Part shown: piece by piece, positions 1 to 64,000 of the stretch
How positions within the stretch are numbered: position 1 is the first letter of the stretch
How the letters are laid out: each line of letters opens with the position of its first letter
Assembly: GCA_001730015.1 (NCBI GenBank)
Contig: MDLA01000109.1
Coordinates: 1-64,000 of the forward strand
From: Chromatiales bacterium (ex Bugula neritina AB1)
GTDB lineage: Bacteria; Pseudomonadota; Gammaproteobacteria; Granulosicoccales; Granulosicoccaceae
DNA: 64,000 bases
Reading direction: 5' to 3'
The notes under the pieces: generated by a model
Seen by the model: the letters and a program-made list of their open reading frames with translations, nothing else
Database searches by the model: none
What the model was told of the DNA's origin: nothing
Program-made: the position numbers and the translations under genes

Positions 1-101
1 ATCCTATCCCAGCGAAATTTGAGAAACCGTTGCAGAATAGCGTTGGATACAACAGGGGATCTTGTCTGTACGACTACCTGTCTGCGCGCCAGTCGTCGAC
101 T

Positions 102-255
102 CTACCGGTACTCACGGGATCACACTCGATCTCTGATTCCACAGAGAATGTTTCCTCTTGCAAGTATCAGTACGTACTCGACGCCAGAAGAAAATCCACT
201 GTGAAAGCAAACCTCTGTGCGATTTTTCCGCCACTCCATGAATAATGCGGTTTAG
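102..255 (+). repeat. Dispersed ~182-bp inverted-end repeat, copy 1 (decayed)
   Basis: This is a diverged, shortened copy of the element that is intact at 29176-29357. Shared blocks in the same order are CTCACGGGAT, GATTCCACAGAGAAT, TCTCTTGCAA (here CCTCTTGCAA), AGAAGAAAATCCACTGTGAAA and the right end CCATGAATAATGCGG. About 27 bp present in the intact copy between the last two blocks are missing, and the left inverted end is eroded. It lies downstream of the last gene of the amino acid ABC operon (stop at 262). The first ~100 bases of the window hold no gene or structure that I can recognise. Confidence 0.75.
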
Positions 256-261
256 GCCGTA

Positions 262-1101
262 CTATCGAATCAGTCTGGGGCGATATGAGATTTTTGAGCG
301 GGCTGATGGAGCGACGTGCTGATTGAGGCGTTTATTTATCCACCCGAACAATAGAATGATCAGCAAGGTAAAGCTAATAAAATATCCAGCTGCGATCGGA
401 TACGGGATAAACGGGTTGAACGTTTTTTCGGCAAAATAGCTGGCGTAATACAGCGAATCCCCTTGTTGACGCCAGGCGGGGAATCCTGAAAAAAATACCA
501 GTGCTGTGGAGTGAAACAGAAATATTGCTTCGTTGGTATAGGAAGGCCAGGCGAGTCGCAGTAAAGTGGGCCATGTTACTTTGCGAAATTTCTGGTAAGC
601 GCTAAAACCGAATGCATCTGCTGCTTCAAGGTCTCCCTTCGGTACGGCGCGCAAGGCTCCATAGAAAATTTCAGCACTGTAGGCTGATGTATTTAAGAAC
701 AGAACTATCAGTGCCCCTAACCAGGCTTTTGTGAACCAACTGGTTTCGAGCGACAGGGTGGTGAAACCCAGTGAAAACTCAAGACCTGTTCTGGGCAGGA
801 TAGAAAATAGCTCATAGGCAAAAAAGAACTGAATAAAAAGTGGCGATCCCCGGAACAAAAACACGAACCAGTCGGCTGGCTTTCGCACCAGCAGGCTATC
901 GCTGGCTCGTGCTACAGCAAGTGCTGTGGCAAAGAAAAACCCGAACAGTACCGCAAGAGTGGCGAAGTAGATATTCCAGATGAGTCCGCTGCCAATCAGA
1001 ACAATCTGCTCACATAATGTGATATCTGACTTCGGAAGCAAGCGCTGACCTAGCCCGAGGGAGCGGAGCGCATAGTTCGTGAACGTTTCGGCGCAACTCA
1101 T
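262..1101 (-). CDS. Polar amino acid ABC transporter permease (HisM/GlnP type)
   Basis: Inner-membrane subunit of a polar amino acid importer of the HisMQ/GlnP family, 279 aa with several hydrophobic segments. The family-typical cytoplasmic loop that docks on the ATPase is visible as AEIFYGALRAVPKGDLEAA around residues 143-161, followed by a Gly in AFGF. Its ATG overlaps the stop of the upstream permease gene by 4 bp (ATGA), so the two are translationally coupled and form a heterodimer. It is the last gene of a four-gene minus-strand operon (ATPase, binding protein, permease, permease). The exact substrate cannot be read from the permease; the binding protein suggests a basic or polar amino acid. 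Confidence 0.9.
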   Translation of the reverse strand: MSCAETFTNYALRSLGLGQRLLPKSDITLCEQIVLIGSGLIWNIYFATLAVLFGFFFATALAVARASDSLLVRKPADWFVFLFRGSPLFIQFFFAYELFSILPRTGLEFSLGFTTLSLETSWFTKAWLGALIVLFLNTSAYSAEIFYGALRAVPKGDLEAADAFGFSAYQKFRKVTWPTLLRLAWPSYTNEAIFLFHSTALVFFSGFPAWRQQGDSLYYASYFAEKTFNPFIPYPIAAGYFISFTLLIILLFGWINKRLNQHVAPSARSKISYRPRLIR

Positions 1102-1985
1102 CGACCTGCCTCTATCGGCTTGATCAGCGGGGTTTTTGAGTGTGCATCGTGATCATGGCGATAGCGTGCTGTTAATCGCTCGAAGACTAAGCCACTGAGC
1201 CAGGTCAATGTCAGATAAAACACCAGCAAGCCCAGGAAATACCATAATCGCCAGTCGGGGTGAGGGTATTCAAAATAGCTGGTTTTGGAGCCGCCGAGCT
1301 CGCGGGCCCAGTAAACTATATCTTCTATGCCCAGTAGAAATAGCAGCGGTGTGGCCTTGATCAGGATCATCCACAGGTTCGACAAACCGGGCAGTGCATA
1401 GACCCACATTTGCGGTACATGAATGCGCTTGAAGATCTGCCGCTCAGTGAGGCCGAAAGCGCGTGCGGTTTCTAGTTGAGCATGAGGTACGGCGTTGAGT
1501 GCGCCATAAATAGTATTCGCTGCAAACGCACCGAAGACCAGTGCAAATGCGATCACCGCCAGTGTAAAACTCCAGGTATTGTGCACCCATGCAGCGGCGT
1601 CCTTTAATGGCATTTTGGCCGCTTCGCATACAACGAATTCAGTACCACGATAGACTGGCTCGATGATTTCCGGGCATTTTATTTTATGGCGTGTGTATTC
1701 GACCAGTTGATCGAGCGCAATCGGAACAAACAGAAAAAAGATTATGTCAGGCACTCCCCGTACCATACTGGTGTAGGTAGTTCCAAACCATCTGAGCGGG
1801 GCAAAACGGGATTTGCGGGCGAGCGCACCACCGAAACCCAACAACAGAACCACAGGGGCGGTGATGGCGAGCAGTGCAAATACAATCAGGAAGCTTTTAT
1901 AGAATAACTGGTGCTTGGGTGTAGTGAGGTAACACGATATCCAGCGCAATCCTTCAAGCTGTGATGGATCGGCGCAATAGTCCAT
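1098..1985 (-). CDS. Polar amino acid ABC transporter permease (HisQ type)
   Basis: Second inner-membrane permease of the amino acid importer, 295 aa. It shows a long N-terminal hydrophobic region (about residues 28-60), then the conserved loop TIYGALNAVPHAQLETARAF, the EAA-type motif that contacts the ABC ATPase. Compared with short HisQ proteins it carries extra residues between the first and second membrane blocks (KIKCPEIIEPVYRGTE region), which may form a periplasmic loop. It starts at an ATG 104 bp downstream of the binding-protein stop; a strong hairpin lies in that gap. It overlaps the next permease gene by 4 bp. Confidence 0.9.
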   Translation of the reverse strand: MDYCADPSQLEGLRWISCYLTTPKHQLFYKSFLIVFALLAITAPVVLLLGFGGALARKSRFAPLRWFGTTYTSMVRGVPDIIFFLFVPIALDQLVEYTRHKIKCPEIIEPVYRGTEFVVCEAAKMPLKDAAAWVHNTWSFTLAVIAFALVFGAFAANTIYGALNAVPHAQLETARAFGLTERQIFKRIHVPQMWVYALPGLSNLWMILIKATPLLFLLGIEDIVYWARELGGSKTSYFEYPHPDWRLWYFLGLLVFYLTLTWLSGLVFERLTARYRHDHDAHSKTPLIKPIEAGR

Positions 1986-2020
1986 GAAAGTGTTCCGGCG
2001 GGTTGGAAACTGAATCTGGA

Positions 2021-2044
2021 ACAGGGCTTCTTGCGAAGCCCTGT
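2021..2044 (-). terminator. Intercistronic hairpin after the binding-protein gene
   Basis: ACAGGGCTTC and GAAGCCCTGT form a perfect 10-bp stem with a 4-base loop. It sits between the solute-binding-protein stop (2089) and the first permease start (1985). No U-tract follows on the minus strand, so it is more likely a partial terminator or 3'-end mRNA stabiliser. Such a structure typically lets the binding protein be made in excess over the membrane subunits. Confidence 0.6.
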
Positions 2045-2088
2045 GGATTTAACTAAGAGAATTACCTTATATAGAGGCGTAGGAGCTC

Positions 2089-2832
2089 CTAGTATACGTC
2101 TTTGCGACCGTCAAACCATTTCGCGATCAGCGCATTCAGAGAGCCGTCTTTTTTCATGGTGTCGATCGCTGCATTGAACTTGGCTGTTAGTTCAGTATCG
2201 CTTTCGCGAATGCCCATGCCGACACCACCGCCGAGACTTACTGTGGGAGTCAGGAAAACCAGATCTCCTCCACTTTCATCAACGTATTTCTGAAGAAAAG
2301 CCGCATCGGCAAAAACTGCGTCGGCCTCACCTGATTTTACCGCTGCTATAGTTTCGTCAGGCGTAGCAAATTCAACCAGAGTTGCATCTGAGCCTGCAAT
2401 GTAGCTGGCTTGAATGGTAGAGGTCTGCGCTGCCACAACTCCGTTGATTGCGTCATCACCGGCACCTTTGAGTGCCATATAGAAACTGGGGTCCGGTGGG
2501 TAGTAGTCCTGGGTGAAATCGATGACCTCTTCACGTTCGTCAGTGATGCTCATACCGGCGATGATTGCATCATAGTTGCCGGAAACCAGGTTCGGTATGA
2601 TTGAATCCCAGTCGTTCTTAACCCAGGTGCAGTCGAGTTCTGCCAGCTTGCAAAGTGTATCGCCAACTTCGCGCTCGAATCCGTCGATCTCGCCGCTGTC
2701 ATTGACAAAGTTAAATGGAGGATAGGCGCCTTCGGTACCGAGGCGGACCGATTCAGCGAACGCGTTGCCGCCCAGTAGCCCGATTGATACTGCAAGCGTC
2801 GCAGCTCGCGCTGCGGTGTTAAATAGTTTCAT
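2089..2832 (-). CDS. Periplasmic amino acid-binding protein (family 3)
   Basis: Solute-binding protein of the amino acid ABC importer, 247 aa, a usual length for the HisJ/ArgT family. Residues 1-26 form a Sec signal peptide ending in NAFA-E. The mature start VRLGTEGAYPPFNFVN is the classic family signature, with GEIDGFEREVGDTLC following. The segment DAIIAGMSITDEREEVIDF is the ligand-contact region of lysine/arginine/ornithine- and histidine-type binding proteins. A good ribosome site (AGAGGAC) precedes the ATG. It is the second gene of the operon, 35 bp after the ATPase gene. A basic amino acid or opine-like ligand is the likeliest substrate, by family resemblance only. Confidence 0.9.
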   Translation of the reverse strand: MKLFNTAARAATLAVSIGLLGGNAFAESVRLGTEGAYPPFNFVNDSGEIDGFEREVGDTLCKLAELDCTWVKNDWDSIIPNLVSGNYDAIIAGMSITDEREEVIDFTQDYYPPDPSFYMALKGAGDDAINGVVAAQTSTIQASYIAGSDATLVEFATPDETIAAVKSGEADAVFADAAFLQKYVDESGGDLVFLTPTVSLGGGVGMGIRESDTELTAKFNAAIDTMKKDGSLNALIAKWFDGRKDVY

Positions 2833-2867
2833 GGTTGTCCTCTGTTATATATTTACTGAGCTGCACG

Positions 2868-3677
2868 TTAGCCGAGAGTACCGGCACCCTGCAGGAATTG
2901 TCTGAGTCTGGCAGAGCGGGTATTGTTAAAAACCTCGTCTGGCGAGCCTTGCTCAACGATAACACCCTCGTGTAGAAAAATGACATGATTAGCGACGTCG
3001 TAGGCCATTTTCATGTCGTGGGTGACAATCAACATGGTGCGGCCCTCTTCGGCGAGACCCTTGATCACCCGTACAACTTCCGCTTCGAGTTCGGGATCGA
3101 GGGCACTGGTCGGTTCATCGAACAGCATGGCATCAGGCTGCATAGCCAGTGCTCGCGCAATCGCGGCCCGCTGTTGCTGGCCCCCTGACAACTGTGAGGG
3201 GTATTGATCGCATTTGTCACCTATCCCGACTTTCTCCAGCAGCTGGCGTCCCATCAAACGGGCCTCGTGCGGATCTTTTTTCAATACAGTAACAGGTGCC
3301 TCGATAACGTTTTGCAGTACTGTCAAGTGAGCCCACAGGTTGAATTGCTGGAACACCATTGACAGGTTTGTTCGCATGCGGCGCACCTGATTTTTATCTG
3401 ATGGTTGCCGTTGCCCGCGGCCCGAGCGCCATTTGACCTGTTCACCGTGGAAGTAGATATCGCCGTGCTGAGGGACTTCCAGCAGATTGACGCACCGCAG
3501 CAGAGTACTTTTGCCTGATCCGGACGACCCGATCAAGGCAGTGACGTCGCCACTCTTTGCGGTGAGATCAATGCCCTTCAGCACCTCCAGACTGCCGTAG
3601 TTTTTATGGATGCCGCGCAGCGCGATGACCGTATCGCTGCCAATCTCCGGTTGGTTACCCTGATCTGATTGTGGCAA
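2868..3677 (-). CDS. Amino acid ABC transporter ATP-binding protein (HisP/GlnQ type)
   Basis: Cytoplasmic ATPase of the importer, 269 aa. Walker A is GSSGSGKST at residues 50-58, the Q-loop is in MVFQQFNLW, the signature is LSGGQQQR at 163-170 and Walker B is MLFDEPT at 184-190; the H-loop is in LIVTHD. It is the first gene of the operon. The reading frame begins at a TTG (3677) with no better ATG nearby, so the first ~15 residues are uncertain. The whole four-gene operon reads leftwards and is divergent from the SDR gene at 3893. The 215-bp divergent gap must carry both promoters, but I could not assign boxes. Confidence 0.93.
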   Translation of the reverse strand: MPQSDQGNQPEIGSDTVIALRGIHKNYGSLEVLKGIDLTAKSGDVTALIGSSGSGKSTLLRCVNLLEVPQHGDIYFHGEQVKWRSGRGQRQPSDKNQVRRMRTNLSMVFQQFNLWAHLTVLQNVIEAPVTVLKKDPHEARLMGRQLLEKVGIGDKCDQYPSQLSGGQQQRAAIARALAMQPDAMLFDEPTSALDPELEAEVVRVIKGLAEEGRTMLIVTHDMKMAYDVANHVIFLHEGVIVEQGSPDEVFNNTRSARLRQFLQGAGTLG

Positions 3678-3892
3678 GCTCGTACTCGCTGGTGCGTGAA
3701 TGGTCAGCTGACCGTGGCTGGTCGTTTACGGTGCAATTTGCCCGAAGGTCGCGCAACTGACCGCAGTTAACGACGCGGGCGAAAAATGCACTGCAAGGAT
3801 TAAGTTTACCAAATTACAGTGAATTGATGATGGCTGGAAGTGACGGTTGTATGCGTCTGTAGCGTGCAAAGTGATCACTGTGGAGAAGAATA

Positions 3893-4705
3893 ATGAATGT
3901 ATCTGGAAAGACGGTCGTAGTAACGGGCGGGGCACGAGGAATCGGTAAAGCACTGGCAGAACGCTTCGCGGCAGAGGGCGCACGTGTGTTGGTGGCGGAT
4001 ATTCTGCTCGCTGAGGCGGAGCAGGTGGCGCTTGATATCGGCGGTCGCGCCATGCGCTGCGACGTCACCCGTGAAGCGGATATTGTCGCATTGGTCGAGT
4101 TTGCCGAGCAGCGCTTCGGGCCGATTGATCTGTTCTGCTCCAATGCCGGATTATTTCGAGGTGAGCCCACACATTCAGCGTCCGCCAGCAATGAAGACTG
4201 GCAGTTGTGCTGGGACGTTCACGTGATGTCTCATGTCTATGCAGCGCGAGCGGTGCTGCCTGGCATGAATGAACGCGGTGAGGGCTACTTACTCAATATG
4301 GCATCTGCAGCAGGCCTGCTGAGTCAAATTGGCGATGCAGCCTACTCGACCACCAAGCATGCGGCCGTTGGGTTTGCCGAGGCATTGAATATTAATCATC
4401 GGGACGATGGCATTCGTGTGTCTGTTATATGTCCACAGTTTGTTGCGACGCCGATGCTCGGCTATGACGGCCAGGAAACCGAACAGGTGCCGGGCGTGAT
4501 CAGTAGCGCGCAACTGGCGGAAGCCGTAATGCAGGGGGTGAAATCGGAGATTTTTCTGATACTTCCTCATCAGGAAGTTGCCGGCTACCTGCAGTTCAAA
4601 GCAGGAGACTACGATCGATGGCTGGGTGGTATGCGAAAATTACGTCGCCGGATTATAGACAAGCTGGGTAGTGTTAAACTGCTGGAAATGCACAAGCATA
4701 TTTAA
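3893..4705 (+). CDS. SDR-family NAD(P)-dependent oxidoreductase
   Basis: Classical short-chain dehydrogenase/reductase, 270 aa. The cofactor motif is TGGARGIG (TGxxxGxG) near residues 11-18, NAG lies in CSNAGLFRG, and the active site is Ser in NMASAAG with YSTTK as the YxxxK pair. The preceding GGAGAAGAAT is a good ribosome site for this ATG. A basic acceptor-type Asp in VADI after beta-2 is more typical of NAD than NADP users, an inference only. It stands alone between two minus-strand operons, converging with the VWA-protein gene 23 bp downstream. Substrate not predictable. Confidence 0.88.
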   Translation: MNVSGKTVVVTGGARGIGKALAERFAAEGARVLVADILLAEAEQVALDIGGRAMRCDVTREADIVALVEFAEQRFGPIDLFCSNAGLFRGEPTHSASASNEDWQLCWDVHVMSHVYAARAVLPGMNERGEGYLLNMASAAGLLSQIGDAAYSTTKHAAVGFAEALNINHRDDGIRVSVICPQFVATPMLGYDGQETEQVPGVISSAQLAEAVMQGVKSEIFLILPHQEVAGYLQFKAGDYDRWLGGMRKLRRRIIDKLGSVKLLEMHKHI

Positions 4706-4728
4706 CACAAGCATATTTAAATTGTGTT

Positions 4729-5913
4729 TTAGTGCTTTTTCTGTAACTGCTTTATCGCTTTGCCTATGCCTTCCACCGTCAGCGCGAACATGCGCTCGTT
4801 CATTAACTGATGTGTTATTTTTATCGAAGGAACCCGCTGCCAGTGGGATTCCGGTTCCGGGTTCAACCACACCGCATGGGGGAATTTTTCCAGCACACGC
4901 TCTATCCACACTGAGCCTGCTTCTTCGTTCCAGTGTTCAACGCTGCCGCCGGGGGTGATAATTTCATACGGGCTCATGGTGGCGTCGCCCACTATAATCA
5001 CGCGATAGTCAGAGGGGTATGTTCGCATAAACTCCACGGTTGGCAGCACTTCATTGTGGCGTCTGCGATTGTCCTTCCAGAGCCTTTCATAGAGGAAATT
5101 GTGAAAGTAATAGTATTCCAGATGTTTGAACTCTCCGCGGGCGGCAGTGAACAATGCCTCACTCACCTGAACGTGGTAATCCATTGAACCACCAACATCA
5201 AATAGAAGAAGCACTTTAATAGCGTTGCGGCGCTCGGGCACCATTTTAATATCGAGCAAACCGGCATTGCGCGCAGTTGCACTAATGGTGTTGTTAAGGT
5301 CGAGTTCGTCCTGGGCGCCTTCTCTGGCAAAGCGGCGTAATTTTCGCAGTGCCATTTTAAAGTTGCGACTGCCGAGTTCCTGCTTGTCGTCCAGGTTTCT
5401 ATATTCGCGTTTGTCCCAGACCTTCAGTGCGCGACCATGTCTGCCGGTTTTCTGGCCGATACGTACGCCGGCCGGATTGTACCCGTAAGCCCCGAAGGGT
5501 GATTTTCCGCCGGTGCCAATCCACTTATTGCCTCCCTGATGGCGTTTTTGTTGTTCTTCAAGGCGTTTTTTCAGGGTTTCCATTATCTGATCCCAACCGC
5601 CTAGTGCTTCGATCTCTTTCTTTTCCTCCTCACTGAACAATCGCTCCGCTTCAAGGCGCAGCCATTCATCCGGGATTTCCCCGATTACACTGTCAAACAG
5701 GTTTTGCAAACCATTGATATAGTCACCGAACACCTGATCAAACCGGTCAAAGTGTCGCTCGTCCTTAACCAGTGTAAGTCGGGCGAAATGATAAAATTCG
5801 TCGATTTCGTAATTGGCAATACCGGTTTGAAGTCCATCGAGCATGGCCAGGTACTCGGTTATAGAAACCGGAACCTGTGCCTTGCGCAGGCGGAAAAGCA
5901 GATCAATCATCAT
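4729..5913 (-). CDS. VWA domain protein, CoxE-like (partner of MoxR ATPase)
   Basis: A 394-aa protein of the VWA/CoxE-like group (COG3552/COG3825 type). The N-terminal half is helical and charged. The C-terminal half carries a von Willebrand A fold: KVLLLFDVGGSMD holds the metal-site Asp, though the DxSxS motif reads DVGGS, so the first Ser is Gly; VIIVGDATMSPYEI is the later Asp-containing strand. The gene follows a MoxR AAA+ gene by 18 bp. In known cases such pairs act as chaperones that insert metals or activate enzyme complexes. No client enzyme is adjacent here, so the function is general inference. Confidence 0.8.
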   Translation of the reverse strand: MMIDLLFRLRKAQVPVSITEYLAMLDGLQTGIANYEIDEFYHFARLTLVKDERHFDRFDQVFGDYINGLQNLFDSVIGEIPDEWLRLEAERLFSEEEKKEIEALGGWDQIMETLKKRLEEQQKRHQGGNKWIGTGGKSPFGAYGYNPAGVRIGQKTGRHGRALKVWDKREYRNLDDKQELGSRNFKMALRKLRRFAREGAQDELDLNNTISATARNAGLLDIKMVPERRNAIKVLLLFDVGGSMDYHVQVSEALFTAARGEFKHLEYYYFHNFLYERLWKDNRRRHNEVLPTVEFMRTYPSDYRVIIVGDATMSPYEIITPGGSVEHWNEEAGSVWIERVLEKFPHAVWLNPEPESHWQRVPSIKITHQLMNERMFALTVEGIGKAIKQLQKKH

Positions 5914-5931
5914 AAGATGGGTATCGGCTGG

Positions 5932-6783
5932 TTACTTGGCATTGCGCCGGTTCAAAAAAACCAGACGCTCAAAAAGATGAACATCCTGCTCGTTCTTCAG
6001 CAGGGCGCCATGTAATTTGGGGATAATAGAGTTTTTATCTTCCGATTGAAGTGCGTCGGCGGGAATATCCTCTGCCAGCAGTAATTTGATCCAGTCGAGT
6101 AATTCAGATGTTGACGGTTTTTTCTTCAGGCCCGGGACTTCCCGTAGTTCAAAAAATACCTTGAGTGCGGCATCCAGTAGTTCCTTTTTCAGCTTAGGGA
6201 AATGTACGTCCACTATTTGCGTCATCGTATCTGTATCGGGAAAGCGGATGTAATGGAAGAAGCAGCGGCGCAGAAAAGCATCGGGTAGTTCTTTTTCGTT
6301 GTTGCTGGTAATGATAACCAGCGGTCTATGCTTCGCGGTAATTGTTTCACGGGTTTCATAGACATGAAATTCCATTTTATCTATTTCGAGTAATAGATCA
6401 TTCGGAAATTCTATATCGGCTTTGTCTATTTCGTCGATTAAAATTACCGACATTTCGTTGGTGTCAAATGCCTCCCACAACTTACCCTTTATAATGTAGT
6501 TACCTATGTCGTGTACACCGTCTTCACCCAACTGCGAATCGCGCAGTCTGGATACCGCGTCATACTCATATAGGCCTTGCTGTGCTTTGGTTGTTGATTT
6601 AACGTGCCATCGAAATAGCGGCGCATTTATAGATCGGGCAACTTCTTCAGCAAGCTGGGTTTTTCCGGTTCCGGGTTCCCCTTTGATTAGCAACGGCCGG
6701 CCGAGAGTGATCGCCGCGTTGACCGCGAGCGTTAGGTCGTCTGTTGAAATATAGGTATCCGTACCGTTAAATCGCTGGGTCAT
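5932..6783 (-). CDS. MoxR-family AAA+ ATPase
   Basis: AAA+ ATPase of the MoxR family, 283 aa from the ATG at 6783 (an in-frame TTG 18 bp upstream is a weaker start). Walker A is GEPGTGKTQ, Walker B is VILIDEIDKAD, and sensor-1 is IITSNNEKELPDAF, followed by the arginine-containing LRRCFFHYIRFPD typical of the family. It is upstream of and likely co-transcribed with the VWA gene. Together they would remodel or metallate a partner complex in the cytoplasm; the partner is not identifiable. Confidence 0.88.
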   Translation of the reverse strand: MTQRFNGTDTYISTDDLTLAVNAAITLGRPLLIKGEPGTGKTQLAEEVARSINAPLFRWHVKSTTKAQQGLYEYDAVSRLRDSQLGEDGVHDIGNYIIKGKLWEAFDTNEMSVILIDEIDKADIEFPNDLLLEIDKMEFHVYETRETITAKHRPLVIITSNNEKELPDAFLRRCFFHYIRFPDTDTMTQIVDVHFPKLKKELLDAALKVFFELREVPGLKKKPSTSELLDWIKLLLAEDIPADALQSEDKNSIIPKLHGALLKNEQDVHLFERLVFLNRRNAK

Positions 6784-6889
6784 AGAGTTTTCTCTGTGCA
6801 ATGGACAGCAAGGTGAAATTGCATTAATCGGTGTGTCTGTAGAAGTACGTGCTAAAGTGAAAGCATCAGTGCTGTTTGCAGCAATCCTG

Positions 6890-7246
6890 TCATGCGGGAC
6901 GCTTGATCATGCCGCCGAGGGCACGTCCTCCAATCAAGTGCATATGAATATGCATGACCTCCTGATTACCGTGTTCCCTGCAGTTTATGATTAGACGATA
7001 GCCGTCCTCGGCTATGCCTTCTTCGCGCGCAATCTTTTTTGCGACGGTTATCATTCTACCGAGTGCGGGTTCGTCTTCGGGCTCGACATCATCGATGGTC
7101 GGGATCAGTTTGTTAGGTACAATGAGCACGTGGGTTGGCGCAACCGGATTTATATCCCGGAAGACGGTTACGAGATCATCCTGATAAAGCAGTTCAGACG
7201 GGATCTCGCGTGAAATAATTTTGCTGAATATGGTTTCTTCAGGCAT
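6890..7246 (-). CDS. hinT: Histidine-triad (HIT) nucleotide-binding protein
   Basis: A 118-aa HIT-family purine nucleoside phosphoramidase. The N-terminus [19 protein letters not shown] and the catalytic triad HIHMH near the C-terminus ([15 protein letters not shown]) are diagnostic. The length matches HinT only when the ATG at 7246 is used; the frame stays open a further 33 bp upstream, but that stretch is unlike the family. HinT hydrolyses aminoacyl-adenylates and AMP-lysine-type phosphoramidates in the cytosol. It is flanked by the MoxR operon and a protease gene on the same strand, without apparent functional link. Confidence 0.93.
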
Positions 7247-7363
7247 TGGGCAGCATCCTTTTTTCCTGCATTGTAGCAAGGGCTGAGGAAACTTTTATCC
7301 CGTTTTATTCGATGACTGCAGCCGCACTGGTATTGGTGGTGGATCCGGTTTCGCAGGAACTTC

Positions 7364-9592
7364 TCAGATCGACCGGTTTGTTTGTCTTGCTGATTGTCGT
7401 CTGGAGAACGACAGTAGCAGCAGCGCAACTGACAGCAGGGTCACCGAGGCGTCGTTGCTGCCCGGCAGCAAGTGGCAGCCACCACCGGCGGTGGCCATTT
7501 GCGGCAGCACGGAGTCACTACTTTTAGTTGTGACGGCGAAGCTGGTTTCAAAAGCACCGACCGTCAAAAACATGCGCGTTTCCGACAAGCTCGCTCCTGA
7601 AGACTGCAGCGTCAGACCAAGTGTATCGCCGTTGCGAATGGTACCTTGTCCTGATGTTGGCTCAGCACCGTTAAGTGTGTAGAAACCGCCGCTTACAGTG
7701 ATAATTGCAGGCTCAAGCAGGCCGCTGATGCTGATGGTTTCAGAATTGATTGATGAATTGACTGCTGCTTCTGTAACGTCGGCAAACGCAAAGGGTGTTG
7801 GTTGGTCGGTACTGATACTGGCGCTAAGGTCGTAGCTGCTTTCGATATCAAGCAAGCGATGACGCGCTCGCTCAACTGCCAGGAAGTACTCTCCCGGTTC
7901 CACTTTCGCCGCGACACGGAAATTTCTGCCTTCAGCCGAGTCGTCGTCGAGTGCCAGCACGCCTAATCGACTGTCCAGCAGATAGCCAAACAGATCTGAG
8001 TCGGAATCGGAAACAAGCGTCAGCATCCCGCTTTCTGACGTGTTGATGCGATAGTATCGAATATCACGGTATCCGCCGAGCCGGTCACTCAAAGTCTGAT
8101 TGAGAGAGAGGTTGCTGATCTGGTCCGTCACCACAGTTTGTTCGAAATTACGAGTGCCGCTGGCTGCGGAATCCTGAGCCATTGCCACCGCTCTGTTGAG
8201 GTTAAGGATGCCAGTGCCGCAGTAGTAGGTTGTACAGTCGCCTTCGGTGTCAAAAGGGGTGGCGCTGTCCTGGAGGATTTCCCTGATCTGCAGCGGCGAC
8301 AACTCAGCGTTAACGCTGTGCATCAGACTAATGGCGCCAGTGACCATAGCGGCGGAGAAACTGCTGCCGGTCTCACGCCCGTAGTTGTTACCATCAGCGT
8401 CTGGCTCGGTTGCCCCTGTGTTGGCTGCCAGTACGATATCGCGACCAGGTGCGGCAACGGTTACTTTCAGACCATAGTTTGAAAACCCGGAATCAATGCT
8501 GCCTCCGGGGGTACTTGCACCGACGGTAATTACATTGGCACAGTTGGCCGGTGAAGACCGCAACGCGTTGCTTGACTCATTACCGGCTGCCATAACCAGG
8601 GTGATATCAAGTATATTCAGTTCGTCGATAACTGCCTGCCAGGCTTTGGTGCACTCGGTCGGTCCGCCAATGCTGAGATTTATCACTTTGGCCGGTGTTT
8701 CGTTTCGCGGGACTCCGGTGACATCAAGGCCTGCGCTCCACCGAACCGCATCGATTATATCGGCATCGGTACCACCGCAACGGCCAAGTGCTCTGGCGTG
8801 CAGCAGTCGGGCGTTCCAGTTAACACCGGCCATGCCTGTCCCGTCGTTACTGTTTCCAGCGGCGATGCTTGCGACACCGGTACCGTGCCAGCTGCTCCGG
8901 CTTGAGCCGCACGGATCACCAGGATCGGTCGGATCGGCATCGCGACCGTCGCCGTCGTTGGCGCTGGTATAATCTGCAGGTGCATCGGCAGATATAAAGT
9001 CATAGCCAAGCGCTGGAATGGACCGATCGCGAAGTTCCGGATGTTGTGGAAGAACGCCGGTGTCAACAATGGCAATTACTGAATTTTGCGAGCCGGTTGT
9101 GATATCCCAGGCGCCCGGCGCTCTGACACTAAACAAGCCCTCGTACAAGTAGGATTGGCTGCCGGGCTCCTGACCTGACCGGTAAAGTGGATCATTTGGT
9201 TCGACAAGGGTGTATCGACGGTACTCCGGCGCCACAAACTCAATGTTGGCGTTTGCTTCAAGCTGCCGTGCATAAGTGCGAAGTGCATCTGCATCCAGTG
9301 GCTGTTCGAGGGTTAGTAGTTCCTGATTAGGTGACAGGCGTCGTTGCAGGGAGATGTTGCGCTGCTTGCGCCATAAATGGCGGCCGAACTTACTAACGCG
9401 ATGGCTGATAAACCCGGGTGTGGTATCTGCATTCCGGTACCTGACGAATACACGGCCGGTCGGTTCTGACTGATCGGCGCTGAGTACCGGGCTGGTCGTG
9501 CCATTCTCACTCCCGGCAAAGGCGATCGACGAAAGCATCACGAGTGCCAGGAGACAGATGATGTTTGTTAATCTGTAAGATGCTGCCGGCAT
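7364..9592 (-). CDS. Secreted subtilisin-like serine protease (S8) with C-terminal sorting tail
   Basis: A 742-aa exported peptidase numbered from the ATG at 9592, which places a signal peptide (hydrophobic LTNIICLLALVMLSSIAFAG) directly at the start; an in-frame ATG 57 bp upstream is less likely. The S8 triad is complete: Asp177 in VDTGV, His236 in WHGTGVAS and Ser411 in GSSFSAAM, with oxyanion Asn338 in AAGNES. A prodomain-like region precedes the catalytic domain. Residues ~475-600 resemble a pre-peptidase C-terminal domain. The tail GGGC, then a DASVT stretch, a hydrophobic run LLSVALLLL and Arg-rich end resembles JDVT/MYXO-CTERM-type sorting signals. It probably acts outside the cell or anchored to the envelope in protein scavenging. 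Confidence 0.93.
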   Translation of the reverse strand: MPAASYRLTNIICLLALVMLSSIAFAGSENGTTSPVLSADQSEPTGRVFVRYRNADTTPGFISHRVSKFGRHLWRKQRNISLQRRLSPNQELLTLEQPLDADALRTYARQLEANANIEFVAPEYRRYTLVEPNDPLYRSGQEPGSQSYLYEGLFSVRAPGAWDITTGSQNSVIAIVDTGVLPQHPELRDRSIPALGYDFISADAPADYTSANDGDGRDADPTDPGDPCGSSRSSWHGTGVASIAAGNSNDGTGMAGVNWNARLLHARALGRCGGTDADIIDAVRWSAGLDVTGVPRNETPAKVINLSIGGPTECTKAWQAVIDELNILDITLVMAAGNESSNALRSSPANCANVITVGASTPGGSIDSGFSNYGLKVTVAAPGRDIVLAANTGATEPDADGNNYGRETGSSFSAAMVTGAISLMHSVNAELSPLQIREILQDSATPFDTEGDCTTYYCGTGILNLNRAVAMAQDSAASGTRNFEQTVVTDQISNLSLNQTLSDRLGGYRDIRYYRINTSESGMLTLVSDSDSDLFGYLLDSRLGVLALDDDSAEGRNFRVAAKVEPGEYFLAVERARHRLLDIESSYDLSASISTDQPTPFAFADVTEAAVNSSINSETISISGLLEPAIITVSGGFYTLNGAEPTSGQGTIRNGDTLGLTLQSSGASLSETRMFLTVGAFETSFAVTTKSSDSVLPQMATAGGGCHLLPGSNDASVTLLSVALLLLSFSRRQSARQTNRSI

Positions 9593-9846
9593 AGTTTCTG
9601 GTTGACGCCTGTTCTGGTGAGTAAATGGAACGGGATTGTGCCATTTCACAGCAGTTACAATGTGAGTTTATTCAGCCGATCGTCGCGAAATCGGTTTCTA
9701 AAAGGTTAGCGGCCGAAAAATTTACCAGTGCAGTCTGTCCGCCGGGCGTTGCTTTCTGGCACAATGGCGGGCTTCGATTGTTTAACTGAGCTGTTGATCA
9801 CCGGATTTACTTACCGCATGGTCACCTCGCTAACTAACACCGCTTT

Positions 9847-10446
9847 ATGTCTGCGACAATTCATCAGGAGCCGAATGTGGGCAACAGACTGACAAAAATT
9901 TATACCCGCACCGGCGATAAAGGCAGTACCGGGCTCGGTGACGGTACCCGTGTGCAGAAAGACAGTTTACGAGTAACCGCATACGGTACTACCGATGAGC
10001 TCAATAGTGTGATTGGAATGGTGTTGGCGATAGAAGTTCCAGAACGTGTGCGGCTTGTGCTGACAGAAGTTCAGCATCATTTGTTTGATCTGGGCGGAGA
10101 GCTGTGCATTCCCGGCCACGTAGCGCTCACTGAGCAGCATGTGAGCTGGCTTGAACGGCAGCTTGATGCATTAAATGATGACCTCCCGGCACTGAAAGAT
10201 TTTATTCTGCCCGGAGGTGGTCCTGCCGCTGCCATCTGCCACCTTGCCAGAACAATCTGCCGTCGGGCCGAGCGTTGTGTGATCTCTCTGGGCGCTGAGG
10301 AAGAGTTGCCCCCACAGGCTGTTGTCTATCTGAATCGTCTTTCAGATCTGCTATTTGTGATTTGCAGGGTATTGGCGCGCCATGACGGCGGCAGTGAAGT
10401 GCTGTGGCAAAGTAACCGACCGCCTTTAGATGCGGCAGCGGGGTAG
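9847..10446 (+). CDS. Cob(I)alamin adenosyltransferase, PduO/MMAB type
   Basis: ATP:corrinoid adenosyltransferase of the PduO family, 199 aa. The ATP-binding N-terminal motif TRTGDKGSTGLGDG and RVTAYGTTDELNS are diagnostic, and the C-terminal RRAERCV and YLNRLSDLLFVICR complete the trimeric helical-bundle fold. It converts cob(I)alamin to adenosylcobalamin in the cytosol. No B12-dependent enzyme or cobalamin riboswitch was recognised next to it. The thioesterase gene follows after 5 bp, suggesting co-transcription. Confidence 0.93.
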   Translation: MSATIHQEPNVGNRLTKIYTRTGDKGSTGLGDGTRVQKDSLRVTAYGTTDELNSVIGMVLAIEVPERVRLVLTEVQHHLFDLGGELCIPGHVALTEQHVSWLERQLDALNDDLPALKDFILPGGGPAAAICHLARTICRRAERCVISLGAEEELPPQAVVYLNRLSDLLFVICRVLARHDGGSEVLWQSNRPPLDAAAG

Positions 10447-10451
10447 TTCGG

Positions 10452-10898
10452 ATGAAAGAATTTCCGCTGGATCGCACAGAGCGTCGTGAAAATTTCAGGC
10501 ATTTTTTAACTGTCCCGACACGCTGGTCGGACAACGATCGCTATGGGCATGTTAACAACGCCAGATACTTGACATTCTTTGAGGTGGTGATTATGCGTTT
10601 TTTGGAAGTTGATGCGAACATCGACTTCGACGCCTATGGAGTGCAGTGTTTTTCGGTTGAAAATATGTGTCGTTATATTAGCCCGGTGCAGTTTCCCGAT
10701 ACCTTGAACGCTGGTTTACGTGTCGGAAAACTTGGCAACTCCAGCGTCCGCTATGAGGTTGGTCTTTTTGTTGAAGGCTGTGATGATGTCAGTGCGACAG
10801 GGTACTTCACTGATGTATTCGTCGATAACGAAACGCAAAAGCCGGTTTCAATACCGGCAGCGGTGAGAGATGTCTTGTCGACACTTGTTGTCGAGTAG
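10452..10898 (+). CDS. Acyl-CoA thioesterase, 4HBT hotdog family
   Basis: A 148-aa single-hotdog thioesterase. The motif TRWSDNDRYGHVNNARYLTF contains the Asp and the HVNN typical of the 4-hydroxybenzoyl-CoA thioesterase/YbgC family. The length is normal for the family. It is encoded 5 bp after the cobalamin adenosyltransferase. Substrate range cannot be read; short- or branched-acyl-CoA hydrolysis is typical. Confidence 0.87.
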   Translation: MKEFPLDRTERRENFRHFLTVPTRWSDNDRYGHVNNARYLTFFEVVIMRFLEVDANIDFDAYGVQCFSVENMCRYISPVQFPDTLNAGLRVGKLGNSSVRYEVGLFVEGCDDVSATGYFTDVFVDNETQKPVSIPAAVRDVLSTLVVE

Positions 10899-10986
10899 TG
10901 TTTACCGTGTTTCAAAACGACGTATTGCAAAATACCTGATTAAAGACCCGCAACGACCCATTCAGCCGAGTGCCGGATAATTATCG

Positions 10987-11931
10987 ATGAATGCACTGGA
11001 AATTACAGCGCTGAGTAAAACCTATTCGAATGGCCAACAGGCGCTGAGAGGTATAGATCTCAGCGTGGAGGAAGGCGATTTTTTCGCACTGCTGGGTCCG
11101 AATGGTGCCGGTAAATCGACTGCCATCGGGATCATAAGCTCGCTTGTCAGTGATAGTTCAGGGACGGTAAAAGTTTTCGGGCATGATCTGAAAACCGATC
11201 GCAACAGATGCAAAATGCACATTGGACTGGTCCCGCAGGAAATTAATTTTAATATCTTTGAAGACCCGCTGAACATTGTGGTTACCCAGGCAGGGTATTA
11301 TGGTATCAGCAGAAAAGTCGCAATGCAGCGTGCTGAAAAATACCTGAAATTACTGCACCTGTGGGATAAACGTAGTGGTCCGGCACGTCAGTTGTCAGGA
11401 GGCATGAAGCGGCGATTGATGATCGCCAGAGCGTTGGTGCATGAGCCCCGACTATTGATTCTCGATGAACCGACAGCCGGAGTTGATATAGAAATCCGGC
11501 GCTCGATGTGGGATCTGTTGAAGCAGATCAACGACGATGGCACCACCATTATTCTAACCACGCACTACCTGGAGGAAGCCGAGACACTGTGTCGAAATGT
11601 GGCGATCATTGATGACGGCAAAATTGTCGAGCAAGGCGAAGTCGACGAACTACTGAGCCGCGCCATGACGCAGTCGTTTGTACTTGATCTAAAAGAGCCG
11701 ATAGCTACTGAGCCGCATTTAGATGGGTTTGTTGTGATCACTGCTATACAGCAAAGGCTGGAAGTGGAGGTACGTGTCGGTGACAATATGAATGGACTGT
11801 TTCAGCAACTACAGACGCAAGGTATTGAAGTGATCAGCATGCGAAACAAGGCTAACCGGCTGGAAGAGTTTTTTCTGCGCCTGGTTGGTGAAAAAAATTC
11901 TGCCACCAGCCGGACTGAGGTTGCCGGGTGA
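10987..11931 (+). CDS. ABC-2 type exporter ATP-binding protein (YadG-like)
   Basis: ATPase of an ABC-2 exporter, 314 aa. Walker A GPNGAGKST is near residues 37-45, the signature LSGGMKRRL near 137, Walker B LLILDEPTAGVD and the H-loop Thr-Thr-His-Tyr-Leu-Glu follow. The length and C-terminal extension match the YadG/CcmA-like group. Its stop overlaps the GTG of the permease gene by 4 bp, which indicates coupled translation. The exported compound is unknown. Confidence 0.92.
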   Translation: MNALEITALSKTYSNGQQALRGIDLSVEEGDFFALLGPNGAGKSTAIGIISSLVSDSSGTVKVFGHDLKTDRNRCKMHIGLVPQEINFNIFEDPLNIVVTQAGYYGISRKVAMQRAEKYLKLLHLWDKRSGPARQLSGGMKRRLMIARALVHEPRLLILDEPTAGVDIEIRRSMWDLLKQINDDGTTIILTTHYLEEAETLCRNVAIIDDGKIVEQGEVDELLSRAMTQSFVLDLKEPIATEPHLDGFVVITAIQQRLEVEVRVGDNMNGLFQQLQTQGIEVISMRNKANRLEEFFLRLVGEKNSATSRTEVAG

Positions 11932-12707
11932 AGTCGATTGTTGCAGTAAATCTGATCGCATTTAAAACTATTGTGATCAAAGAGATTCGTCGCTTTATGC
12001 GGATCTGGGTGCAGACGATAGTACCGCCGGCGGTAAGTGCCGTGCTTTACATGATGATATTCGGCACGCTGATTGGCTCGCGCGTGGGTGAGATGGACGG
12101 CCACAGTTACATCGATTTTATTGTGCCGGGTATAATCATGATGGCAGTTATTACAAACTCCTACGGCAATTCAGTGTCCTCGTTTTTCGGTGCCAAGTTT
12201 CAAAATCATCTCGATGAGTTGCTGATTGCACCGGTGTTTAACTGGGTCATTCTGCTGGGGTTTGTTGTTGGCGGTGTGTGCCGGGGTTTGGCGGTAGGAT
12301 CACTGGTGGCCGTGGTGTCGCTGTTTTTCACCAGCTTTACTGTGGAAAATCCGCTAATCACATTTCTGGTAGTTGTCTTGACCTCAATGCTGTTTTCGAT
12401 TGGCGGTGTGATCAATTCTATTTATGCAAAAGGCTTTGACGATATTTCGATTATCCCGAATTTCGTCTTAACGCCGCTGACTTACCTCGGCGGTATTTTT
12501 TATTCGATCAAGTTGTTGCCAGATTTTTGGCAGGGACTATCCTTTATCAACCCGGTGCTTTATATGATAAACGGATTTCGCTTCGGCATACTGGGTCGAT
12601 CAGATATTGATATCGGGTTGTCGTTTTTAGTGATTGCAGTTTTTATCATATTGCTCGCGACCATTGCATTGTATTTACTGAATAAGGGGGTTGGCATTAA
12701 AAGCTGA
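11928..12707 (+). CDS. ABC-2 type exporter permease (YadH-like)
   Basis: Inner-membrane permease of 259 aa starting at a GTG in the overlap GTGA with the ATPase gene. Six hydrophobic segments are visible. The sequence FKTIVIKEIRRFMRIWVQT at the N-terminus and ISIIPNFVLTPLTYLGGIFY in the middle (the ABC-2 signature region) match the YadH family. It forms an exporter with the preceding ATPase. Confidence 0.92.
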   Translation: MKSIVAVNLIAFKTIVIKEIRRFMRIWVQTIVPPAVSAVLYMMIFGTLIGSRVGEMDGHSYIDFIVPGIIMMAVITNSYGNSVSSFFGAKFQNHLDELLIAPVFNWVILLGFVVGGVCRGLAVGSLVAVVSLFFTSFTVENPLITFLVVVLTSMLFSIGGVINSIYAKGFDDISIIPNFVLTPLTYLGGIFYSIKLLPDFWQGLSFINPVLYMINGFRFGILGRSDIDIGLSFLVIAVFIILLATIALYLLNKGVGIKS

Positions 12708-12725
12708 CATCCCGGAGATTGCCTT

Positions 12726-13544
12726 TTGGCTAAAAAAAGCAAGAAAAAAAGAACCATGGCAGAGCGTGCTGACCGGCACGTGTTGTATCAGGATTCAGTA
12801 CAGGACTCCGAATTTGAGCTGGATTTTGTAGAAAATACCTACAAAGATATTCGCGACAAAAAACCGCTTACGCTCAGAGAAGATTTCTGCGGCACCGCTC
12901 GCACCGCGTGTGTGTGGACCAAGCGCAGCAAAGATAACCAGTCATGGGGTGTTGACTTTGACGGCGAGGTATTAGAGTGGGGGACAAAAAACAATCTCAA
13001 AAAGCTCAAACCTAAGCAACAGGCGCGCGTTACGCTGATTGAGGCTGATGTCCGGACGGTAGAGACGCCCTCAGTTGATGTCGTTCTGGCGTTTAACTTC
13101 AGCTACTGGATTCTAAAGCAGCGAAGTGATTTATTGGCCTATTTTCAGGGTGTTCAGCGAACATTGAATCCTGATGGCATCATGTTTCTGGATGCATTCG
13201 GCGGTTCGCAGGCGCATACGACTCAGGTAGAAAAGCACAAACTTGAAGGCTTTACCTATTTGTGGGATCAAAATAAATACAACGCACTGACCCAGGAAAT
13301 GAGCTGCTATATCCATTTTCGATTCCCTGATAAATCGAGAATGAACAAGGCATTTAGCTACACCTGGCGGTTATGGGGTGGCCAGGAAATCGAAGATCTG
13401 CTGGTAGAAGCCGGTTTTAGTAAGGTACGGTTTTTTGTGCAGAAATTTGACGATGAAACAGAAGAAGCACTTGATGAGTTTGAAGAGACTCGTGAAATTA
13501 TTGATCACGATTGCTGGGTAGCGTATATCGTGGCGGAAAAATAG
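12726..13544 (+). CDS. Class I SAM-dependent methyltransferase
   Basis: A 272-aa protein with a methyltransferase core. Motif I is atypical (LREDFCGTARTACVW followed by WGVDFDGEVLEWG, where the acidic VDFD end of beta-2 should bind SAM). VDVVLAFNFSYWIL is the motif IV region. The N-terminus is strongly basic (KKSKKKR). The frame starts at a TTG; the ATG at 12756 is a possible alternative that removes the basic tail. It follows the exporter genes by 18 bp. Substrate unknown. Confidence 0.75.
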   Translation: MAKKSKKKRTMAERADRHVLYQDSVQDSEFELDFVENTYKDIRDKKPLTLREDFCGTARTACVWTKRSKDNQSWGVDFDGEVLEWGTKNNLKKLKPKQQARVTLIEADVRTVETPSVDVVLAFNFSYWILKQRSDLLAYFQGVQRTLNPDGIMFLDAFGGSQAHTTQVEKHKLEGFTYLWDQNKYNALTQEMSCYIHFRFPDKSRMNKAFSYTWRLWGGQEIEDLLVEAGFSKVRFFVQKFDDETEEALDEFEETREIIDHDCWVAYIVAEK

Positions 13545-13550
13545 CAGGCC

Positions 13551-13574
13551 CTGTATCGAGCACTTTTGATACAG
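13551..13574. terminator. Convergent-gene hairpin
   Basis: CTGTATC and GATACAG form a 7-bp stem with a 10-base loop containing TTTT, between the convergent methyltransferase stop (13544) and znuB stop (13578). It is modest in strength. A bidirectional terminator is plausible by position. Confidence 0.4.
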
Positions 13575-13577
13575 AGG

Positions 13578-14369
13578 TTAGCGTTTAGGCAACGGTACCA
13601 GCAGGCTGATCAGAAACAACAGCAGGGCGGCCACAACAATGGCGGGCCCGGCTGGTGTATCCCATTGCATAGACGCAGATAAGCCGAAAATAACCGCAAT
13701 ACTGCCGAGAGCTGCTGCCAGTATAGCCATTATTTCTGGGTTTCCAGCAAAGCGACGGGCACTGGCTGGCGGAATTACCAACAGGGCAGTTATCAGCAAT
13801 ATCCCGACAATTTTTATAGCGATAGCAATGACAGCCGCCAGTAGAATCAAAAAAATCAGGCGCGCCAGTTGCGGTCGCTGGCCTTCGGCACTTGCCAGTT
13901 CCTCATTGACTGTGCCTGCCAGTAATGGTCGCCAGATCAATATAAGGAAGCCAAGTGCCAGTGCGCCACCGACCCAGATGAACCATAAGTCCTGTCGATC
14001 AACTGCGAGCACGTCACCAAATAGGTAGGCCATCATGTCGACGCGATTTTTTGTCATCAGGCCGATCACGATGAGTCCGGCCGCAAGAGTGGAGTGAGAC
14101 AGAATTCCGAGAATGGTATCGCTTGGCAAATCGGCGCGAGCCTGAAGAAAAACCAGCGCCAGGGCCAGCGCTGAAGTAATAAAAAACACACCAATACTGG
14201 TATTGAGCTCCAGTATCAGTGACAGAGTGATACCGAGCAACGCAGAATGAGCCATGGTATCGCCGAAGTAGGCCATGCGCCGCCAGATAACAAAGCAGCC
14301 AAACGGTCCCGCAAGTATGGCGACCCCGATTCCAGCGATCAGGGCTCGGACAAAAAAATCATCAAACAC
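13578..14369 (-). CDS. znuB: Zinc ABC transporter permease ZnuB
   Basis: Inner-membrane permease of the ABC-3 family, 263 aa, with about eight hydrophobic segments. The N-terminal FFVRALIAGIGVAILAGPFG and WRRMAYFGDTMAHSALLG are the family's most conserved region, the latter ending in the SHxxLxG-type motif. It starts at a GTG overlapping the end of znuC by 8 bp. With ZnuC and the divergently encoded ZnuA it forms a high-affinity zinc importer. Confidence 0.93.
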   Translation of the reverse strand: MFDDFFVRALIAGIGVAILAGPFGCFVIWRRMAYFGDTMAHSALLGITLSLILELNTSIGVFFITSALALALVFLQARADLPSDTILGILSHSTLAAGLIVIGLMTKNRVDMMAYLFGDVLAVDRQDLWFIWVGGALALGFLILIWRPLLAGTVNEELASAEGQRPQLARLIFLILLAAVIAIAIKIVGILLITALLVIPPASARRFAGNPEIMAILAAALGSIAVIFGLSASMQWDTPAGPAIVVAALLLFLISLLVPLPKR

Positions 14370-15201
14370 GTGGTTGGTCTTCGCTATTCGGTTGTGCTTG
14401 TGAATTCGGGATCACGCGACCATCCGGGCCATGGTTGTGATCGTGATGATGTCTATAGACGGCGAGCGCTTCGGCTCCGCGAGCGCCGAACAGGTTGCGG
14501 AATTCAGGGCTATTTGTTACCACCTGCGGAGATCCTGAGCAGCATACATGGCCATTCATGCAAATGACGATATCTGTTTCAGCCATAACAATATGAAGGT
14601 CATGAGACACCAGCAGCACACCGCATTGGTGAGTACGGCGCAATTCACTGATCAGATGATAGATTTCCAGCTCGGCATTAAAATCGACCCCTTGTACCGG
14701 CTCATCGAGAACCAGCACGTCCGGTTTGGCGGCCATTGCCCGGGCGATCAGCACACGTTGGAATTCACCACCCGATAACAGCGACAACTCGCGTTTTTTT
14801 AAATGACTGACCCCAGTGGCATTGAGTGCCGCGTCTATTACTGGTGCACGGTGTCGATAGGTGAGGCGCATAAATCGATCTACGGTGATCGGTAAGCTGC
14901 TGTTTACTTCGAGTTTTTGCGGTACATAGCCTATTCGTGTCCGGCTATCGATTATCACCTTGCCGCTGTGCGGCTTGAGGATTCCGAGAATGGCTTTAAT
15001 GGTGGTGCTTTTGCCACTGCCATTGGGGCCGACGATCGTAACGATCTCACCTCGATTAACCGACAGGTTAACGCCATGCACCAGTCGGCGCCCACTGTTT
15101 ACAACGGTGAGGTCGTGGACGTCTATGAGGGTTTCCGAGGGTACAGCAAGTGATGCGTTAGTGTTCAAGGCTCGATTCTGGTACGCACAAAAGCGCATCA
15201 T
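14362..15201 (-). CDS. znuC: Zinc ABC transporter ATP-binding protein ZnuC
   Basis: ABC ATPase of 279 aa. Walker A GPNGSGKST lies near residues 58-66, the signature LSGGEFQRV near 141 and Walker B VLVLDEPVQGVD follows, with SHDLH as H-loop. The C-terminus is His-rich (YRHHHDHNHGPD), which is common in ZnuC and may bind zinc. It starts 14 bp after the stop of the chitinase-like gene and overlaps znuB, so all three minus-strand genes look like one operon. Confidence 0.93.
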   Translation of the reverse strand: MMRFCAYQNRALNTNASLAVPSETLIDVHDLTVVNSGRRLVHGVNLSVNRGEIVTIVGPNGSGKSTTIKAILGILKPHSGKVIIDSRTRIGYVPQKLEVNSSLPITVDRFMRLTYRHRAPVIDAALNATGVSHLKKRELSLLSGGEFQRVLIARAMAAKPDVLVLDEPVQGVDFNAELEIYHLISELRRTHQCGVLLVSHDLHIVMAETDIVICMNGHVCCSGSPQVVTNSPEFRNLFGARGAEALAVYRHHHDHNHGPDGRVIPNSQAQPNSEDQPRV

Positions 15202-15215
15202 ACCTTATGGGAAAA

Positions 15216-16121
15216 TTACCAGCGCATGTTGTTGTACTGTTGAATGATCGGGCTGTCCCAATCGACGAATTCAAAACTCCACAATTCAGTGCCGAGGAAG
15301 CCTTTTTTTCTGGCGTACTGCATTTTTGTTCTTAAGCGGTTTTTTTTCAGATCATCAGCTCGCGGGAATAAACCAACACCCATGATCACTTTTCCGGCTG
15401 GAATACCAGCGCGCCGGTAGTAGTCGAATTCGTCTTCAATTTTATTGTAATTGTAATAGCTCATGATATTGAGCGTATCGACGTAGGGTTCTACTGCGGC
15501 AGCCGTTTTTGCCTTTACGAAGTTTGTCATGATATCCACCATTAACAGTGGTTTGTCCGGCAGTTCAGAGAATGCCTGGTTCAACGCTTTTATCAGGGCA
15601 ATTAACTGTCTATCGACGACAGCTTCCTCCCAGTCGATGCTGACCCCGTCATAGCCGTGTTTTTGTACACGTTTGATAATGGCGTCGACAAATGAGGGCA
15701 GATTTGATTCGTTGGTCGCACCGACAAAGTGCTCACCTTCACCTTCTCCCCCGACTACCAGTATAATTGGCGTATTAAAAGCGTGAGCGGCTTCAACGGC
15801 ATTGTTTGCGTTTCGATCGGTAAAAATATCGCCAATATCGAGCCCGCCGTCGTCGGTCGGGTACATGGCGAAGTGCATAATATGGGTAAACATTTCATAG
15901 GGTACATCCATTGGCGTAAGCCTTTTCTGCACCCAACCGGGATAAGAGCCCAGAACCCAGCTTTCAGGATTTTCGATGGGGTCCTCCAATACAATATTTG
16001 CGTTGGTTGGGAATGAGTCACCGGAGACGCAGCCGACCTGGAGCGTCAAGTAAAAAACGACGGCAGCGGTAGTCGATAATTTTCGCAACTTTTGCGGAAT
16101 TCTAAACAGAAGGTTAGGCAT
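15216..16121 (-). CDS. Exported GH18 chitinase-like protein in the znu operon
   Basis: A ~301-aa protein with a glycoside hydrolase 18 TIM barrel. The active-site strand reads HGYDGVSIDWEEAV; the canonical DGxDxDxE is present except that the middle Asp is Ser, while the Asp and catalytic Glu remain. LNIMSYYNYN and ELWSFEFVDWD match the later conserved strands. The ATG at 16121 puts a hydrophobic leader (TTAAVVFYLTLQVG-C) near residues 17-30, so it is exported and perhaps lipidated, though the lipobox is imperfect. A frame opening at a TTG (16208) is less likely. It precedes znuC by 14 bp. Its role in a zinc operon is unknown. Confidence 0.75.
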   Translation of the reverse strand: MPNLLFRIPQKLRKLSTTAAVVFYLTLQVGCVSGDSFPTNANIVLEDPIENPESWVLGSYPGWVQKRLTPMDVPYEMFTHIMHFAMYPTDDGGLDIGDIFTDRNANNAVEAAHAFNTPIILVVGGEGEGEHFVGATNESNLPSFVDAIIKRVQKHGYDGVSIDWEEAVVDRQLIALIKALNQAFSELPDKPLLMVDIMTNFVKAKTAAAVEPYVDTLNIMSYYNYNKIEDEFDYYRRAGIPAGKVIMGVGLFPRADDLKKNRLRTKMQYARKKGFLGTELWSFEFVDWDSPIIQQYNNMRW

Positions 16122-16266
16122 TAGTGGCCATGACTGAGAAAGGATCAATAGTAGACTAGAATTTAGGTCGGCGAGTTCAACTTTTAAAGGTGCTAGTTGT
16201 ATTTGCAAGGCATTAATATGTTACTGCTATGTATTATACTGGAACGTTACCTTGTCGGAATAAATC
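16122..16266. promoter_or_regulatory. Divergent znu promoter region
   Basis: The gap between the chitinase-like/znuCB operon and znuA must hold both promoters. An AT-rich stretch with the odd palindrome GTATTATAC at about 16230-16239 and two GTTAC half-motifs on either side is suggestive of a repressor site. It is not a convincing match to the gammaproteobacterial Zur box as I know it. Regulation by Zur is expected from gene content, not shown. Confidence 0.3.
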
Positions 16267-17193
16267 ATGGTGGTCGCCCGTTTGTATCGTTCAGCAATAG
16301 TTCTTGCTTTGTTATTTCTGCAGCCGCTGGTGGCTCACGCTAATCTTCGGGTGGTTGCGACCATTAAGCCTGTCCACAGTCTGGTGGCGGCTGTTACCGA
16401 CGGGGTGTTCGAGCCTCACCTGCTACTCGATGGTATCGTTTCGCCACATCAGGCGACGCTTAAGCCGTCAGGAGTCAGAGCATTGAATAATGCAGATCTG
16501 GTGTTCCGTGTCGGTAGCGGTCTGGAGGGGTTTCTTGACAATACCCTGAGAAAACTCGAACCGACAGCTAACGTTATAGAGCTTGTAGAGTCAGTTGATC
16601 AGCCGCTTCTGGAACTTCGCACTGGTGATTCGGCGGAAGATGACCACAGTCACAGCCATTCTCACGAGCACGGTTCAACATTTGACGTTCATATATGGAC
16701 TGATCCGGTTATGGCGGCAGCAATTGTCTCGCTGGTGGAAAAAGAACTCAGTCGTATGGACCCCGCAAATGCTGAGCGCTACGCTGCTAATGCTCGAATT
16801 TATTCGCTTAAACTGGATAGTCTGAATAAAGAAGTATCCGCCAGCCTGAAACATGTTAACGATGTGCCGTTTATGGTGTATCACGATTCTTTCCAGTATT
16901 TCGAACAACGTTACCAGTTGAATGGCAGAGGTGTCGTGGCCTTGCAGCCGGAAGTGCAGCCGGGTGCCAGCGGTGTAAAGGGAGTGCTGAATTTTATCGA
17001 TACCGATAATGTGCATTGTCTGTTCTCCGAAAGTCAGTTTCCGTCACGTATTGTCACCATGATTGTTGGTGAATCCGGCGTCGGGCATCAGACGCTGGAT
17101 CCCCTGGGCAATCAATTCCCACCCGGGCCTGACATGTATATTGACTGGATGCGAGAGACTGCCAGGCAGATAGGCGAATGTTTGAAAAGCTGA
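16267..17193 (+). CDS. znuA: Periplasmic zinc-binding protein ZnuA
   Basis: Cluster A-I (family 9) metal-binding protein, 308 aa. The signal peptide ends in VAHA-N at about residue 25. Zinc ligands expected for the family are visible as His61 (SPHQATLKPS), His142 (DVHIWTDP) and His206 (VYHDSFQYF). An acidic, His-rich flexible loop (DDHSHSHSHEHG, about 125-136) is the hallmark of zinc rather than manganese importers. It is divergent from znuCB and captures zinc for the ZnuB/ZnuC transporter. Confidence 0.95.
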   Translation: MVVARLYRSAIVLALLFLQPLVAHANLRVVATIKPVHSLVAAVTDGVFEPHLLLDGIVSPHQATLKPSGVRALNNADLVFRVGSGLEGFLDNTLRKLEPTANVIELVESVDQPLLELRTGDSAEDDHSHSHSHEHGSTFDVHIWTDPVMAAAIVSLVEKELSRMDPANAERYAANARIYSLKLDSLNKEVSASLKHVNDVPFMVYHDSFQYFEQRYQLNGRGVVALQPEVQPGASGVKGVLNFIDTDNVHCLFSESQFPSRIVTMIVGESGVGHQTLDPLGNQFPPGPDMYIDWMRETARQIGECLKS

Positions 17194-17244
17194 TCACCGG
17201 TAACAGTTTTAAAAGTTTGCCGACTAAACTGATGTGCTGATTCA

Positions 17245-18222
17245 GTGCGAATAATGCTCGCGCCGATGGAAGGCGTTACTGATTTCCACATGCGGAGAAT
17301 CCTGACGGCAATTGGCGGTTACAACCGCTGTGTCACCGAATTTCTGCGAGTGACGGATCACCTCTATCCGGAGCGCGTGTTTATGCGTTGTTGTCCTGAA
17401 TTAGCAAATGAGGGATGCACCACAACAGGTACGCCGGTCTATCTGCAGTTGCTGGGTAGTAATCCAACAGCGCTTGCTGATAATGCGCGGCGTGCCGTGG
17501 CGCTGGGCGCTCCTGGAATTGATCTGAATTTCGGCTGTCCGGCTAAAACGGTCAACCGCCACGGTGGTGGATCTTCACTGCTGCGGACACCGGCTATTAT
17601 TCAGGAGATAGTCACTGCGGTGCGACAAGCTGTCGATAGCGAAATACCCGTTACCGTAAAAATACGTCTCGGTTTTGACGACAGTAGCTTGCTTTTACAC
17701 ACCGCGTGTCTCATTGAGCAGGCTGGTGCTACAGAATTGTGCGTGCATGCAAGAACACGCAGCGACGGTTATAAGCCTCCGGCGCATTGGCATGAAGTTG
17801 AAGCCGTACGAAACGCGCTTAATATTCCGGTGATCATCAATGGTGAGATCTGGAATGCCCGCTGTTCTGCCAGCGCACAGCAGGACAGTGGCTGTTACGA
17901 TGTTATGCTGGGTCGCGGGGCACTGTCTTGTCCCGATCTCGCGGTGCAGTTAAAAAGTGCGGAGATGAACTGCTCGATAGCAGAATTGCAATGGTCGGAT
18001 ATCGTTGCCTTGCTGCAGCAGTTACTGGAGACAGCCGAGCACCTGCCTGAAAAATACGCGGGTAACCGGACCAAACAGTGGTTAACGTATCTCCGGCGAC
18101 AGTATGCCGGTGCTGATGACTTGTTTAACCGTGTCAAGCGGCTGCGCAAGTTTGAGGATATGGTACGGGAAATCAGTCTGCATGAAAAAGGCTTAAAGGT
18201 TGGCCAGAGCGGGATTGCCTGA
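17245..18222 (+). CDS. dusC: tRNA-dihydrouridine(16) synthase
   Basis: FMN-dependent tRNA-dihydrouridine synthase, 325 aa. LAPMEGVTD at the N-terminus and CVTEFLRVTD fit the DusC subgroup, which modifies U16. The catalytic Cys is in NFGCPAKTVNRHGGGS, and HARTRSDGYKPPAHW and INGEIW complete the barrel. It starts at a GTG (17245); the ATG 9 bp later is an alternative. A dispersed repeat follows 68 bp downstream. Confidence 0.93.
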   Translation: MRIMLAPMEGVTDFHMRRILTAIGGYNRCVTEFLRVTDHLYPERVFMRCCPELANEGCTTTGTPVYLQLLGSNPTALADNARRAVALGAPGIDLNFGCPAKTVNRHGGGSSLLRTPAIIQEIVTAVRQAVDSEIPVTVKIRLGFDDSSLLLHTACLIEQAGATELCVHARTRSDGYKPPAHWHEVEAVRNALNIPVIINGEIWNARCSASAQQDSGCYDVMLGRGALSCPDLAVQLKSAEMNCSIAELQWSDIVALLQQLLETAEHLPEKYAGNRTKQWLTYLRRQYAGADDLFNRVKRLRKFEDMVREISLHEKGLKVGQSGIA

Positions 18223-18290
18223 GCTGTGGGTGGCGTTGTCTATATGCGAAATATGCAAATGTTAATCGCAGGCCGGACCGTGTGGTGGAT

Positions 18291-18475
18291 CTAGCCCGTT
18301 TTATCTATGGGGTGGCGAAGATATCGCGTAGACCTTGTTTATTCCCGGCAAGGGTTTTCTCAGCGGATTTTCTTCTCGCGTCGAATAGTTAACTGATAAT
18401 TGCAAGAGAAAAAATTCTTTGTGGAATCTAAAGGTCAGGTGAGATTCCGTTTATCACGTGAAACAAGCGGGTTAG
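18291..18475 (-). repeat. Dispersed ~182-bp inverted-end repeat, copy 2
   Basis: This is the same element as at 29176-29357 in the opposite orientation, about 185 bp. Matching blocks include CTAGCCCG at the left end, GGGGTGGCGAAGATATCGCG, GGCAAGGGTTTTCTCAG, GGATTTTCTTCTCGCGTCGA, TTGCAAGAGAAAAAATTCT and GTGGAATCTAAAGG, with the right end GCGGGTTAG. Both ends retain partial inversion. It fills the convergent gap between dusC and the metalloprotease gene and contains no coding potential. Confidence 0.88.
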
Positions 18476-18496
18476 AAGTGGCCGGTGAAAAAAAAT

Positions 18497-20047
18497 TTAG
18501 ACTCTGGTGGAAACAAATGGTAGCAAGGCTGCCAGCAGAAAAACTCCCGGCAGCGAGATAACGCCAGCTCCGCTATTGCCTCCGCTGACCGAGTCGGTGT
18601 TATGATCGTTTGCTATAGCAACTGTGGTTGGTGCCAGCTTGCCGAAGGACAGAGTAGCTGTCGCGCTGTTGTTTTCTGATCGAACGTCAATTGCTCCTTG
18701 CAGTACAACTTCCGCTCTTAGCACTTGCGATTCAGGTTGGTTTACAGGCTCGCTGTGTTGCAGATCAATAACAATGTGGTCTTCCGTGTTAGGTTGCAAT
18801 GTGCCAATCTGGCACTCGATGTTTTCTTGAGTGGTACGGCAATTTCCAGGCAGGGCAGCAGCGATTGTGCCTTCGGGAAGATCAATGCTGACCACGGCTG
18901 ACAAACTCGCCTGGACGCTATCGTTATTTTTAACAACGGCGTCGAGCGTATTATTATCTGCTGCTGACAAAGTTATCTGCAGATCTATCGCAGGTACATG
19001 GCAACTGCTTTCAAGAGACAGTCGGACTGCCTGATGCGTGCAGCTGGAAAATTTTTGTGAGGTTTGTGATGAGATATAGGGCCACATAACTTTGTCGGAA
19101 TCCGCTGCGCAGGCAGTGTCGCTATCATGATGTGCCCCCAGGTTGTGAGCGATTTCGTGAGCCGCTAGTAGTATATCGTGGCGATAGGGAGTTGAGATTC
19201 CAACATCGTATCCATCGGTGCGGCAGGCTGTATCGATCCATGCCAGTCCAACAGGTTCATCTGTATTTTTATTGCCGGTAAATAAATGTACCAGACTTAC
19301 ATCCTGAAGGTTGTTGTTGTGCATGCGGTACTGGCGAAAGTTGCGTAGCATAGTTTCTATGGGCACTGATCCGTAGACAAACGGATCGGACTGGCGATCA
19401 TCGAAGCTGATAATGGTTTGCACATCCAGAGCCAGGCCAAATTCCTCACGGTATATACCATCAACCGCATTGATTATAGATAGCGCTTTTTCAACACCGG
19501 CGCCGTTAAATTTGTCGTTGTACTGGCTGTCTACAACGATAGCGATTTTAGCAACCCGTGTGACCGGCTTTGCTGAATTGAGCGATAACACCTGTCGACG
19601 TGTTTCGATACGGCGGGTTAAGTCGTGGGTAGAGTGCGAAACATTGTGGGCCAGGGGCTTGATATCAAACTGGCCACCCGTCCTTGTGGTTACCTCAAAG
19701 CGCCTGCCGTTGCGCGAAATAATTCCTCTGACTGCTGATTGTCCGAGTGTAATCCGTACCCATGAATCTTCTTCACCTTTAACCTGACCAGTGAACGTTT
19801 TGATGTCAGGCCCGTCAATTTGCTCCCCCTGTCCACCAAGTGTAGTCATATCAGCGGTTACGTAGCTTGGGTCGAGCAGTAAGGTCAGAAGTTGGCCGTT
19901 GATTTTAAATTGCAGCAGTCTTTCGAAATTCGAAGAGCCAAGCATCTGATGGGCGGTAATCGTTGCGGGGGCAGAAAAAGCCGGCTGGGAGAGGAGAGGT
20001 GAAATCATAGCGAACATCATAATGATAGTTCGGATGAGTTGATTCAT
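18497..20047 (-). CDS. Secreted M12-type zinc metalloprotease with C-terminal hydrophobic tail
   Basis: A 516-aa exported protease of the reprolysin/adamalysin-like metzincin group. The signal peptide ends in PAFS-A at about residue 25. The zinc site is HEIAHNLGAHHD: His297, Glu298, His301, His307, with the Met-turn at VMWPYIS (Met321). Residues ~30-150 look like a propeptide. The C-terminal half (~350-480) is a beta-rich domain resembling a CARDB/DUF11-like repeat. The end is a Gly/Ser/Asn-rich stretch, then a hydrophobic segment (VISLPGVFLLAALLPFV), similar to GlyGly-CTERM tails but without a clear basic cluster. An AGAGAGGT ribosome site precedes the ATG. Confidence 0.9.
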   Translation of the reverse strand: MNQLIRTIIMMFAMISPLLSQPAFSAPATITAHQMLGSSNFERLLQFKINGQLLTLLLDPSYVTADMTTLGGQGEQIDGPDIKTFTGQVKGEEDSWVRITLGQSAVRGIISRNGRRFEVTTRTGGQFDIKPLAHNVSHSTHDLTRRIETRRQVLSLNSAKPVTRVAKIAIVVDSQYNDKFNGAGVEKALSIINAVDGIYREEFGLALDVQTIISFDDRQSDPFVYGSVPIETMLRNFRQYRMHNNNLQDVSLVHLFTGNKNTDEPVGLAWIDTACRTDGYDVGISTPYRHDILLAAHEIAHNLGAHHDSDTACAADSDKVMWPYISSQTSQKFSSCTHQAVRLSLESSCHVPAIDLQITLSAADNNTLDAVVKNNDSVQASLSAVVSIDLPEGTIAAALPGNCRTTQENIECQIGTLQPNTEDHIVIDLQHSEPVNQPESQVLRAEVVLQGAIDVRSENNSATATLSFGKLAPTTVAIANDHNTDSVSGGNSGAGVISLPGVFLLAALLPFVSTRV

Positions 20048-20157
20048 TTCTGGTGCACCTCTCTGAAGAAGAGCGCCATTTTATTGGCAATACCTGATTG
20101 ATATTGTGAATTGGGCGAGCTTTTCCGGCGCAATAGGTTGGTCACATGCCCATATGT

Positions 20158-20171
20158 GTCACATATGTGAC
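20158..20171. promoter_or_regulatory. Perfect 14-bp palindrome, operator candidate
   Basis: GTCACATATGTGAC is a perfect inverted repeat in the 395-bp divergent gap between the metalloprotease and glycoside hydrolase genes. An overlapping weaker palindrome (CACAT ... ATGTG, 20143-20158) sits immediately to the left. The half-sites TCACA/TGTGA are in the opposite order to a CRP/Vfr site, so a different dimeric regulator is more likely. Position 110 bp upstream of the protease start would allow control of either gene. Confidence 0.45.
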
Positions 20172-20255
20172 ATTAAGCTTCAAAAAATGAAACTGAGGTT
20201 GGGTGATGTGATCCTTAGATCGCCTGTGCCCTCCATCCAAAGCGGTTCTTGATGG

Positions 20256-20296
20256 CCTGAATTTGGCAATAATCTCAGGCTTCTGTGGCCAGAAGC
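20256..20296 (+). other. Two adjacent stem-loops in the long intergenic gap
   Basis: CCTGA (20256-20260) pairs with TCAGG (20275-20279). Directly after it, GCTTCTG and CAGAAGC (20279-20296) form a 7-bp stem with a TGGC loop. They lie about 150-190 bp upstream of the glycoside hydrolase start and could be part of its leader RNA or the terminator of a short transcript. No known riboswitch consensus was recognised. Confidence 0.35.
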
Positions 20297-20442
20297 ATAA
20301 TTTGAAGCGGGGTTACCGGTGTTTCCGGCAGAACAAAAACTCCGTCGTTGCCGACTCCTTAGTGTAAGGCTGAATGTAAATAATTAGTTACAACTGATCA
20401 GGGAAATGGCATCTCAGAAGAGTAGTTGCGGCCAGCTTCTGG

Positions 20443-23028
20443 ATGCCGGTGCCTGATCGCTTTGGTAATAAAGAATTGAAAATATCCCAGTCAAAATTGC
20501 TCCGACAACTGATTATAATTGCTGCTATCGCTGGTGCGTTGCCGGCCTGTGTCAGTGATACAGATGGAACGTCTGATGGTTCAGGGGTCATTGGTTTTGC
20601 CTTTGTTGATGACATCGATGAGCCCTTTGTGGAGTTTGAACCAGATCAGGGGGCGGCGGTGCCGCGCCGGCGTCAGTCATCGCTCCAGTCTGCTGATCTG
20701 CCGTATCCTCCATTTAATTCACACGATATCAAAGCCATAGGCCCGGATGGCTGGCCGAACCGGGATCAGATTGTTGATGCGGGCGCTGGTGGTGTTATTT
20801 TCAATATGCTGTGGTCGCAGTGGCAACCGAGGCCGGATCTGAGCCTGAACGACCCGAACACATTTGAATACGACGGCATGGTGTGGCAGACCGAACCCGT
20901 GCGTGAAAAGCAGATACGCTGGTATAGCCAGCGCGGTATTAAAGTCACTGCCGTGCTTTATGGTACTCCTGACTGGGCGCGTAGAGAGAACACTGCTAAA
21001 GCTGGTGATGTGCATATAATCAGCCCGAAATTTATAGCTCCGGATAATCCGTCCCGCTTTGCGCAGTTCACCGGTATGATCGCTAAACGATTTAACGGTG
21101 CCAATGGTAATGGAAGGATCGTAAATTTCATTGTGCAGAATGAGGTCAACTCACTGGATTGGTATAACCCCGGCTGCGGAGCTGATGCGTTTCCCTGCAC
21201 CGTGGACGACCGCATAGAATCGTACGCGAACTTGTTTAATCTATCGTATGATCGAATAATTGCGGAGCAATCTAACGCTCGCGTGCTGTTCTCGTTTGAT
21301 CACCATTTTGGCTTGCAGTACAAGCAGGCGCCTCGATTTTCATCTGCTCGTCATTTTATTGAGCAATTAGCGGAGAAAGTTGGTGATCGACAATGGCGTA
21401 TCGCTTTCCACAGTTATCCACCAGATTTATTTCAGCCGGTATTCGGGCCATTCGACTACCCGAAAATCACCTTCGGTAACATAGGCAGGCTTGCCGGTTA
21501 CCTGCGCCGGACTTTCCCCGATAAACCGCATGCCTGGGAAATTCACCTGACAGAAAACGGGATTAATGCAAATACACCCTCGTCCCCGGAACGTATGCGG
21601 GATAAATTGCGCGATGCTACCCGGAATATACTTGGTACTCCGGGAATTGAAACGTTTGTTTATCATCGGATCCGTGATCATCGGCAAGAGGGCAGTTTTC
21701 AACCGGGCTTGCATAACCAGAATAATGTGGCGAAGCCGGCGTGGAATGTCTGGTCCAGGAATAATAGATACAGTGATAAGCGCGTTTCACTGGACGACGG
21801 CTACGAACTACTCCCGTATGTCGGACTAAGCCGCTCATATAACCCGGCTATTGGCCATTGGGCTTCTACCCGAATGCCGCCTGAGGGCTACACAAGCGAA
21901 GCAACATTTCTGTTGTTGAGAGAACCTGCGGCAGATACAACACTGCTGTTCGAATGCTATGATTCAGGTGCAAATGCGACGTTTATCACCGCAGATATAG
22001 ACTGTGGCTCAATGCAGAACTTTGGTCCGGTTGGCTATATCTATAACTTCAACAATACATCGAATTCGCGTATGCCTTTATATAGCGTGAATTTAAATGG
22101 TGCAGATTACCTGTTAAGTAGCAATGTGCAGGAAGGCCGGGGTATACGGACGCTGCTTGGTTTCGTTGATCGGGAGAAAGTACTCAGTCAGGTGACACCG
22201 GTGCGGGATCTGTCTCTGTTTAATGCCTCTACGCCGGCAAATACACCGCCTGTTATGATTAATCGCACCGAGTCTGCGCTGAATAACTGGGGTAACTGCG
22301 ATAGTGCAGAACCCGGTTGCCGACAGCAATTTTTTAGTGTCGGTACAAGCCAGTCGTTTACGCTCAGTTGCATAATTCGTGGTGCACGGTCGGCTACCGA
22401 TTCAGTTACGTTGAGTTATGGATCGAATACGCAATCGACAACAAGGAACCTAGGCATTGCAGGTCGTAATTCGGCGCAGACCTTTGCCGTGCCCTTGCCT
22501 GTCGATGAGGGCTCCAGCTGGGGAGCGGTGATACTGAACAGTGCCGTAAATCAGTTGCAGGATGACTGTGTGATCCTGAAGACGGATGGATTAGCACTGG
22601 CGGCGGCCAACGATTCAGAACAGTTTGGTTTGCTGCAAAATGGTGGCTTTGAGCAACCGATAACCGACTGGGAATTCTGCAGCGATGATCCATCTGTTCT
22701 GTTCTCGTTTGACGCACATCGAGGAACCCGCTCGCTAGAAGTTTCAGATAATAATTGCGTGTACCAGGAGGTTGCAGTAGAAGCGGGGAAGTCCTATCGC
22801 CTGGCGTGCTATGTTCGCAACGGCGCTTTGCAACCGCCTGTATTGAGCATGACGTATGCAGGAAGCAGCTTTCAAAGTCTTGCAGCACATTCACGGAGCG
22901 TTGATCACGGTGAATATTCGCTGGTTACCTATGATACAGAAGCACCGCCGAACAGTCGCTATGGAGTGGTGAAATTCCAGGCGCAGGAATCGGGATACCT
23001 TGATAGTTGCTCGCTGTCTGAAATATAG
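20443..23028 (+). CDS. Large glycoside hydrolase lipoprotein (GH39/GH5-like) with C-terminal modules
   Basis: An 861-aa lipoprotein: a hydrophobic leader ends in a lipobox (ALPAC, Cys36), followed by a Ser/Thr/Gly linker. A TIM barrel of the GH-A clan spans ~90-450, with acid/base Glu234 in VQNEVN (Asn-Glu pair) and nucleophile Glu371 in LTENGIN, and an ALYGTPDWAR-like strand (VLYGTPDWAR). Residues ~470-605 resemble DUF5648-type repeats (LFECYDSG ... GYIYN ... LYSVN). The final ~130 residues, beginning NGGFEQPITDWEF, look like a jelly-roll carbohydrate-binding module. It probably attacks extracellular polysaccharide at the outer membrane. The target sugar is not predictable. Confidence 0.85.
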   Translation: MPVPDRFGNKELKISQSKLLRQLIIIAAIAGALPACVSDTDGTSDGSGVIGFAFVDDIDEPFVEFEPDQGAAVPRRRQSSLQSADLPYPPFNSHDIKAIGPDGWPNRDQIVDAGAGGVIFNMLWSQWQPRPDLSLNDPNTFEYDGMVWQTEPVREKQIRWYSQRGIKVTAVLYGTPDWARRENTAKAGDVHIISPKFIAPDNPSRFAQFTGMIAKRFNGANGNGRIVNFIVQNEVNSLDWYNPGCGADAFPCTVDDRIESYANLFNLSYDRIIAEQSNARVLFSFDHHFGLQYKQAPRFSSARHFIEQLAEKVGDRQWRIAFHSYPPDLFQPVFGPFDYPKITFGNIGRLAGYLRRTFPDKPHAWEIHLTENGINANTPSSPERMRDKLRDATRNILGTPGIETFVYHRIRDHRQEGSFQPGLHNQNNVAKPAWNVWSRNNRYSDKRVSLDDGYELLPYVGLSRSYNPAIGHWASTRMPPEGYTSEATFLLLREPAADTTLLFECYDSGANATFITADIDCGSMQNFGPVGYIYNFNNTSNSRMPLYSVNLNGADYLLSSNVQEGRGIRTLLGFVDREKVLSQVTPVRDLSLFNASTPANTPPVMINRTESALNNWGNCDSAEPGCRQQFFSVGTSQSFTLSCIIRGARSATDSVTLSYGSNTQSTTRNLGIAGRNSAQTFAVPLPVDEGSSWGAVILNSAVNQLQDDCVILKTDGLALAAANDSEQFGLLQNGGFEQPITDWEFCSDDPSVLFSFDAHRGTRSLEVSDNNCVYQEVAVEAGKSYRLACYVRNGALQPPVLSMTYAGSSFQSLAAHSRSVDHGEYSLVTYDTEAPPNSRYGVVKFQAQESGYLDSCSLSEI

Positions 23029-23058
23029 TGTTGCATTGCTTGGAAACAGTGTGATCCG

Positions 23059-23730
23059 GTGTTTAGAATAACAAAAGATATCGAAGTTCTCGTGTGGGAT
23101 CTGGACGGCACACTGGTTGACAGCATCAGCGATATCCACGCAGCACTGAATATCGTTCTGAAAGATTACAAATTGCCGGCAATCAGCCTGGAACAGGCAC
23201 GGGCAATGGTAGGAGCGGGTGCCGGCAAACTTCTGGAGCGGGCATTTGATGCGGTCGGTGGAATGGACCGCTACCACAGTGAGACGGTATACAATCAATT
23301 CAGTCGGTATTACTCGGCGAATAGCTGCGTTGAATCACAGTTGTATCCGGGTATCACCGAAGCACTGGTGCAGCTGAAGACTAACGGGTTTCGCCACGCG
23401 ATATGTACGAACAAACCGGAAGCTATTGCGCGATCGATCCTGCAGCAGTTGTCGATTGATCATCTCTTTGATGCAGTTGTCGGTGGTGATACAACGCCGA
23501 ACCGCAAACCTGATCCGGCGCCACTTCAGCATTGTCTGTCCTTGATGGATACGACGGCACAACAGGCTCTGATGATTGGAGATTCAGCCGCAGATGTCGG
23601 CGTAGCTCGCGCAGTTGCGGTACCGGTTATCCTGCTACCGTGGGGATATCGTTCGGAAAGTCTTGATGCGCTGGCCGCTGATGTTGTGGTGCAAGATGCA
23701 CCAGCCCTGATTCGCATTCTAGCGATCTGA
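23059..23730 (+). CDS. gph: Phosphoglycolate phosphatase (HAD superfamily)
   Basis: A 223-aa HAD phosphatase. Motif I is VWDLDGTLVDS, motif II is in AICTNKP, motif III includes the Lys in NRKPDP, and motif IV is MIGDSAADV. The helical cap (SDIHAALN ... GAGAGKLLERAF) matches Gph, which hydrolyses 2-phosphoglycolate. It starts at a GTG 30 bp after the glycoside hydrolase stop. Rpe, often an operon partner of Gph, is encoded 4 kb further on the other strand. Confidence 0.88.
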   Translation: MFRITKDIEVLVWDLDGTLVDSISDIHAALNIVLKDYKLPAISLEQARAMVGAGAGKLLERAFDAVGGMDRYHSETVYNQFSRYYSANSCVESQLYPGITEALVQLKTNGFRHAICTNKPEAIARSILQQLSIDHLFDAVVGGDTTPNRKPDPAPLQHCLSLMDTTAQQALMIGDSAADVGVARAVAVPVILLPWGYRSESLDALAADVVVQDAPALIRILAI

Positions 23731-23828
23731 ATTTCTTTAGCGCTGGATCCCGGTTTTGTGACGGATCTGTCAAAGGCCATTGCCGATGTTCGTGCCAGGT
23801 CACAGAGCATCAAATCTGTTACCTCTCA

Positions 23829-24044
23829 TTAGTTTAGAGCTACTCCCCGTGGCTTGCACATTGCCTCGATCTGCCGCTCCGTAAGTATATCCGGGCGGTT
23901 TGAGACCTCCGTGTTGCAGGTACTGCAGAACAAGCAGTTTTGTATATAAGTGCTGCTGAAGCAGATGTATCTGCCGATATTACAAATTGAATAAAACAGT
24001 TCGGGCGGAACAGTGGTCAGGCAGTCTGGCGCAGATTCAAGCAT
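23829..24044 (-). CDS. Small Cys-rich hypothetical protein (doubtful)
   Basis: A 71-aa frame in the 388-bp gap between gph and the EAL gene. It is Cys-rich (six Cys, including CLFCSTC) and ends in a plausible helical segment ILTERQIEAMCKPRG. There is no convincing ribosome site and I recognise no family. It may be a remnant of a longer gene or non-coding. Nothing else in this gap was identified. Confidence 0.3.
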   Translation of the reverse strand: MLESAPDCLTTVPPELFYSICNIGRYICFSSTYIQNCLFCSTCNTEVSNRPDILTERQIEAMCKPRGVALN

Positions 24045-24118
24045 CGGACATCATCGGGATACGGGTTTGAAATCAGAGTGTTGCATGATTAAAGGCGTTA
24101 GACGGCGAGGGTGGGCCT

Positions 24119-26221
24119 GTGTCTCTGCGTAAGCAATTACCTCAAGTGTTAGAGCTTGTGCGCGTACCGTCTGCAGCTGCTCGCAGAGCGAGCGTTGTCG
24201 ACAATGACCTGCGTATCCAGTCACGTCGCATGATGCAAGGCTACGTTGTTGCACTGGTGGTGGTGACTGCGGTTATTGCATTTAGTTATGTTGCGCTGCA
24301 ACGAACACTGTCTGAGCAGGCGACACTGAGTCGTAGCTTTGTGGTCATCAGTGACATGCAGCGGGCTATTCGTGATTCATCTGTTCGCATAGACGATCTC
24401 AAAGAAGTGTTGTCTTCCGATGAAGTCAATGAACAGTTGCTGCAGAAAATACAAGCGAGCCTCGCTATGGATATGCAGCAGATCGGGGATCTTCATACGG
24501 AGGCTGGCTATTTGGTGGGAGCGCTCGGTGAGCGATCGTCCAGTGCCGCGGTAGAGGCTATGTTTCTTGAGCCGCCCTATTCGCTGAATAGCCGGGTTGA
24601 ACAGTATCAGGATCGCATGTCCGAATTGGTCACCATGTTATTGGAGCCTTCGTCCGACAGTAAAACCACCTGGCTTCCTATAGATGCTGCGGCAGGTGAT
24701 CAGGGGGTGCTGGAGAAAGGTTATAGAGAAGTGTTCAATGCTATTCAGGTCGAGATGACTGAAAATACCGACCACGTACATACTTATCACTCCACCCTCT
24801 CTGCATTGATAATACTGGTTCTGGTACTGGTAACTCTGTTGATTTTCATTCCGCTGGTGGCGGCATTCAGGCGGGTTCAGACTCGGGTGGTGAATGCACA
24901 GCTGGAATTGTCGAACCGTGCGTTTTTTGATGCAGCTACCGGGCTTCCCAATGCGGCGGGGTTGGATGATTTACTGTGTGACCGGGAAATGGACAGCGTG
25001 GCAGATGGGCCGCAGTACCTCTCGCTGCTGGTTATTCGCATCCAGAACTTTACAGTAATTAGTAAACTGATTGGACTTCGGGAGACAGATTCGTTCTTTC
25101 TGGGTTTTTCTGAAAGGCTGAAGGAGTACTTTCCGGAAGATACTGACATTGCCCGTACTGGTGATGAAGAGTTTACTATTATGTTGGAAACTGAACATTT
25201 ACAGAGTTTGGTGGATAATCGCGATGCCCTGCATAAAGCACTGGACAGTAAAATAACGGTTGGAAACATTCAGGTGTTTCCGGTTACCGTGCTCGGCGCC
25301 AGCATAGCATCAGGCAACCCTGTCAGCTTTATGAACCAGTTGCTTAACGCGCGCCTGGCAAGTCAAAAATACTGCGTCACAGAAACGACTATTCCACTGT
25401 TTGATACATCCATGAGTAATGAGGTGGAAAATGAAAATGCGCTGATTGAAGAGATTCGCAGTGGCATAGCCAATAGCGAGTTTGTTCCCTATTACCAGAT
25501 ACAGGTGGAATCGGTTGGTGGCAAACCTGTGGGTATGGAAGCGCTGTGTCGGTGGCACAGGGGCGATGGGACGGTTGTGTCACCCGCTGAATTCATACCG
25601 GTAGCTGAGAAATCCGGGTTGATAGTCGGGCTTACGTGGTTGTTGCTTGAGAAAATGGTTGTGGATTATAAAAACTGGCTGGCGCAAGGGCTTCGGCCTG
25701 GCAGAGTTGCATTTAATGTTGCGGCCCTCGCGTTAATCGATTCAGAGTTTATAGAAAGGCTTAGTCGGGCGAATGATGCAATAGATTCACCGACTCCGGT
25801 TTTTGAAGTCGAAATAACCGAAAATATAGCGCTGTCTGACACTAGTCAGCACGCAATCGACGTACTGACAAAGGTCCGTGAGTTGGGAGTTAAGCTGGCA
25901 CTGGATGATTTTGGAACCGGCTATGCCTCCCTGAGTTCACTATTGGAAGTCAGTGTTGATGTAGTCAAGATCGATCAATCGTTTGTGAAAGAAATGGAAC
26001 ACAATTCGGTGAATCGCGGTGTAGTCGAGGCGGTAATCAGCATGTGTAAGACCATGGAAATGGAATGTGTAGCAGAAGGGGTGGAGACACAGCAACAGGC
26101 GAAGGTGCTACGGGAATTGGGCTGTGAGATTTTACAGGGCTACTATTTCTATAAGCCGGCGCAAGCCGCGGCTGTTGGTGAGATGCTATTTACGTCACAA
26201 CGAATTCGAAAGGCAATGTAG
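24119..26221 (+). CDS. Membrane c-di-GMP phosphodiesterase: periplasmic sensor, degenerate GGDEF, EAL
   Basis: A 700-aa inner-membrane protein. TM1 is about residues 42-60 and TM2 about 228-250, enclosing a ~165-residue helical periplasmic domain. A GGDEF-type domain follows (~262-420), but its active-site motif reads GDEEF (348-352), so cyclase activity is unlikely. The EAL domain (~440-690) is intact by motif: MEALCRWH at 473-480, EVEITEN, DDFGTGYASL at 596-605, KIDQSFV at 617-623 and AEGVE at 652-656, indicating cyclic-di-GMP hydrolysis. It starts at GTG. A solute-binding protein gene begins immediately after its stop codon, which suggests ligand sensing through the periplasmic domain. Confidence 0.9.
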   Translation: MSLRKQLPQVLELVRVPSAAARRASVVDNDLRIQSRRMMQGYVVALVVVTAVIAFSYVALQRTLSEQATLSRSFVVISDMQRAIRDSSVRIDDLKEVLSSDEVNEQLLQKIQASLAMDMQQIGDLHTEAGYLVGALGERSSSAAVEAMFLEPPYSLNSRVEQYQDRMSELVTMLLEPSSDSKTTWLPIDAAAGDQGVLEKGYREVFNAIQVEMTENTDHVHTYHSTLSALIILVLVLVTLLIFIPLVAAFRRVQTRVVNAQLELSNRAFFDAATGLPNAAGLDDLLCDREMDSVADGPQYLSLLVIRIQNFTVISKLIGLRETDSFFLGFSERLKEYFPEDTDIARTGDEEFTIMLETEHLQSLVDNRDALHKALDSKITVGNIQVFPVTVLGASIASGNPVSFMNQLLNARLASQKYCVTETTIPLFDTSMSNEVENENALIEEIRSGIANSEFVPYYQIQVESVGGKPVGMEALCRWHRGDGTVVSPAEFIPVAEKSGLIVGLTWLLLEKMVVDYKNWLAQGLRPGRVAFNVAALALIDSEFIERLSRANDAIDSPTPVFEVEITENIALSDTSQHAIDVLTKVRELGVKLALDDFGTGYASLSSLLEVSVDVVKIDQSFVKEMEHNSVNRGVVEAVISMCKTMEMECVAEGVETQQQAKVLRELGCEILQGYYFYKPAQAAAVGEMLFTSQRIRKAM

Positions 26222-27544
26222 GTGACAGGTTCACCGCCTGCAAAGATAGCCAGTCTATTTGTGAGACGTCTTGCTTTGTGCGGCTATATTTTGGCGTTTT
26301 TCTGTAGCCAGTCTCTAGCGCAAAATCTGATTGTAAAGCCAGAGGCAGAGGTGGTGCACTGGTGGTCAAAAGGGTCTGATGCTGCCGCCGTCCAGATTAT
26401 TATCAATGAATTTACCCGGCGTGGCGGAAGCTGGTTCAATGCGACCGAGACAGACTACCAGGCCGCCCGGCAGAGTGCTGTGTCGCGAATTGCCAAAGGC
26501 TACCCGCCCACAGTATTACAGTGGAAGGCGGGGGCAGAAGCTAAGCAGTTTGCTGAACTCGGCTTGTTGAATACAATTACAGACCCGGTGAATTTGCAGG
26601 AATTCCGGTCATTATATAGCGATGCGGTTATTGAGTCGGTATCACACGGTGACCAGATAGTGGCTTTGCCTGTCAATATACATGGCGAAAACTGGCTTTG
26701 GTATAATGCTGATCTGGTTTCGTCCGAGGATCTGGCGACTAGTACCGATTGGCGGGCTTTTGTCGAATTGCTGGATTCCTTTGAGACTACTGGTGTTCCG
26801 GCTCTCGCGGTGGGTAATAACGCCTCTCAGCACCGCGTTATATTTAATGATATTTTTCTGGGAGTGGCAGGAGCAGATCAGTTCAATCGTTTTTATCATC
26901 AGCTGGATAAAAAAGTACTTGCCATACCGGAATTTATAACTGTCATAGAGACAATGCGGAAGTTAATTCCACATTCACGCAGCTTTGGTCGCGGCGATTG
27001 GGAAGATCAGGTCGACGCCGTAGCCAGAGGTGATGCGGCTGCTGTGTTAACCGGTGATTGGGCCAAAGGGCATTTTTTCAGATCTGGAAAAAAGCTCGGT
27101 AGTAACTTTGGATGTACGTTTGCGCCGGGTACACAATCAAATTATCTGATGGTGCTGGATGTATTCATGTTGGGTAATGTCTCAACTGCATCCGAACTGG
27201 CAGGGCAGGAACTACTGCTCGATGTACTCCAGGATAGAGAAACCAGTATCAAATTTAACCAGATTAAAGGATCTCTACCGCCTTTTAGAGAAATTGATGC
27301 CACCGTAATGGATCATTGCAGCCTGGCAGCGAAACAGCTTTTAGAGAAGGACGGCGCAGTGATCGCACCTTTTGCAAGCTTTGGGGACGGCGGGTTTCAA
27401 TCACAGATTGAGAGCGTTTCGTCGGGCATATTTACGGGTAAATATTTAACTATCGAAGAGACGATTGCCGCGTTTGCTGAAGTATTAAAAGGGGAGCGCC
27501 TACGGCGAAATGGCACCATGATTACGATCAATACCGACGAGTAA
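26222..27544 (+). CDS. Orphan periplasmic sugar-type solute-binding protein (family 1)
   Basis: A 440-aa extracellular solute-binding protein. The signal peptide is RLALCGYILAFFCSQSLAQ-N. The mature start EAEVVHWWSKGSDAAAVQII and AKGYPPTVLQWKAGAEAKQF resemble glucose/mannose-type binding proteins, and GDWAKGHF is a typical family-1 ligand-site segment. The start GTG follows the TAG of the EAL gene directly. No ABC permease or ATPase gene lies nearby, so this protein may serve as a sensor that reports ligand to the EAL protein rather than as an importer component. Confidence 0.88.
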   Translation: MTGSPPAKIASLFVRRLALCGYILAFFCSQSLAQNLIVKPEAEVVHWWSKGSDAAAVQIIINEFTRRGGSWFNATETDYQAARQSAVSRIAKGYPPTVLQWKAGAEAKQFAELGLLNTITDPVNLQEFRSLYSDAVIESVSHGDQIVALPVNIHGENWLWYNADLVSSEDLATSTDWRAFVELLDSFETTGVPALAVGNNASQHRVIFNDIFLGVAGADQFNRFYHQLDKKVLAIPEFITVIETMRKLIPHSRSFGRGDWEDQVDAVARGDAAAVLTGDWAKGHFFRSGKKLGSNFGCTFAPGTQSNYLMVLDVFMLGNVSTASELAGQELLLDVLQDRETSIKFNQIKGSLPPFREIDATVMDHCSLAAKQLLEKDGAVIAPFASFGDGGFQSQIESVSSGIFTGKYLTIEETIAAFAEVLKGERLRRNGTMITINTDE

Positions 27545-27754
27545 ATGTTCTGCCTTTACCCTGGTGTTGCATTAAATTTCGAGTCCAGACGCTTATAGAG
27601 CTGTATGAAAGGCACTGCACGGAGTTTTTACTGGGTTGAGCCTACATCCTTAGTGATATTCAGGAAAAACGAGTACAGCGCCTTAGATGCTGCTATAGAA
27701 GCAGCGCAGCGGTTCCGGGCCGGAATTTTATGCAACACAAGGGTTTAATCAGTT

Positions 27755-28435
27755 CTATTGAACGCCTGCAGTGGAGCCAATTTCCTTTCGCATACGAGCA
27801 ATAGTTTCAGCGTAGTCGGCTGTACCGAAAATTGCAGAGCCCGCAACAAAAGTGTCGGCCCCGGCCGCTGCAATTTCTGCAATATTTTCTATCTTGACGC
27901 CACCATCAACTTCCAGGCGAATATCCCGGCCGCTTTGCTTTATGCGTTGCCTCGCCTGAGTGAGTTTAGCGAGTGTGGATGGAATAAAACTCTGCCCGCC
28001 AAACCCCGGATTCACCGACATAAGCAGGATCATATCGAGACGATCTATTACGTGATCCAGATAAGACAGGCTGGTTGAAGGATTGAACACCAGCCCGGCT
28101 TTACATCCCTTGCTTTTAATTAGTTGCAATGAACGGTCTATGTGTTCTGATGCTTCCGGGTGGAAGGTTATATAGCTCGCGCCCGCTTCGGCGAAGTCAC
28201 TGATCATCTGATCGACCGGTTTGACCATCAGATGTACATCAATCGGTGCCGTCACGCCGTATTTTCGAAGGGCTGTGCACACCAATGGGCCGATCGTCAG
28301 GTTGGGGACGTAGTGGTTATCCATGACATCGAAATGAATGATGTCGGCTCCCGCTGTCAATACGTTTTCGACCTCTTCTCCCAATCGGGCAAAGTCGGCG
28401 GAAAGTATAGAGGGCGCAATCAAAGGCTCTTGCAC
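27755..28435 (-). CDS. rpe: Ribulose-phosphate 3-epimerase
   Basis: A 226-aa pentose-phosphate and Calvin-type epimerase interconverting ribulose-5-P and xylulose-5-[50 protein letters not shown] and EVDGGV are all present, giving metal and phosphate sites. The GTG at 28435 gives the standard length; the frame remains open to a TTG at 28501, but that extension is unlike the family. The 210-bp gap upstream of its 3' end (27545-27754) shows nothing recognisable. Confidence 0.95.
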
Positions 28436-28708
28436 AATTAGGTATCCAGCTGCGTTATTGGGGGCTCTTTGACGGCCGAATCGGACGTCACAGTCAGTCA
28501 AGAATACCGTATTCCGGGTCGGATATTAAAATATCGGGCCGAACCCGGGCTCATGGCGAAGGTTTTGGCTGATGTCTGTCGCAACAGGTTATCTCCGGGA
28601 GATTAGATTGCTGTCCCGGAGCAAGTTTCCTTACAGGCGTAAGGATATTGTCAAATCCGGCGGAAACAAACTATCGTCGGTAGTTGATGATTCGGATGGT
28701 CCGGCAAA

Positions 28709-28987
28709 CTACCAGACACGCGTGAACGCGACTTTATCACCACGGAAGAATACACGAAAGGTCCCGTAATCCCACACCTCTGTGTCACCAATTCCAGCTT
28801 GCCTGGCTGCTGGCTGGCCGACAGTCTGCAATACGGTCTCGCGGTCTTCGCCACGAAGTGGAACCGGTCGTTCAGGGTAGCTGGGTGCGAGGTTCAGGCT
28901 CGCCGGGGGGGCAGCTTCGGCGACACTAATCAGACTACAAGTCATTAGAGCACCAGCTATACACGTGGCTAATTTGGTTGCGCGCAT
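28709..28987 (-). CDS. Small exported protein, BamE/OmlA-like fold (hypothetical)
   Basis: A 92-aa protein from the ATG at 28987, which has a GAGGAC ribosome site. A signal peptide runs to AEA at about residue 25. The mature part LRGEDRETVLQTVGQP...TEVWDYGTFRVFFRGDKVAFTRV resembles a BamE/OmlA-type motif: a helix ending in GxP, then W-x-Y and paired beta strands. It is likely periplasmic. Function unknown. It is followed leftwards by a gap to rpe without visible features. Confidence 0.7.
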   Translation of the reverse strand: MRATKLATCIAGALMTCSLISVAEAAPPASLNLAPSYPERPVPLRGEDRETVLQTVGQPAARQAGIGDTEVWDYGTFRVFFRGDKVAFTRVW

Positions 28988-29175
28988 GATTGTCCTCACG
29001 TTGGCTTTTCAAAAATTACTTGCTGCAGGATCGTCAGCCAGAGGAAAATCTTTAATGCGGATTCAGGTGAAAAATCAGGGGACGTGAGAGACTTCTGGTG
29101 ATCATACAGTCACTTGTGGCAACAACAGAATGTGATTTGTAAAAACAAAAAGTCTCGTTTTTTCGAAGTTGGTGT

Positions 29176-29357
29176 CTAGCCCGCATTATTCACGGGATTG
29201 ACGAAATCTCACTTGGCCTTTGATTCCACAGAGAATTTTTTCTCTTGCAAATTCAGTAAGTATTCGACGCGAGAAGAAAATCCACTGTGAAAACCCTTGC
29301 CATGAATAAGTAAGGCCTACGCGATATCCTCGCCACCCCATGAATAATGCGGGCTAG
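29176..29357 (+). repeat. Dispersed 182-bp inverted-end repeat, intact copy
   Basis: The element begins CTAGCCCGCATTATTCA and ends with its exact inverse TGAATAATGCGGGCTAG, and the inversion extends ~3 further bases with one mismatch. Inside, a second imperfect inversion is seen (CACAGAGAA/TTTTTTCTC against GAGAAGAAAA/CCACTGTG), so an RNA copy could form a long hairpin. There is no open frame of note. It is the best of three copies in this window. Its right end supplies the stop codon of the neighbouring thioesterase gene (CTA at 29354-29356 reads TAG on the minus strand). Confidence 0.92.
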
Positions 29358-30151
29358 CAAGTAACGTCGGATGTTCTCAAAAGGAGCGTTTGTATTGCTC
29401 GCCCGACGCTACCGCGCTGATCAAACAGGCGTGCATCGGACATACCGATACCATCGGGCTGCCAGTGACTTTGCGCGTCGGTGCCAAGCCACTCGCCCAC
29501 CGGATCGCGATGTAACAGCAAGGTGAGGTCAGGGTTCATAAAGTTGACTTCCCACGGTTCGGCGTTCCGGCTGAAGGCATTGCCGCAATCTGCCAGCGGG
29601 CAAATACGCTGGAATGCAGAGGGAGTTTCATCGGGCAATAGCGGCACAGTACGCAACCATGAAATAGTGGGTCCGGGTTTATTTGTTTGCCCTTCTGGAT
29701 ACATAACGCTAACACCATCATCTTTGAACGATGGCATATTGTGCAGGGATTTTTCTATAGGGAATTTTCCGGGTACAGCATCTTCCGGTTTATAAACCGG
29801 ATCGTTATGGAGGGTGGGAAATGGCGTATTGGACTGTGGTGTCATATGTAGTGCAGTTGCTGTAACACATTGCTTGCCGTCGTGATCGAGTAACGCTGCG
29901 GTGCTGATCGAAACGATTCGACCTGTACGCGTCACTTCTGTGGTGATTTGGAATCCGCTGAAAGGCACTGGCCGTATCAGGTTAACGGTCAATCGAGTCA
30001 GGCGTTGTCCGGGCAGTAACTGCTCTAGTGCACGGGCTATCATTCCGGTGGGTGGACCGGCATGGCAGTGGTTTGCGTCCCACGGACCCCGGGTGTGGCT
30101 TGTTGGTTGAAACCAGTGATTGTCCCTGGTAGTAAAAAAGCTGTCAGCCAT
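29354..30151 (-). CDS. Acyl-CoA thioesterase family protein (double hotdog)
   Basis: A 265-aa TesB-like thioesterase-superfamily protein with two hotdog halves. The N-terminal half contains ANHCHAGPPTGMIARAL and the long strand RLTVNLIRPVPFSGFQI; the C-terminal half contains MNPDLTLLLHRDPVGEWLG, the usual location of the catalytic Asp/Thr/Gln region. Its last codons run into the terminal inverted repeat of the adjacent dispersed element, which provides the TAG stop. The C-terminus may therefore be slightly altered relative to homologues, although the length looks normal. Substrate unknown. Confidence 0.82.
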   Translation of the reverse strand: MADSFFTTRDNHWFQPTSHTRGPWDANHCHAGPPTGMIARALEQLLPGQRLTRLTVNLIRPVPFSGFQITTEVTRTGRIVSISTAALLDHDGKQCVTATALHMTPQSNTPFPTLHNDPVYKPEDAVPGKFPIEKSLHNMPSFKDDGVSVMYPEGQTNKPGPTISWLRTVPLLPDETPSAFQRICPLADCGNAFSRNAEPWEVNFMNPDLTLLLHRDPVGEWLGTDAQSHWQPDGIGMSDARLFDQRGSVGRAIQTLLLRTSDVTC

Positions 30152-30201
30152 GGTGGTGCTCTGAAATTTCCAGCGCTATATCATATTTGATGAGTCAGGT
30201 T

Positions 30202-31116
30202 TCAGTCGTTGAGCCTTGCCCGTACTTCATCTATTTCCGCTGATAGTCTGGGATTGGCTGGTGGCCATTGCAAATTCATTTTTTCCATCTCCTGCAAAAC
30301 GATACGGGTTACAAGCAAGCGCATATTAAGTTTGTCATCGGCGGGAATTACGGCCCAGGGTGCAGTGGCTGTGGCAGTTTTATTTATGCAATCGGTAAAT
30401 GCCTGCATGTAGCTGTCCCAGTGTTCTCTTTCGTCAACATCGGAAAAAGAAAATTTCCAGTGCTTCTGTGGTTCATCGAGACGGGCAAGTAGTCGCTTGC
30501 GTTGCTCCTCTTTAGAGACATTGAGGAAAAATTTTATTACCTTGATTCCGTTGCTAACTGCATATTCCTCGAAGTTTCTAATTTGTTCGAAACGGCTTTC
30601 GAAAACGGCATCCGTATCGAGGGTTAATTCCTGTGGAATTTGCTGATACTCAGTCAGAATTTCCGGGTGTACCCGCACGACCAGAACTTCTTCATAGTAA
30701 CTGCGATTGAATACGCCGATCCGGCCGCGCTCCGGCATTCTTTGTATTACCCGCCACAAATATCCGTGGTCCAGTTCTTCAGCACTGGGCTTTTTAAATG
30801 AATAAACCTGCACCCCGGCGGGATTAACGCCAGTAAGAACACGTCTGATTGTTCCGTCTTTACCGGCGGCATCCATAGCCTGGAACACCAGCAGAATGCC
30901 GTGTCGATTGTCGGCGTTCATAGTGGCCTGGAGTTCGTCTATTCGTTTGACCATCGACGCCAATTTTGAACGGTAGTCTTTCTTAGATGTATAGACGCTG
31001 TCGGTGCGGGTTCCGATGCTGGAAAGCGAGAATGGCCGGGATCCATTATAGATTAGTCCATCGGTTTCGAACTTCGCAATATCAGCAATTTTTGACTTGT
31101 TTTTTTTCTTCGCCAC
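30202..31116 (-). CDS. Polyphosphate kinase 2 family protein
   Basis: A 304-aa PPK2 using polyphosphate to phosphorylate nucleotides. The P-loop is FQAMDAAGKDGT (residues ~78-89) and continues GVNPAGVQVYSFKKPSAEEL; the lid and second conserved region is RIGVFNRSYYEEVLVVRVHPE. The spacing and length match the PPK2 class III-like group, which can act on AMP and ADP; the class is an inference. It starts at GTG. Neighbouring genes give no specific context. Confidence 0.9.
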   Translation of the reverse strand: MAKKKNKSKIADIAKFETDGLIYNGSRPFSLSSIGTRTDSVYTSKKDYRSKLASMVKRIDELQATMNADNRHGILLVFQAMDAAGKDGTIRRVLTGVNPAGVQVYSFKKPSAEELDHGYLWRVIQRMPERGRIGVFNRSYYEEVLVVRVHPEILTEYQQIPQELTLDTDAVFESRFEQIRNFEEYAVSNGIKVIKFFLNVSKEEQRKRLLARLDEPQKHWKFSFSDVDEREHWDSYMQAFTDCINKTATATAPWAVIPADDKLNMRLLVTRIVLQEMEKMNLQWPPANPRLSAEIDEVRARLND

Positions 31117-31309
31117 GAACGCTCCAGAGAAATTTGCGGTGTGAGTGGCCAGTGTACTTTATTCGAAATCTATGCGACACAGGTGCTTACTCGGCCTGGC
31201 CTGGACTCCGCGTATTAAGGTGACAGGTAGTGCGGATTTGCAGCCAGGGATGTCTCTATAGGGAAATTGCCGATAGAATACAGGCTATGTGTCATTGGGG
31301 GACAGGACG

Positions 31310-31717
31310 ATGTTTGCACACATTACCGTTGGTTGTAGTGACGTGGCGCGGGCAATCGCTTTCTACGATGCCTTGCTGAATCCATTGGGCATCTTCCGGC
31401 GTGATGCTGATCGGCCGGAAGAACAGATCAGTGCGACCCATATTTGCTGGATTCCTCCGGACTCAAACACGCCGCTGTTTTTTGTGGTGGTACCGTTTGA
31501 TGATAAAGCCCCGAGTGCCGGTAACGGGAGCATGGTTGCTTTCAACGCGCAGTCGTCTGATGAGGTTGATCGCAGCTATCAACAGGGCATTGCGTCTGGT
31601 GGAAGTGACGAGGGCCCGCCGGGACTTCGACTACACTATAGCGCCGGTTATTACGGTGCGTATTTAAGAGATCCCGACGGCAATAAGGTCCACGTGGTTT
31701 TTCGCGGGGATCATTAG
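31310..31717 (+). CDS. VOC (glyoxalase-type) superfamily protein
   Basis: A 135-aa protein with the beta-alpha-beta-beta-beta repeat of the vicinal oxygen chelate fold: MFAHITVGCSDVARAIAFYDAL opens it, and YYGAYLRDPDGNKVHVV closes it with a conserved metal-ligand region. The ATG at 31310 is preceded by a GGGGGACAGG ribosome site; a GTG 21 bp upstream is a weaker start. The reaction is not predictable. Confidence 0.85.
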   Translation: MFAHITVGCSDVARAIAFYDALLNPLGIFRRDADRPEEQISATHICWIPPDSNTPLFFVVVPFDDKAPSAGNGSMVAFNAQSSDEVDRSYQQGIASGGSDEGPPGLRLHYSAGYYGAYLRDPDGNKVHVVFRGDH

Positions 31718-31789
31718 CCGGTCTGTGGTTTGAGGCCTGCTGTTTGTAATATTTACGTGAAAACCAAAGCCGATACTGAATTTTCGACG

Positions 31790-32962
31790 TCAGGTAGTTG
31801 CGGCAGGTTGTACGTTCAGTGCCACAAGGAATCTTGAAACCATGTTATAGGCGGCGATAGTGGCAATCAGCTCTACAAGATGCTCATTGCTGAACTGCAG
31901 ACGACATTGCTGAAAAGTTTTCTCGTTAACGTAAACATGCTGCGTCATTTCAATTGAAAGCGCTATGGTAGCTTTCTCTTCGCTGTCAAACATCGGGTCT
32001 GTTGCGGCTTTATCGGGCTGGCGCAGGACCTCGGTTTTTTCGGTAGTACCGCCAGCGGCGATATAAATCGGTGCATGATGTGAAAACTCGTATTCGGCCC
32101 GGTTAACCACCGCTACCGTGCACATTGCCAGCTCTCTAAGTTTATGGCTTACCGAAAATTCAGTACGCACATTACCGAGTAAGTGATTCCAGCCAGTTGC
32201 CAGAGGTGTGCTGTATAGAAGCAGCCGATCCAGTTTCAGCAGCTCTCCTCCGCGACGCTGACGGATAGCTTCGACAACATCAGCGGGTTTGGAGAGATCT
32301 ATCGGGAGGTAGGGAATTCTCGGCTCGGTTCCGCTCGAGGGTACTGCTGTCTGGCTTCGCGCTTTTCCTTCAGGAATCGAATCAGCGTTCTGCAGTGCGG
32401 CGGTGGGCCAGTGTTCCCGATTGTAACTGGCCAGTGCCATGTCAGTGGCCTCATAACCCCAGTATTGATCTTCTCCGGCTTCAATCGTCGGTACACCGAA
32501 AATACCACGGGAAATTGCCGATTCTCCGTTGCTGCGAAGGGTGCTTTTCACCTCGGGTACTTCCAGTGCGTCAGCCGTCAGATTGTATTCGGCTAACAAC
32601 TGGCTGAAGGCCTGTTGATCCTGGGGCAGATGTCCTTCGGACCATACGAATCGAAACAGCCTTTGCACAACAGAAAGCTCATTGCCGAGCGCGATGCTCA
32701 AACGCAGTAACGGCAACGGGTTAAATGGATGATGGGAAGGTAACGTCAGAGGAATAGAATCACGGTGAGCCAGCCAGGTTACATTTTTGAATGTCCAGTG
32801 ACGTTTCGGGGCTATTTCGGCCGGCCCCTTGTTCTCCCAGTGATTGAGTAATCCGGCGAATAGAACGGGTACGCATTCAATCTGATCAAATTCGCTAAAC
32901 TGCTCGAGCGCTGTGCTTTGTAGATACGCGTACGGGGAAATGAAATCAAAATACCAGCGCAT
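31790..32962 (-). CDS. Fusion of DsbA-like isomerase/GST-kappa domain and CMD (AhpD-like) domain
   Basis: A 390-aa two-domain protein. Residues ~1-195 resemble 2-hydroxychromene-2-carboxylate isomerase/GST-kappa (thioredoxin fold with helical insert): WYFDFISPYAYLQS carries the conserved Ser-Pro-Tyr, and GIFGVPTIEAGEDQYWG is the typical cis-Pro region. After a ~25-residue linker, residues ~220-385 resemble a carboxymuconolactone decarboxylase/AhpD-like domain (KLRELAMCTVAVVNRAEYEFSHHAPI). The CxxC redox pair of AhpD is not present; only one Cys is visible. A role in thiol- or glutathione-dependent ring isomerisation is inference. Confidence 0.8.
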   Translation of the reverse strand: MRWYFDFISPYAYLQSTALEQFSEFDQIECVPVLFAGLLNHWENKGPAEIAPKRHWTFKNVTWLAHRDSIPLTLPSHHPFNPLPLLRLSIALGNELSVVQRLFRFVWSEGHLPQDQQAFSQLLAEYNLTADALEVPEVKSTLRSNGESAISRGIFGVPTIEAGEDQYWGYEATDMALASYNREHWPTAALQNADSIPEGKARSQTAVPSSGTEPRIPYLPIDLSKPADVVEAIRQRRGGELLKLDRLLLYSTPLATGWNHLLGNVRTEFSVSHKLRELAMCTVAVVNRAEYEFSHHAPIYIAAGGTTEKTEVLRQPDKAATDPMFDSEEKATIALSIEMTQHVYVNEKTFQQCRLQFSNEHLVELIATIAAYNMVSRFLVALNVQPAATT

Positions 32963-33208
32963 GTAAGCCTGCCTGACGTGTCATCGGAATTGCCGGTGCC
33001 ATTAAGTTTGTGAAATAGGTTGAAAATAGTAACAGGAACGTGCAGCTTTTGCCTTTATATACGCTGTTCCGGATTACCGGACCCTGTGAGCTTGCGGCAG
33101 TTTTCCAGCTGGCACAGTGCAAACAATGCTCTTAGCGGTTGACCGCTGCAGGCATGATACCTGACACTCACCGTCAAATAACCCTGCCGGCATTGTGGAG
33201 ACAATATC

Positions 33209-34858
33209 TTGAGCAATATAACCGTACTCAAGGCCAGAAAAATAATCACCATGAATTCGTATCAGCCAATCGCCACCCATGTTGCGATTCGCGATGGCCG
33301 CGTTCTTGGCACCGGTGATCTCGAAAGTGTTGCCTCGTTCGGTGAGTATCAGCTTGATACGCGTTTTGAAGACAAAGTCCTGATGCCCGGTTTTGTTGAA
33401 GGGCATTGTCACGCGATGGAAGGCGGAGTCTGGAAACACATATACGTGGGATATCAGGACAGATACGACCCGGATGGCAAGCTCTGGAAAGGAGCGGATA
33501 GCTTGCAAGCGGTTATTGACTTGCTTGTCGAAATGGAAGGGCAAATGGAAGATCCGGATCAACCGCTTTTTGCCTGGGGTTTCGACCCGATTTATTTTGG
33601 AGAAGATCGGATGTCCACCCGGCATGTAGATCAGATCTCGACAACTCGCATGATCCTCATTCTTCACTCTAACGGGCATTTGCTGAACGTAAATTCAAAG
33701 GTATTGGCAGCTGCGGGAATTGATGCGGATTGCAGCGTTCACGGTGTACTGAAAGACACAAATGGCCAGCCCACCGGTGAATTGATGGAAATGGCTGCAC
33801 ACTACATGGCATACAAGGTTGCCGGGAGTCCGTTTCTCAAAGGGATCGACGTTGAATCCCTACTCGGGTTTGGTAAATCAGCGGTCAATTGCGGAGTAAC
33901 AATGGCGACAGATCTTTTCGCCACGTTCAGCGATACCAACATGGCGGCCTACATTGAAGCGACTGCAAAAGACAATTACCCGCTGCGTATTCTACCGGCG
34001 ATGAATACTCTCGATATGCCACCGGCAGACGGAATTGCCGCAGTGATAGCCGCAAAGAAACACAATACGGAAAAATTGCATTTCGGGCTGTGTAAGGTGA
34101 TGACGGACGGTTCTATCCAGGGATTTACCGGCCGCATGAAATGGCCCGGTTATCTTAACGGTGCACCCAACGGCGTGTGGAACATGGCACCGGAGCAGCT
34201 GAGTGATCTGGTCGGCGAGTATCACCGGGCCGGTATGCACTTGCACATTCATACTAACGGCGATGAAGCTTCTGAGCTGATGATAGATGCCCTTGAGAAA
34301 GCGCTGAAGGAGGCACCTGATGCGGATCATCGCCATACACTGCAGCACTGCCAGATGGCCGATGAGTCACAGTTCAGGCGGATGGCGAAACTGGGGATCT
34401 GCGCCAACCTGTTTTCGAATCATATTTATTACTGGGGCGATCAGCATCGAGCCATTACCCTCGGTCCGGATCGCGCCAGCCGCATGGATGCCTGTAACAC
34501 AGCACAGCGACAAGGTGTGCACTACGCCATCCACTCAGATGCCCCGGTCACTCCGCTAGCGCCTTTGTTTACAGCGTGGTGTGCGGTGAATCGATTAACT
34601 GAATCCGGAGTGGTACTCGGTGAAAACGAACGCATCCCGGTCGAGAGAGCGTTGTACGCCATTACATTGGGCGCAGCCTACACGATAAAGATGGACCACC
34701 TGGCCGGGAGTATTGAACCCGGCAAATACGCTGATTTCGCCGTGCTGGAAGATGACCCCCACTCTGTTGAGCCAGGAAAACTGAAAGACATCGGCGTGTG
34801 GGGAACGGTGGTTGGCGGCGTGGCAACTCAGGCAGCCGCTCGCGATGCCCGTGCATAA
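33209..34858 (+). CDS. Amidohydrolase 3 family metal-dependent hydrolase (YtcJ-like)
   Basis: A 549-aa amidohydrolase of the YtcJ group. The first metal site is MPGFVEGHCHAMEG (HxH), further sites are HLHIHTNGDEAS and HTLQHCQMAD, and the final Asp is in IHSDAPVTPL. A C-terminal composite domain (IEPGKYADFAVLEDDP) is typical. It starts at a TTG with GTGGAG upstream. The COG0523 GTPase gene begins at the very next base after its stop, which suggests that the GTPase may deliver metal to this enzyme. It could also supply an amide or lactam hydrolysis for the catabolic cluster 7 kb downstream, a speculation. Confidence 0.87.
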   Translation: MSNITVLKARKIITMNSYQPIATHVAIRDGRVLGTGDLESVASFGEYQLDTRFEDKVLMPGFVEGHCHAMEGGVWKHIYVGYQDRYDPDGKLWKGADSLQAVIDLLVEMEGQMEDPDQPLFAWGFDPIYFGEDRMSTRHVDQISTTRMILILHSNGHLLNVNSKVLAAAGIDADCSVHGVLKDTNGQPTGELMEMAAHYMAYKVAGSPFLKGIDVESLLGFGKSAVNCGVTMATDLFATFSDTNMAAYIEATAKDNYPLRILPAMNTLDMPPADGIAAVIAAKKHNTEKLHFGLCKVMTDGSIQGFTGRMKWPGYLNGAPNGVWNMAPEQLSDLVGEYHRAGMHLHIHTNGDEASELMIDALEKALKEAPDADHRHTLQHCQMADESQFRRMAKLGICANLFSNHIYYWGDQHRAITLGPDRASRMDACNTAQRQGVHYAIHSDAPVTPLAPLFTAWCAVNRLTESGVVLGENERIPVERALYAITLGAAYTIKMDHLAGSIEPGKYADFAVLEDDPHSVEPGKLKDIGVWGTVVGGVATQAAARDARA

Positions 34859-35821
34859 GTGATTAACACCGCGATAGCCGCCAAACCCTTTACCGTTATC
34901 GGCGGGTTTCTGGGGGCGGGTAAAACAACTTTGCTGAATCATTTACTGGCGTCATCGGACACGGGGGTACGCTATGCCGTGCTGGTGAATGATTTCGGTG
35001 CCATCAATATTGATGAGCAGCTGATTGAACAGCACGACGGCAAAACACTCGCGTTATCCAACGGCTGCATCTGCTGCTCAATGGTTGGCGGGTTCATCAA
35101 TACCATGCTTGATCTGATGCAGCAGACCGATGCGTTTGATCACATTATTGTCGAAGCCAGCGGGGTGGCAGAACCCGAAAAGATTATGGACTTTGCGCGT
35201 ATTGATCCGGCGCTCTATCCGGAAGGCATTGTGGTTATGGTGGATGCCGGTGCAATTGAATCGCAGCTGGCGGACGCACAGATTGAAAATGTAGTGAAAG
35301 CGCAGCTGAGTTCTGCGTCAATATTGTTGCTGAATAAAGTTGATCAAACGGATCCGGAGCCCTTGCAGCGTGTAAAACGTTTGCTGGAAATGCACAACCC
35401 GGAAGCGATGGTGCTGGAATGTCACAATGCGCTTGTATCTGCGGCATTGTTGTTCGGTCATAAGTTACCGGTTACTGATAAAGCAGGTATTGGAAGAGAT
35501 AAAGGCGGCGGAATAGCGAGTAGTGAAGTGACTGAGCTGCCGTTTGAAAGCCATAGTATTGAGACACAACAGGCTGCTGAAAGGGAGAGGTTTGAACTGC
35601 TCCGTGCAAAATTGCCGGCAGATATTGTCCGGGCAAAAGGGCTGTTGCGCTTTAGTGACGACCCGGAATCTGCCTGGTTGTGGCAACGTACGGGAGGCAG
35701 TGATTCACTTACTCGCTGGCGTGAAAGCACTAATCGCGGATGCCAGCTGGTTTTTATTGCGCGCGGCGATATAACAGCAGCGATTGCCTTAGTAAATGAG
35801 TTACTTCCCGGTACTGGTTGA
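34859..35821 (+). CDS. COG0523 (CobW/ZNG1-like) metal-chaperone GTPase
   Basis: A 320-aa G3E GTPase. The P-loop is GGFLGAGKTT (15-24), the metal-binding CxCC is GCICCSM with Cys70, Cys72 and Cys73, the G3 region is VEASGVAEP and the NKxD motif is LLNKVD. A CobW C-terminal domain follows (SDDPESAWLWQRTGG). Members insert Zn, Co or Fe into client enzymes. Its GTG start directly abuts the amidohydrolase stop, so the two are translationally coupled and the amidohydrolase is the likely client. Confidence 0.9.
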   Translation: MINTAIAAKPFTVIGGFLGAGKTTLLNHLLASSDTGVRYAVLVNDFGAINIDEQLIEQHDGKTLALSNGCICCSMVGGFINTMLDLMQQTDAFDHIIVEASGVAEPEKIMDFARIDPALYPEGIVVMVDAGAIESQLADAQIENVVKAQLSSASILLLNKVDQTDPEPLQRVKRLLEMHNPEAMVLECHNALVSAALLFGHKLPVTDKAGIGRDKGGGIASSEVTELPFESHSIETQQAAERERFELLRAKLPADIVRAKGLLRFSDDPESAWLWQRTGGSDSLTRWRESTNRGCQLVFIARGDITAAIALVNELLPGTG

Positions 35822-35846
35822 TTACAACCAGCGGGTATCGAGTCTG

Positions 35847-36170
35847 TTAGTGGCTGATGTGATCCTTTGCCGTGTAGCCGGTGTCGTCGAAATCAAACAT
35901 CTCATCGACTAATGGGTGTCGAATCGGCTCTTCTGAGTCATCCGGCAACAGATTTTGTTCGGATACGTAGGCTACATATTCTGTTTCGTCGTTTTCGGCA
36001 TACAGGTGATAGAACGGCTGATCCTTATGTGGCCGCGATTTTTCGGGAATCGATTCGTACCATTCATCGGTATTGGAAAATTCCGGGTCCACATCGAATA
36101 TGACCCCCCTGAAGGGATAAATCCGGTGTTTAACTATCTGGCCGATGCCAAATTTTGCATTGCGTATCAT
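35847..36170 (-). CDS. hspQ: Heat shock protein HspQ
   Basis: A 107-aa YccV/HspQ-like protein. KFGIGQIVKHRIYPFRGVIFDVDPEF and HKDQPFYHLYAENDETEYVAYVSEQNLL are the family core. HspQ is a gammaproteobacterial heat-shock factor that stimulates Lon-dependent proteolysis and binds hemimethylated DNA in Escherichia coli. It is convergent with the COG0523 gene and divergent from the nucleoside hydrolase (54-bp gap). Confidence 0.95.
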   Translation of the reverse strand: MIRNAKFGIGQIVKHRIYPFRGVIFDVDPEFSNTDEWYESIPEKSRPHKDQPFYHLYAENDETEYVAYVSEQNLLPDDSEEPIRHPLVDEMFDFDDTGYTAKDHISH

Positions 36171-36224
36171 AAGCGGTGTCAGGGCTGGTAAAGTAAGTCC
36201 ATGTTAACAAACTGAGACGATGAA

Positions 36225-37175
36225 GTGGCTAGGAGAATTTTACTCGACTGTGATCCCGGACACGATGATGCGGTTGCGATTTTGCTCGCGCTGGCGTCGC
36301 CGGCAGAACTGGAGCTGATCGGCATCTCGGTGGTGGGGGGTAATGTCAAACTGGATGCCACGGTGCTGAATACCCGGAAACTGCTGAGTCTCGCCGCTCG
36401 TGACGATATAGACGTCTACGCCGGGTGTCCGCGTCCGATGCTGCGAGAAATTGTTACCGCTGAGCACGTGCATGGTGATACCGGGCTCGACAGTGGCAGT
36501 GGTCGCGAATTGCCGGATCCGCTAAGACCCGTTGCTGATAAGCACGCCGTAAACTTCATTATCGATTCAGTCCGTAACGCCGCTGCGGGTGAAATCACCC
36601 TGGTGGCAACCGGTCCGCTAACCAACATTGCCGTGGCATTTGCAATGGCGCCGGATATTATTGAACGGTTGCAGGAACTGGTAATAATGGGCGGGGCCGG
36701 CTTTGAACCCGGTAACGTTACGCCTGCTGCCGAATTTAATATTTATGTCGATCCACATGCCGCCAGGGCAGTTTTTGAAAGTTCGGTAAAACTGACGATG
36801 TTCGGATTGGACATCACCCATCAGATGCTGATAACTCCCCCCCGTCTCAAGGCTATTGAAGAGCACGGCGGCCGCGTTGGTGCTGTAGTGGCAGATTTAC
36901 TCGACTTCTTTAATCGATACGATATCGGCAAATACGGATGGGATGGTGCTCCTTTGCACGACCCCTGCACCATCGCATGGCTCATCGATCCGACCCTGTT
37001 CGAAGGCAGACTGATGCACGTCGTGGTCGATACCAGCGAAGGACCGTCTCTGGGCCGGACAGTTACAGACTGGTTTGGCGCGGGCGAGGAAGAACCGAAT
37101 GTGATGGTGATGACTTCAGGTGATGCTGATCGATTTTTTGCTTTGATCACGGATCGGCTTAGTCAACTGGACTAA
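36225..37175 (+). CDS. Nucleoside hydrolase (IunH/Rih type)
   Basis: A 316-aa N-ribohydrolase. The calcium-binding DCDPGHDDA at the N-terminus, VATGPLTNIA and the C-terminal HDPCTIAWLIDP with its metal-ligand Asp are diagnostic. It splits purine or pyrimidine nucleosides into base and ribose. It starts at a GTG (no upstream ATG fits). The substrate base is not predictable. The 222-bp gap after it (37176-37397) shows no gene I can support. Confidence 0.93.
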   Translation: MARRILLDCDPGHDDAVAILLALASPAELELIGISVVGGNVKLDATVLNTRKLLSLAARDDIDVYAGCPRPMLREIVTAEHVHGDTGLDSGSGRELPDPLRPVADKHAVNFIIDSVRNAAAGEITLVATGPLTNIAVAFAMAPDIIERLQELVIMGGAGFEPGNVTPAAEFNIYVDPHAARAVFESSVKLTMFGLDITHQMLITPPRLKAIEEHGGRVGAVVADLLDFFNRYDIGKYGWDGAPLHDPCTIAWLIDPTLFEGRLMHVVVDTSEGPSLGRTVTDWFGAGEEEPNVMVMTSGDADRFFALITDRLSQLD

Positions 37176-37397
37176 TTGAATTTTTGTACACAGTCAGGTG
37201 TTGCAGTGCCGCTTTGACTGCCTGGAAAAGCTCGGCGGAATGTCAGGTGCCAGGGCAAGCGCCGGGACAGATTACCTACAAGCGATACGCTTTAATAGAA
37301 CTGTTCCCGGCTTGCCACTGTGATCAACCGAATTGGTCAGTAACAGCAGCAGAGCCGGTCTGCTGTGTATGGATTATTGTGCGCCTGAGAGAAGGTT

Positions 37398-37724
37398 TCA
37401 GCGGTGAAGTAATTTATCCAGCCAGATCTGCCCGTTCGGCAGGATATCCTGAATTACCGGCAGGGAAAGAATCCAGTAAACGAGCATGCCAAGTAAAGAG
37501 ACAATGCTGGCGGCGACAATAGTTGCCAATAGAATTTTGAAGATCAACCAGACCAGCTGGAAGAACGGAATATCCATATCGATGATATTGACGAAGCCAA
37601 CGACATCTTCGCCTTCGTCGTAGTGGGAGTCGTAATTGAGTGGCGGACGATCTTCATATTCGTAACGGCGCGGGTCCTGATGAGTCTCTCGTCGGTAATC
37701 AATATGATCGTGCTCGTCTCTCAT
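37398..37724 (-). CDS. Small inner-membrane protein, acidic N-terminus (DUF4389-like)
   Basis: A 108-aa protein from the ATG at 37724, which has an ideal CTGGAGAAG ribosome site. The first ~55 residues are highly charged and His/Asp/Arg-rich. Then come hydrophobic segments (FFQLVWLIFKILLATIVAASIVSLLGMLVYWIL). The last part LPNGQIWLDKLL is short. The pattern resembles small DUF4389 membrane proteins. Function unknown. Confidence 0.65.
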   Translation of the reverse strand: MRDEHDHIDYRRETHQDPRRYEYEDRPPLNYDSHYDEGEDVVGFVNIIDMDIPFFQLVWLIFKILLATIVAASIVSLLGMLVYWILSLPVIQDILPNGQIWLDKLLHR

Positions 37725-37989
37725 TAACTTCTCCAGATATTTCGGATTTCGGAAATAGATGCAGGGTGATTGTCTCGCAAAAGCGCGGCTGTCCACAAGT
37801 CTCAAAATTTATGCTGAAGCCCAATTGCCATCTGAACATTTGTGCGAGCTGAACCAGCGGGATATTAAAATTTGGCTACGTCGTTTTCCGATGGCAAATT
37901 AACCGATCAGATATAATGGAGCACGCTGTATGTACAGGCCGGAGTGAGAATTTCCGGGAAGTTTCGACTACACGGATCTAGAGGATCTT

Positions 37990-40350
37990 ATGGACAGCTT
38001 ACATTCGACCGACCCGGCTCCACAACCCGCGTCTGAGCCAAGGCAGGTGCCGTATCCGTTCGGAGAATGGATAGTCCGGCACGCAAGAGCCGTGTTTGCT
38101 GTCTCTTTGATCCTGACACTCGTGGCGATGGCCGGGATGTCGAAACTGCAAAATAATCCGGACAACAGGGTCTTTTTCGGCAAGGATAATCCGCAGCTGC
38201 AGGCGCTGGAGTTGCTGGAGGAAACCTATACGCGAACAGACAATGTATTCATTGCGCTCGCGCCTTCATCCGGTGAAGTGTTTAATTCAGACACGCTGAA
38301 TGTAATTATGGAACTGACCGAAGCGGCGTGGCAGATACCGTTTTCAAGCCGTGTCGATTCTCTGTCTAATTTCCAGCACACACGGGCCGAAGGCAACGAT
38401 GATCTTGTTGTGAATGATCTCATCGATCAGGAGCGCGATCTCTCAGCTGCATACATTGAACAGATAAAACAGATCGCGCTTGGCAAGCCCTTTCTGGTTA
38501 ATCGACTAATTTCCGAAGATACCTCGGTGGCCGGTTTGAACGTGACTATCCTCAAGCCGGAAGATAACAGCACAGCCGTTTATGAAGTGGCTGCCTACGC
38601 CGGAAGACTGGTGGAGGATTTTTCAAACAGATATCCGCAAATAGAATTTTATATAACTGGTGGGACACTTTATGATGTAGCGTTTTCCGATCTGCCTGCC
38701 GGTGAAAACAAAGTACTGGTGCCGGCGATGTTCGGGTTGATTTTAATAACGGTTGGACTGGCTCTTCGCACAGTCTGGGCAACCGTGACCGTACTGATGC
38801 TGATAGCAGCTTCAGTGGGAGTTGCAATGGGAATGACCGGATGGGCAGGGGCCGTGCTGAATGCCGGTACCGCCGGTGCACCGGTGATTATCCCTACGCT
38901 ATGCGTTGCACACTGTGTGCACCTTATGGTGACAATCCGCCAACGCATGGCAAAAGGCTATGAGCAGCGCGATGCCATTATAGAATCGCTGCGTGTCAAC
39001 ACTATCCCGATACTAATCACAAGTATAACAACAGCAATCGGTTTTTTAAGTCTCAACTTCTCTGATGCACCACCATTCCGGTTACTTGGAAATATTGTCG
39101 CCTTCGGCGTATTGGTCGGGTGTGTTTTGTCACTGACACTGCTGCCTGCGGTGCTGACGTTTACCCGTCTGAAAAAGCTGAATCGCAAACCGGTGCTGGC
39201 GGCTCTGATGGCGAGCCTGGGTAACACGGTGGTGCGCTTTCATCGGTCCTTATTGTGGATTATGGGAGCGCTGATTGTGCTTTTGACCTTGGGTACAACA
39301 AAAATCACGCTGGACGATAATTTTCTTGAGTATTTCAGTGATAAATTTGAAATTACCCGCCACACCAATTTTGTTGAAGACCGATTGACTGGTTTGAATG
39401 CAATTGAATATTCCTTACCAGCCACGGACGCGGGCGGAGTCAGTGACCCTCACTATCTGGCCGATGTTGATCAATTTGTTGAGTGGCTTGGAGCACAGAA
39501 GTCTGTGACTAACGTAGGGGCAATTTCACACGTTATGAAAGAGCTGAACCAGAGTATGCACGGCGATGATCCGGCTTATTATCGCTTGCCTGAATCAAGA
39601 GAGCTGGCTGCGCAGTATTTGCTGATGTATGAAATGTCGTTGCCGTATGGCCTTGATCTCAACAACACCATTGATGTATCAAAATCTCAGAGTCGAGTGA
39701 TTGCCCTCATTCGAGACGCATCATCGGCAGAGATGCGTGAGTTAAATGCGCGTGCAGAGCAATGGCTGCAAAAACATACGCCCGATCGTTTTGTTCAGGG
39801 CAGCGGTCTGTCAATGATTTTTGCCTATGTCTCGGAGCGCAATATCAACTCAATGCTGTTCGGATCACTGATCGCACTGGTAGCGATTTCCTTCATGCTG
39901 ATACTGGCTTTGCGCAGTGTGAAAATAGGCTTAGTCAGCCTGCTGCCTAATCTCGTGCCAGCCGCTATGGCGCTAGGTATCTGGGGCTATGTAGCCGGTG
40001 AAGTCGGGCTCTCGGTTGCTATTGTAGTTGCGATCACGCTGGGTATCGTGGTGGACGATACGGTACACTTTTTGAGCAAGTATTTACGAGCGAGAAGGGA
40101 GCAGGGAATGCGACCTGAGGAAGCGATAAAAAATACATTCGAAACCGTTGGCGTCGCCCTGGTTATTACTTCAATCGCGCTGATGGCAGGTTTTGCCGTG
40201 CTTTATTTTTCGGGGTTTAAAGTGAATTCCGAGATGGGGCTGCTGAGCGCAGTAACTATTGTGATTGCATTGATCGCAGATTTTTTCTTTCTGCCGGCCG
40301 TGTTGTTAAAAGTAGACCGAGGAAATGATGATTCTTCGGCTGGTTTCTAG
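37990..40350 (+). CDS. RND-superfamily (MMPL-type) exporter
   Basis: A 786-aa inner-membrane transporter with duplicated halves: a TM helix at ~35-55, a large periplasmic domain (~60-240), then five TM helices; the second half repeats this from ~405. The conserved TM4-type acidic motif is clear in the second half, where GIVVDDTVHFLSKY carries paired Asp. FGVLVGCVLSLTLLPA and ADFFFLPAVLLK are family-like ends of each half. A GAGGA ribosome site precedes the ATG. Such stand-alone MMPL proteins move lipids or hydrophobic compounds; the cargo is unknown. Confidence 0.87.
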   Translation: MDSLHSTDPAPQPASEPRQVPYPFGEWIVRHARAVFAVSLILTLVAMAGMSKLQNNPDNRVFFGKDNPQLQALELLEETYTRTDNVFIALAPSSGEVFNSDTLNVIMELTEAAWQIPFSSRVDSLSNFQHTRAEGNDDLVVNDLIDQERDLSAAYIEQIKQIALGKPFLVNRLISEDTSVAGLNVTILKPEDNSTAVYEVAAYAGRLVEDFSNRYPQIEFYITGGTLYDVAFSDLPAGENKVLVPAMFGLILITVGLALRTVWATVTVLMLIAASVGVAMGMTGWAGAVLNAGTAGAPVIIPTLCVAHCVHLMVTIRQRMAKGYEQRDAIIESLRVNTIPILITSITTAIGFLSLNFSDAPPFRLLGNIVAFGVLVGCVLSLTLLPAVLTFTRLKKLNRKPVLAALMASLGNTVVRFHRSLLWIMGALIVLLTLGTTKITLDDNFLEYFSDKFEITRHTNFVEDRLTGLNAIEYSLPATDAGGVSDPHYLADVDQFVEWLGAQKSVTNVGAISHVMKELNQSMHGDDPAYYRLPESRELAAQYLLMYEMSLPYGLDLNNTIDVSKSQSRVIALIRDASSAEMRELNARAEQWLQKHTPDRFVQGSGLSMIFAYVSERNINSMLFGSLIALVAISFMLILALRSVKIGLVSLLPNLVPAAMALGIWGYVAGEVGLSVAIVVAITLGIVVDDTVHFLSKYLRARREQGMRPEEAIKNTFETVGVALVITSIALMAGFAVLYFSGFKVNSEMGLLSAVTIVIALIADFFFLPAVLLKVDRGNDDSSAGF

Positions 40351-40476
40351 AGCAGACGCCGTGTACGAGCCTGCTTTTCCATCGGATTGCGAGCTGCTTA
40401 AAGTTAGTTTCCGGGTTTGCTTAAGAACAGCTGTACAATTGCAAAAATCACTTACGTCACTCGGGAACTGCCAAAC

Positions 40477-41859
40477 GTGAGCCAGTTTGCTTTTAATACA
40501 CTCGACTTGCCTGATGAATTACTCGGCAATCTTGAATCGCTTGGTTATACCGCGATGACACCGGTGCAGGCACTAAGTCTGCCAGCGATTATTGCCGGTT
40601 CCGATGTTATTGCCGAAGGAAAAACCGGCTCTGGAAAAACAGCTGCGTTTGGTTTGGGAATCCTTTGCCGACTTGAGCCGAAGCGATTTTGCACGCAGGC
40701 ACTGGTGTTGTGTCCGACGCGCGAGCTGGCGGATCAGGTCGCCGATGAGATTAGGCGACTGGCGCGAGCCATACCGAATATCAAGGTAGCAACGCTGTGT
40801 GGTGGCACACCGCTGGGACCGCAGGTAGGGTCTCTGGAGCGTGGCGTGCACATCGTTGTAGGCACTCCCGGGCGGGTGGAAGATCATCTGCAGCGCAACA
40901 CATTAGAATTGAAGGGTGTACGTACTTTTGTTCTGGATGAGGCGGACCGAATGCTGGAAATGGGCTTTCAGGAATCGGTGGACAACATTATCGAGCGGGT
41001 GCCGGCCGACAGACAGACACTGCTTCTCAGTGCCACTTATCCGGATGAAATACAGAGCATTGCGCGGCGAATAATGGACATACCGGTGATGGTGAAGCTG
41101 GATGAAGCGCATGATGACTGCAGTATTCATCAGCGTTTTTTCAAGGTTGATGATCACGCCGCACGCCAGTCTGCTCTTCGTTTGCTCTTGCTGCAGCATC
41201 AGCCTGAATCGACACTGATTTTCTGTAACACCCGGGTCGATGTCAGAGACGTAGTGCAATTTTTAAAGGACCACGGGTTTTCGGCGCTTGCTCTTCATGG
41301 CGAGCTGGATCAGCGCGATCGCGATCAAACGCTGATTCGCTTTTCGAATAAAAGTGCCTGTGTTCTGGTCGCAACAGATGTAGCCGCCCGCGGGCTCGAT
41401 ATCGATTCACTAGACGTGGTAGTCAACTACCAACTGGCACGTGATGCCGAGACCCATGTACACCGTGTAGGTCGTACCGGGCGCGCCGGCGAAAGTGGTG
41501 AGGCCTGGTCTTTTCACGATGCGAAAGACGACTACCGAATGGCCGTACTGAAGGATACTCTGGGTAGAAATTTAGTGGATGAATCGTTACCGGCAGATCG
41601 GGTGTTAAGAGCGCTTCCGCTGCAGCCTGTCATGGTGACGCTACAGATTGACGGGGGTAAAAAACAGAAGCTGCGGCCTGGCGATATTGTCGGGGCACTA
41701 ACAGGTAGTGGTGGTATTAACGGTGCGCAGATTGGCAGGATCAAGGTGTTTGCCACAAAAGCGTACGTGGCCGTTGGTCGAAAATCTTTGAAAATGGCGA
41801 TGAAAAAGCTGACACAGGGAAAAATGAAGGGACGATCATTCCGCGTGCGGGTAATATAG
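40477..41859 (+). CDS. dbpA: ATP-dependent RNA helicase DbpA
   Basis: A 460-aa DEAD-box helicase acting on 23S rRNA in 50S assembly. The start GTG at 40477 begins VSQFAFNTLDLP, matching DbpA; the frame stays open to a TTG at 40417. Motif I is GKTGSGKTAAF, motif II is VLDEADRMLEMGF, motif III is SAT, motif VI is HRVGRTGRAG. The C-terminal domain, VTLQIDGGKKQKLRPGD through MKGRSFRV, is the specific 23S rRNA hairpin-92 binding domain. The molybdenum hydroxylase operon starts 62 bp downstream. Confidence 0.95.
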   Translation: MSQFAFNTLDLPDELLGNLESLGYTAMTPVQALSLPAIIAGSDVIAEGKTGSGKTAAFGLGILCRLEPKRFCTQALVLCPTRELADQVADEIRRLARAIPNIKVATLCGGTPLGPQVGSLERGVHIVVGTPGRVEDHLQRNTLELKGVRTFVLDEADRMLEMGFQESVDNIIERVPADRQTLLLSATYPDEIQSIARRIMDIPVMVKLDEAHDDCSIHQRFFKVDDHAARQSALRLLLLQHQPESTLIFCNTRVDVRDVVQFLKDHGFSALALHGELDQRDRDQTLIRFSNKSACVLVATDVAARGLDIDSLDVVVNYQLARDAETHVHRVGRTGRAGESGEAWSFHDAKDDYRMAVLKDTLGRNLVDESLPADRVLRALPLQPVMVTLQIDGGKKQKLRPGDIVGALTGSGGINGAQIGRIKVFATKAYVAVGRKSLKMAMKKLTQGKMKGRSFRVRVI

Positions 41860-41921
41860 CACTGCAGTACATATCCGATAAGCGGTCGGTAGTTTCTGAC
41901 CCGCTACTGAAGAGAGAATCC

Positions 41922-42788
41922 GTGTCTTTGAACTACGCCAGACCGCAAAAGCTTGAATACGCGCTTGATCTGTTGCGTGACAGCGATTGGACAATTCTAG
42001 CGGGCGGCACTGATTTTTACCCGGCACTGGCCGGGCAAGCCCCTTCTTTTCCGGTCCTCGATATCACGGCGATCCCCGATCTGAGATCAGTAAGCGAAAC
42101 CAGTGACGAAGTCCGCATTGGTGCATTGGCTACCTGGACAGATGTTATTACGTCACCTCTGCCGCCGGCGTTTAAAGCACTGCAACAGGCCGGAGTGGAA
42201 GTCGGGTCGGTACAAATACAAAATCGTGCAACGGTTGCGGGTAATGTGTGTAATGCGTCCCCGGCGGCTGATGGTGTACCCCCGTTGCTGTGTCTTGACG
42301 CACAGGTTGAATTGCTGTCCCATCGAGGTGCACGTCGGGTGCCGTTAGAGAAATATATTCAGGGAAACAGACGTACGCAATGCGCGGGTGATGAACTGGT
42401 GAGCGCTATTGTCGTACCGCGACCTTCGATCACTGGAACCAGCGCCTTCCGGAAACTTGGTGCACGCCGTTATCTGGTTATTTCTATCGCGATGGTAGCG
42501 ATTCGTATCGAGGTTGCTAGCGGCCGTGTGGAATCACTGTCTATTGCGGTGGGCTCCTGCTCCGAAGTGGCGATGCGATTGCCGGCTGCTGAAAAGGCTA
42601 TTGTCGGTGAGCTCGCCTCTAAGGGTGTTGAAGCAAAAATAGAGCAACAGCATTTGTCGGCACTGCTACCGATCGATGATATACGCTCCCCTGCCAGCTA
42701 CCGCAGGCACGCTGCTTTGCAGTTGATTCGCCATACTATTGCGAGTTGTATAGAAGATGCCGAGGCCCCTGGGGTGCTGCATGAATAA
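41922..42788 (+). CDS. Molybdenum hydroxylase FAD-binding subunit (XDH/CoxM family)
   Basis: A 288-aa medium subunit of a xanthine dehydrogenase-family enzyme. It has both FAD-binding motifs, LAGGTDFYP near residue 27 and NRATVAGNVCNASPAAD near residue 103, and a CO-dehydrogenase flavoprotein C-terminal domain. It starts at a GTG preceded by GAGAG. Its end overlaps the large-subunit start by 8 bp. It transfers electrons from the Mo centre through [2Fe-2S] clusters to an acceptor. It is the first gene of the candidate N-heterocycle operon. Confidence 0.92.
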   Translation: MSLNYARPQKLEYALDLLRDSDWTILAGGTDFYPALAGQAPSFPVLDITAIPDLRSVSETSDEVRIGALATWTDVITSPLPPAFKALQQAGVEVGSVQIQNRATVAGNVCNASPAADGVPPLLCLDAQVELLSHRGARRVPLEKYIQGNRRTQCAGDELVSAIVVPRPSITGTSAFRKLGARRYLVISIAMVAIRIEVASGRVESLSIAVGSCSEVAMRLPAAEKAIVGELASKGVEAKIEQQHLSALLPIDDIRSPASYRRHAALQLIRHTIASCIEDAEAPGVLHE

Positions 42789-45561
42789 CCTAATGGAAGA
42801 GACAGATATAAATGTAAGCTATACGCTCAACGGCCGGGCTGTAAGCGGTATAGAAAAACCACTGCGGCGATTATCAGATGTACTGCGAAATAAGGGTCTG
42901 ACCGGTACCAAGGTTGGTTGCGATGCCGGTGATTGTGGCGCCTGCACGGTGCTGTTGGATGGCGTGCCGGTTTGTAGTTGCCTGGTGGCTGTTGGCCAGA
43001 TTGAAGGTTGCTCGGTAGAGACAGTAGAAAGTCTGGAACAGGCTGTGAATGGTTGTATAATTCCAGCAGCGTTGCAGCAATCCTTCTTAAAACATGGTGC
43101 GGCACAGTGCGGCATATGCACACCGGGTATGCTGATAGCTGCAACGCACTTGCTGCGCACCAATTCAGCCCCCTCTACACAGGAGGTCAACGATGCGCTG
43201 GGCGGAGTACTGTGCCGTTGCACGGGCTACAGTAAAATTGTCGATGCAGTTGTCGACGCTCCGAATCTGCTCGATAGCAAAGAAGAATCGACGCAACCGC
43301 CCGCAGGGGCAGCCATAGGTGCTAGATTGCAGCGCCTGGATGGCGCACCAAAGGTAAACGGTCAGGATCTATTCGGCGCTGATGTCATCCCGCCAGAGGC
43401 ATTGAGGTTGCGTATTATCAGAAGTCCGCACCATAGTGCAGATTTTACTTTCGGTGACACCGAAGCCTGGCTGAAGAAAAAGCAGCTGGATTTGCTGTTA
43501 ACAGCAGCAGATATACCGGGTATAAATAGATTCGGTGTCATTCCGCCGTTTGCAGATCAACCGGTTTTTGCAGAACAACGAGTGCGTTTTCGCGGTGAAG
43601 CAATTGCCGCTGTTGTCGGTAGTTCTGACGTGATTGAGAGTCTTGAAACCGGATCGTTTCCAGTTGAATGGATTGTGCACGAACCATCGCTAACACCGGA
43701 GGAGGCCCTGCACGCGAGTGCTATGCGATTGCATCCAGAGCGTTTGGGGAATGTGCTGGTACGTGGGCTGGTACAGCGCGGCGATGCTGAAGGTGCATTG
43801 AATAACTCAAAATATACAGAGCAAGGGAGCTTTAGCACACCCTTTATTGAACACGCCTATATTGAACCGGAGGCCGGTTTTGCACAGCGTGCCGGAAACT
43901 CTATAGAAATATATACCTGTACCCAGACCGCCGGTATGACCCGTGAGGAACTTGCAGCTATTATGGGCCTGGCTGAAGATCAGGTGCGTGTTCGGCCGAC
44001 CTCTGTGGGTGGCGGCTTTGGTTCCAAACTGGATCTGTCGTTGCAGCCGTATTTGTGTCTGGCAGCATGGAAACTTGATCGACCGGTAGGCGGTATCTAT
44101 AGCCGTCGTGAGTCTATGCAATCAACCACAAAACGGCACCCCTCGCAGATTGAAGTGCGGGTAGGCTGTGACGCAAACGGTAAGCTGACTGCTGTCGAGT
44201 TTGCTGGCACATTTAATACTGGAGCTTATGCCAGTTGGGGGCCGACAGTGGCAAATCGTGTACCGATTCATGCCTCTGGGCCATTTTACGTGCCCAACTA
44301 CAGTGCCAGATCTACTGCTGTGCATACCAACACCGCGCCTGCCGGTGCATTCCGTGGATTCGGTGTGCCGCAGGCGTCGGTTGCGCTGGAGTCGGTGCTT
44401 GATCGACTCGCTGATAAAATGGGCCTGGATCGTCTGGAATTCAGGCTTAACAATGCACTGGATAATAATCAGCCAACCGGCACCGGGCAGGTGTTTTCCA
44501 GTGGTGTCGGTATCAGATCCTGCCTGCAAGCCCTGCAGCCGGCCTGGGATACTGCTCGCCAGCAGTGTGAAGAGTTCAATAATAACAATAGCCGCTATCG
44601 CAAAGGCTATGGGATCGCGACGTGCTGGTACGGTTGCGGAAATACGTCACTTGCAAATCCGTCAACCATGAAATTAGCGATAAGTCGATGTGGAAAAATT
44701 GTCTTGCATCAAGGGGCTATTGATTTAGGTCAGGGAGCCAGTACAGTGGTTGCGCAAATTGCGGCAGACACACTTGGAGTCGCCGTTGGAGAAATACATT
44801 TATTAGGTGCTGATACGGCAATCACCCCCGATGCCGGTAAAACATCAGCCTCCAGGCAAACCTTTGTAAGTGGCAAGGCGGCTTATCTGGCAGCTCGATT
44901 GTTACGACAACTTGTTTTGCGTGAAGTGAATGCCTCTGACGCAGCGTTGCTCGCCGTTAAGGATGGTGTTCTGAGCATAGAAGATAACAATCAGCGTCAT
45001 GTTCTTAAGCTGGCCGAGCGTGAGCCGGATGAAGAAGGCTATGTCTTTTGCGCTATAGAAACCTATGATCCGCCCACTTCGGAGCTTGATGAAAACGGCC
45101 AGGGTAATCCCTATGCCCAATACGGCTACGGCGCGCAGCTGGTTGAGCTGACTGTCGATATTGAACTGGGCTCAGTCACGCTGGATCGACTGACCAGCGC
45201 CCACGATGTCGGCAGGGCGATTAACCCGCTGCTGGTTGAGGGTCAGATCGAAGGGGGGGCAACTCAGGGGATCGGTATGGCCCTGATGGAAGAGTTTGTA
45301 CCGGGTGTTTCGGAAAACCTTCACGACTACCTGATTCCAACTATCGGCGATGTGCCGGAGTTTGTGCATCACATTGTCGAGGTGCCGGATGCGGAAGGCC
45401 CTTACGGTGCCAAAGGACTGGGAGAGCACGTTTTAATTCCCACGGCACCGGCGATACTAAACGCGATACGTGACGCCACTGGTGCAGAAATCAATCACCT
45501 GCCGGCAACCCCGGATAAAATACTGGCTGCGATCCAGTTGGTCCGGGGACAACAGCTATAA
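42781..45561 (+). CDS. Molybdenum hydroxylase with fused [2Fe-2S] and molybdopterin domains
   Basis: A 926-aa fusion of the small and large subunits of a xanthine dehydrogenase-family enzyme, from the ATG at 42781 (ATGAATAA overlap with the upstream stop). The plant-type [2Fe-2S] cluster uses Cys47, Cys52, Cys55 and Cys67; the second uses Cys110, Cys113, Cys145 and Cys147 (CGIC, CRC). The molybdopterin part (from ~175) has GGGFGSKLD, GAFRGFGVPQAS and the catalytic Glu in YGAKGLGEH. It would hydroxylate an aromatic N-heterocycle or aldehyde using water. Neighbours point to an N-heterocyclic carboxylate rather than xanthine. Confidence 0.92.
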   Translation: MNNLMEETDINVSYTLNGRAVSGIEKPLRRLSDVLRNKGLTGTKVGCDAGDCGACTVLLDGVPVCSCLVAVGQIEGCSVETVESLEQAVNGCIIPAALQQSFLKHGAAQCGICTPGMLIAATHLLRTNSAPSTQEVNDALGGVLCRCTGYSKIVDAVVDAPNLLDSKEESTQPPAGAAIGARLQRLDGAPKVNGQDLFGADVIPPEALRLRIIRSPHHSADFTFGDTEAWLKKKQLDLLLTAADIPGINRFGVIPPFADQPVFAEQRVRFRGEAIAAVVGSSDVIESLETGSFPVEWIVHEPSLTPEEALHASAMRLHPERLGNVLVRGLVQRGDAEGALNNSKYTEQGSFSTPFIEHAYIEPEAGFAQRAGNSIEIYTCTQTAGMTREELAAIMGLAEDQVRVRPTSVGGGFGSKLDLSLQPYLCLAAWKLDRPVGGIYSRRESMQSTTKRHPSQIEVRVGCDANGKLTAVEFAGTFNTGAYASWGPTVANRVPIHASGPFYVPNYSARSTAVHTNTAPAGAFRGFGVPQASVALESVLDRLADKMGLDRLEFRLNNALDNNQPTGTGQVFSSGVGIRSCLQALQPAWDTARQQCEEFNNNNSRYRKGYGIATCWYGCGNTSLANPSTMKLAISRCGKIVLHQGAIDLGQGASTVVAQIAADTLGVAVGEIHLLGADTAITPDAGKTSASRQTFVSGKAAYLAARLLRQLVLREVNASDAALLAVKDGVLSIEDNNQRHVLKLAEREPDEEGYVFCAIETYDPPTSELDENGQGNPYAQYGYGAQLVELTVDIELGSVTLDRLTSAHDVGRAINPLLVEGQIEGGATQGIGMALMEEFVPGVSENLHDYLIPTIGDVPEFVHHIVEVPDAEGPYGAKGLGEHVLIPTAPAILNAIRDATGAEINHLPATPDKILAAIQLVRGQQL

Positions 45562-45600
45562 ACAGCTATAACTGAACCGGAATTTTGCGGGAGGGGCGAT

Positions 45601-47154
45601 TTGGAAACTGATAATAACAATAGTGGCATCGATAAAAATGCCGGAAAAATTCGTTGTGATGCCTGTCCGGTCATGTGCTATATCGCCGATGGGAGATCCG
45701 GTGCGTGTGATCGCTATGCCAACGCTGCAGGTGCGTTGGTTCGGATCGATCCACACAAAATAGTTACCCGTACTGTTACTGAAGGAGGGCCGGTTGTACC
45801 ATTCGTCACCGCGGTAGCGGATGATAGTGATGCTGGTAACGCGGCTAGTCAATGGGACGGCAACCCTATCGCAGGTCGGCAGGTATTTGTTACTGCCGTG
45901 GGCGCAGGAACAACTTACCCCGACTACAAACCCGCGCCGTTTATCGTCTCGCAGGAGGTTGACGGTGTTGACATGGTAACGGTAGTCACTGAAGGTATAT
46001 ACAGTTACTGCGGGGTAAAGGTAAAGATTGATACCGACAGACACCTCGGTGCGGAGCAGAGTACGGTACGCGTTGACGGTGAGGCTGTCGGACACGTAAC
46101 CACTGGAGAGTATGGCTCGCAGATGTTATCGCTTGGCGGAGTGCATCATCTGACTGGCGGATCAAAAAAAGAAGGCCGGGTAACCTGCGATACCATGCTC
46201 AGACTATGCAACAGGGAAGCGGTTGAGCTGACCATCGATGGAGGCTTAGCCGTGGTTGTGCAGGCGGGTTGTGCGCCAATTGTAAATGGTGTGCACGAAG
46301 AGAAAATGCGAGTTGGCTGCGGCTCGGCTACCATAGGTATGTTTGCTTCCCAATGGAAAGGGCAGGTTGATGAAGTCGTAGTGGTCGATGACCACATAAC
46401 CGGCGTTGTATCGGAACATCAGGCGGGTAAGGTAATCGACTGGCAGCCGACCGGAATCAAAGTACTTGGTCGCAAGTCTACACCGGGGCGGTATTTTCAG
46501 GTTGCAGAGCCCGGCACAGGGTGGGGCGGGACTGACATTGCAGACCCTCTGACTATTCTCGGCAAATTCAACGCAAAAAGTGCCCGTGCCGGCATGACAC
46601 TGCTGATGGTTTCGACAACCGGTGAGCAATTCGCTTATTTCGAACTCGATGAGCAATTGCAGCCGATAGCAGTCCCGCTGCCCGATAAGCTGCGGCAATC
46701 AGTCGAGCGAATTGCCGAAAATTGCGAACCGGCACTATGCACCGTGTTGTTTATGGGCGGCGCCGGCGGATCACTTCGAGCCGGTGTCACTGAGAATCCG
46801 GTGCAATTGACTCGCTCAGTTAAAAACACACTGACCCACGTTACTGCCGGTGGCGCACCGGTTTATGTGTGGCCTGGTGGCGGTATCACAATAATGGTGG
46901 ATGTACTGCGAATGCCGGTGAACTCATTTGGTTATGTGCCGACGCCGGCACTGGTCGCGCCGGTCGAATTTACCATGCGGCATTCAGACTACATTGCTCT
47001 GGGAGGGCATGCCGATTACGTGGTGTCGATAGAAGACGCGCTGGCTGGCAGGCTGGGCTCGCAGAATGATCACGTGCTTGCCGGCAGCGAAAAACTGGAG
47101 AATTCGGTAGACAATATCTGGCCGACTGACCCGCACAATTTTTCCTGGCCCTGA
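45601..47154 (+). CDS. 6-hydroxynicotinate reductase-like Fe-S protein
   Basis: A 517-aa protein resembling 6-hydroxynicotinate reductase. The N-terminal motif RCDACPVMCYIADGRSGACD gives four Cys (19, 22, 26, 36) for a [4Fe-4S] cluster. Later Gly-rich stretches (VVQAGCAPIVNGVHEEKMRVG, GGHADYVVSIED) are typical of the family. In Eubacterium barkeri this enzyme reduces 6-hydroxynicotinate to 1,4,5,6-tetrahydro-6-oxonicotinate with ferredoxin. It starts at a TTG after GGGAGGGGCGA, 39 bp after the hydroxylase gene. The assignment rests on family recall and the matching gene pair; the real substrate may differ. Confidence 0.72.
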   Translation: METDNNNSGIDKNAGKIRCDACPVMCYIADGRSGACDRYANAAGALVRIDPHKIVTRTVTEGGPVVPFVTAVADDSDAGNAASQWDGNPIAGRQVFVTAVGAGTTYPDYKPAPFIVSQEVDGVDMVTVVTEGIYSYCGVKVKIDTDRHLGAEQSTVRVDGEAVGHVTTGEYGSQMLSLGGVHHLTGGSKKEGRVTCDTMLRLCNREAVELTIDGGLAVVVQAGCAPIVNGVHEEKMRVGCGSATIGMFASQWKGQVDEVVVVDDHITGVVSEHQAGKVIDWQPTGIKVLGRKSTPGRYFQVAEPGTGWGGTDIADPLTILGKFNAKSARAGMTLLMVSTTGEQFAYFELDEQLQPIAVPLPDKLRQSVERIAENCEPALCTVLFMGGAGGSLRAGVTENPVQLTRSVKNTLTHVTAGGAPVYVWPGGGITIMVDVLRMPVNSFGYVPTPALVAPVEFTMRHSDYIALGGHADYVVSIEDALAGRLGSQNDHVLAGSEKLENSVDNIWPTDPHNFSWP

Positions 47155-47185
47155 CTCTGGATCCGGCTTTGATAACCAGTCGATT

Positions 47186-48055
47186 ATGAATGCCGTCGCT
47201 GCATTGATTAATGATGGCAAACGACTGCATTTGCAGCACGGGCCAATTGATCTGATAATTGAAGTGACCGCCACAGAGCAGCAGGTTCAAAAAGCCTACA
47301 CACGGGCAATAGATTGCTTCAGTGGATTGCTGGAAAAACTGGTTGAAGAATTGGCACTATTGCGCCGCCCGTCAGGCGAGACCGCACTCGCTGAGCTCAA
47401 TGGTTCGGTTGCCCGCCGCATGTGGACTGCAGCCTCCAGGTTTCCCGGCCATTTCACAACACCGATGATTGCAGTTGCCGGTGCGGTAGCGGATGAAGTA
47501 CTGCAGAGTATTACATCCGGACTGACGCTCGGGCGGGTACTGGTTAATAACGGGGGCGATATCGCCCTTTACCTGGGCCCTGGACAACACACGGATATCG
47601 GTGTGGTTGCTAACCCCGGTTCCGGTATGCTGGCCGCTAAAGTCCGGCTAGGCGAACATGACGGTATCGGCGGAGTTGCAACAAGCGGCTGGCAGGGACG
47701 CAGTCTCAGTATGGGCATAGCAGATTCAGTGACGGTAGTCGCCGCAGATGCAGCAATTGCTGATGCCGCAGCCACACTGATTGCCAACGCGGTAGCACTG
47801 GAAAATTGTGCCGTGGTTGAACAGCAAAGAGCCTGCGATATAGATCCCGACAGTGATCTGGGAGCCCGCCTTGTCACAACCCGTGTCGGGCAGCTGACTG
47901 ATGCTGAAATCTTTCGGGCGCTGGCTAATGGTCTTGACCAGGCGCAGCGCATGAAACAACACGGCAATATAGTAGATGCACATTTGTGTCTGCGCCATTA
48001 TTATGAAACGACAGATCGACGTGAGCATTCGTCGAAGTCGATTGTTCAAGCTTAA
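47186..48055 (+). CDS. UPF0280 family protein (ApbE-like fold)
   Basis: A 289-aa UPF0280 protein. VNNGGDIALYLG (residues ~120-131), GVATSGWQGRSLSMGIADSV (163-182) and AIADAAATLIANAV resemble the ApbE flavin-transferase fold, but the full ApbE magnesium/FAD motif set is not seen. Function is unproven in the family. It is fixed between the reductase-like gene (31 bp upstream) and the AA_synth pair (22 bp downstream), so it probably matures or assists the reductase, perhaps with a flavin; that is inference. Confidence 0.72.
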   Translation: MNAVAALINDGKRLHLQHGPIDLIIEVTATEQQVQKAYTRAIDCFSGLLEKLVEELALLRRPSGETALAELNGSVARRMWTAASRFPGHFTTPMIAVAGAVADEVLQSITSGLTLGRVLVNNGGDIALYLGPGQHTDIGVVANPGSGMLAAKVRLGEHDGIGGVATSGWQGRSLSMGIADSVTVVAADAAIADAAATLIANAVALENCAVVEQQRACDIDPDSDLGARLVTTRVGQLTDAEIFRALANGLDQAQRMKQHGNIVDAHLCLRHYYETTDRREHSSKSIVQA

Positions 48056-48077
48056 CCAGTTTACTCGGGGGAATTCT

Positions 48078-48662
48078 GTGCCTGAAGTGGTGATAAGAAA
48101 GATAGTGGTGTCAGTCGAGGAGACTTGGCATGAGGGCGGGCCGGTCGCCAGGGTACCGTTACGTAAAGCGGCTTGTCTTGCGATTATAGACAACCCCTTC
48201 GCCGGCCGGTACGAAGAAGATATTGCCGGGTTTATGGATGATCTCAAGCCTCTGGGCGTGCAAATGGCGCAGCGTCTGATCGAAGCACTCGGTGGGGATG
48301 CCGGCGCTATTCAGGGCTATGGCAAAGGCGCAATTGTCGGGGAGGCCGGGGAAATAGAGCATGGGGCGCTGTGGCATGTGCCCGGCGGTTACTCCATGAG
48401 AGAGCTGATTAAAGACAGTATGGCTATTGTGCCGTCAACAAAAAAAGTGGGAGCACCGGGCGTGCGACTGGATATCCCGCTGACACACACAAACGCTTCC
48501 TATGTAAGATCGCATTTTGATGCGATGGAAGTGGGGGTGAATGATGCGCCTCGGGCCAACGAACTTGTCCTTGCTCTGGTTATGTCCACCGGAGCCAGGG
48601 TACATAATCGCGCTGGCGGGCTAGAGGCAGATGCCATTGTCGGCGAAGATGGATTGCGATAG
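48078..48662 (+). CDS. Amino acid synthesis (AA_synth/DUF1185) family protein, copy 1
   Basis: A 194-aa member of the AA_synth family from the GTG at 48078, preceded by GGGGGA. VIRKIVVSVEETWHEGGP opens the domain, with CLAIIDNPFAGRYEEDI, GYGKGAIVGEAGEIEHGA and VRSHFDAMEVGVNDAPRANE as conserved blocks. Biochemical function is not established to my knowledge. The following gene is a clear paralogue starting immediately after its stop. Confidence 0.78.
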   Translation: MPEVVIRKIVVSVEETWHEGGPVARVPLRKAACLAIIDNPFAGRYEEDIAGFMDDLKPLGVQMAQRLIEALGGDAGAIQGYGKGAIVGEAGEIEHGALWHVPGGYSMRELIKDSMAIVPSTKKVGAPGVRLDIPLTHTNASYVRSHFDAMEVGVNDAPRANELVLALVMSTGARVHNRAGGLEADAIVGEDGLR

Positions 48663-49241
48663 ATGCGTATTCGAAAGGTGGTTACATTTGTCGAAGAAAC
48701 ACACCGCGATATGAATGAACGGATTAAACCGGCTACCCGTAAATCGGTGGCCGTGGCTGTTATAGATAATCCGTTTGCCGGATCTTACCAACAGAATCTG
48801 CAACCATTGATTGAGACTGGCGCCGCGCTGGGTAAATTGCTTGGTGAAAAAGCAGTGGCAGCACTTGGAGTCAAGCCGTCGCAGATAGAGAGTTACGGAA
48901 AAGCTGCCATGGTTGGAAGCAATGGTGAGCTTGAGCATGCCGCTGCAATATTACACCCGTCGCTCGGAGCACCACTGCGAGCAGCTGTTGAAAAAGGAGC
49001 TGCTCTGGTTCCGTCCTCCAAAAAAATGGGAGGCTGCGGTCAGCCGCTTGATGTCCCGCTCGGCCACAAAGACGCCGCATATGTGAGAAGTCACTTTGAC
49101 GGTATGGAAGTGCGACTCTCCGATGCGCCCCGTGCAAATGAAATACTGGTTGCTGTGGCCGTTACCGATTCCGGCAGGCCGCTGCCCCGGGTTGGCGGAT
49201 TGCAGGCAGCTGATGCAATTGGCGAAGACGGATTGCGATAA
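48663..49241 (+). CDS. Amino acid synthesis (AA_synth/DUF1185) family protein, copy 2
   Basis: A 192-aa paralogue of the preceding protein, with the same blocks in order: IRKVVTFVEETHRDMN, VAVIDNPFAGSYQQNL, SYGKAAMVGSNGELEHAA, VPSSKKMGGCGQPLDVPL and VRSHFDGMEVRLSDAPRANE. Its ATG follows the upstream TAG with no gap. Tandem paralogues with zero spacing suggest a heteromeric complex, an inference. Confidence 0.78.
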   Translation: MRIRKVVTFVEETHRDMNERIKPATRKSVAVAVIDNPFAGSYQQNLQPLIETGAALGKLLGEKAVAALGVKPSQIESYGKAAMVGSNGELEHAAAILHPSLGAPLRAAVEKGAALVPSSKKMGGCGQPLDVPLGHKDAAYVRSHFDGMEVRLSDAPRANEILVAVAVTDSGRPLPRVGGLQAADAIGEDGLR

Positions 49242-49275
49242 CCACATAATTAGATATTTAAACTGACTAAGCGAT

Positions 49276-50301
49276 ATGAAATACGTAGAAAATGCCTGGT
49301 ACGTCGCGGGCTGGGCAAGTGAGTTTGCCGATCAGCCGGTAAAGATTACAGTGCTTGAGCAAGAGCTGGTTCTGTATCGCAAGACTGACGGGCAAGTGTG
49401 TGCCCTGCGGGATCTGTGTCCGCATAAACTTCTGCCGCTTTCGATGGGCAAGGTCGACGGAGACACCATCCAGTGTGGTTACCACGGCACCGTGTTCAAT
49501 GCTCAGGGTCATTGTATACGCGTGCCGGGGCAGGAGATCATTCCAAAGCGCCAGTGCGTGGACGTATTCCCCGTTCATGAAAAAAACAATATTGTCTGGG
49601 TATGGATGGGGGATGCCGATCAGGCCGATACCAGCCAGGTGTTTGATCTGCCCCAGTTCCACGATAAAACATGGCGAGCACATCACGGTGATGCGTTGCA
49701 CATTGAAAGTAACTACTTAAACGTCGCCGAGAATCTTGTCGATCCGGCGCACGTTAGTTTTGTTCACCCGACAACACTCGGGAATGCTCAAAGTGAAGAT
49801 GTCCCTGTGCACGTTGATACTGCGGGTGAAACCATCACTGCGTGGCGCTGGATTCGCGATGCTCCTCCAGTCGGGTTTTTCAAGGAGCTCGGAGGGTTTG
49901 ATGGCCACGTTGATCGCTGGCACTACTACTATCTGCACTTGCCAAGTACTGCGGTAATAGATTTCGGCAGTGCGGATGCGGCACTTGAAATAGCGGAGGA
50001 AGATCGTGAGCAGGGCATGCGAATTTTTGCGTTGCACTTTCTGACACCAGTGAATGCAACCCATACCATAGATCGCTGGATGCATATTCGAAACCGTGCC
50101 ATCGATGACAACTCGATTGGTGATCGCATGAATGCGTTGTTTCGTATTGCATTCGACGAAGACAAAGTTATTCTGGAAGCGATACAGGAGCAGGAGACTC
50201 GATTGGCTGCCGCAGAAAAACCGACACAAAAGCCACTTCGACTTGCAATTGACAAAGGACCGAACGAATATAGAAAGCGCATAGAGCGCCTGCAGCAATG
50301 A
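49276..50301 (+). CDS. Rieske non-heme iron oxygenase, aromatic/heterocycle (VanA-like)
   Basis: A 341-aa terminal oxygenase of the phenoxybenzoate/vanillate demethylase type. The Rieske cluster is Cys48-x-His50 (LCPHKLLPL) and Cys67-x2-His70 (QCGYHG). The mononuclear iron region is ENLVDPAHVSFVHPTTLG, with the bridging Asp and two His. No reductase gene is adjacent. It lies 34 bp after the second AA_synth gene in the operon. It could N- or O-demethylate, or hydroxylate, the imported compound. Confidence 0.9.
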   Translation: MKYVENAWYVAGWASEFADQPVKITVLEQELVLYRKTDGQVCALRDLCPHKLLPLSMGKVDGDTIQCGYHGTVFNAQGHCIRVPGQEIIPKRQCVDVFPVHEKNNIVWVWMGDADQADTSQVFDLPQFHDKTWRAHHGDALHIESNYLNVAENLVDPAHVSFVHPTTLGNAQSEDVPVHVDTAGETITAWRWIRDAPPVGFFKELGGFDGHVDRWHYYYLHLPSTAVIDFGSADAALEIAEEDREQGMRIFALHFLTPVNATHTIDRWMHIRNRAIDDNSIGDRMNALFRIAFDEDKVILEAIQEQETRLAAAEKPTQKPLRLAIDKGPNEYRKRIERLQQ

Positions 50302-50372
50302 GTGGATCTGCGATTGTCGGCAAGCAGGGTACAACCTAATCGTCCAATAAGGGCAAAATCGGGGGAGATTAT

Positions 50373-51575
50373 ATGAAAATTACGCGAACAATTGTGGCTG
50401 CAGCGCTGGCAACGGCCGCGGGACTGGCGTCGATGACAGTAACAGCTGCTGACGCGATAACAATCGGCGAGATAAACAGCTACTCACGATTGCCGGCTTT
50501 TCTCGATCCCTACCGAAAAGGCTGGGAGCTGGCGGTCGAAGAAATCAACAATGCCGGTGGAATCAAAGGCCGGAAGCTCGAAGTTATTGCACGTGATGAT
50601 GGCGGCAAACCCGGTGATGCGGTAAAGATTGCGGAAGAATTGGTAAACCGTGATCAGGTAACCATGATAGCGGGTACTTTTTTATCCAACATCGGTCTCG
50701 CAGTGACTGATTTTGCCAAGCAGAACAAAACATTTTTTTTGGCAGCAGAACCGCTTAGTGATGCCATTGTGTGGTCTAGCGGTAACCGCTACACCTTTCG
50801 CTTGCGACCATCCACAACAATGCAGGCCGCGATGCTTGCTAAAGAAGCGCAAAAAACAGGCGCAAAAAAGTGGGCGACAGTAGCACCTAATTATGCCTAT
50901 GGCAAAGATGCTGTCGCGGCGTTCAAAAGTGAACTGCTGAAACTTGTTCCAGATGCTGAGTTCATTGAAGAGCAGTGGCCAACCGTGTTCAAGATTGACG
51001 CCGGATCAACAGTGCGTGCACTTGAGGCATCAAAGCCCGAAGCCATATTTAATGTCACGTTTGGCGGTGACCTTGCGAAATTTGTACGTGAGGGAAATCT
51101 TCGAGGATTGTTTGAGGGTCGCACGGTAGTGAGCCTGCTTTCGGGGGAACCGGAGTATCTTGAGCCGTTGAAGGATGAAGCTCCGGAGGGATGGATAGTC
51201 ACGGGTTACCCGCAGGGTGCCATCGAAGAGGCGGCTCACCAGAAGTTCTATGCAGCTTATGAAGCTAAATGGGGCGAAGCTCCCAAGCTCGGTTCTATTG
51301 TGGGCTATAACCTCATTGCATCTATAGAGGCACTATTCCAAAAAGCACCGGCAGATGATGCTGAAACGCTTGTCGACACCATGGAAAATCTAAATGTGAG
51401 TTCTCCTTCCGGGGATTTTATATTCCGCAAGCAGGATCACCAGGCAACTATGGGTACCTGGGTGGGCAGAACGGCTGTAGTTGATGGTAAGGGCGTCATG
51501 GTCGACTGGTTCTATGCAGATGGCAGTGACTATCAGCCAAGCGACGAAGAAGTCATGAAGTTGCGACCTGAGTAA
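50373..51575 (+). CDS. Branched-chain-type ABC solute-binding protein (LivK family)
   Basis: A 400-aa type-I periplasmic binding protein (family 5/6). Signal peptide to VTAA-D at about residue 26; ITIGEINSYSRLPAFLDPYR starts the mature domain, with EINNAGGIKGRKLEVIARDD the family-specific segment. An ideal GGGGGAG ribosome site precedes the ATG. This family captures amino acids, amides, urea or aromatic acids. The permease and ATPase genes lie downstream, separated by 1.3 kb holding another gene and a MITE. Confidence 0.9.
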   Translation: MKITRTIVAAALATAAGLASMTVTAADAITIGEINSYSRLPAFLDPYRKGWELAVEEINNAGGIKGRKLEVIARDDGGKPGDAVKIAEELVNRDQVTMIAGTFLSNIGLAVTDFAKQNKTFFLAAEPLSDAIVWSSGNRYTFRLRPSTTMQAAMLAKEAQKTGAKKWATVAPNYAYGKDAVAAFKSELLKLVPDAEFIEEQWPTVFKIDAGSTVRALEASKPEAIFNVTFGGDLAKFVREGNLRGLFEGRTVVSLLSGEPEYLEPLKDEAPEGWIVTGYPQGAIEEAAHQKFYAAYEAKWGEAPKLGSIVGYNLIASIEALFQKAPADDAETLVDTMENLNVSSPSGDFIFRKQDHQATMGTWVGRTAVVDGKGVMVDWFYADGSDYQPSDEEVMKLRPE

Positions 51576-51629
51576 AACTGGAAATTACGGCCGCAACGGC
51601 GCGTATGAAGGGCGGTCTGGTACTGTTGG

Positions 51630-51660
51630 CGGGCAACCAGTTCAATTTACTGGTTGCCCG
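51630..51660 (+). terminator. Strong hairpin after the solute-binding-protein gene
   Basis: CGGGCAACCAG and CTGGTTGCCCG form a perfect 11-bp stem around a 9-base AT-rich loop, 55 bp after the binding-protein stop; the following TTATAT is only weakly T-rich. It probably terminates most transcription or protects the mRNA 3' end. The opposite-strand repeat-protein gene ends 36 bp beyond. Confidence 0.7.
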
Positions 51661-51695
51661 TTATATCGGGTGCTTCCATCTAATGCAGCTGGTAA

Positions 51696-52481
51696 CTAAT
51701 AACTGAATTTCGGGTTGCGTGTGTTTCCAAACCACAGGCTCAACGGTGTGCCGAAATCCATAATCCGCGAATTGTTTCCTATATTCAGATCAAGGTGTCC
51801 GATGTTGTAGTTCGGCTGGTAGCTGTTGCCGATATTGAGGCTGTAGTTCCCGCCGCTGTAGCTGGGTTGGTAGCTGTTGCCGATGTTGAGGCTGTAGTTG
51901 CCAGCGTTGTAGCTGGGTTGGAAGCTGTTGCCGATATTGAGGCTGTAGTTGCCAGCGTTGTAGCTGGGCTGGAAGCTGTCGCCGATGTTGAGGCTATAGT
52001 TGCCAGCGTTGTAGCTTGTCTGGAAGCTATTGCCGAAGTTGAGGTTATAGTTACCAGTGTTGTAGCTCGTGGTTGAGTTAACGTTGTTAAATCCGGACCT
52101 GAAAGTACCGTCGAGATTCAGGCTGGTGCTTCCGGCGTCGAAACCTGAACTGAAGTTAACGCCTGTCCCCTGATTGCCAAAGCCGGAGGTCAGGATTGAC
52201 GGCGATCCGGAATTCAAGTGCTGGAGCGTGTTTAACAAACTGCCGGAGTTTGTATTGAATGCACTACCAGTGGCACAGTTGCATTCCTGACCATTTCCGG
52301 ATTGCTGCAATTCCTGTAGCAGAGAAAGTAATATGTTTATCAGTTGCTCAGTTAAATCACTGTTGCTGCCTGACGGGTAACCACTGCAGCTTCTGGAGGT
52401 ACCGGACTGGTCAGATCTGAGCAATGACAGAGTTTGACTCAACATTTGTGAGTTGATGTTCATGTAGTTGCTGTTCATCAT
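51696..52481 (-). CDS. Asn/Ser/Tyr-rich tandem-repeat protein
   Basis: About 261 aa from the ATG pair at 52481/52478; the frame is open to 52583 but the extra part is Arg/Pro-rich and unlike the rest. No signal peptide is evident. The N-terminal ~70 residues are Ser/Leu/Gln-rich (ELQQSGNGQECNCATG). From about residue 140, 17-residue repeats of the type YNAGNYSLNIGNSFQPS follow, five near-identical and at least one degenerate. Alternating polar and hydrophobic residues with Gly, Asn and Gln resemble beta-solenoid or amyloid-like repeats. It interrupts the transport operon on the opposite strand. No family recognised. Confidence 0.6.
   Translation of the reverse strand: MMNSNYMNINSQMLSQTLSLLRSDQSGTSRSCSGYPSGSNSDLTEQLINILLSLLQELQQSGNGQECNCATGSAFNTNSGSLLNTLQHLNSGSPSILTSGFGNQGTGVNFSSGFDAGSTSLNLDGTFRSGFNNVNSTTSYNTGNYNLNFGNSFQTSYNAGNYSLNIGDSFQPSYNAGNYSLNIGNSFQPSYNAGNYSLNIGNSYQPSYSGGNYSLNIGNSYQPNYNIGHLDLNIGNNSRIMDFGTPLSLWFGNTRNPKFSY
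51810..52064 (-). repeat. 51-bp tandem repeat array (5 units) inside the repeat-protein gene
   Basis: Five consecutive 51-bp units encode the 17-aa motif; differences between units are few (NYNLNFG versus NYSLNIG, F versus Y). A shortened sixth unit continues to ~51777. An older, degenerate unit (FDAGSTSLNLDGTFRSG) lies upstream. The low divergence suggests recent expansion and possible length variation between strains. Confidence 0.9.
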
Positions 52482-52610
52482 GGGTCTCGCATTTAGGTGC
52501 GAACAATCAATGCGTGTTCGCGGTGGCGGGACTCTACACCTGCCAGTCGCCTTGGTTGGTGATGTAATCAGCATTAGTGTCAATAATGTTAATATTTTGA
52601 ATCAAAGTGT

Positions 52611-52750
52611 TAATTAGTGCCCATCCATAAACCGGGGCGTAGCGAGGGTCACTCAGGTGCGTGAGATTTCGCCTACCACATGTGGACGGTGAAAGATCGC
52701 GTGTCCTGAGAGATCCGCAGTAGCGCTGATTTATGGATGGGCACTAATTA
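52611..52750. mobile_element. MITE-like element with 21-bp perfect inverted ends
   Basis: The left end TAATTAGTGCCCATCCATAA and one more A (52611-52631) is exactly inverted at 52730-52750. The outermost TAATTA is itself palindromic, so it may be a target duplication around a 15-bp inverted end GTGCCCATCCATAAA. The 98-bp core has no coding capacity. Size and structure fit a non-autonomous mobile element; the mobilising transposase family is not identifiable. It sits in the 316-bp gap before the livHM gene, where nothing else was seen. Confidence 0.85.
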
Positions 52751-52899
52751 GTAATGGTCTTTTTTTCCATCGGATCGAGACTTTGTGGACTTGTTCATGG
52801 CGCGCAGTTGATTGATAAGGGGGTATTGCTTCGTGTCCATGACACTAAAAATACAGATAATAAATCGAGAATAGAGTTGGGATTCAGCAGGAAAATTTT

Positions 52900-54762
52900 A
52901 TGACGAGTGGATTTATTTTCGCGCAGTTCCTTACCGGCCTGTCGAGTGCATCGTCGTTGTTTCTGGTGGCATCCGGATTGTCGCTGATTTTTGGCGTTAC
53001 GCGCATTGTTAACTTTGCCCATGGCAGTTTCTATATGCTGGGTGCATACGTTGCATACCATCTGATTGAATGGCTGCCAACCGGCATTCTTCCGTTTTGG
53101 GGTTCAGTGATTTGCGCTGCACTGGTTGTTGGTGTGGTCGGGGTTATTGTTGAGATTGTTATTCTCAGACGGATATATCATGCACCTGAGTTGTTTCAAC
53201 TGGTTGCCACATTCGGCATTGTGCTGGTGATGCAGGATACCATTCTGGCACTTTTCGGTGGGGAGGATAAATTTGGCTCGCGGGCACCAGGGCTCAAAGG
53301 AGTGGTGCGGATCTTCGGGGAACCCATTCCACAATACGACCTTCTTCTGATCGGGCTCGGGCCGGTAGTGCTGCTTGTGGTGTGGTTGCTGTTGAACAAA
53401 ACCCGCTGGGGAACATTGGTGCGTGCCGCAACACAGGATCGCGATATGGTGGCAGCGCTCGGGGTAAACCAGGCCTGGCTGTTTACCTCTGTATTTTTTC
53501 TCGGCTCCGCACTGGCGGGGCTCGGTGGAGCGGTGCAGGTTCCGCGGGAATCAATCAATCTTCTGATGGATCTCAGCATTATTGCGGAAGCGTTTGTTGT
53601 TGTTGTGATTGGTGGTATGGGCAGTATTGTCGGGGCATTTCTTGCTGCCGTGCTTATCGCTGAACTGAATGCATTCGGTATTCTGATAATGCCGCAGATT
53701 ACCATCGTACTCGCTTTTCTGGTGATGGCTGTTGTACTGGTGGTAAGGCCGTGGGGTTTGCTTGGAAAGCCGGATGTAATTCAACATGCCGGTGATCAAA
53801 TCGATATGCCGCTGCGCGAAGCGGGCTGGGCTGGCAAGGTCATCGGGCTGCTGGTAGTAGCGGCACTGATTGCGGTTCCGTACCTTCTGGATGATTTTGG
53901 TATCGTACTGGCAACGGATATTATTATTTTTGCGTTGTTTGCTGCCAGCCTGCATTTCCTGATGGGCAACAGTGGCATGGTGTCGTTCGGGCATGCAGCA
54001 TACTTTGCACTTGGCGCCTATGCTTCTGCGCTGGTGTTTCGCCATCTTAACGGATCCATGGAACTCGCACTGCTCCTCGGGCCGATTGCAGCCCTGGTTG
54101 GTGCGCTGGTATTTGGCTGGTTCTGCGTTCGCTTATCGGGTGTCTATCTGGCGATGCTGACTCTGGCTGCGGCACAGATTGTCTGGTCTGTTACCTATTC
54201 CTGGGGCGATGTCACCGGGGGTGATGATGGCATGCTTGGTATCTGGCCTGCAGAGTGGGCTAGAAGCAAGCACGCGTTTTATTATCTGACGCTGGCATTG
54301 TGCGGGGGCGGTGTTCTTATCCTTCGAAAGATTACCCATGCGCCGTTTGGCTATGTTTTGCGCGGAGGCAGAGATTCGTCAGTTCGAACAGAATCTATAG
54401 GTATACATTTACTCCGGCATCGGCATCTGGGCTTTGCAGTGGCCGGCCTGTTTGCCGGAGTCGCCGGTTCGATTTATGTTTTTTCTAAAGGTAGTATTTT
54501 CCCTGATGAAGCAGCAATCCCCCGGTCTATCGATGGACTGGTGATGGTATTGCTGGGTGGGGTGCACACGCTCGCCGGGCCGTTAGTTGGTGCTGGTGTT
54601 TTTAGATTACTGGAAGATCAAATATCGCGACTCGATTTCTGGCGTGCAATTCTCGGGGCTATTATTATATTGCTGGTGGTTGTAGCACCGCAGGGGGTTG
54701 CCGGCTTTTTCCATACACTGGCCATTCGCATTGGTCTGGCAAAAGGGCGTGAATCAGCATGA
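52900..54762 (+). CDS. Fused LivH-LivM branched-chain-type ABC permease
   Basis: A 620-aa inner-membrane protein made of two permeases normally encoded separately. Residues ~1-290 match LivH (ASGLSLIFGVTRIVNFAHGS; GMGSIVGAFLAA). Residues ~305-620 match LivM (LMGNSGMVSFGHAAYFALGA; GVAGSIYVFSKG). Its end overlaps livG by 4 bp (ATGA). It starts at an ATG after CAGGAAA. It transports the ligand of the binding protein at 50373. Confidence 0.92.
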   Translation: MTSGFIFAQFLTGLSSASSLFLVASGLSLIFGVTRIVNFAHGSFYMLGAYVAYHLIEWLPTGILPFWGSVICAALVVGVVGVIVEIVILRRIYHAPELFQLVATFGIVLVMQDTILALFGGEDKFGSRAPGLKGVVRIFGEPIPQYDLLLIGLGPVVLLVVWLLLNKTRWGTLVRAATQDRDMVAALGVNQAWLFTSVFFLGSALAGLGGAVQVPRESINLLMDLSIIAEAFVVVVIGGMGSIVGAFLAAVLIAELNAFGILIMPQITIVLAFLVMAVVLVVRPWGLLGKPDVIQHAGDQIDMPLREAGWAGKVIGLLVVAALIAVPYLLDDFGIVLATDIIIFALFAASLHFLMGNSGMVSFGHAAYFALGAYASALVFRHLNGSMELALLLGPIAALVGALVFGWFCVRLSGVYLAMLTLAAAQIVWSVTYSWGDVTGGDDGMLGIWPAEWARSKHAFYYLTLALCGGGVLILRKITHAPFGYVLRGGRDSSVRTESIGIHLLRHRHLGFAVAGLFAGVAGSIYVFSKGSIFPDEAAIPRSIDGLVMVLLGGVHTLAGPLVGAGVFRLLEDQISRLDFWRAILGAIIILLVVVAPQGVAGFFHTLAIRIGLAKGRESA

Positions 54763-55559
54763 GTACACCGGCTAGTGTGTCTTCGCCATCTGTGTTGCAG
54801 GTGGATTCGCTGTGCAAATCTTTCGGCGGTGTTGATGCCGTAGACAAGGTTTCATTTTTTGTCAGGCAAGGGGAGTTGCTGGCGCTGATAGGCCCGAATG
54901 GCGCAGGGAAAACTACCTGCTTCAATATGCTTAACGGGCAGTTAAAGCCGGACAGTGGCACGGTGATCTTAAACGGAGAAAATATAACGGCTTTGCATCC
55001 GCGGCAGGTATGGCGCCGCGGAGTGGGTAGAACTTTTCAAATTACCGCCACCTATTCCTCAATGACGGTCTCCGAAAACGTACAGATGGCGCTGATTTCC
55101 AAACACCGTAAAGGGCTGTCGTTGTTCAGCTCAGCGAGCAAATTGTATTGCGATGAGGCACTCGCACTTCTGGAGCTGGTGGGGATGCAATCTCAGGCTC
55201 AACGCTCAGCGGGAATACTGGCGTACGGAGATTTAAAACGACTGGAGCTGGCAATCGCTCTGGCACATGAGCCGGTATTGCTTTTAATGGATGAGCCAAC
55301 GGCGGGAATGGCACCTGGTGAAAGAGCCGAGCTCATGGAGCTAACTGCCGAAATCGTCGTCGAGCGTGGATTGTCTGTGTTATTCACTGAGCACGATATG
55401 GACGTGGTTTTCGGTCACTCCGACCGGATTATGGTGCTCAACAGAGGACAGCTGATTGCGCAGGGAGACGCTGACAGCATTCGCAATAATGAGCAAGTGC
55501 AGGATGTCTATCTTGGTGGCGGTTCTATGTTTGCCACGGGAGCTGCAAATCATGCTTGA
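54759..55559 (+). CDS. livG: LivG-type ABC ATP-binding protein
   Basis: A 266-aa ATPase of the branched-chain-type importer. Walker A is GPNGAGKTT (~45-53), with VGRTFQITATYSSMTV as the Q-loop region. The signature is degenerate: LSYG-like, here LAYGDLKRLELA; Walker B is LLLMDEPTAGM. It overlaps genes on both sides by 4 and 8 bp, so livHM-livG-livF are translationally coupled. Confidence 0.93.
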   Translation: MSTPASVSSPSVLQVDSLCKSFGGVDAVDKVSFFVRQGELLALIGPNGAGKTTCFNMLNGQLKPDSGTVILNGENITALHPRQVWRRGVGRTFQITATYSSMTVSENVQMALISKHRKGLSLFSSASKLYCDEALALLELVGMQSQAQRSAGILAYGDLKRLELAIALAHEPVLLLMDEPTAGMAPGERAELMELTAEIVVERGLSVLFTEHDMDVVFGHSDRIMVLNRGQLIAQGDADSIRNNEQVQDVYLGGGSMFATGAANHA

Positions 55560-56253
55560 ACTGGACTCAGTAAGTGCCGGCTACGGCAAAGCTCGAATTC
55601 TCAACGATCTCAGCTTAAAGGTTGATCGAGGTCAGGTTGTCGCGTTGCTCGGCAGGAATGGAGCTGGTAAATCCACGACGATGAAAACCGTTATCGGTTT
55701 GCTGGCTGCAACAGCGGGTCGGGTGAAGTTTCTGGGTGAAGATATCACCCGTTTTCCGTGTCATCGAACGGCGCAACTGGGTGTCGGCTATGTGCCTGAA
55801 GACCGTCGTGTGTTTCCCGAACTCAGCGTTGATGAAAACCTGGAGGTCGGGCGTCAGCCACCTCGTGAAGGTTTTACACCATGGAGCGCGGATGCGCTTT
55901 TTAAGCTGTTTCCGAATTTACTTGAGAGACGTAAAAACCTGGGGAAGCAATTGTCCGGAGGTGAGCAGCAAATGCTGACTATTGCCCGCACATTAATGGG
56001 TAATCCGCAGCTGATACTTCTCGATGAACCATCTGAGGGCCTGGCGCCGAGAATCGTGGAGCAAATGGCCGAGACAATAATAAAATTGAAAGCAAGCGGC
56101 ATGACAGTTCTGCTTTCAGAGCAGAATCTACATTTTGCACGGCTGGTTGCTGATCATGCCTATGTTATAGAGAAAGGCAGCGTATGCTTTGACGGTTCTA
56201 TCGCTGCACTTGACGATAACCCGGAAATACTAGCGACTTATCTGGCCGTATAG
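55552..56253 (+). CDS. livF: LivF-type ABC ATP-binding protein
   Basis: A 233-aa second ATPase, from the ATG at 55552 in the ATGCTTGA overlap; upstream frame is open but lies within livG. Walker A is GRNGAGKST, the signature LSGGEQQML, Walker B LILLDEPSEGL, with PEDRRVFPELSVDENL the LivF-typical block. It completes the importer and ends the plus-strand operon. Confidence 0.94.
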   Translation: MLELDSVSAGYGKARILNDLSLKVDRGQVVALLGRNGAGKSTTMKTVIGLLAATAGRVKFLGEDITRFPCHRTAQLGVGYVPEDRRVFPELSVDENLEVGRQPPREGFTPWSADALFKLFPNLLERRKNLGKQLSGGEQQMLTIARTLMGNPQLILLDEPSEGLAPRIVEQMAETIIKLKASGMTVLLSEQNLHFARLVADHAYVIEKGSVCFDGSIAALDDNPEILATYLAV

Positions 56254-56282
56254 GCTGAATAGCTGAAGCTCGATTTTCCGCG

Positions 56283-56723
56283 TTATGCTGTGGTCACGTA
56301 GCGTAAAATTTCGACCACCTGCTCCGGTGTTTTGGCCCACGCCATGGCAGCGCCATCGACTTCTTTTAGCGGATGGATAATATTTTCATCGTGCAGGGTA
56401 ATAAATGGTTTATCGAGTGCTGCGAGTTGACCCGCGTCGAACGCGGCATTCCATTGCTTGTATTTATCACCGAATCGAACCACGGCGATATCGCATTTGG
56501 CGATCAGGCTTCGCGTCCTGATACTATTCACTTTCGAAGACTTATGATCGCGCCAGAAACTGCTGCTCTCTTCGCCAAGCACATCGCCGGCAGCGTCGCT
56601 GGCATCATGGTCGGTTACGGCAGAGCAGAAGGAAACGGGCAGATTATGCTGCCGGGCACCGTTTGCTATCTGAAGTCGCCAGTCTGTGTGTATTTCACCG
56701 GAAAGATAAACAAGCCAGGTCAT
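56283..56723 (-). CDS. ytoQ: YtoQ family protein
   Basis: A 146-aa protein from the ATG at 56723, matching the ~148 aa of YtoQ; the frame is open upstream but unlike the family. MTWLVYLSGEIHTDWR, CDIAVVRFGDKYKQWNAAFDAG and LDKPFITLHDENIIHPLKEVD are the conserved blocks, resembling a nucleoside 2-deoxyribosyltransferase-like fold. Function not established. It is convergent with livF. Confidence 0.85.
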   Translation of the reverse strand: MTWLVYLSGEIHTDWRLQIANGARQHNLPVSFCSAVTDHDASDAAGDVLGEESSSFWRDHKSSKVNSIRTRSLIAKCDIAVVRFGDKYKQWNAAFDAGQLAALDKPFITLHDENIIHPLKEVDGAAMAWAKTPEQVVEILRYVTTA

Positions 56724-56972
56724 TTTTTTATTTCTCGTCAGGGCGCGATAGCCAAGTGTACTTACTTGTACGTGCGATGGATAAACAACCATTAGCATAG
56801 TGCTTATGTGCCACTTCTGTCCAATGGCTGCTGTGGTGGCAAACATCCCAAGTGTTACTGTTTCAAAATGAAGCTGGTACTGTCGTAAGTACTGACCCGA
56901 ATTGCGGATGGGATAGTGGCCTTGCTTTCGGGTATTATCGGTTTATCAGAATAAAATCGAAGGGCATTGCGC

Positions 56973-58736
56973 ATGGCACAAGATAATTCAGCAAAGAATG
57001 GCAAATCGAAAATAACGCCGGAGCAGTTAAGAAGTTATCGATGGCTTGGCGAGGACGACCTGCGCTCTTCGAGTCATCGCTCGCGGTTCATGCAAATTGG
57101 TTTTTCCGAGGAGGATTGGGCCGGGCGACCGCTTATTGCCATCGTTAATACATGGTCGGATATCAATCAGTGTCATTCGCATTTCAAGCATCGGGTCGAC
57201 GACATCAAGCGAGGCATTCTACAAGCTGGCGGGCTGCCGATAGAATTGCCTGCGATCTCCCTGTCAGAGCCGATTGTTAAACCCTCTGCAATGTTGTATC
57301 GAAATTTTCTGGCTATGGAAACCGAAGAATTATTACGCAGTCATCCAATTGATGGTGCAGTGCTGATGGGCGGTTGCGATAAAACCACCCCGGCGTTGCT
57401 GATGGGCGCAATCAGCATGAATATACCGGCCATTTATGTACCGGCCGGGCCGATGCTTAGAGGTCACTGGCGCGGTAAAACCCTTGGGTCTGGCTCAGAC
57501 TCATGGAAATACTGGGATGATCTTCGCGCCGGCGAAATAGAACGCGAGGACTGGAACGAGGTTATGGGCGGAATTGCGCGCTCTTACGGAACTTGCATGA
57601 CGATGGGTACGGCCGCCACCATGATGTCTATTGCCGATAGCATCGGTATGTGTCTGAACGGTGCCAGTTCGATTCCAGCGGCCGATTCGGGTCATATAAG
57701 AATGTGCAGTGCCTCCGGCCGACGAATTGTCGAGATGGTCTGGGATGATTTCAAACCGTCAGATATATTGAATCGCAAGGCCTATGAAAACGGGGTTTCA
57801 GCGGCAATGGCGATGGGCTGTTCGACTAATGCAATCATTCACCTGATCGCCATGGCCAGGCGCAGCGGAGTAGATTTGAGTCTGAATGATTTTGAATTGA
57901 AAAGCCGCCGGGTACCGGTCATAGCTAATGTGCGGCCCAGTGGTGATAAATACCTGATGGAAGATTTTTTCTATGCGGGTGGCCTGCCAGCGATGCTCGC
58001 GCAAATAAAAGACGAACTCCATACCGACTGCATTACTGTTTCCGGCAAAACCATAGGTGATGTCGTCGCCCGTGCAGAAGTGTATAACGACGATGTGATT
58101 CGTACCACCGGCAACCCGATTTATGCTGAAGGTGCACTGGCGGTTTTAAAAGGTTCTCTGGCCCCGGATGGTTGCGTAATCAAGCCGTCGGCCTGTGAGG
58201 AACGCTTGCTCAAGCATCAGGGACCGGCGCTGGTTTACGATAACTATGAAGAGCTTAAAGCTTCAATAGACGATCCCGAACTGGACGTAACGGCAGATAC
58301 TGTACTTGTATTGCGCAATGCTGGGCCTAAAGGCGGGCCAGGGATGCCGGAATGGGGGATGCTGCCAATTCCGCAGAAACTGCTGAAGCAGGGCGTAAGG
58401 GATATGGTGCGGATATCGGATGCCCGAATGAGCGGTACCAGTTATGGTGCCTGCATTCTCCATGTGGCCCCTGAGTCCTATGTGGGGGGGGCGTTGGCGC
58501 TGGTGAAGACAGGAGATATAATTGCTGTCGATGTTGCAGCACGATCGATTGATTTACAGGTAGATCAGGCTGAATTGCAGCGGCGGCGTGACGAATGGCA
58601 GCAACCGCAGGCACGCTACGAGCGGGGCTACGGCTGGATGTTTTCGCGCCATATTCTACAAGCCGATAGCGGCTGCGATTTCGATTTTCTGGAAACCTCG
58701 CATGGCAGACCTGTCGATGAACCTGCGATATTCTAG
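56973..58736 (+). CDS. IlvD/Edd-family dehydratase, sugar-acid (arabonate-type)
   Basis: A 587-aa dehydratase from the ATG at 56973 with GAAGGG upstream. Cys in NQCHSHF, GGCDKTTPA and YGTCMTMGTA are the three cluster ligands of the [2Fe-2S] L-arabinonate dehydratase subgroup, and the length matches it better than IlvD proper. It converts an aldonate to a 2-keto-3-deoxy sugar acid. Nearby aldo/keto reductase and SDR genes fit a non-phosphorylative sugar oxidation route (arabinose-, galactose- or fucose-like). The exact sugar acid is not predictable. Confidence 0.88.
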   Translation: MAQDNSAKNGKSKITPEQLRSYRWLGEDDLRSSSHRSRFMQIGFSEEDWAGRPLIAIVNTWSDINQCHSHFKHRVDDIKRGILQAGGLPIELPAISLSEPIVKPSAMLYRNFLAMETEELLRSHPIDGAVLMGGCDKTTPALLMGAISMNIPAIYVPAGPMLRGHWRGKTLGSGSDSWKYWDDLRAGEIEREDWNEVMGGIARSYGTCMTMGTAATMMSIADSIGMCLNGASSIPAADSGHIRMCSASGRRIVEMVWDDFKPSDILNRKAYENGVSAAMAMGCSTNAIIHLIAMARRSGVDLSLNDFELKSRRVPVIANVRPSGDKYLMEDFFYAGGLPAMLAQIKDELHTDCITVSGKTIGDVVARAEVYNDDVIRTTGNPIYAEGALAVLKGSLAPDGCVIKPSACEERLLKHQGPALVYDNYEELKASIDDPELDVTADTVLVLRNAGPKGGPGMPEWGMLPIPQKLLKQGVRDMVRISDARMSGTSYGACILHVAPESYVGGALALVKTGDIIAVDVAARSIDLQVDQAELQRRRDEWQQPQARYERGYGWMFSRHILQADSGCDFDFLETSHGRPVDEPAIF

Positions 58737-58745
58737 GAAAAATAT

Positions 58746-59459
58746 CTATGAGCCCAAAGAGGCTCTTGTTAGTTGTGTGGCGGTAATTTGCTTTTGAATA
58801 TCACTGATTGGACGTACCCATGGATTGAGAGCGCGAATTTTTCCGGGCATCATTTCTATAGCTGAAAGCGCACTCTCCAAACTGCTGTAAACACCGGACG
58901 AATACCCGTATACAAGACGATCACTTGGTGTTTTCTTGAATGGAAATACTATGATTGGAAATTCACTCGCAAAGGCTTCAGCACTTTCAAATAGCAAATC
59001 CTTGTCCGGGGATGATTCAAATTGAATGGTATACTGCTCGGGGTCAAGGTCGAACATTCGTTTTGCGCTGAGGGGAGTATTCTGTGAAGAGTTCAGTTTC
59101 CCTAATTTGCCTGAGCCTGAGCCTGAGCTGATTATATTATTCGCAACTGCCGGTATTTCAATTTTATCTGAAGTTATAGCGTGATCTAACGGGGTTGAAG
59201 CGGGCGCTGCTGCCACGCTGACACTGGTTGAGGAAGAGTTCAGGAAGTTATCTGCAACCGGATAAGCGAACCAGACAGCGGCGGCTACCATGCCAATTTG
59301 AGCTATCGTTTTCCCGGAGCCAATGAGAAAAAAAAGAAAAGGATAGGAATACTTATTGTAAGCGCGAAAGACACGATATTTCTCCCTTAATTCGAACGGA
59401 CTTAACACTGTAGGTTCCTCTGCCTGAATTAATGAAATGCAGTTTCCCGACGGGTTCAC
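58746..59459 (-). CDS. Membrane-anchored SPOR-domain protein
   Basis: A 237-aa protein. One TM segment lies at about 51-67 (TIAQIGMVAAAVWFAYP), followed by a Ser/Ala-rich linker (to ~135). The C-terminal ~80 residues (YTIQFESSPDKDLLFESAEAF ... LVYGYSSGVYSSLESALSAI ... LNPWVRPISDIQKQI) fit a SPOR fold, which binds denuded peptidoglycan. The N-terminal ~45 residues would be cytoplasmic. No division gene is adjacent. Confidence 0.72.
   Translation of the reverse strand: MNPSGNCISLIQAEEPTVLSPFELREKYRVFRAYNKYSYPFLFFLIGSGKTIAQIGMVAAAVWFAYPVADNFLNSSSTSVSVAAAPASTPLDHAITSDKIEIPAVANNIISSGSGSGKLGKLNSSQNTPLSAKRMFDLDPEQYTIQFESSPDKDLLFESAEAFASEFPIIVFPFKKTPSDRLVYGYSSGVYSSLESALSAIEMMPGKIRALNPWVRPISDIQKQITATQLTRASLGS
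58750..58765. terminator. Short hairpin at convergent gene ends
   Basis: GAGCC and GGCTC flank a 6-base loop, followed by TTGTT on the plus strand, just after the dehydratase stop and inside the last codons of the SPOR gene. It is weak and may end the dehydratase transcript. Confidence 0.35.
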
Positions 59460-59597
59460 CCGCTGGCGCTAATCACAACTGCCGGTTTTCCGGAGCGCGG
59501 AGTCTGACATAACTGTCTGCATTAATTCGTGACTTGATTCTTTGTTTTTTGATGTTATTTATCGTTATTGAGAAGAATGGGAATCAGGTGGCAGCAA

Positions 59598-60425
59598 ATG
59601 AACTTACTACACGGGAAGATAGCGCTGATCACCGGGGCGTCAGCGCCAAATGGTATAGGCCGCGCTATTGCGCATAAACTCGCGGAGAATGGTGCCTCTG
59701 TTGTTGTAACCGATGTGGCTGGAGATCTTTTAATTAATGACCAAAGTCATTGCAGACTGGAATTGCTGAAATCCCTGGTCGCGGAGATTGATGGCACTGG
59801 TCGTACCGCGATGTGGCTCGATCTTGATGTGACAAATGCTACTGACATTGAGCGATGTGTAAGCCGTGTGCTTCGCAAGTTCGGGCGGATTGATTTGTTG
59901 GTCAACAATGCTGGCTCAACAATCGGAGCGGACAATTTTCTTTCGACCACAGCAGAGCAATGGGAGAAGAGTTTTCAGGTGAATATTCTAGGCCCGATGA
60001 TGCTGTGCAAGGCGGTGATCCCGCAGATGCAGACAAATGGTGGTGGGAGGATCATCAATATCGGTTCTACAGGTAGTCTCGGGGCAGAGGCAGGGTTTGG
60101 CGCTTATACAGCAATGAAGCATGGTCTTGCGGGCATGAGCAAAACACTGGCAGCTGAATTTGGCAAGGATGGTATTCTGTGCAATACCGTGTGTCCTGGT
60201 TATATAGAAACCGATATGCATTTGGCAGTCAACGCAAGGCTGGCATCAGAAAATAATCTGGCCATTGAACAAGTAAAGGAACGTCGTTACACCGCTGTAG
60301 CCGTCAGAAGCGCTGGTACACCGCAAGATGTCGCTGACGCTGTGGTTTATTTGTCCGGGCCGAATTCAGCCTATGTTACTGGCATAAATCTTCCTGTGAG
60401 TGGAGGGGTTCCATTCGGAATATAG
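59598..60425 (+). CDS. SDR-family oxidoreductase (sugar-acid module)
   Basis: A 275-aa classical SDR. The ATG at 59598 has AGGTGG at proper spacing and begins directly before the Rossmann strand (MNLLHGKIALITGASAPNGIG); a TTG and ATG 21-30 bp upstream are weaker. NNAG is in LLVNNAGSTIG and the active site is Ser in GSTGSLG with YTAMK. The insertion in the glycine motif (GASAPNGIG) is unusual but tolerated. Between a sugar-acid dehydratase and an aldose reductase, oxidation of a keto-deoxy sugar acid is plausible. Only 4 bp separate it from the MFS gene end. Confidence 0.87.
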   Translation: MNLLHGKIALITGASAPNGIGRAIAHKLAENGASVVVTDVAGDLLINDQSHCRLELLKSLVAEIDGTGRTAMWLDLDVTNATDIERCVSRVLRKFGRIDLLVNNAGSTIGADNFLSTTAEQWEKSFQVNILGPMMLCKAVIPQMQTNGGGRIINIGSTGSLGAEAGFGAYTAMKHGLAGMSKTLAAEFGKDGILCNTVCPGYIETDMHLAVNARLASENNLAIEQVKERRYTAVAVRSAGTPQDVADAVVYLSGPNSAYVTGINLPVSGGVPFGI

Positions 60426-60429
60426 ATTT

Positions 60430-61698
60430 CTATTGGTCGGAAAGCTGCGGACTGCAATTTGTTTCTTTTACCAGCAATGCGCACACCAGTGCAAAAACGG
60501 TCGTTGCGATCAGTGTTGAAAAAGCGAGGTTATAGCTTGATTCATTGTAGATTCGCGCGCCGTTTACCAGCATGCCGCTCCATGAATAATCAAGTAACCA
60601 ACCAATCAGAGGCTGCATCAGCGCACCGGAACCCACGACACACATATTGACCAGGCCCAGCGCAGTTGCATTATGTTCGGGCCGGTTCCATTCCCGTACC
60701 AGTCCAAAGCAGACCACCATGGAACCTGCACTCAGTCCATAAACCAGAAATAGAATAGATAGCAGTGTAGCCGAATGCAAACCGCCGTATACAATAAGTG
60801 TGATCGAAACAAGACACGCGATGCTTCCGGTAAGGATTATTGGTTTGCGCTTTCCGAGAGCGTCTGAAAACCAGCCGATAATCGGGCCACCAATCATAAC
60901 GCCGAGGAACAAGGTAGATGAAACTGCCCCGGCCTGCGTAGCGCTGAAACTCCGTGTGCTGACTAGCCACGGAACGGCCCACAACCCTGAGAAACCGAGC
61001 ATCACTGTCGTCAGACCAAAGCCTACGCCGGCACTCCACCAGCTTTGAGGGTTGCGGCACACGGCCTTGAATCCCGTGAGGATAGCGGTTGGTTTGTCAG
61101 CGACAGATTGATCCGGTCTTCTTGGCACGAGCACAAATAACATACCTGACAGCACTAGTGCAGCAGCTGCCATCAGTACGAATGTGGTACGCCAGCTACT
61201 GTATTCGATCAGCATTCGAAGCGGCGCCTGACCTGCGATAGCGCCGATCATGCCGACCGCCATTAGAACGCCGGTTAACATGGCAAAACGCGTTGCGGAG
61301 AAAAACGTAGACGCTATTGCCAATGTACAGACAAATGGGAATGCCACAGCCGCACCAATAAACGCACGACTAAGAGATGCGGTAAACAAGGAATTACTAC
61401 TGGCAAATAATAACGAAGCGGTGACGCAGACCAGCGCGGCTCCGGCCATTAGTTTACGTGGTCCAAATCGATCGACCAGAATACCGACCGGCAGCTGCAT
61501 GAGAGCGTAGGTGTAGAAATACATACTGGATAATATGCCGATTCCGGCAGCGTTTATAGAGAAGTCTCGCATCAGGTTTTCTGTCATCACACTGGGCGAG
61601 ACTCGCTGAATAAATGCGTAGAGAAAAAATGACGTACCCAGAACGTAGGCAATCACTGCGTGCCAGACAGAAACCACCGGCGGGTTTGGTGCGGGCAT
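60430..61698 (-). CDS. MFS transporter
   Basis: A 422-aa major facilitator with twelve hydrophobic segments. The loop 2-3 motif is LVDRFGPRKLM (GxxxDRxGxRxxx-type), repeated as SDALGKRKPI in the second half. FFLYAFIQRVSPSVM in TM1 is typical of the NarK/anion-like and sugar-acid carriers. Next to the sugar-acid genes it may import the substrate. Specificity is not predictable. Confidence 0.88.
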   Translation of the reverse strand: MPAPNPPVVSVWHAVIAYVLGTSFFLYAFIQRVSPSVMTENLMRDFSINAAGIGILSSMYFYTYALMQLPVGILVDRFGPRKLMAGAALVCVTASLLFASSNSLFTASLSRAFIGAAVAFPFVCTLAIASTFFSATRFAMLTGVLMAVGMIGAIAGQAPLRMLIEYSSWRTTFVLMAAAALVLSGMLFVLVPRRPDQSVADKPTAILTGFKAVCRNPQSWWSAGVGFGLTTVMLGFSGLWAVPWLVSTRSFSATQAGAVSSTLFLGVMIGGPIIGWFSDALGKRKPIILTGSIACLVSITLIVYGGLHSATLLSILFLVYGLSAGSMVVCFGLVREWNRPEHNATALGLVNMCVVGSGALMQPLIGWLLDYSWSGMLVNGARIYNESSYNLAFSTLIATTVFALVCALLVKETNCSPQLSDQ

Positions 61699-61771
61699 TG
61701 TTATAGAATCTCGAAAAACTATTTCAAAGAGCTGAGAATCTTTTCAGATCAAGCTCCTGGATTGCGTTTTC

Positions 61772-62770
61772 CTAATTGGGAATTGGCGCATCCGCGTGCA
61801 ATAAACCGCTGGATTTTAGGTCGCTCCATAGCGAATCAGGGATTTCATGGTTCCACCAGTCGAAAATAGTACTCATTTCCGCTGCCGAGCGCGGCCCGGG
61901 TATAACGCTTGATACAACGGGATGCGTTATCGGGAATTGCAAAGCTGCGGCGGCCATCGGTACTTCATGGTCGCTGCAAATTTCAGAGATGGCTTTAGCC
62001 TTGCTGATCACCTCTGTGGGGGCTTTTGCATAATTCCAGGTATCCCCGCCAGCCAAAATGCCGGAATTGAACGGGCCGCCGAGAATAATTGTGGTGCCGG
62101 ATTTTTCGCACGCGGGTAGCAGGTTTTCCAGTGGATGTTGTTCCAGTAAGGTATAGCGACCGGCCAGAAGGAATGTATCCCAGTGTCCGTGATTCATTGC
62201 CTCGATACAGACTTCCTGCTCGTTCACTCCCAGACCAATTGCACTGATATCGCCATTCCTGCGCAATTCGTCGAGTGCTTTATAGCCACCCGACATAGCG
62301 TCTTTCTGCAGCGGTGCGTTTGCCTCAGCGCCATGTTGCATTTCGCCGATATCGTGCAATAACAGGATATCAATGTGGTCGAGGCCCAGGCGTTGCAAAC
62401 TGTCTTCGTAGGAACGCATGACTCCGTCGTAACTGTAATCGTACGTCTGGCGAAAGGGAAAACAACCAGGCCATTCAACTGCTTCGTGTGGCGGCGCTTC
62501 ACCGGGCTTGAACAACCTTCCGGCCTTGGTCGAAAGTATCCAGTTGTCTCTGCGGCGGAGTGCGTCACCCGCAAAGTGTTCGGAACGACAAAAACCGTAA
62601 AAAGGGGCGGTATCGACGAAGTTGATGCCGCCATTCAGCCCTTCTTCCAGAGCTGCGCGATGATCGCTATCTTCCACTATTCGATGATTACCGGCCATCG
62701 CAGCGGTACCCAGTCCGAGTTCAGTCACGAGAAGATCAGTAGTGCCGATGGGGCGGGTCTTAAATGACAT
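61772..62770 (-). CDS. Aldo/keto reductase (aldose 1-dehydrogenase-like)
   Basis: A 332-aa AKR. The catalytic residues are Asp and Tyr in DTAPFYGFCRSEHFAG, Lys in ILSTKAGR and His in LLLHDIGE. The FxDTAPxYG start and VIPGPRSAAE near the end resemble D-threo-aldose/L-fucose dehydrogenases, which oxidise the C1 of an aldose. It is 73 bp upstream of the MFS start on the same strand and probably co-transcribed. It would feed the aldonate to the dehydratase via a lactone; no lactonase is seen in the window. Confidence 0.87.
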   Translation of the reverse strand: MSFKTRPIGTTDLLVTELGLGTAAMAGNHRIVEDSDHRAALEEGLNGGINFVDTAPFYGFCRSEHFAGDALRRRDNWILSTKAGRLFKPGEAPPHEAVEWPGCFPFRQTYDYSYDGVMRSYEDSLQRLGLDHIDILLLHDIGEMQHGAEANAPLQKDAMSGGYKALDELRRNGDISAIGLGVNEQEVCIEAMNHGHWDTFLLAGRYTLLEQHPLENLLPACEKSGTTIILGGPFNSGILAGGDTWNYAKAPTEVISKAKAISEICSDHEVPMAAAALQFPITHPVVSSVIPGPRSAAEMSTIFDWWNHEIPDSLWSDLKSSGLLHADAPIPN

Positions 62771-62861
62771 GGGTTTTACTCTCCTGATCGGATGGCGGGC
62801 GAAACATCGGGCTGATTGTTATAAACTACACAGCCTTTAAGCGCAAACTGCAACATCCCGC

Positions 62862-64000
62862 ATGCCAAAACAGTTAGAAGTACTGCCGGACCGCCTTTCG
62901 CGGAGCGGGCGGCTTTCCATGCCAGTGATACCCGTGTTTGCCTACGACACGGCACTGACAGATGAATGCGTCGCGCGAGGTGAGGATACGCTTAAAGAAG
63001 TATTGCGTCATATGTTGTTACTGCGCGAATTCGAAACCATGCTCAATTCGCTTCGCAGTAAAGGTGAGTATGGTGGAATCAGTTGCCAATATCGAGGACC
63101 TGCACATTTGTCAGTGGGTCAGGAGGCCTCGGCAGTGGGCATGGCGCTGGCGTTGTCGCCTGAAGATCATATTTTCGGAAACCATCGAAGCCACGGAGAT
63201 TTTCTTGCCAAGGGACTGTCAGCTATTAACCGTCTTAGCGAAAATGTACTGGGCGAGAAAATGGCGGCGCACGACCAAGGCCGTGTGTTAAAACTCGTCG
63301 AGCATCACCTGGGTGGTGACTGGCGCATGCTCAGTGAGAACTTCCTGCTGTTCGGTTTTTTATCAGAGATACTGATGCGTGCCACAGGGTTTAATGGTGG
63401 CATGGGCGGAAGTATGCATGCGTTTTTCCCGCCTTTTGGTGCGTATCCGAACAATGCGATTGTCGGTGGCTCGGCGGGAATCGCTGCCGGTGCTGCGATA
63501 CGCAAACGTCACACTGGTGATGGTATAGCGCTGTCAATAAGCGGTGACGGATCCACCGGCTGCGGACCGGTTTGGGAAGCGATGAATTTCGCCTCAATGG
63601 CACAGTTCGACACGCTGTGGAAAGATGCTGAGGCGAAAGGTTTGCCAGTGTTATTTTTCTTCAATAACAACTTTTACGCGATGGGCGGTCAAACCGATGG
63701 GGAAACCATGGGCTGGGAGCGGCTGTCGCGAATTGGCGCGGGTGTTAATGCTGACGCCATGCATGCAGAGACCGTCGATGGAACACGGCCGCTTGCTGTT
63801 GCCGATGCCGTTGCCCGCAAGCGTACGCATTTGCTTGCGGGTAACGGGCCTGCGCTACTGGATATTGAATGCTATCGCTACTCCGGTCATTCAACCTCCG
63901 ATGCAAATGCCTATCGTTCGCGTGAGGAGTTGAAAGCGTGGCAGGCACACGATCCGATCAGCCGATATTCCGCTGAGCTGGTGGAGGCTGGTGTTATGAG
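62862..64000 (+). CDS. Thiamine diphosphate-dependent E1 dehydrogenase, truncated by window end
   Basis: An open frame of 379 codons from the ATG at 62862 to the right edge with no stop. The second Met at 62919 has a better ribosome site (GGGCGG) and may be the start. The E1-alpha hallmarks are present: HLSVGQEASAVGMALAL, GGMGGSMHAFFPPFGAYPNN, ThDP motif SGDGSTGCGPVWEAMNFA with FFNNNFYAMGG, and SGHSTSDA, the phosphorylation-loop-like region. Resembles pyruvate/2-oxoisovalerate/acetoin E1 alpha, possibly as an alpha-beta fusion. The gene continues beyond the window. Confidence 0.85.
   Translation, partial: MPKQLEVLPDRLSRSGRLSMPVIPVFAYDTALTDECVARGEDTLKEVLRHMLLLREFETMLNSLRSKGEYGGISCQYRGPAHLSVGQEASAVGMALALSPEDHIFGNHRSHGDFLAKGLSAINRLSENVLGEKMAAHDQGRVLKLVEHHLGGDWRMLSENFLLFGFLSEILMRATGFNGGMGGSMHAFFPPFGAYPNNAIVGGSAGIAAGAAIRKRHTGDGIALSISGDGSTGCGPVWEAMNFASMAQFDTLWKDAEAKGLPVLFFFNNNFYAMGGQTDGETMGWERLSRIGAGVNADAMHAETVDGTRPLAVADAVARKRTHLLAGNGPALLDIECYRYSGHSTSDANAYRSREELKAWQAHDPISRYSAELVEAGVM

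Follow-up and report, generated by a model that had tools for sequence, protein, structure and literature searches.

Gene organisation of the locus

The window analysed here is a 64,000-nucleotide stretch of contig MDLA01000109.1 from the Chromatiales bacterium (ex Bugula neritina AB1). Between positions 41922 and 51575 it carries eight ORFs on the plus strand, all of them present where a preliminary description had placed them. Their close spacing was confirmed: the first two ORFs overlap by 32 bp and the following gaps are 39, 31, about 22, 0, 34 and 71 bp, the value of about 22 bp being computed with a GTG start at 48078. The first gene (41922..42788) encodes the FAD-binding subunit of a molybdenum hydroxylase, a predicted nicotinate 6-hydroxylase (PF00941, 136 bits; PF03450, 52 bits), and the second (42757..45561) the fused [2Fe-2S] and molybdopterin subunit of the same hydroxylase (Fer2_2, MoCoBD_1 and MoCoBD_2). 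They are followed by a gene for an Fe-S protein with a Cys-rich N-terminus (45601..47154), placed in the 6-hydroxynicotinate reductase (HNR) family by the names of its plasmid relatives and its invariant cysteines, and by a UPF0280 gene (47186..48055; NF003322, 333 bits for a cut-off of 290). Next come two AA_synth paralogues, the first (DUF1185; 48078..48662) supported by PF06684 (236 bits), 3byq (194 bits) and subfamily-diagnostic residues and the second (48663..49241) by PF06684 (239 bits) and 2qtp (298.5 bits). A Rieske non-haem iron oxygenase with Rieske and VanA_C domains (49276..50301) and a LivK-type periplasmic binding protein (50373..51575; Peripla_BP_6; 3i45, 509 bits over 374 residues) complete the series. 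Pfam and NCBIfam matches agreed with the families assigned in the preliminary description to the two hydroxylase subunits, UPF0280, the two AA_synth proteins, the Rieske protein and the binding protein.

The run extends past 51575 up to 56253. After a gap of 1.3 kb it continues on the plus strand with a fused LivH-LivM permease (52900..54762; BPD_transp_2 in two stretches), a LivG ATPase (54759..55559; ABC_tran and BCA_ABC_TP_C) and a LivF ATPase (about 55552 to 56253), the latter having UrtE and LivF as best NCBIfam matches, below their cut-offs, and the Liv order being kept in relatives. The listed ORF for LivF starts at 55456 and overlaps LivG; a start near 55552 is likelier. For AA_synth 1, the mechanical ORF start at 47976 is probably too early, and the GTG at 48078, which is preceded by GGGGGA, appears the likelier start. 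A promoter scan returned 12 sites for a shuffled mean of 13.7, and a terminator scan returned 20 for a shuffled mean of 14.6 (sd 3.8).

HNR is accompanied by UPF0280

The 45601 protein matched nothing in Pfam or NCBIfam at E<=0.001 and nothing at E<=1 in a sequence search of the PDB, and its model, of medium confidence (pLDDT 76.7), gave no hit at E<=0.001 in a fold search, leaving it with neither a solved sequence relative nor a recognisable fold at that confidence. Its identity was read from 26 plasmid relatives of 60-80% identity, 17 of which are annotated as 6-hydroxynicotinate reductase and 3 as hypothetical protein, the other 6 carrying no annotation. Through these relatives it is assigned to the HNR family with a predicted activity. 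All 44 aligned rows share the N-terminal cysteines C19, C22, C26 and C36 as well as C137, C240 and C375.

The preliminary description had proposed a search for co-occurrence of these families in other genomes, and co-occurrence was found. HNR and UPF0280 share an identical set of genomes (44 of 289), and AA_synth is enriched in the same set (see below). The gene immediately following HNR, in the same orientation, is UPF0280 in 73 of 80 named loci, a frequency that puts this arrangement beyond chance; among the other seven HNR loci, two are at contig ends, one has UPF0280 450 bp away, one has it elsewhere in the locus and three have none in the locus.

The UPF0280 model is of high confidence (pLDDT 94.1). 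When it was used in a Foldseek search, 2o34 came top and ranks 1 and 2 were two chains of its own family, followed at ranks 3 to 40 by 38 chains of ApbE/FmnB/Ftp flavin transferases with probabilities of 0.91-1.00. The superpositions with ApbE are loose (TM-scores 0.28-0.45, rmsd 8.6-15.5 A), and UPF0280 has no match in Pfam, ApbE included. Because UPF0280 occurs in the same genomes as HNR and its model is nearest to the ApbE flavin transferases, it may act as a maturation factor of HNR, probably by loading or transferring its flavin. In Eubacterium barkeri, whose reductive nicotinate pathway was described by Alhapel in 2006, HNR is reported to carry a covalent flavin.

The C-terminal motif of ApbE contains a Mg-binding Asp and a Thr four residues apart. 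In UPF0280, D193 is invariant and T197 is conserved in at least 90% of the alignment; matched by eye, they are putative counterparts of the Asp and Thr of ApbE. The acceptor motif of ApbE targets is [ST]-[GS]-A-T-like. HNR contains a GSAT stretch at residues 241-244, but its Thr varies, being kept in 38 of the 44 rows and replaced by Ala in 5 and by Val in 1, and flavinylation at this Thr was rejected for this reason; UPF0280 adjoins HNR in four of the six rows without it (L029, L078, L085 and L092). The variability of this stretch and the looseness of the superpositions also favour a different role, in which UPF0280 is a catalytic partner of HNR or performs a pathway step, for instance on the product of HNR or compounds derived from it; perfect co-occurrence fits catalysis as well as maturation. 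However, an uninterrupted series of ApbE-type flavin transferases in the structural search and the covalent flavin said to be present in the E. barkeri enzyme both speak for maturation, and we regard a catalytic role as a serious but less probable explanation.

Nicotinate is the favoured substrate

The fused subunit of the window hydroxylase has the nicotinate dehydrogenase of E. barkeri (3hrd) among its PDB matches, not as the best one. In HNR loci, whose gene content was annotated by tblastn, a relative of the FAD subunit was present in 41 of 80 named loci. The fused hydroxylase subunit was found in 43 of 80 HNR loci and NicB in 34, with no locus carrying both and three carrying neither. The window hydroxylase would thus take the place of NicAB, with nicotinate as its predicted substrate.

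Sister HNR clusters contain annotated nicA and nicB together with a gene named nicR, a nicotinamidase scoring over its NCBIfam cut-off, and a protein whose sole PDB match at E<=1e-10 is the E. barkeri enamidase 2vun (360 bits). As NicAB, nicotinamidase and enamidase are found in these clusters, nicotinate is favoured over picolinate and homarine, both of which were rejected as likely substrates on this context. The claim in the preliminary description of an operon for catabolism and uptake of an N-heterocyclic acid, similar to the E. barkeri route, is supported; from its list of substrates nicotinate is retained, and picolinate and homarine are not.

A predicted ring-opening enzyme encoded elsewhere

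No enamidase was detected at E<=1e-5 in the draft genome of this bacterium (completeness 98.61%), and the same query found matches in 35 of 50 and in 19 of 44 other HNR genomes. Contig C129 of the genome encodes a caprolactamase-like HyuAB pair (HyuA, 963 bits) beside a glutarate-CoA-transferase-like gene. The best NCBIfam match of both HyuA and HyuB is caprolactamase of the hydantoinase/oxoprolinase family; at 517 and 306 bits for cut-offs of 1000, they resemble CapAB without being CapAB itself. The adjoining CoA-transferase has as best match NF052585, succinate-glutarate CoA-transferase (512 bits, cut-off 750). The interval 41922-51575 lacks the ring-opening gene, which is probably located in another part of the genome, with HyuAB as the candidate.

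Enamidase and a close HyuA were mutually exclusive in 44 HNR-positive genomes. With thresholds set after the scores had been seen (at least 550 bits for enamidase, at least 790 bits for a close HyuA), 17 of the 44 had enamidase, 26 a close HyuA, none had both and one had neither (Fisher p 2.6e-11); in 50 named genomes the corresponding numbers were 34, 12, 1 and 3. At least six switches between the two enzymes are seen on the HNR tree, and HyuA lies inside the HNR locus in 9 of 80 named loci and in 4 of 6 plasmid regions (L089, L090, L093 and L094). The exclusion is partly lineage-bound, with 4-5 independent informative pairs, all opposite (sign test p 0.0625-0.125). Shared ancestry or linkage could produce such a pattern if HyuAB served another function and an unrelated, unseen hydrolase opened the ring. 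This explanation draws on the small number of independent tests, on the commonness of HyuA-like genes (11 matches in this genome) and on the two HNR-negative genomes out of 245 that pass the HyuA threshold, a third carrying, where a contig ends, a fragment of 64% identity. Moreover, HyuAB might belong to another organism, since it is on a separate contig of a draft with an estimated contamination of 5.14%. Nevertheless, the absence of high-score overlap in the 44 drawn genomes, the repeated switches, the presence of HyuA within HNR loci, and the lactamase-type match with a glutarate CoA-transferase-like neighbour make this explanation unlikely, and HyuAB is retained as the probable ring-opening enzyme.

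The AA_synth pair, the Rieske enzyme and the transporter

AA_synth was found in 39 of 44 HNR-positive genomes, and not in the other five, compared to 17 of 245 HNR-negative genomes. AA_synth 2 is close to SPO0826 of Ruegeria pomeroyi (2qtp). In the trigonelline pathway of Acinetobacter baylyi, TgnF, which is described as homologous to the DUF1185-type protein HcdD, stimulates succinate-semialdehyde oxidation; in the same report such an effect could not be shown for HcdD (PMC7913881). A likeness of TgnF to AA_synth would follow from this description of HcdD.

The best PDB relative of the Rieske protein is dicamba O-demethylase (142 bits). Its relatives of at least 60% identity were found on 11 plasmids, and HNR is also present on 11 of 11. 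Our guess from sequence is that this enzyme is an N-demethylase of an N-methyl nicotinate, e.g. trigonelline. Of 80 named HNR loci, 36 have a LivK-type relative; on Sulfitobacter, Comamonadaceae and Pseudosulfitobacter plasmids a permease comes after the binding protein. The ligand of 3i45, the relative of the 50373 protein, is presumably nicotinic acid, a point given no weight in the choice of substrate.

The Rieske and LivK-type genes stand in one locus in three of the four named Rieske-bearing genome loci and on both Rieske-bearing marine plasmids examined. This association, and the possibility that an N-methyl lactam could serve as substrate for a HyuAB-type hydrolase, would suit a Rieske-bearing subset that uses another pyridine acid (undemethylated trigonelline, homarine, picolinate or hydroxynicotinate), nicotinate being used only in related clusters. 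In contrast, the same LivK family accompanies NicAB and HNR in Rieske-free Bradyrhizobium loci, many of them with enamidase, and enamidase is also present in the Rieske-bearing loci L012, L018, L083 and L091. We therefore consider a separate substrate for this subset improbable and favour nicotinate.

A probable variant of the reductive nicotinate pathway

The operon probably encodes a variant form of the reductive nicotinate pathway already known from E. barkeri and Azorhizobium; it is classed as a variant because the genome gave no enamidase match and contains HyuAB. The pathway of E. barkeri has been described (PMC9304392, PMC3511419), and the window shares with it the Mo hydroxylase and HNR, a nicotinate route having been proposed for related clusters. 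The E. barkeri hydroxylase has four subunits, whereas the window encodes a fused 2Fe-2S/Mo subunit; the genome is further distinguished by the lack of an enamidase match and by a predicted exit through glutarate, and the operon by its Liv transporter and Rieske gene, with UPF0280 and AA_synth also present. A similar cluster, encoding two conserved proteins of unknown function, was published in 2012, a route through 1,4,5,6-tetrahydro-6-oxonicotinate (THON) was proposed from it for Bradyrhizobiaceae SG-6C, and degradation of nicotinate via glutarate in Azorhizobium caulinodans is cited in the same report (PMC3511419). Common to the A. caulinodans/SG-6C cluster and the window are HNR, an ABC transporter, the two conserved unknown proteins and, as predicted for the window, the THON route (PMC3511419). 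The Bradyrhizobium loci analysed here have NicAB, and those that extend far enough mostly include enamidase. The window differs from them in carrying an XDH-like hydroxylase, a Rieske gene and two AA_synth genes, HyuAB being encoded on another contig. The same gene order as in the window (FAD-Mo-HNR-UPF0280-AA_synth-AA_synth, then Rieske-LivK-LivHM-LivG-LivF) is found on the Sulfitobacter pontiacus plasmid NZ_CP081117, whose cluster additionally contains MarR, ferredoxin reductase and enamidase genes, none of which had a tblastn match in the window. Hydantoinase and nicotinate terms were not found together in the literature searched, from which subscription papers were mostly absent, so that such a report may exist in print elsewhere.

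Combined, these results suggest, with a probability of about three in four, that the operon serves to take up nicotinate, or a derivative that is converted to it, and to break it down reductively. Gene content, co-occurrence, mutual exclusion and the ApbE-like model are what the analysis shows, the reactions in this organism being deduced from them. In the proposed pathway, nicotinate would be taken up by the LivKHMGF transporter, converted by the Mo hydroxylase to 6-hydroxynicotinate and reduced by HNR to THON. The ring would then probably be opened by the ATP-dependent hydantoinase/caprolactamase-type HyuAB encoded on the other contig, and not by an enamidase, and as HyuAB adjoins a glutarate CoA-transferase-like gene, carbon would probably leave as glutaryl-CoA. 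UPF0280 probably supplies HNR with its flavin, the AA_synth proteins probably deal with the labile enamine/2-formylglutarate arising from ring opening, and an N-methylated precursor (trigonelline) probably enters the pathway by way of the Rieske enzyme. A fuller picture, which we hold only tentatively and consider doubtful as a whole, is that of a marine pathway leading from trigonelline/nicotinate to glutarate, three parts of which would be undescribed. UPF0280 would be a non-canonical flavin transferase dedicated to the maturation of HNR, the ATP-dependent lactamase HyuAB a second, non-homologous opener of the reduced nicotinate ring, and the Rieske enzyme, served by a transporter of its own, the N-demethylase of trigonelline, the AA_synth pair acting on the unstable ring-opened product.

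Beyond the known route, the predicted novelties are a different ring-opening enzyme and helper proteins with testable roles. UPF0280 and AA_synth/DUF1185, two families with solved structures and no assigned function, become testable parts of a named pathway, and a second enzyme class is suggested for opening the reduced nicotinate ring. These genes link bacteria, marine ones included, to the use of vitamin B3 and perhaps of the betaine trigonelline.

Gene content of the operon

The preliminary description listed eight plus-strand genes, and an ORF was found at the position of each. Its family labels were borne out by Pfam and NCBIfam searches for seven of them; the remaining label, that of a 6-hydroxynicotinate reductase (HNR)-like protein (45601-47154, +), could be tied to no database family, this protein having no match in Pfam, NCBIfam or PDB sequences. 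Its relatives in 26 plasmid records (60-80% identity) are annotated as 6-hydroxynicotinate reductase in 17 cases and as hypothetical in 3, annotation being absent in 6. Translation of the first AA_synth gene probably begins with the GTG at 48078, and the LivK-type protein has a close solved relative, 3i45 (509 bits). The run of genes extends beyond the end first proposed, with LivHM, LivG and LivF 1.3 kb further on; binding-protein and permease genes are adjacent in the three related plasmids carrying this transporter whose annotation was read. The 1.3-kb gap between LivK and LivHM contains a 295-aa minus-strand ORF (51696-52583) that has no Pfam family match and carries a 51-bp tandem repeat (51804-52067; 5.2 copies, 89% match). 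A nucleoside hydrolase gene (36225-37175, +; best match the uridine-preferring UriH, below cut-off) lies about 4.7 kb upstream of the operon. On the other side, a dehydratase (56967-58736, +) that passes the NCBIfam threshold for L-arabinonate dehydratase (1032 bits versus 882) and an SDR-like gene further downstream possibly form a separate sugar-acid pathway.

HNR neighbourhoods point to nicotinate

A search of named genomes confirmed at least 302 HNR relatives, the best 80 of which were used as loci and annotated by tblastn; as locus lengths vary, gene counts are lower bounds. In 73 of the 80, HNR is immediately followed by a UPF0280 gene in the same orientation, and either AA_synth paralogue was found in at least 74, MarR in at least 57, enamidase-like genes in at least 40 and a LivK-type binding protein in at least 36. 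The window-type Mo hydroxylase is present in 43 loci and NicB in 34, with both in none and neither in 3 (Fisher p 1.8e-19 over the 80 loci, ancestry ignored). A nicotinamidase-like gene occurs in nine loci, every one with the window-type hydroxylase (the copy in L088 reaches 213 bits, the cut-off being 174). In plasmid annotations, nicA/nicB and a gene named nicR adjoin the same core, and the amidohydrolase of a Sulfitobacter cluster has the E. barkeri enamidase 2vun as its sole PDB match at E<=1e-10. Because NicB/NicA, nicR, nicotinamidase-like and enamidase-like genes are found in related clusters, the neighbourhoods taken together point to nicotinate as the substrate. Behind one HNR relative (L007, 1429-4340; 59% identical), the next ORF of at least 170 aa is not UPF0280 but resembles aldehyde ferredoxin oxidoreductase (AFOR_N, AFOR_C).

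The core of this gene set is already known, since the route through 1,4,5,6-tetrahydro-6-oxonicotinate is proposed in PMC3511419 (2012) and described with enamidase in PMC9304392. PMC3511419 also contains a cluster with two conserved unknown proteins. These are probably UPF0280 and AA_synth, judging from the gene order in Bradyrhizobium where the locus is long enough (e.g. L031): NicB-NicA-HNR-UPF0280-AA_synth-LivK-LivHM-LivG-LivF-MarR-enamidase-ferredoxin reductase.

Relatives of the Rieske oxygenase at 60% identity or more were found on 11 plasmids (best 30 of 60 matching records), all within the 26 HNR plasmids and hosted by Sulfitobacter, Pseudosulfitobacter or Sagittula; the next among the matches listed fall below 40%. 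The gene occurs in at least 4 of the 80 named loci, three of these four also carrying LivK. A putative role as trigonelline N-demethylase fits its family and context.

In the window's own class, HNR matches were found in 5 of 369 genomes, one of them marginal and the own genome included, compared to 44 among 289 genomes of the class to which the Rhizobium locus L016 belongs, so that the operon may have been acquired from elsewhere. In the HNR tree, the window protein stands by itself on a long branch.

UPF0280 co-occurs with HNR

Among the 289 genomes drawn from the class of L016, UPF0280 was present in the same 44 as HNR and in none of the 245 others at E<=1e-10, a threshold that remote relatives may escape (Fisher p 4e-53, ancestry ignored). 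A structure search with its AlphaFold model (pLDDT 94.1) returned first 2o34, of its own family, and at ranks 3-40 the ApbE, FmnB and Ftp flavin transferases, with probabilities of 0.91-1.00 but TM-scores of at most 0.45 and rmsd of at least 8.6 A; 18 of 216 matches reached E<=0.001. The E. barkeri HNR reportedly binds its flavin covalently. On the simplest reading, UPF0280 is a dedicated flavin transferase for HNR. The ApbE-target-like GSAT stretch of HNR, with Thr in 38 of 44 aligned rows, is not invariant, so the flavin would have to be attached elsewhere; this variability counts against such a role.

HyuAB probably replaces enamidase

No enamidase match was found in the own genome, a draft of 98.61% completeness and 5.14% contamination. 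With the same query, matches were obtained in 35 of 50 named HNR genomes, three of which show no more than 49-57% identity, and in 19 of the 44 drawn ones. The own genome encodes a HyuA (963 bits) 65% identical to the HyuA adjoining HNR in Neorhizobium, its remaining HyuA matches being at most 40% identical. On its contig (C129), a class III CoA-transferase gene stands directly ahead of HyuA and HyuB behind, the predicted ORFs overlapping. The best NCBIfam matches, all below cut-offs, are caprolactamase alpha and beta for HyuA and HyuB and succinate-glutarate CoA-transferase for the third.

With thresholds chosen after the scores were known, enamidase (at least 550 bits) was present in 17 and HyuA (at least 790 bits) in 26 of the 44 drawn HNR genomes, both in none and neither in one (G644; p 2.6e-11 for the exclusion). 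Below threshold, two HyuA genomes (G482, G522) have enamidase matches of 173 and 297 bits, and six enamidase genomes (G419, G483, G566, G612, G649, G705) have HyuA matches of 42-45% identity. The 50 named genomes, representing 50 of the 80 loci and picked by us for length and variety, comprise 34 with enamidase only, 12 with HyuA only, 3 with neither and one with both (G415, its enamidase 57% identical). On the HNR tree these states require at least six changes, and the two genes went the same way in none of the independent pairs (4-5 of 8 informative). In HNR-lacking genomes, HyuA reached 790 bits in 2 of 245 (G532, G635); a third such genome, G545, carries a fragment of 64% identity where a contig ends, and scores of 738-780 bits are seen in another five. 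HyuAB, as a putative ring opener, thus probably takes the place of enamidase.

AA_synth was found in 39 of 44 HNR genomes versus 17 of 245 without HNR, and its alignment falls into two subfamilies of paralogues, of 47 and 68 rows, set apart by 13 diagnostic sites; polar residues common to both include K80, E89, E91, H92, H98, R106, R142, H144, R172 and R176. Two or more copies occur in 16 of 17 enamidase genomes versus 8 of 26 HyuA genomes (p 3.7e-5, ancestry ignored), and the five HNR genomes without AA_synth all belong to the HyuA set. AA_synth content thus tracks the ring opener, consistent with AA_synth acting when the ring is opened or later. The Tgn pathway has as intermediate a shorter 2-formyl dicarboxylate analogue. 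AA_synth could act in enamine hydrolysis, tautomerisation or decarboxylation of a 2-formyl dicarboxylate. According to PMC7913881, TgnF, homologous to the DUF1185-type HcdD, stimulates succinate-semialdehyde oxidation in A. baylyi, and no such effect could be demonstrated for HcdD. The published AA_synth structures (PMC2954203) are chorismate-mutase-like hexamers with no ligand assigned, and branched-chain amino acid-type transporter genes lie near SPO0826. A third paralogue in the own genome (contig C90, locus L104, 8334-8996) neighbours a gene for a protein that by eye resembles luciferase-type flavin monooxygenases and another branched-chain-type ABC transporter; the region is perhaps a second ring-cleaving pathway.

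On three plasmids (L093, L090, L089), hyuA/hyuB genes near HNR are annotated as N-methylhydantoinase, acetophenone carboxylase or hydantoinase/oxoprolinase. Such names would mislead should HyuAB turn out to open the ring of reduced nicotinate.
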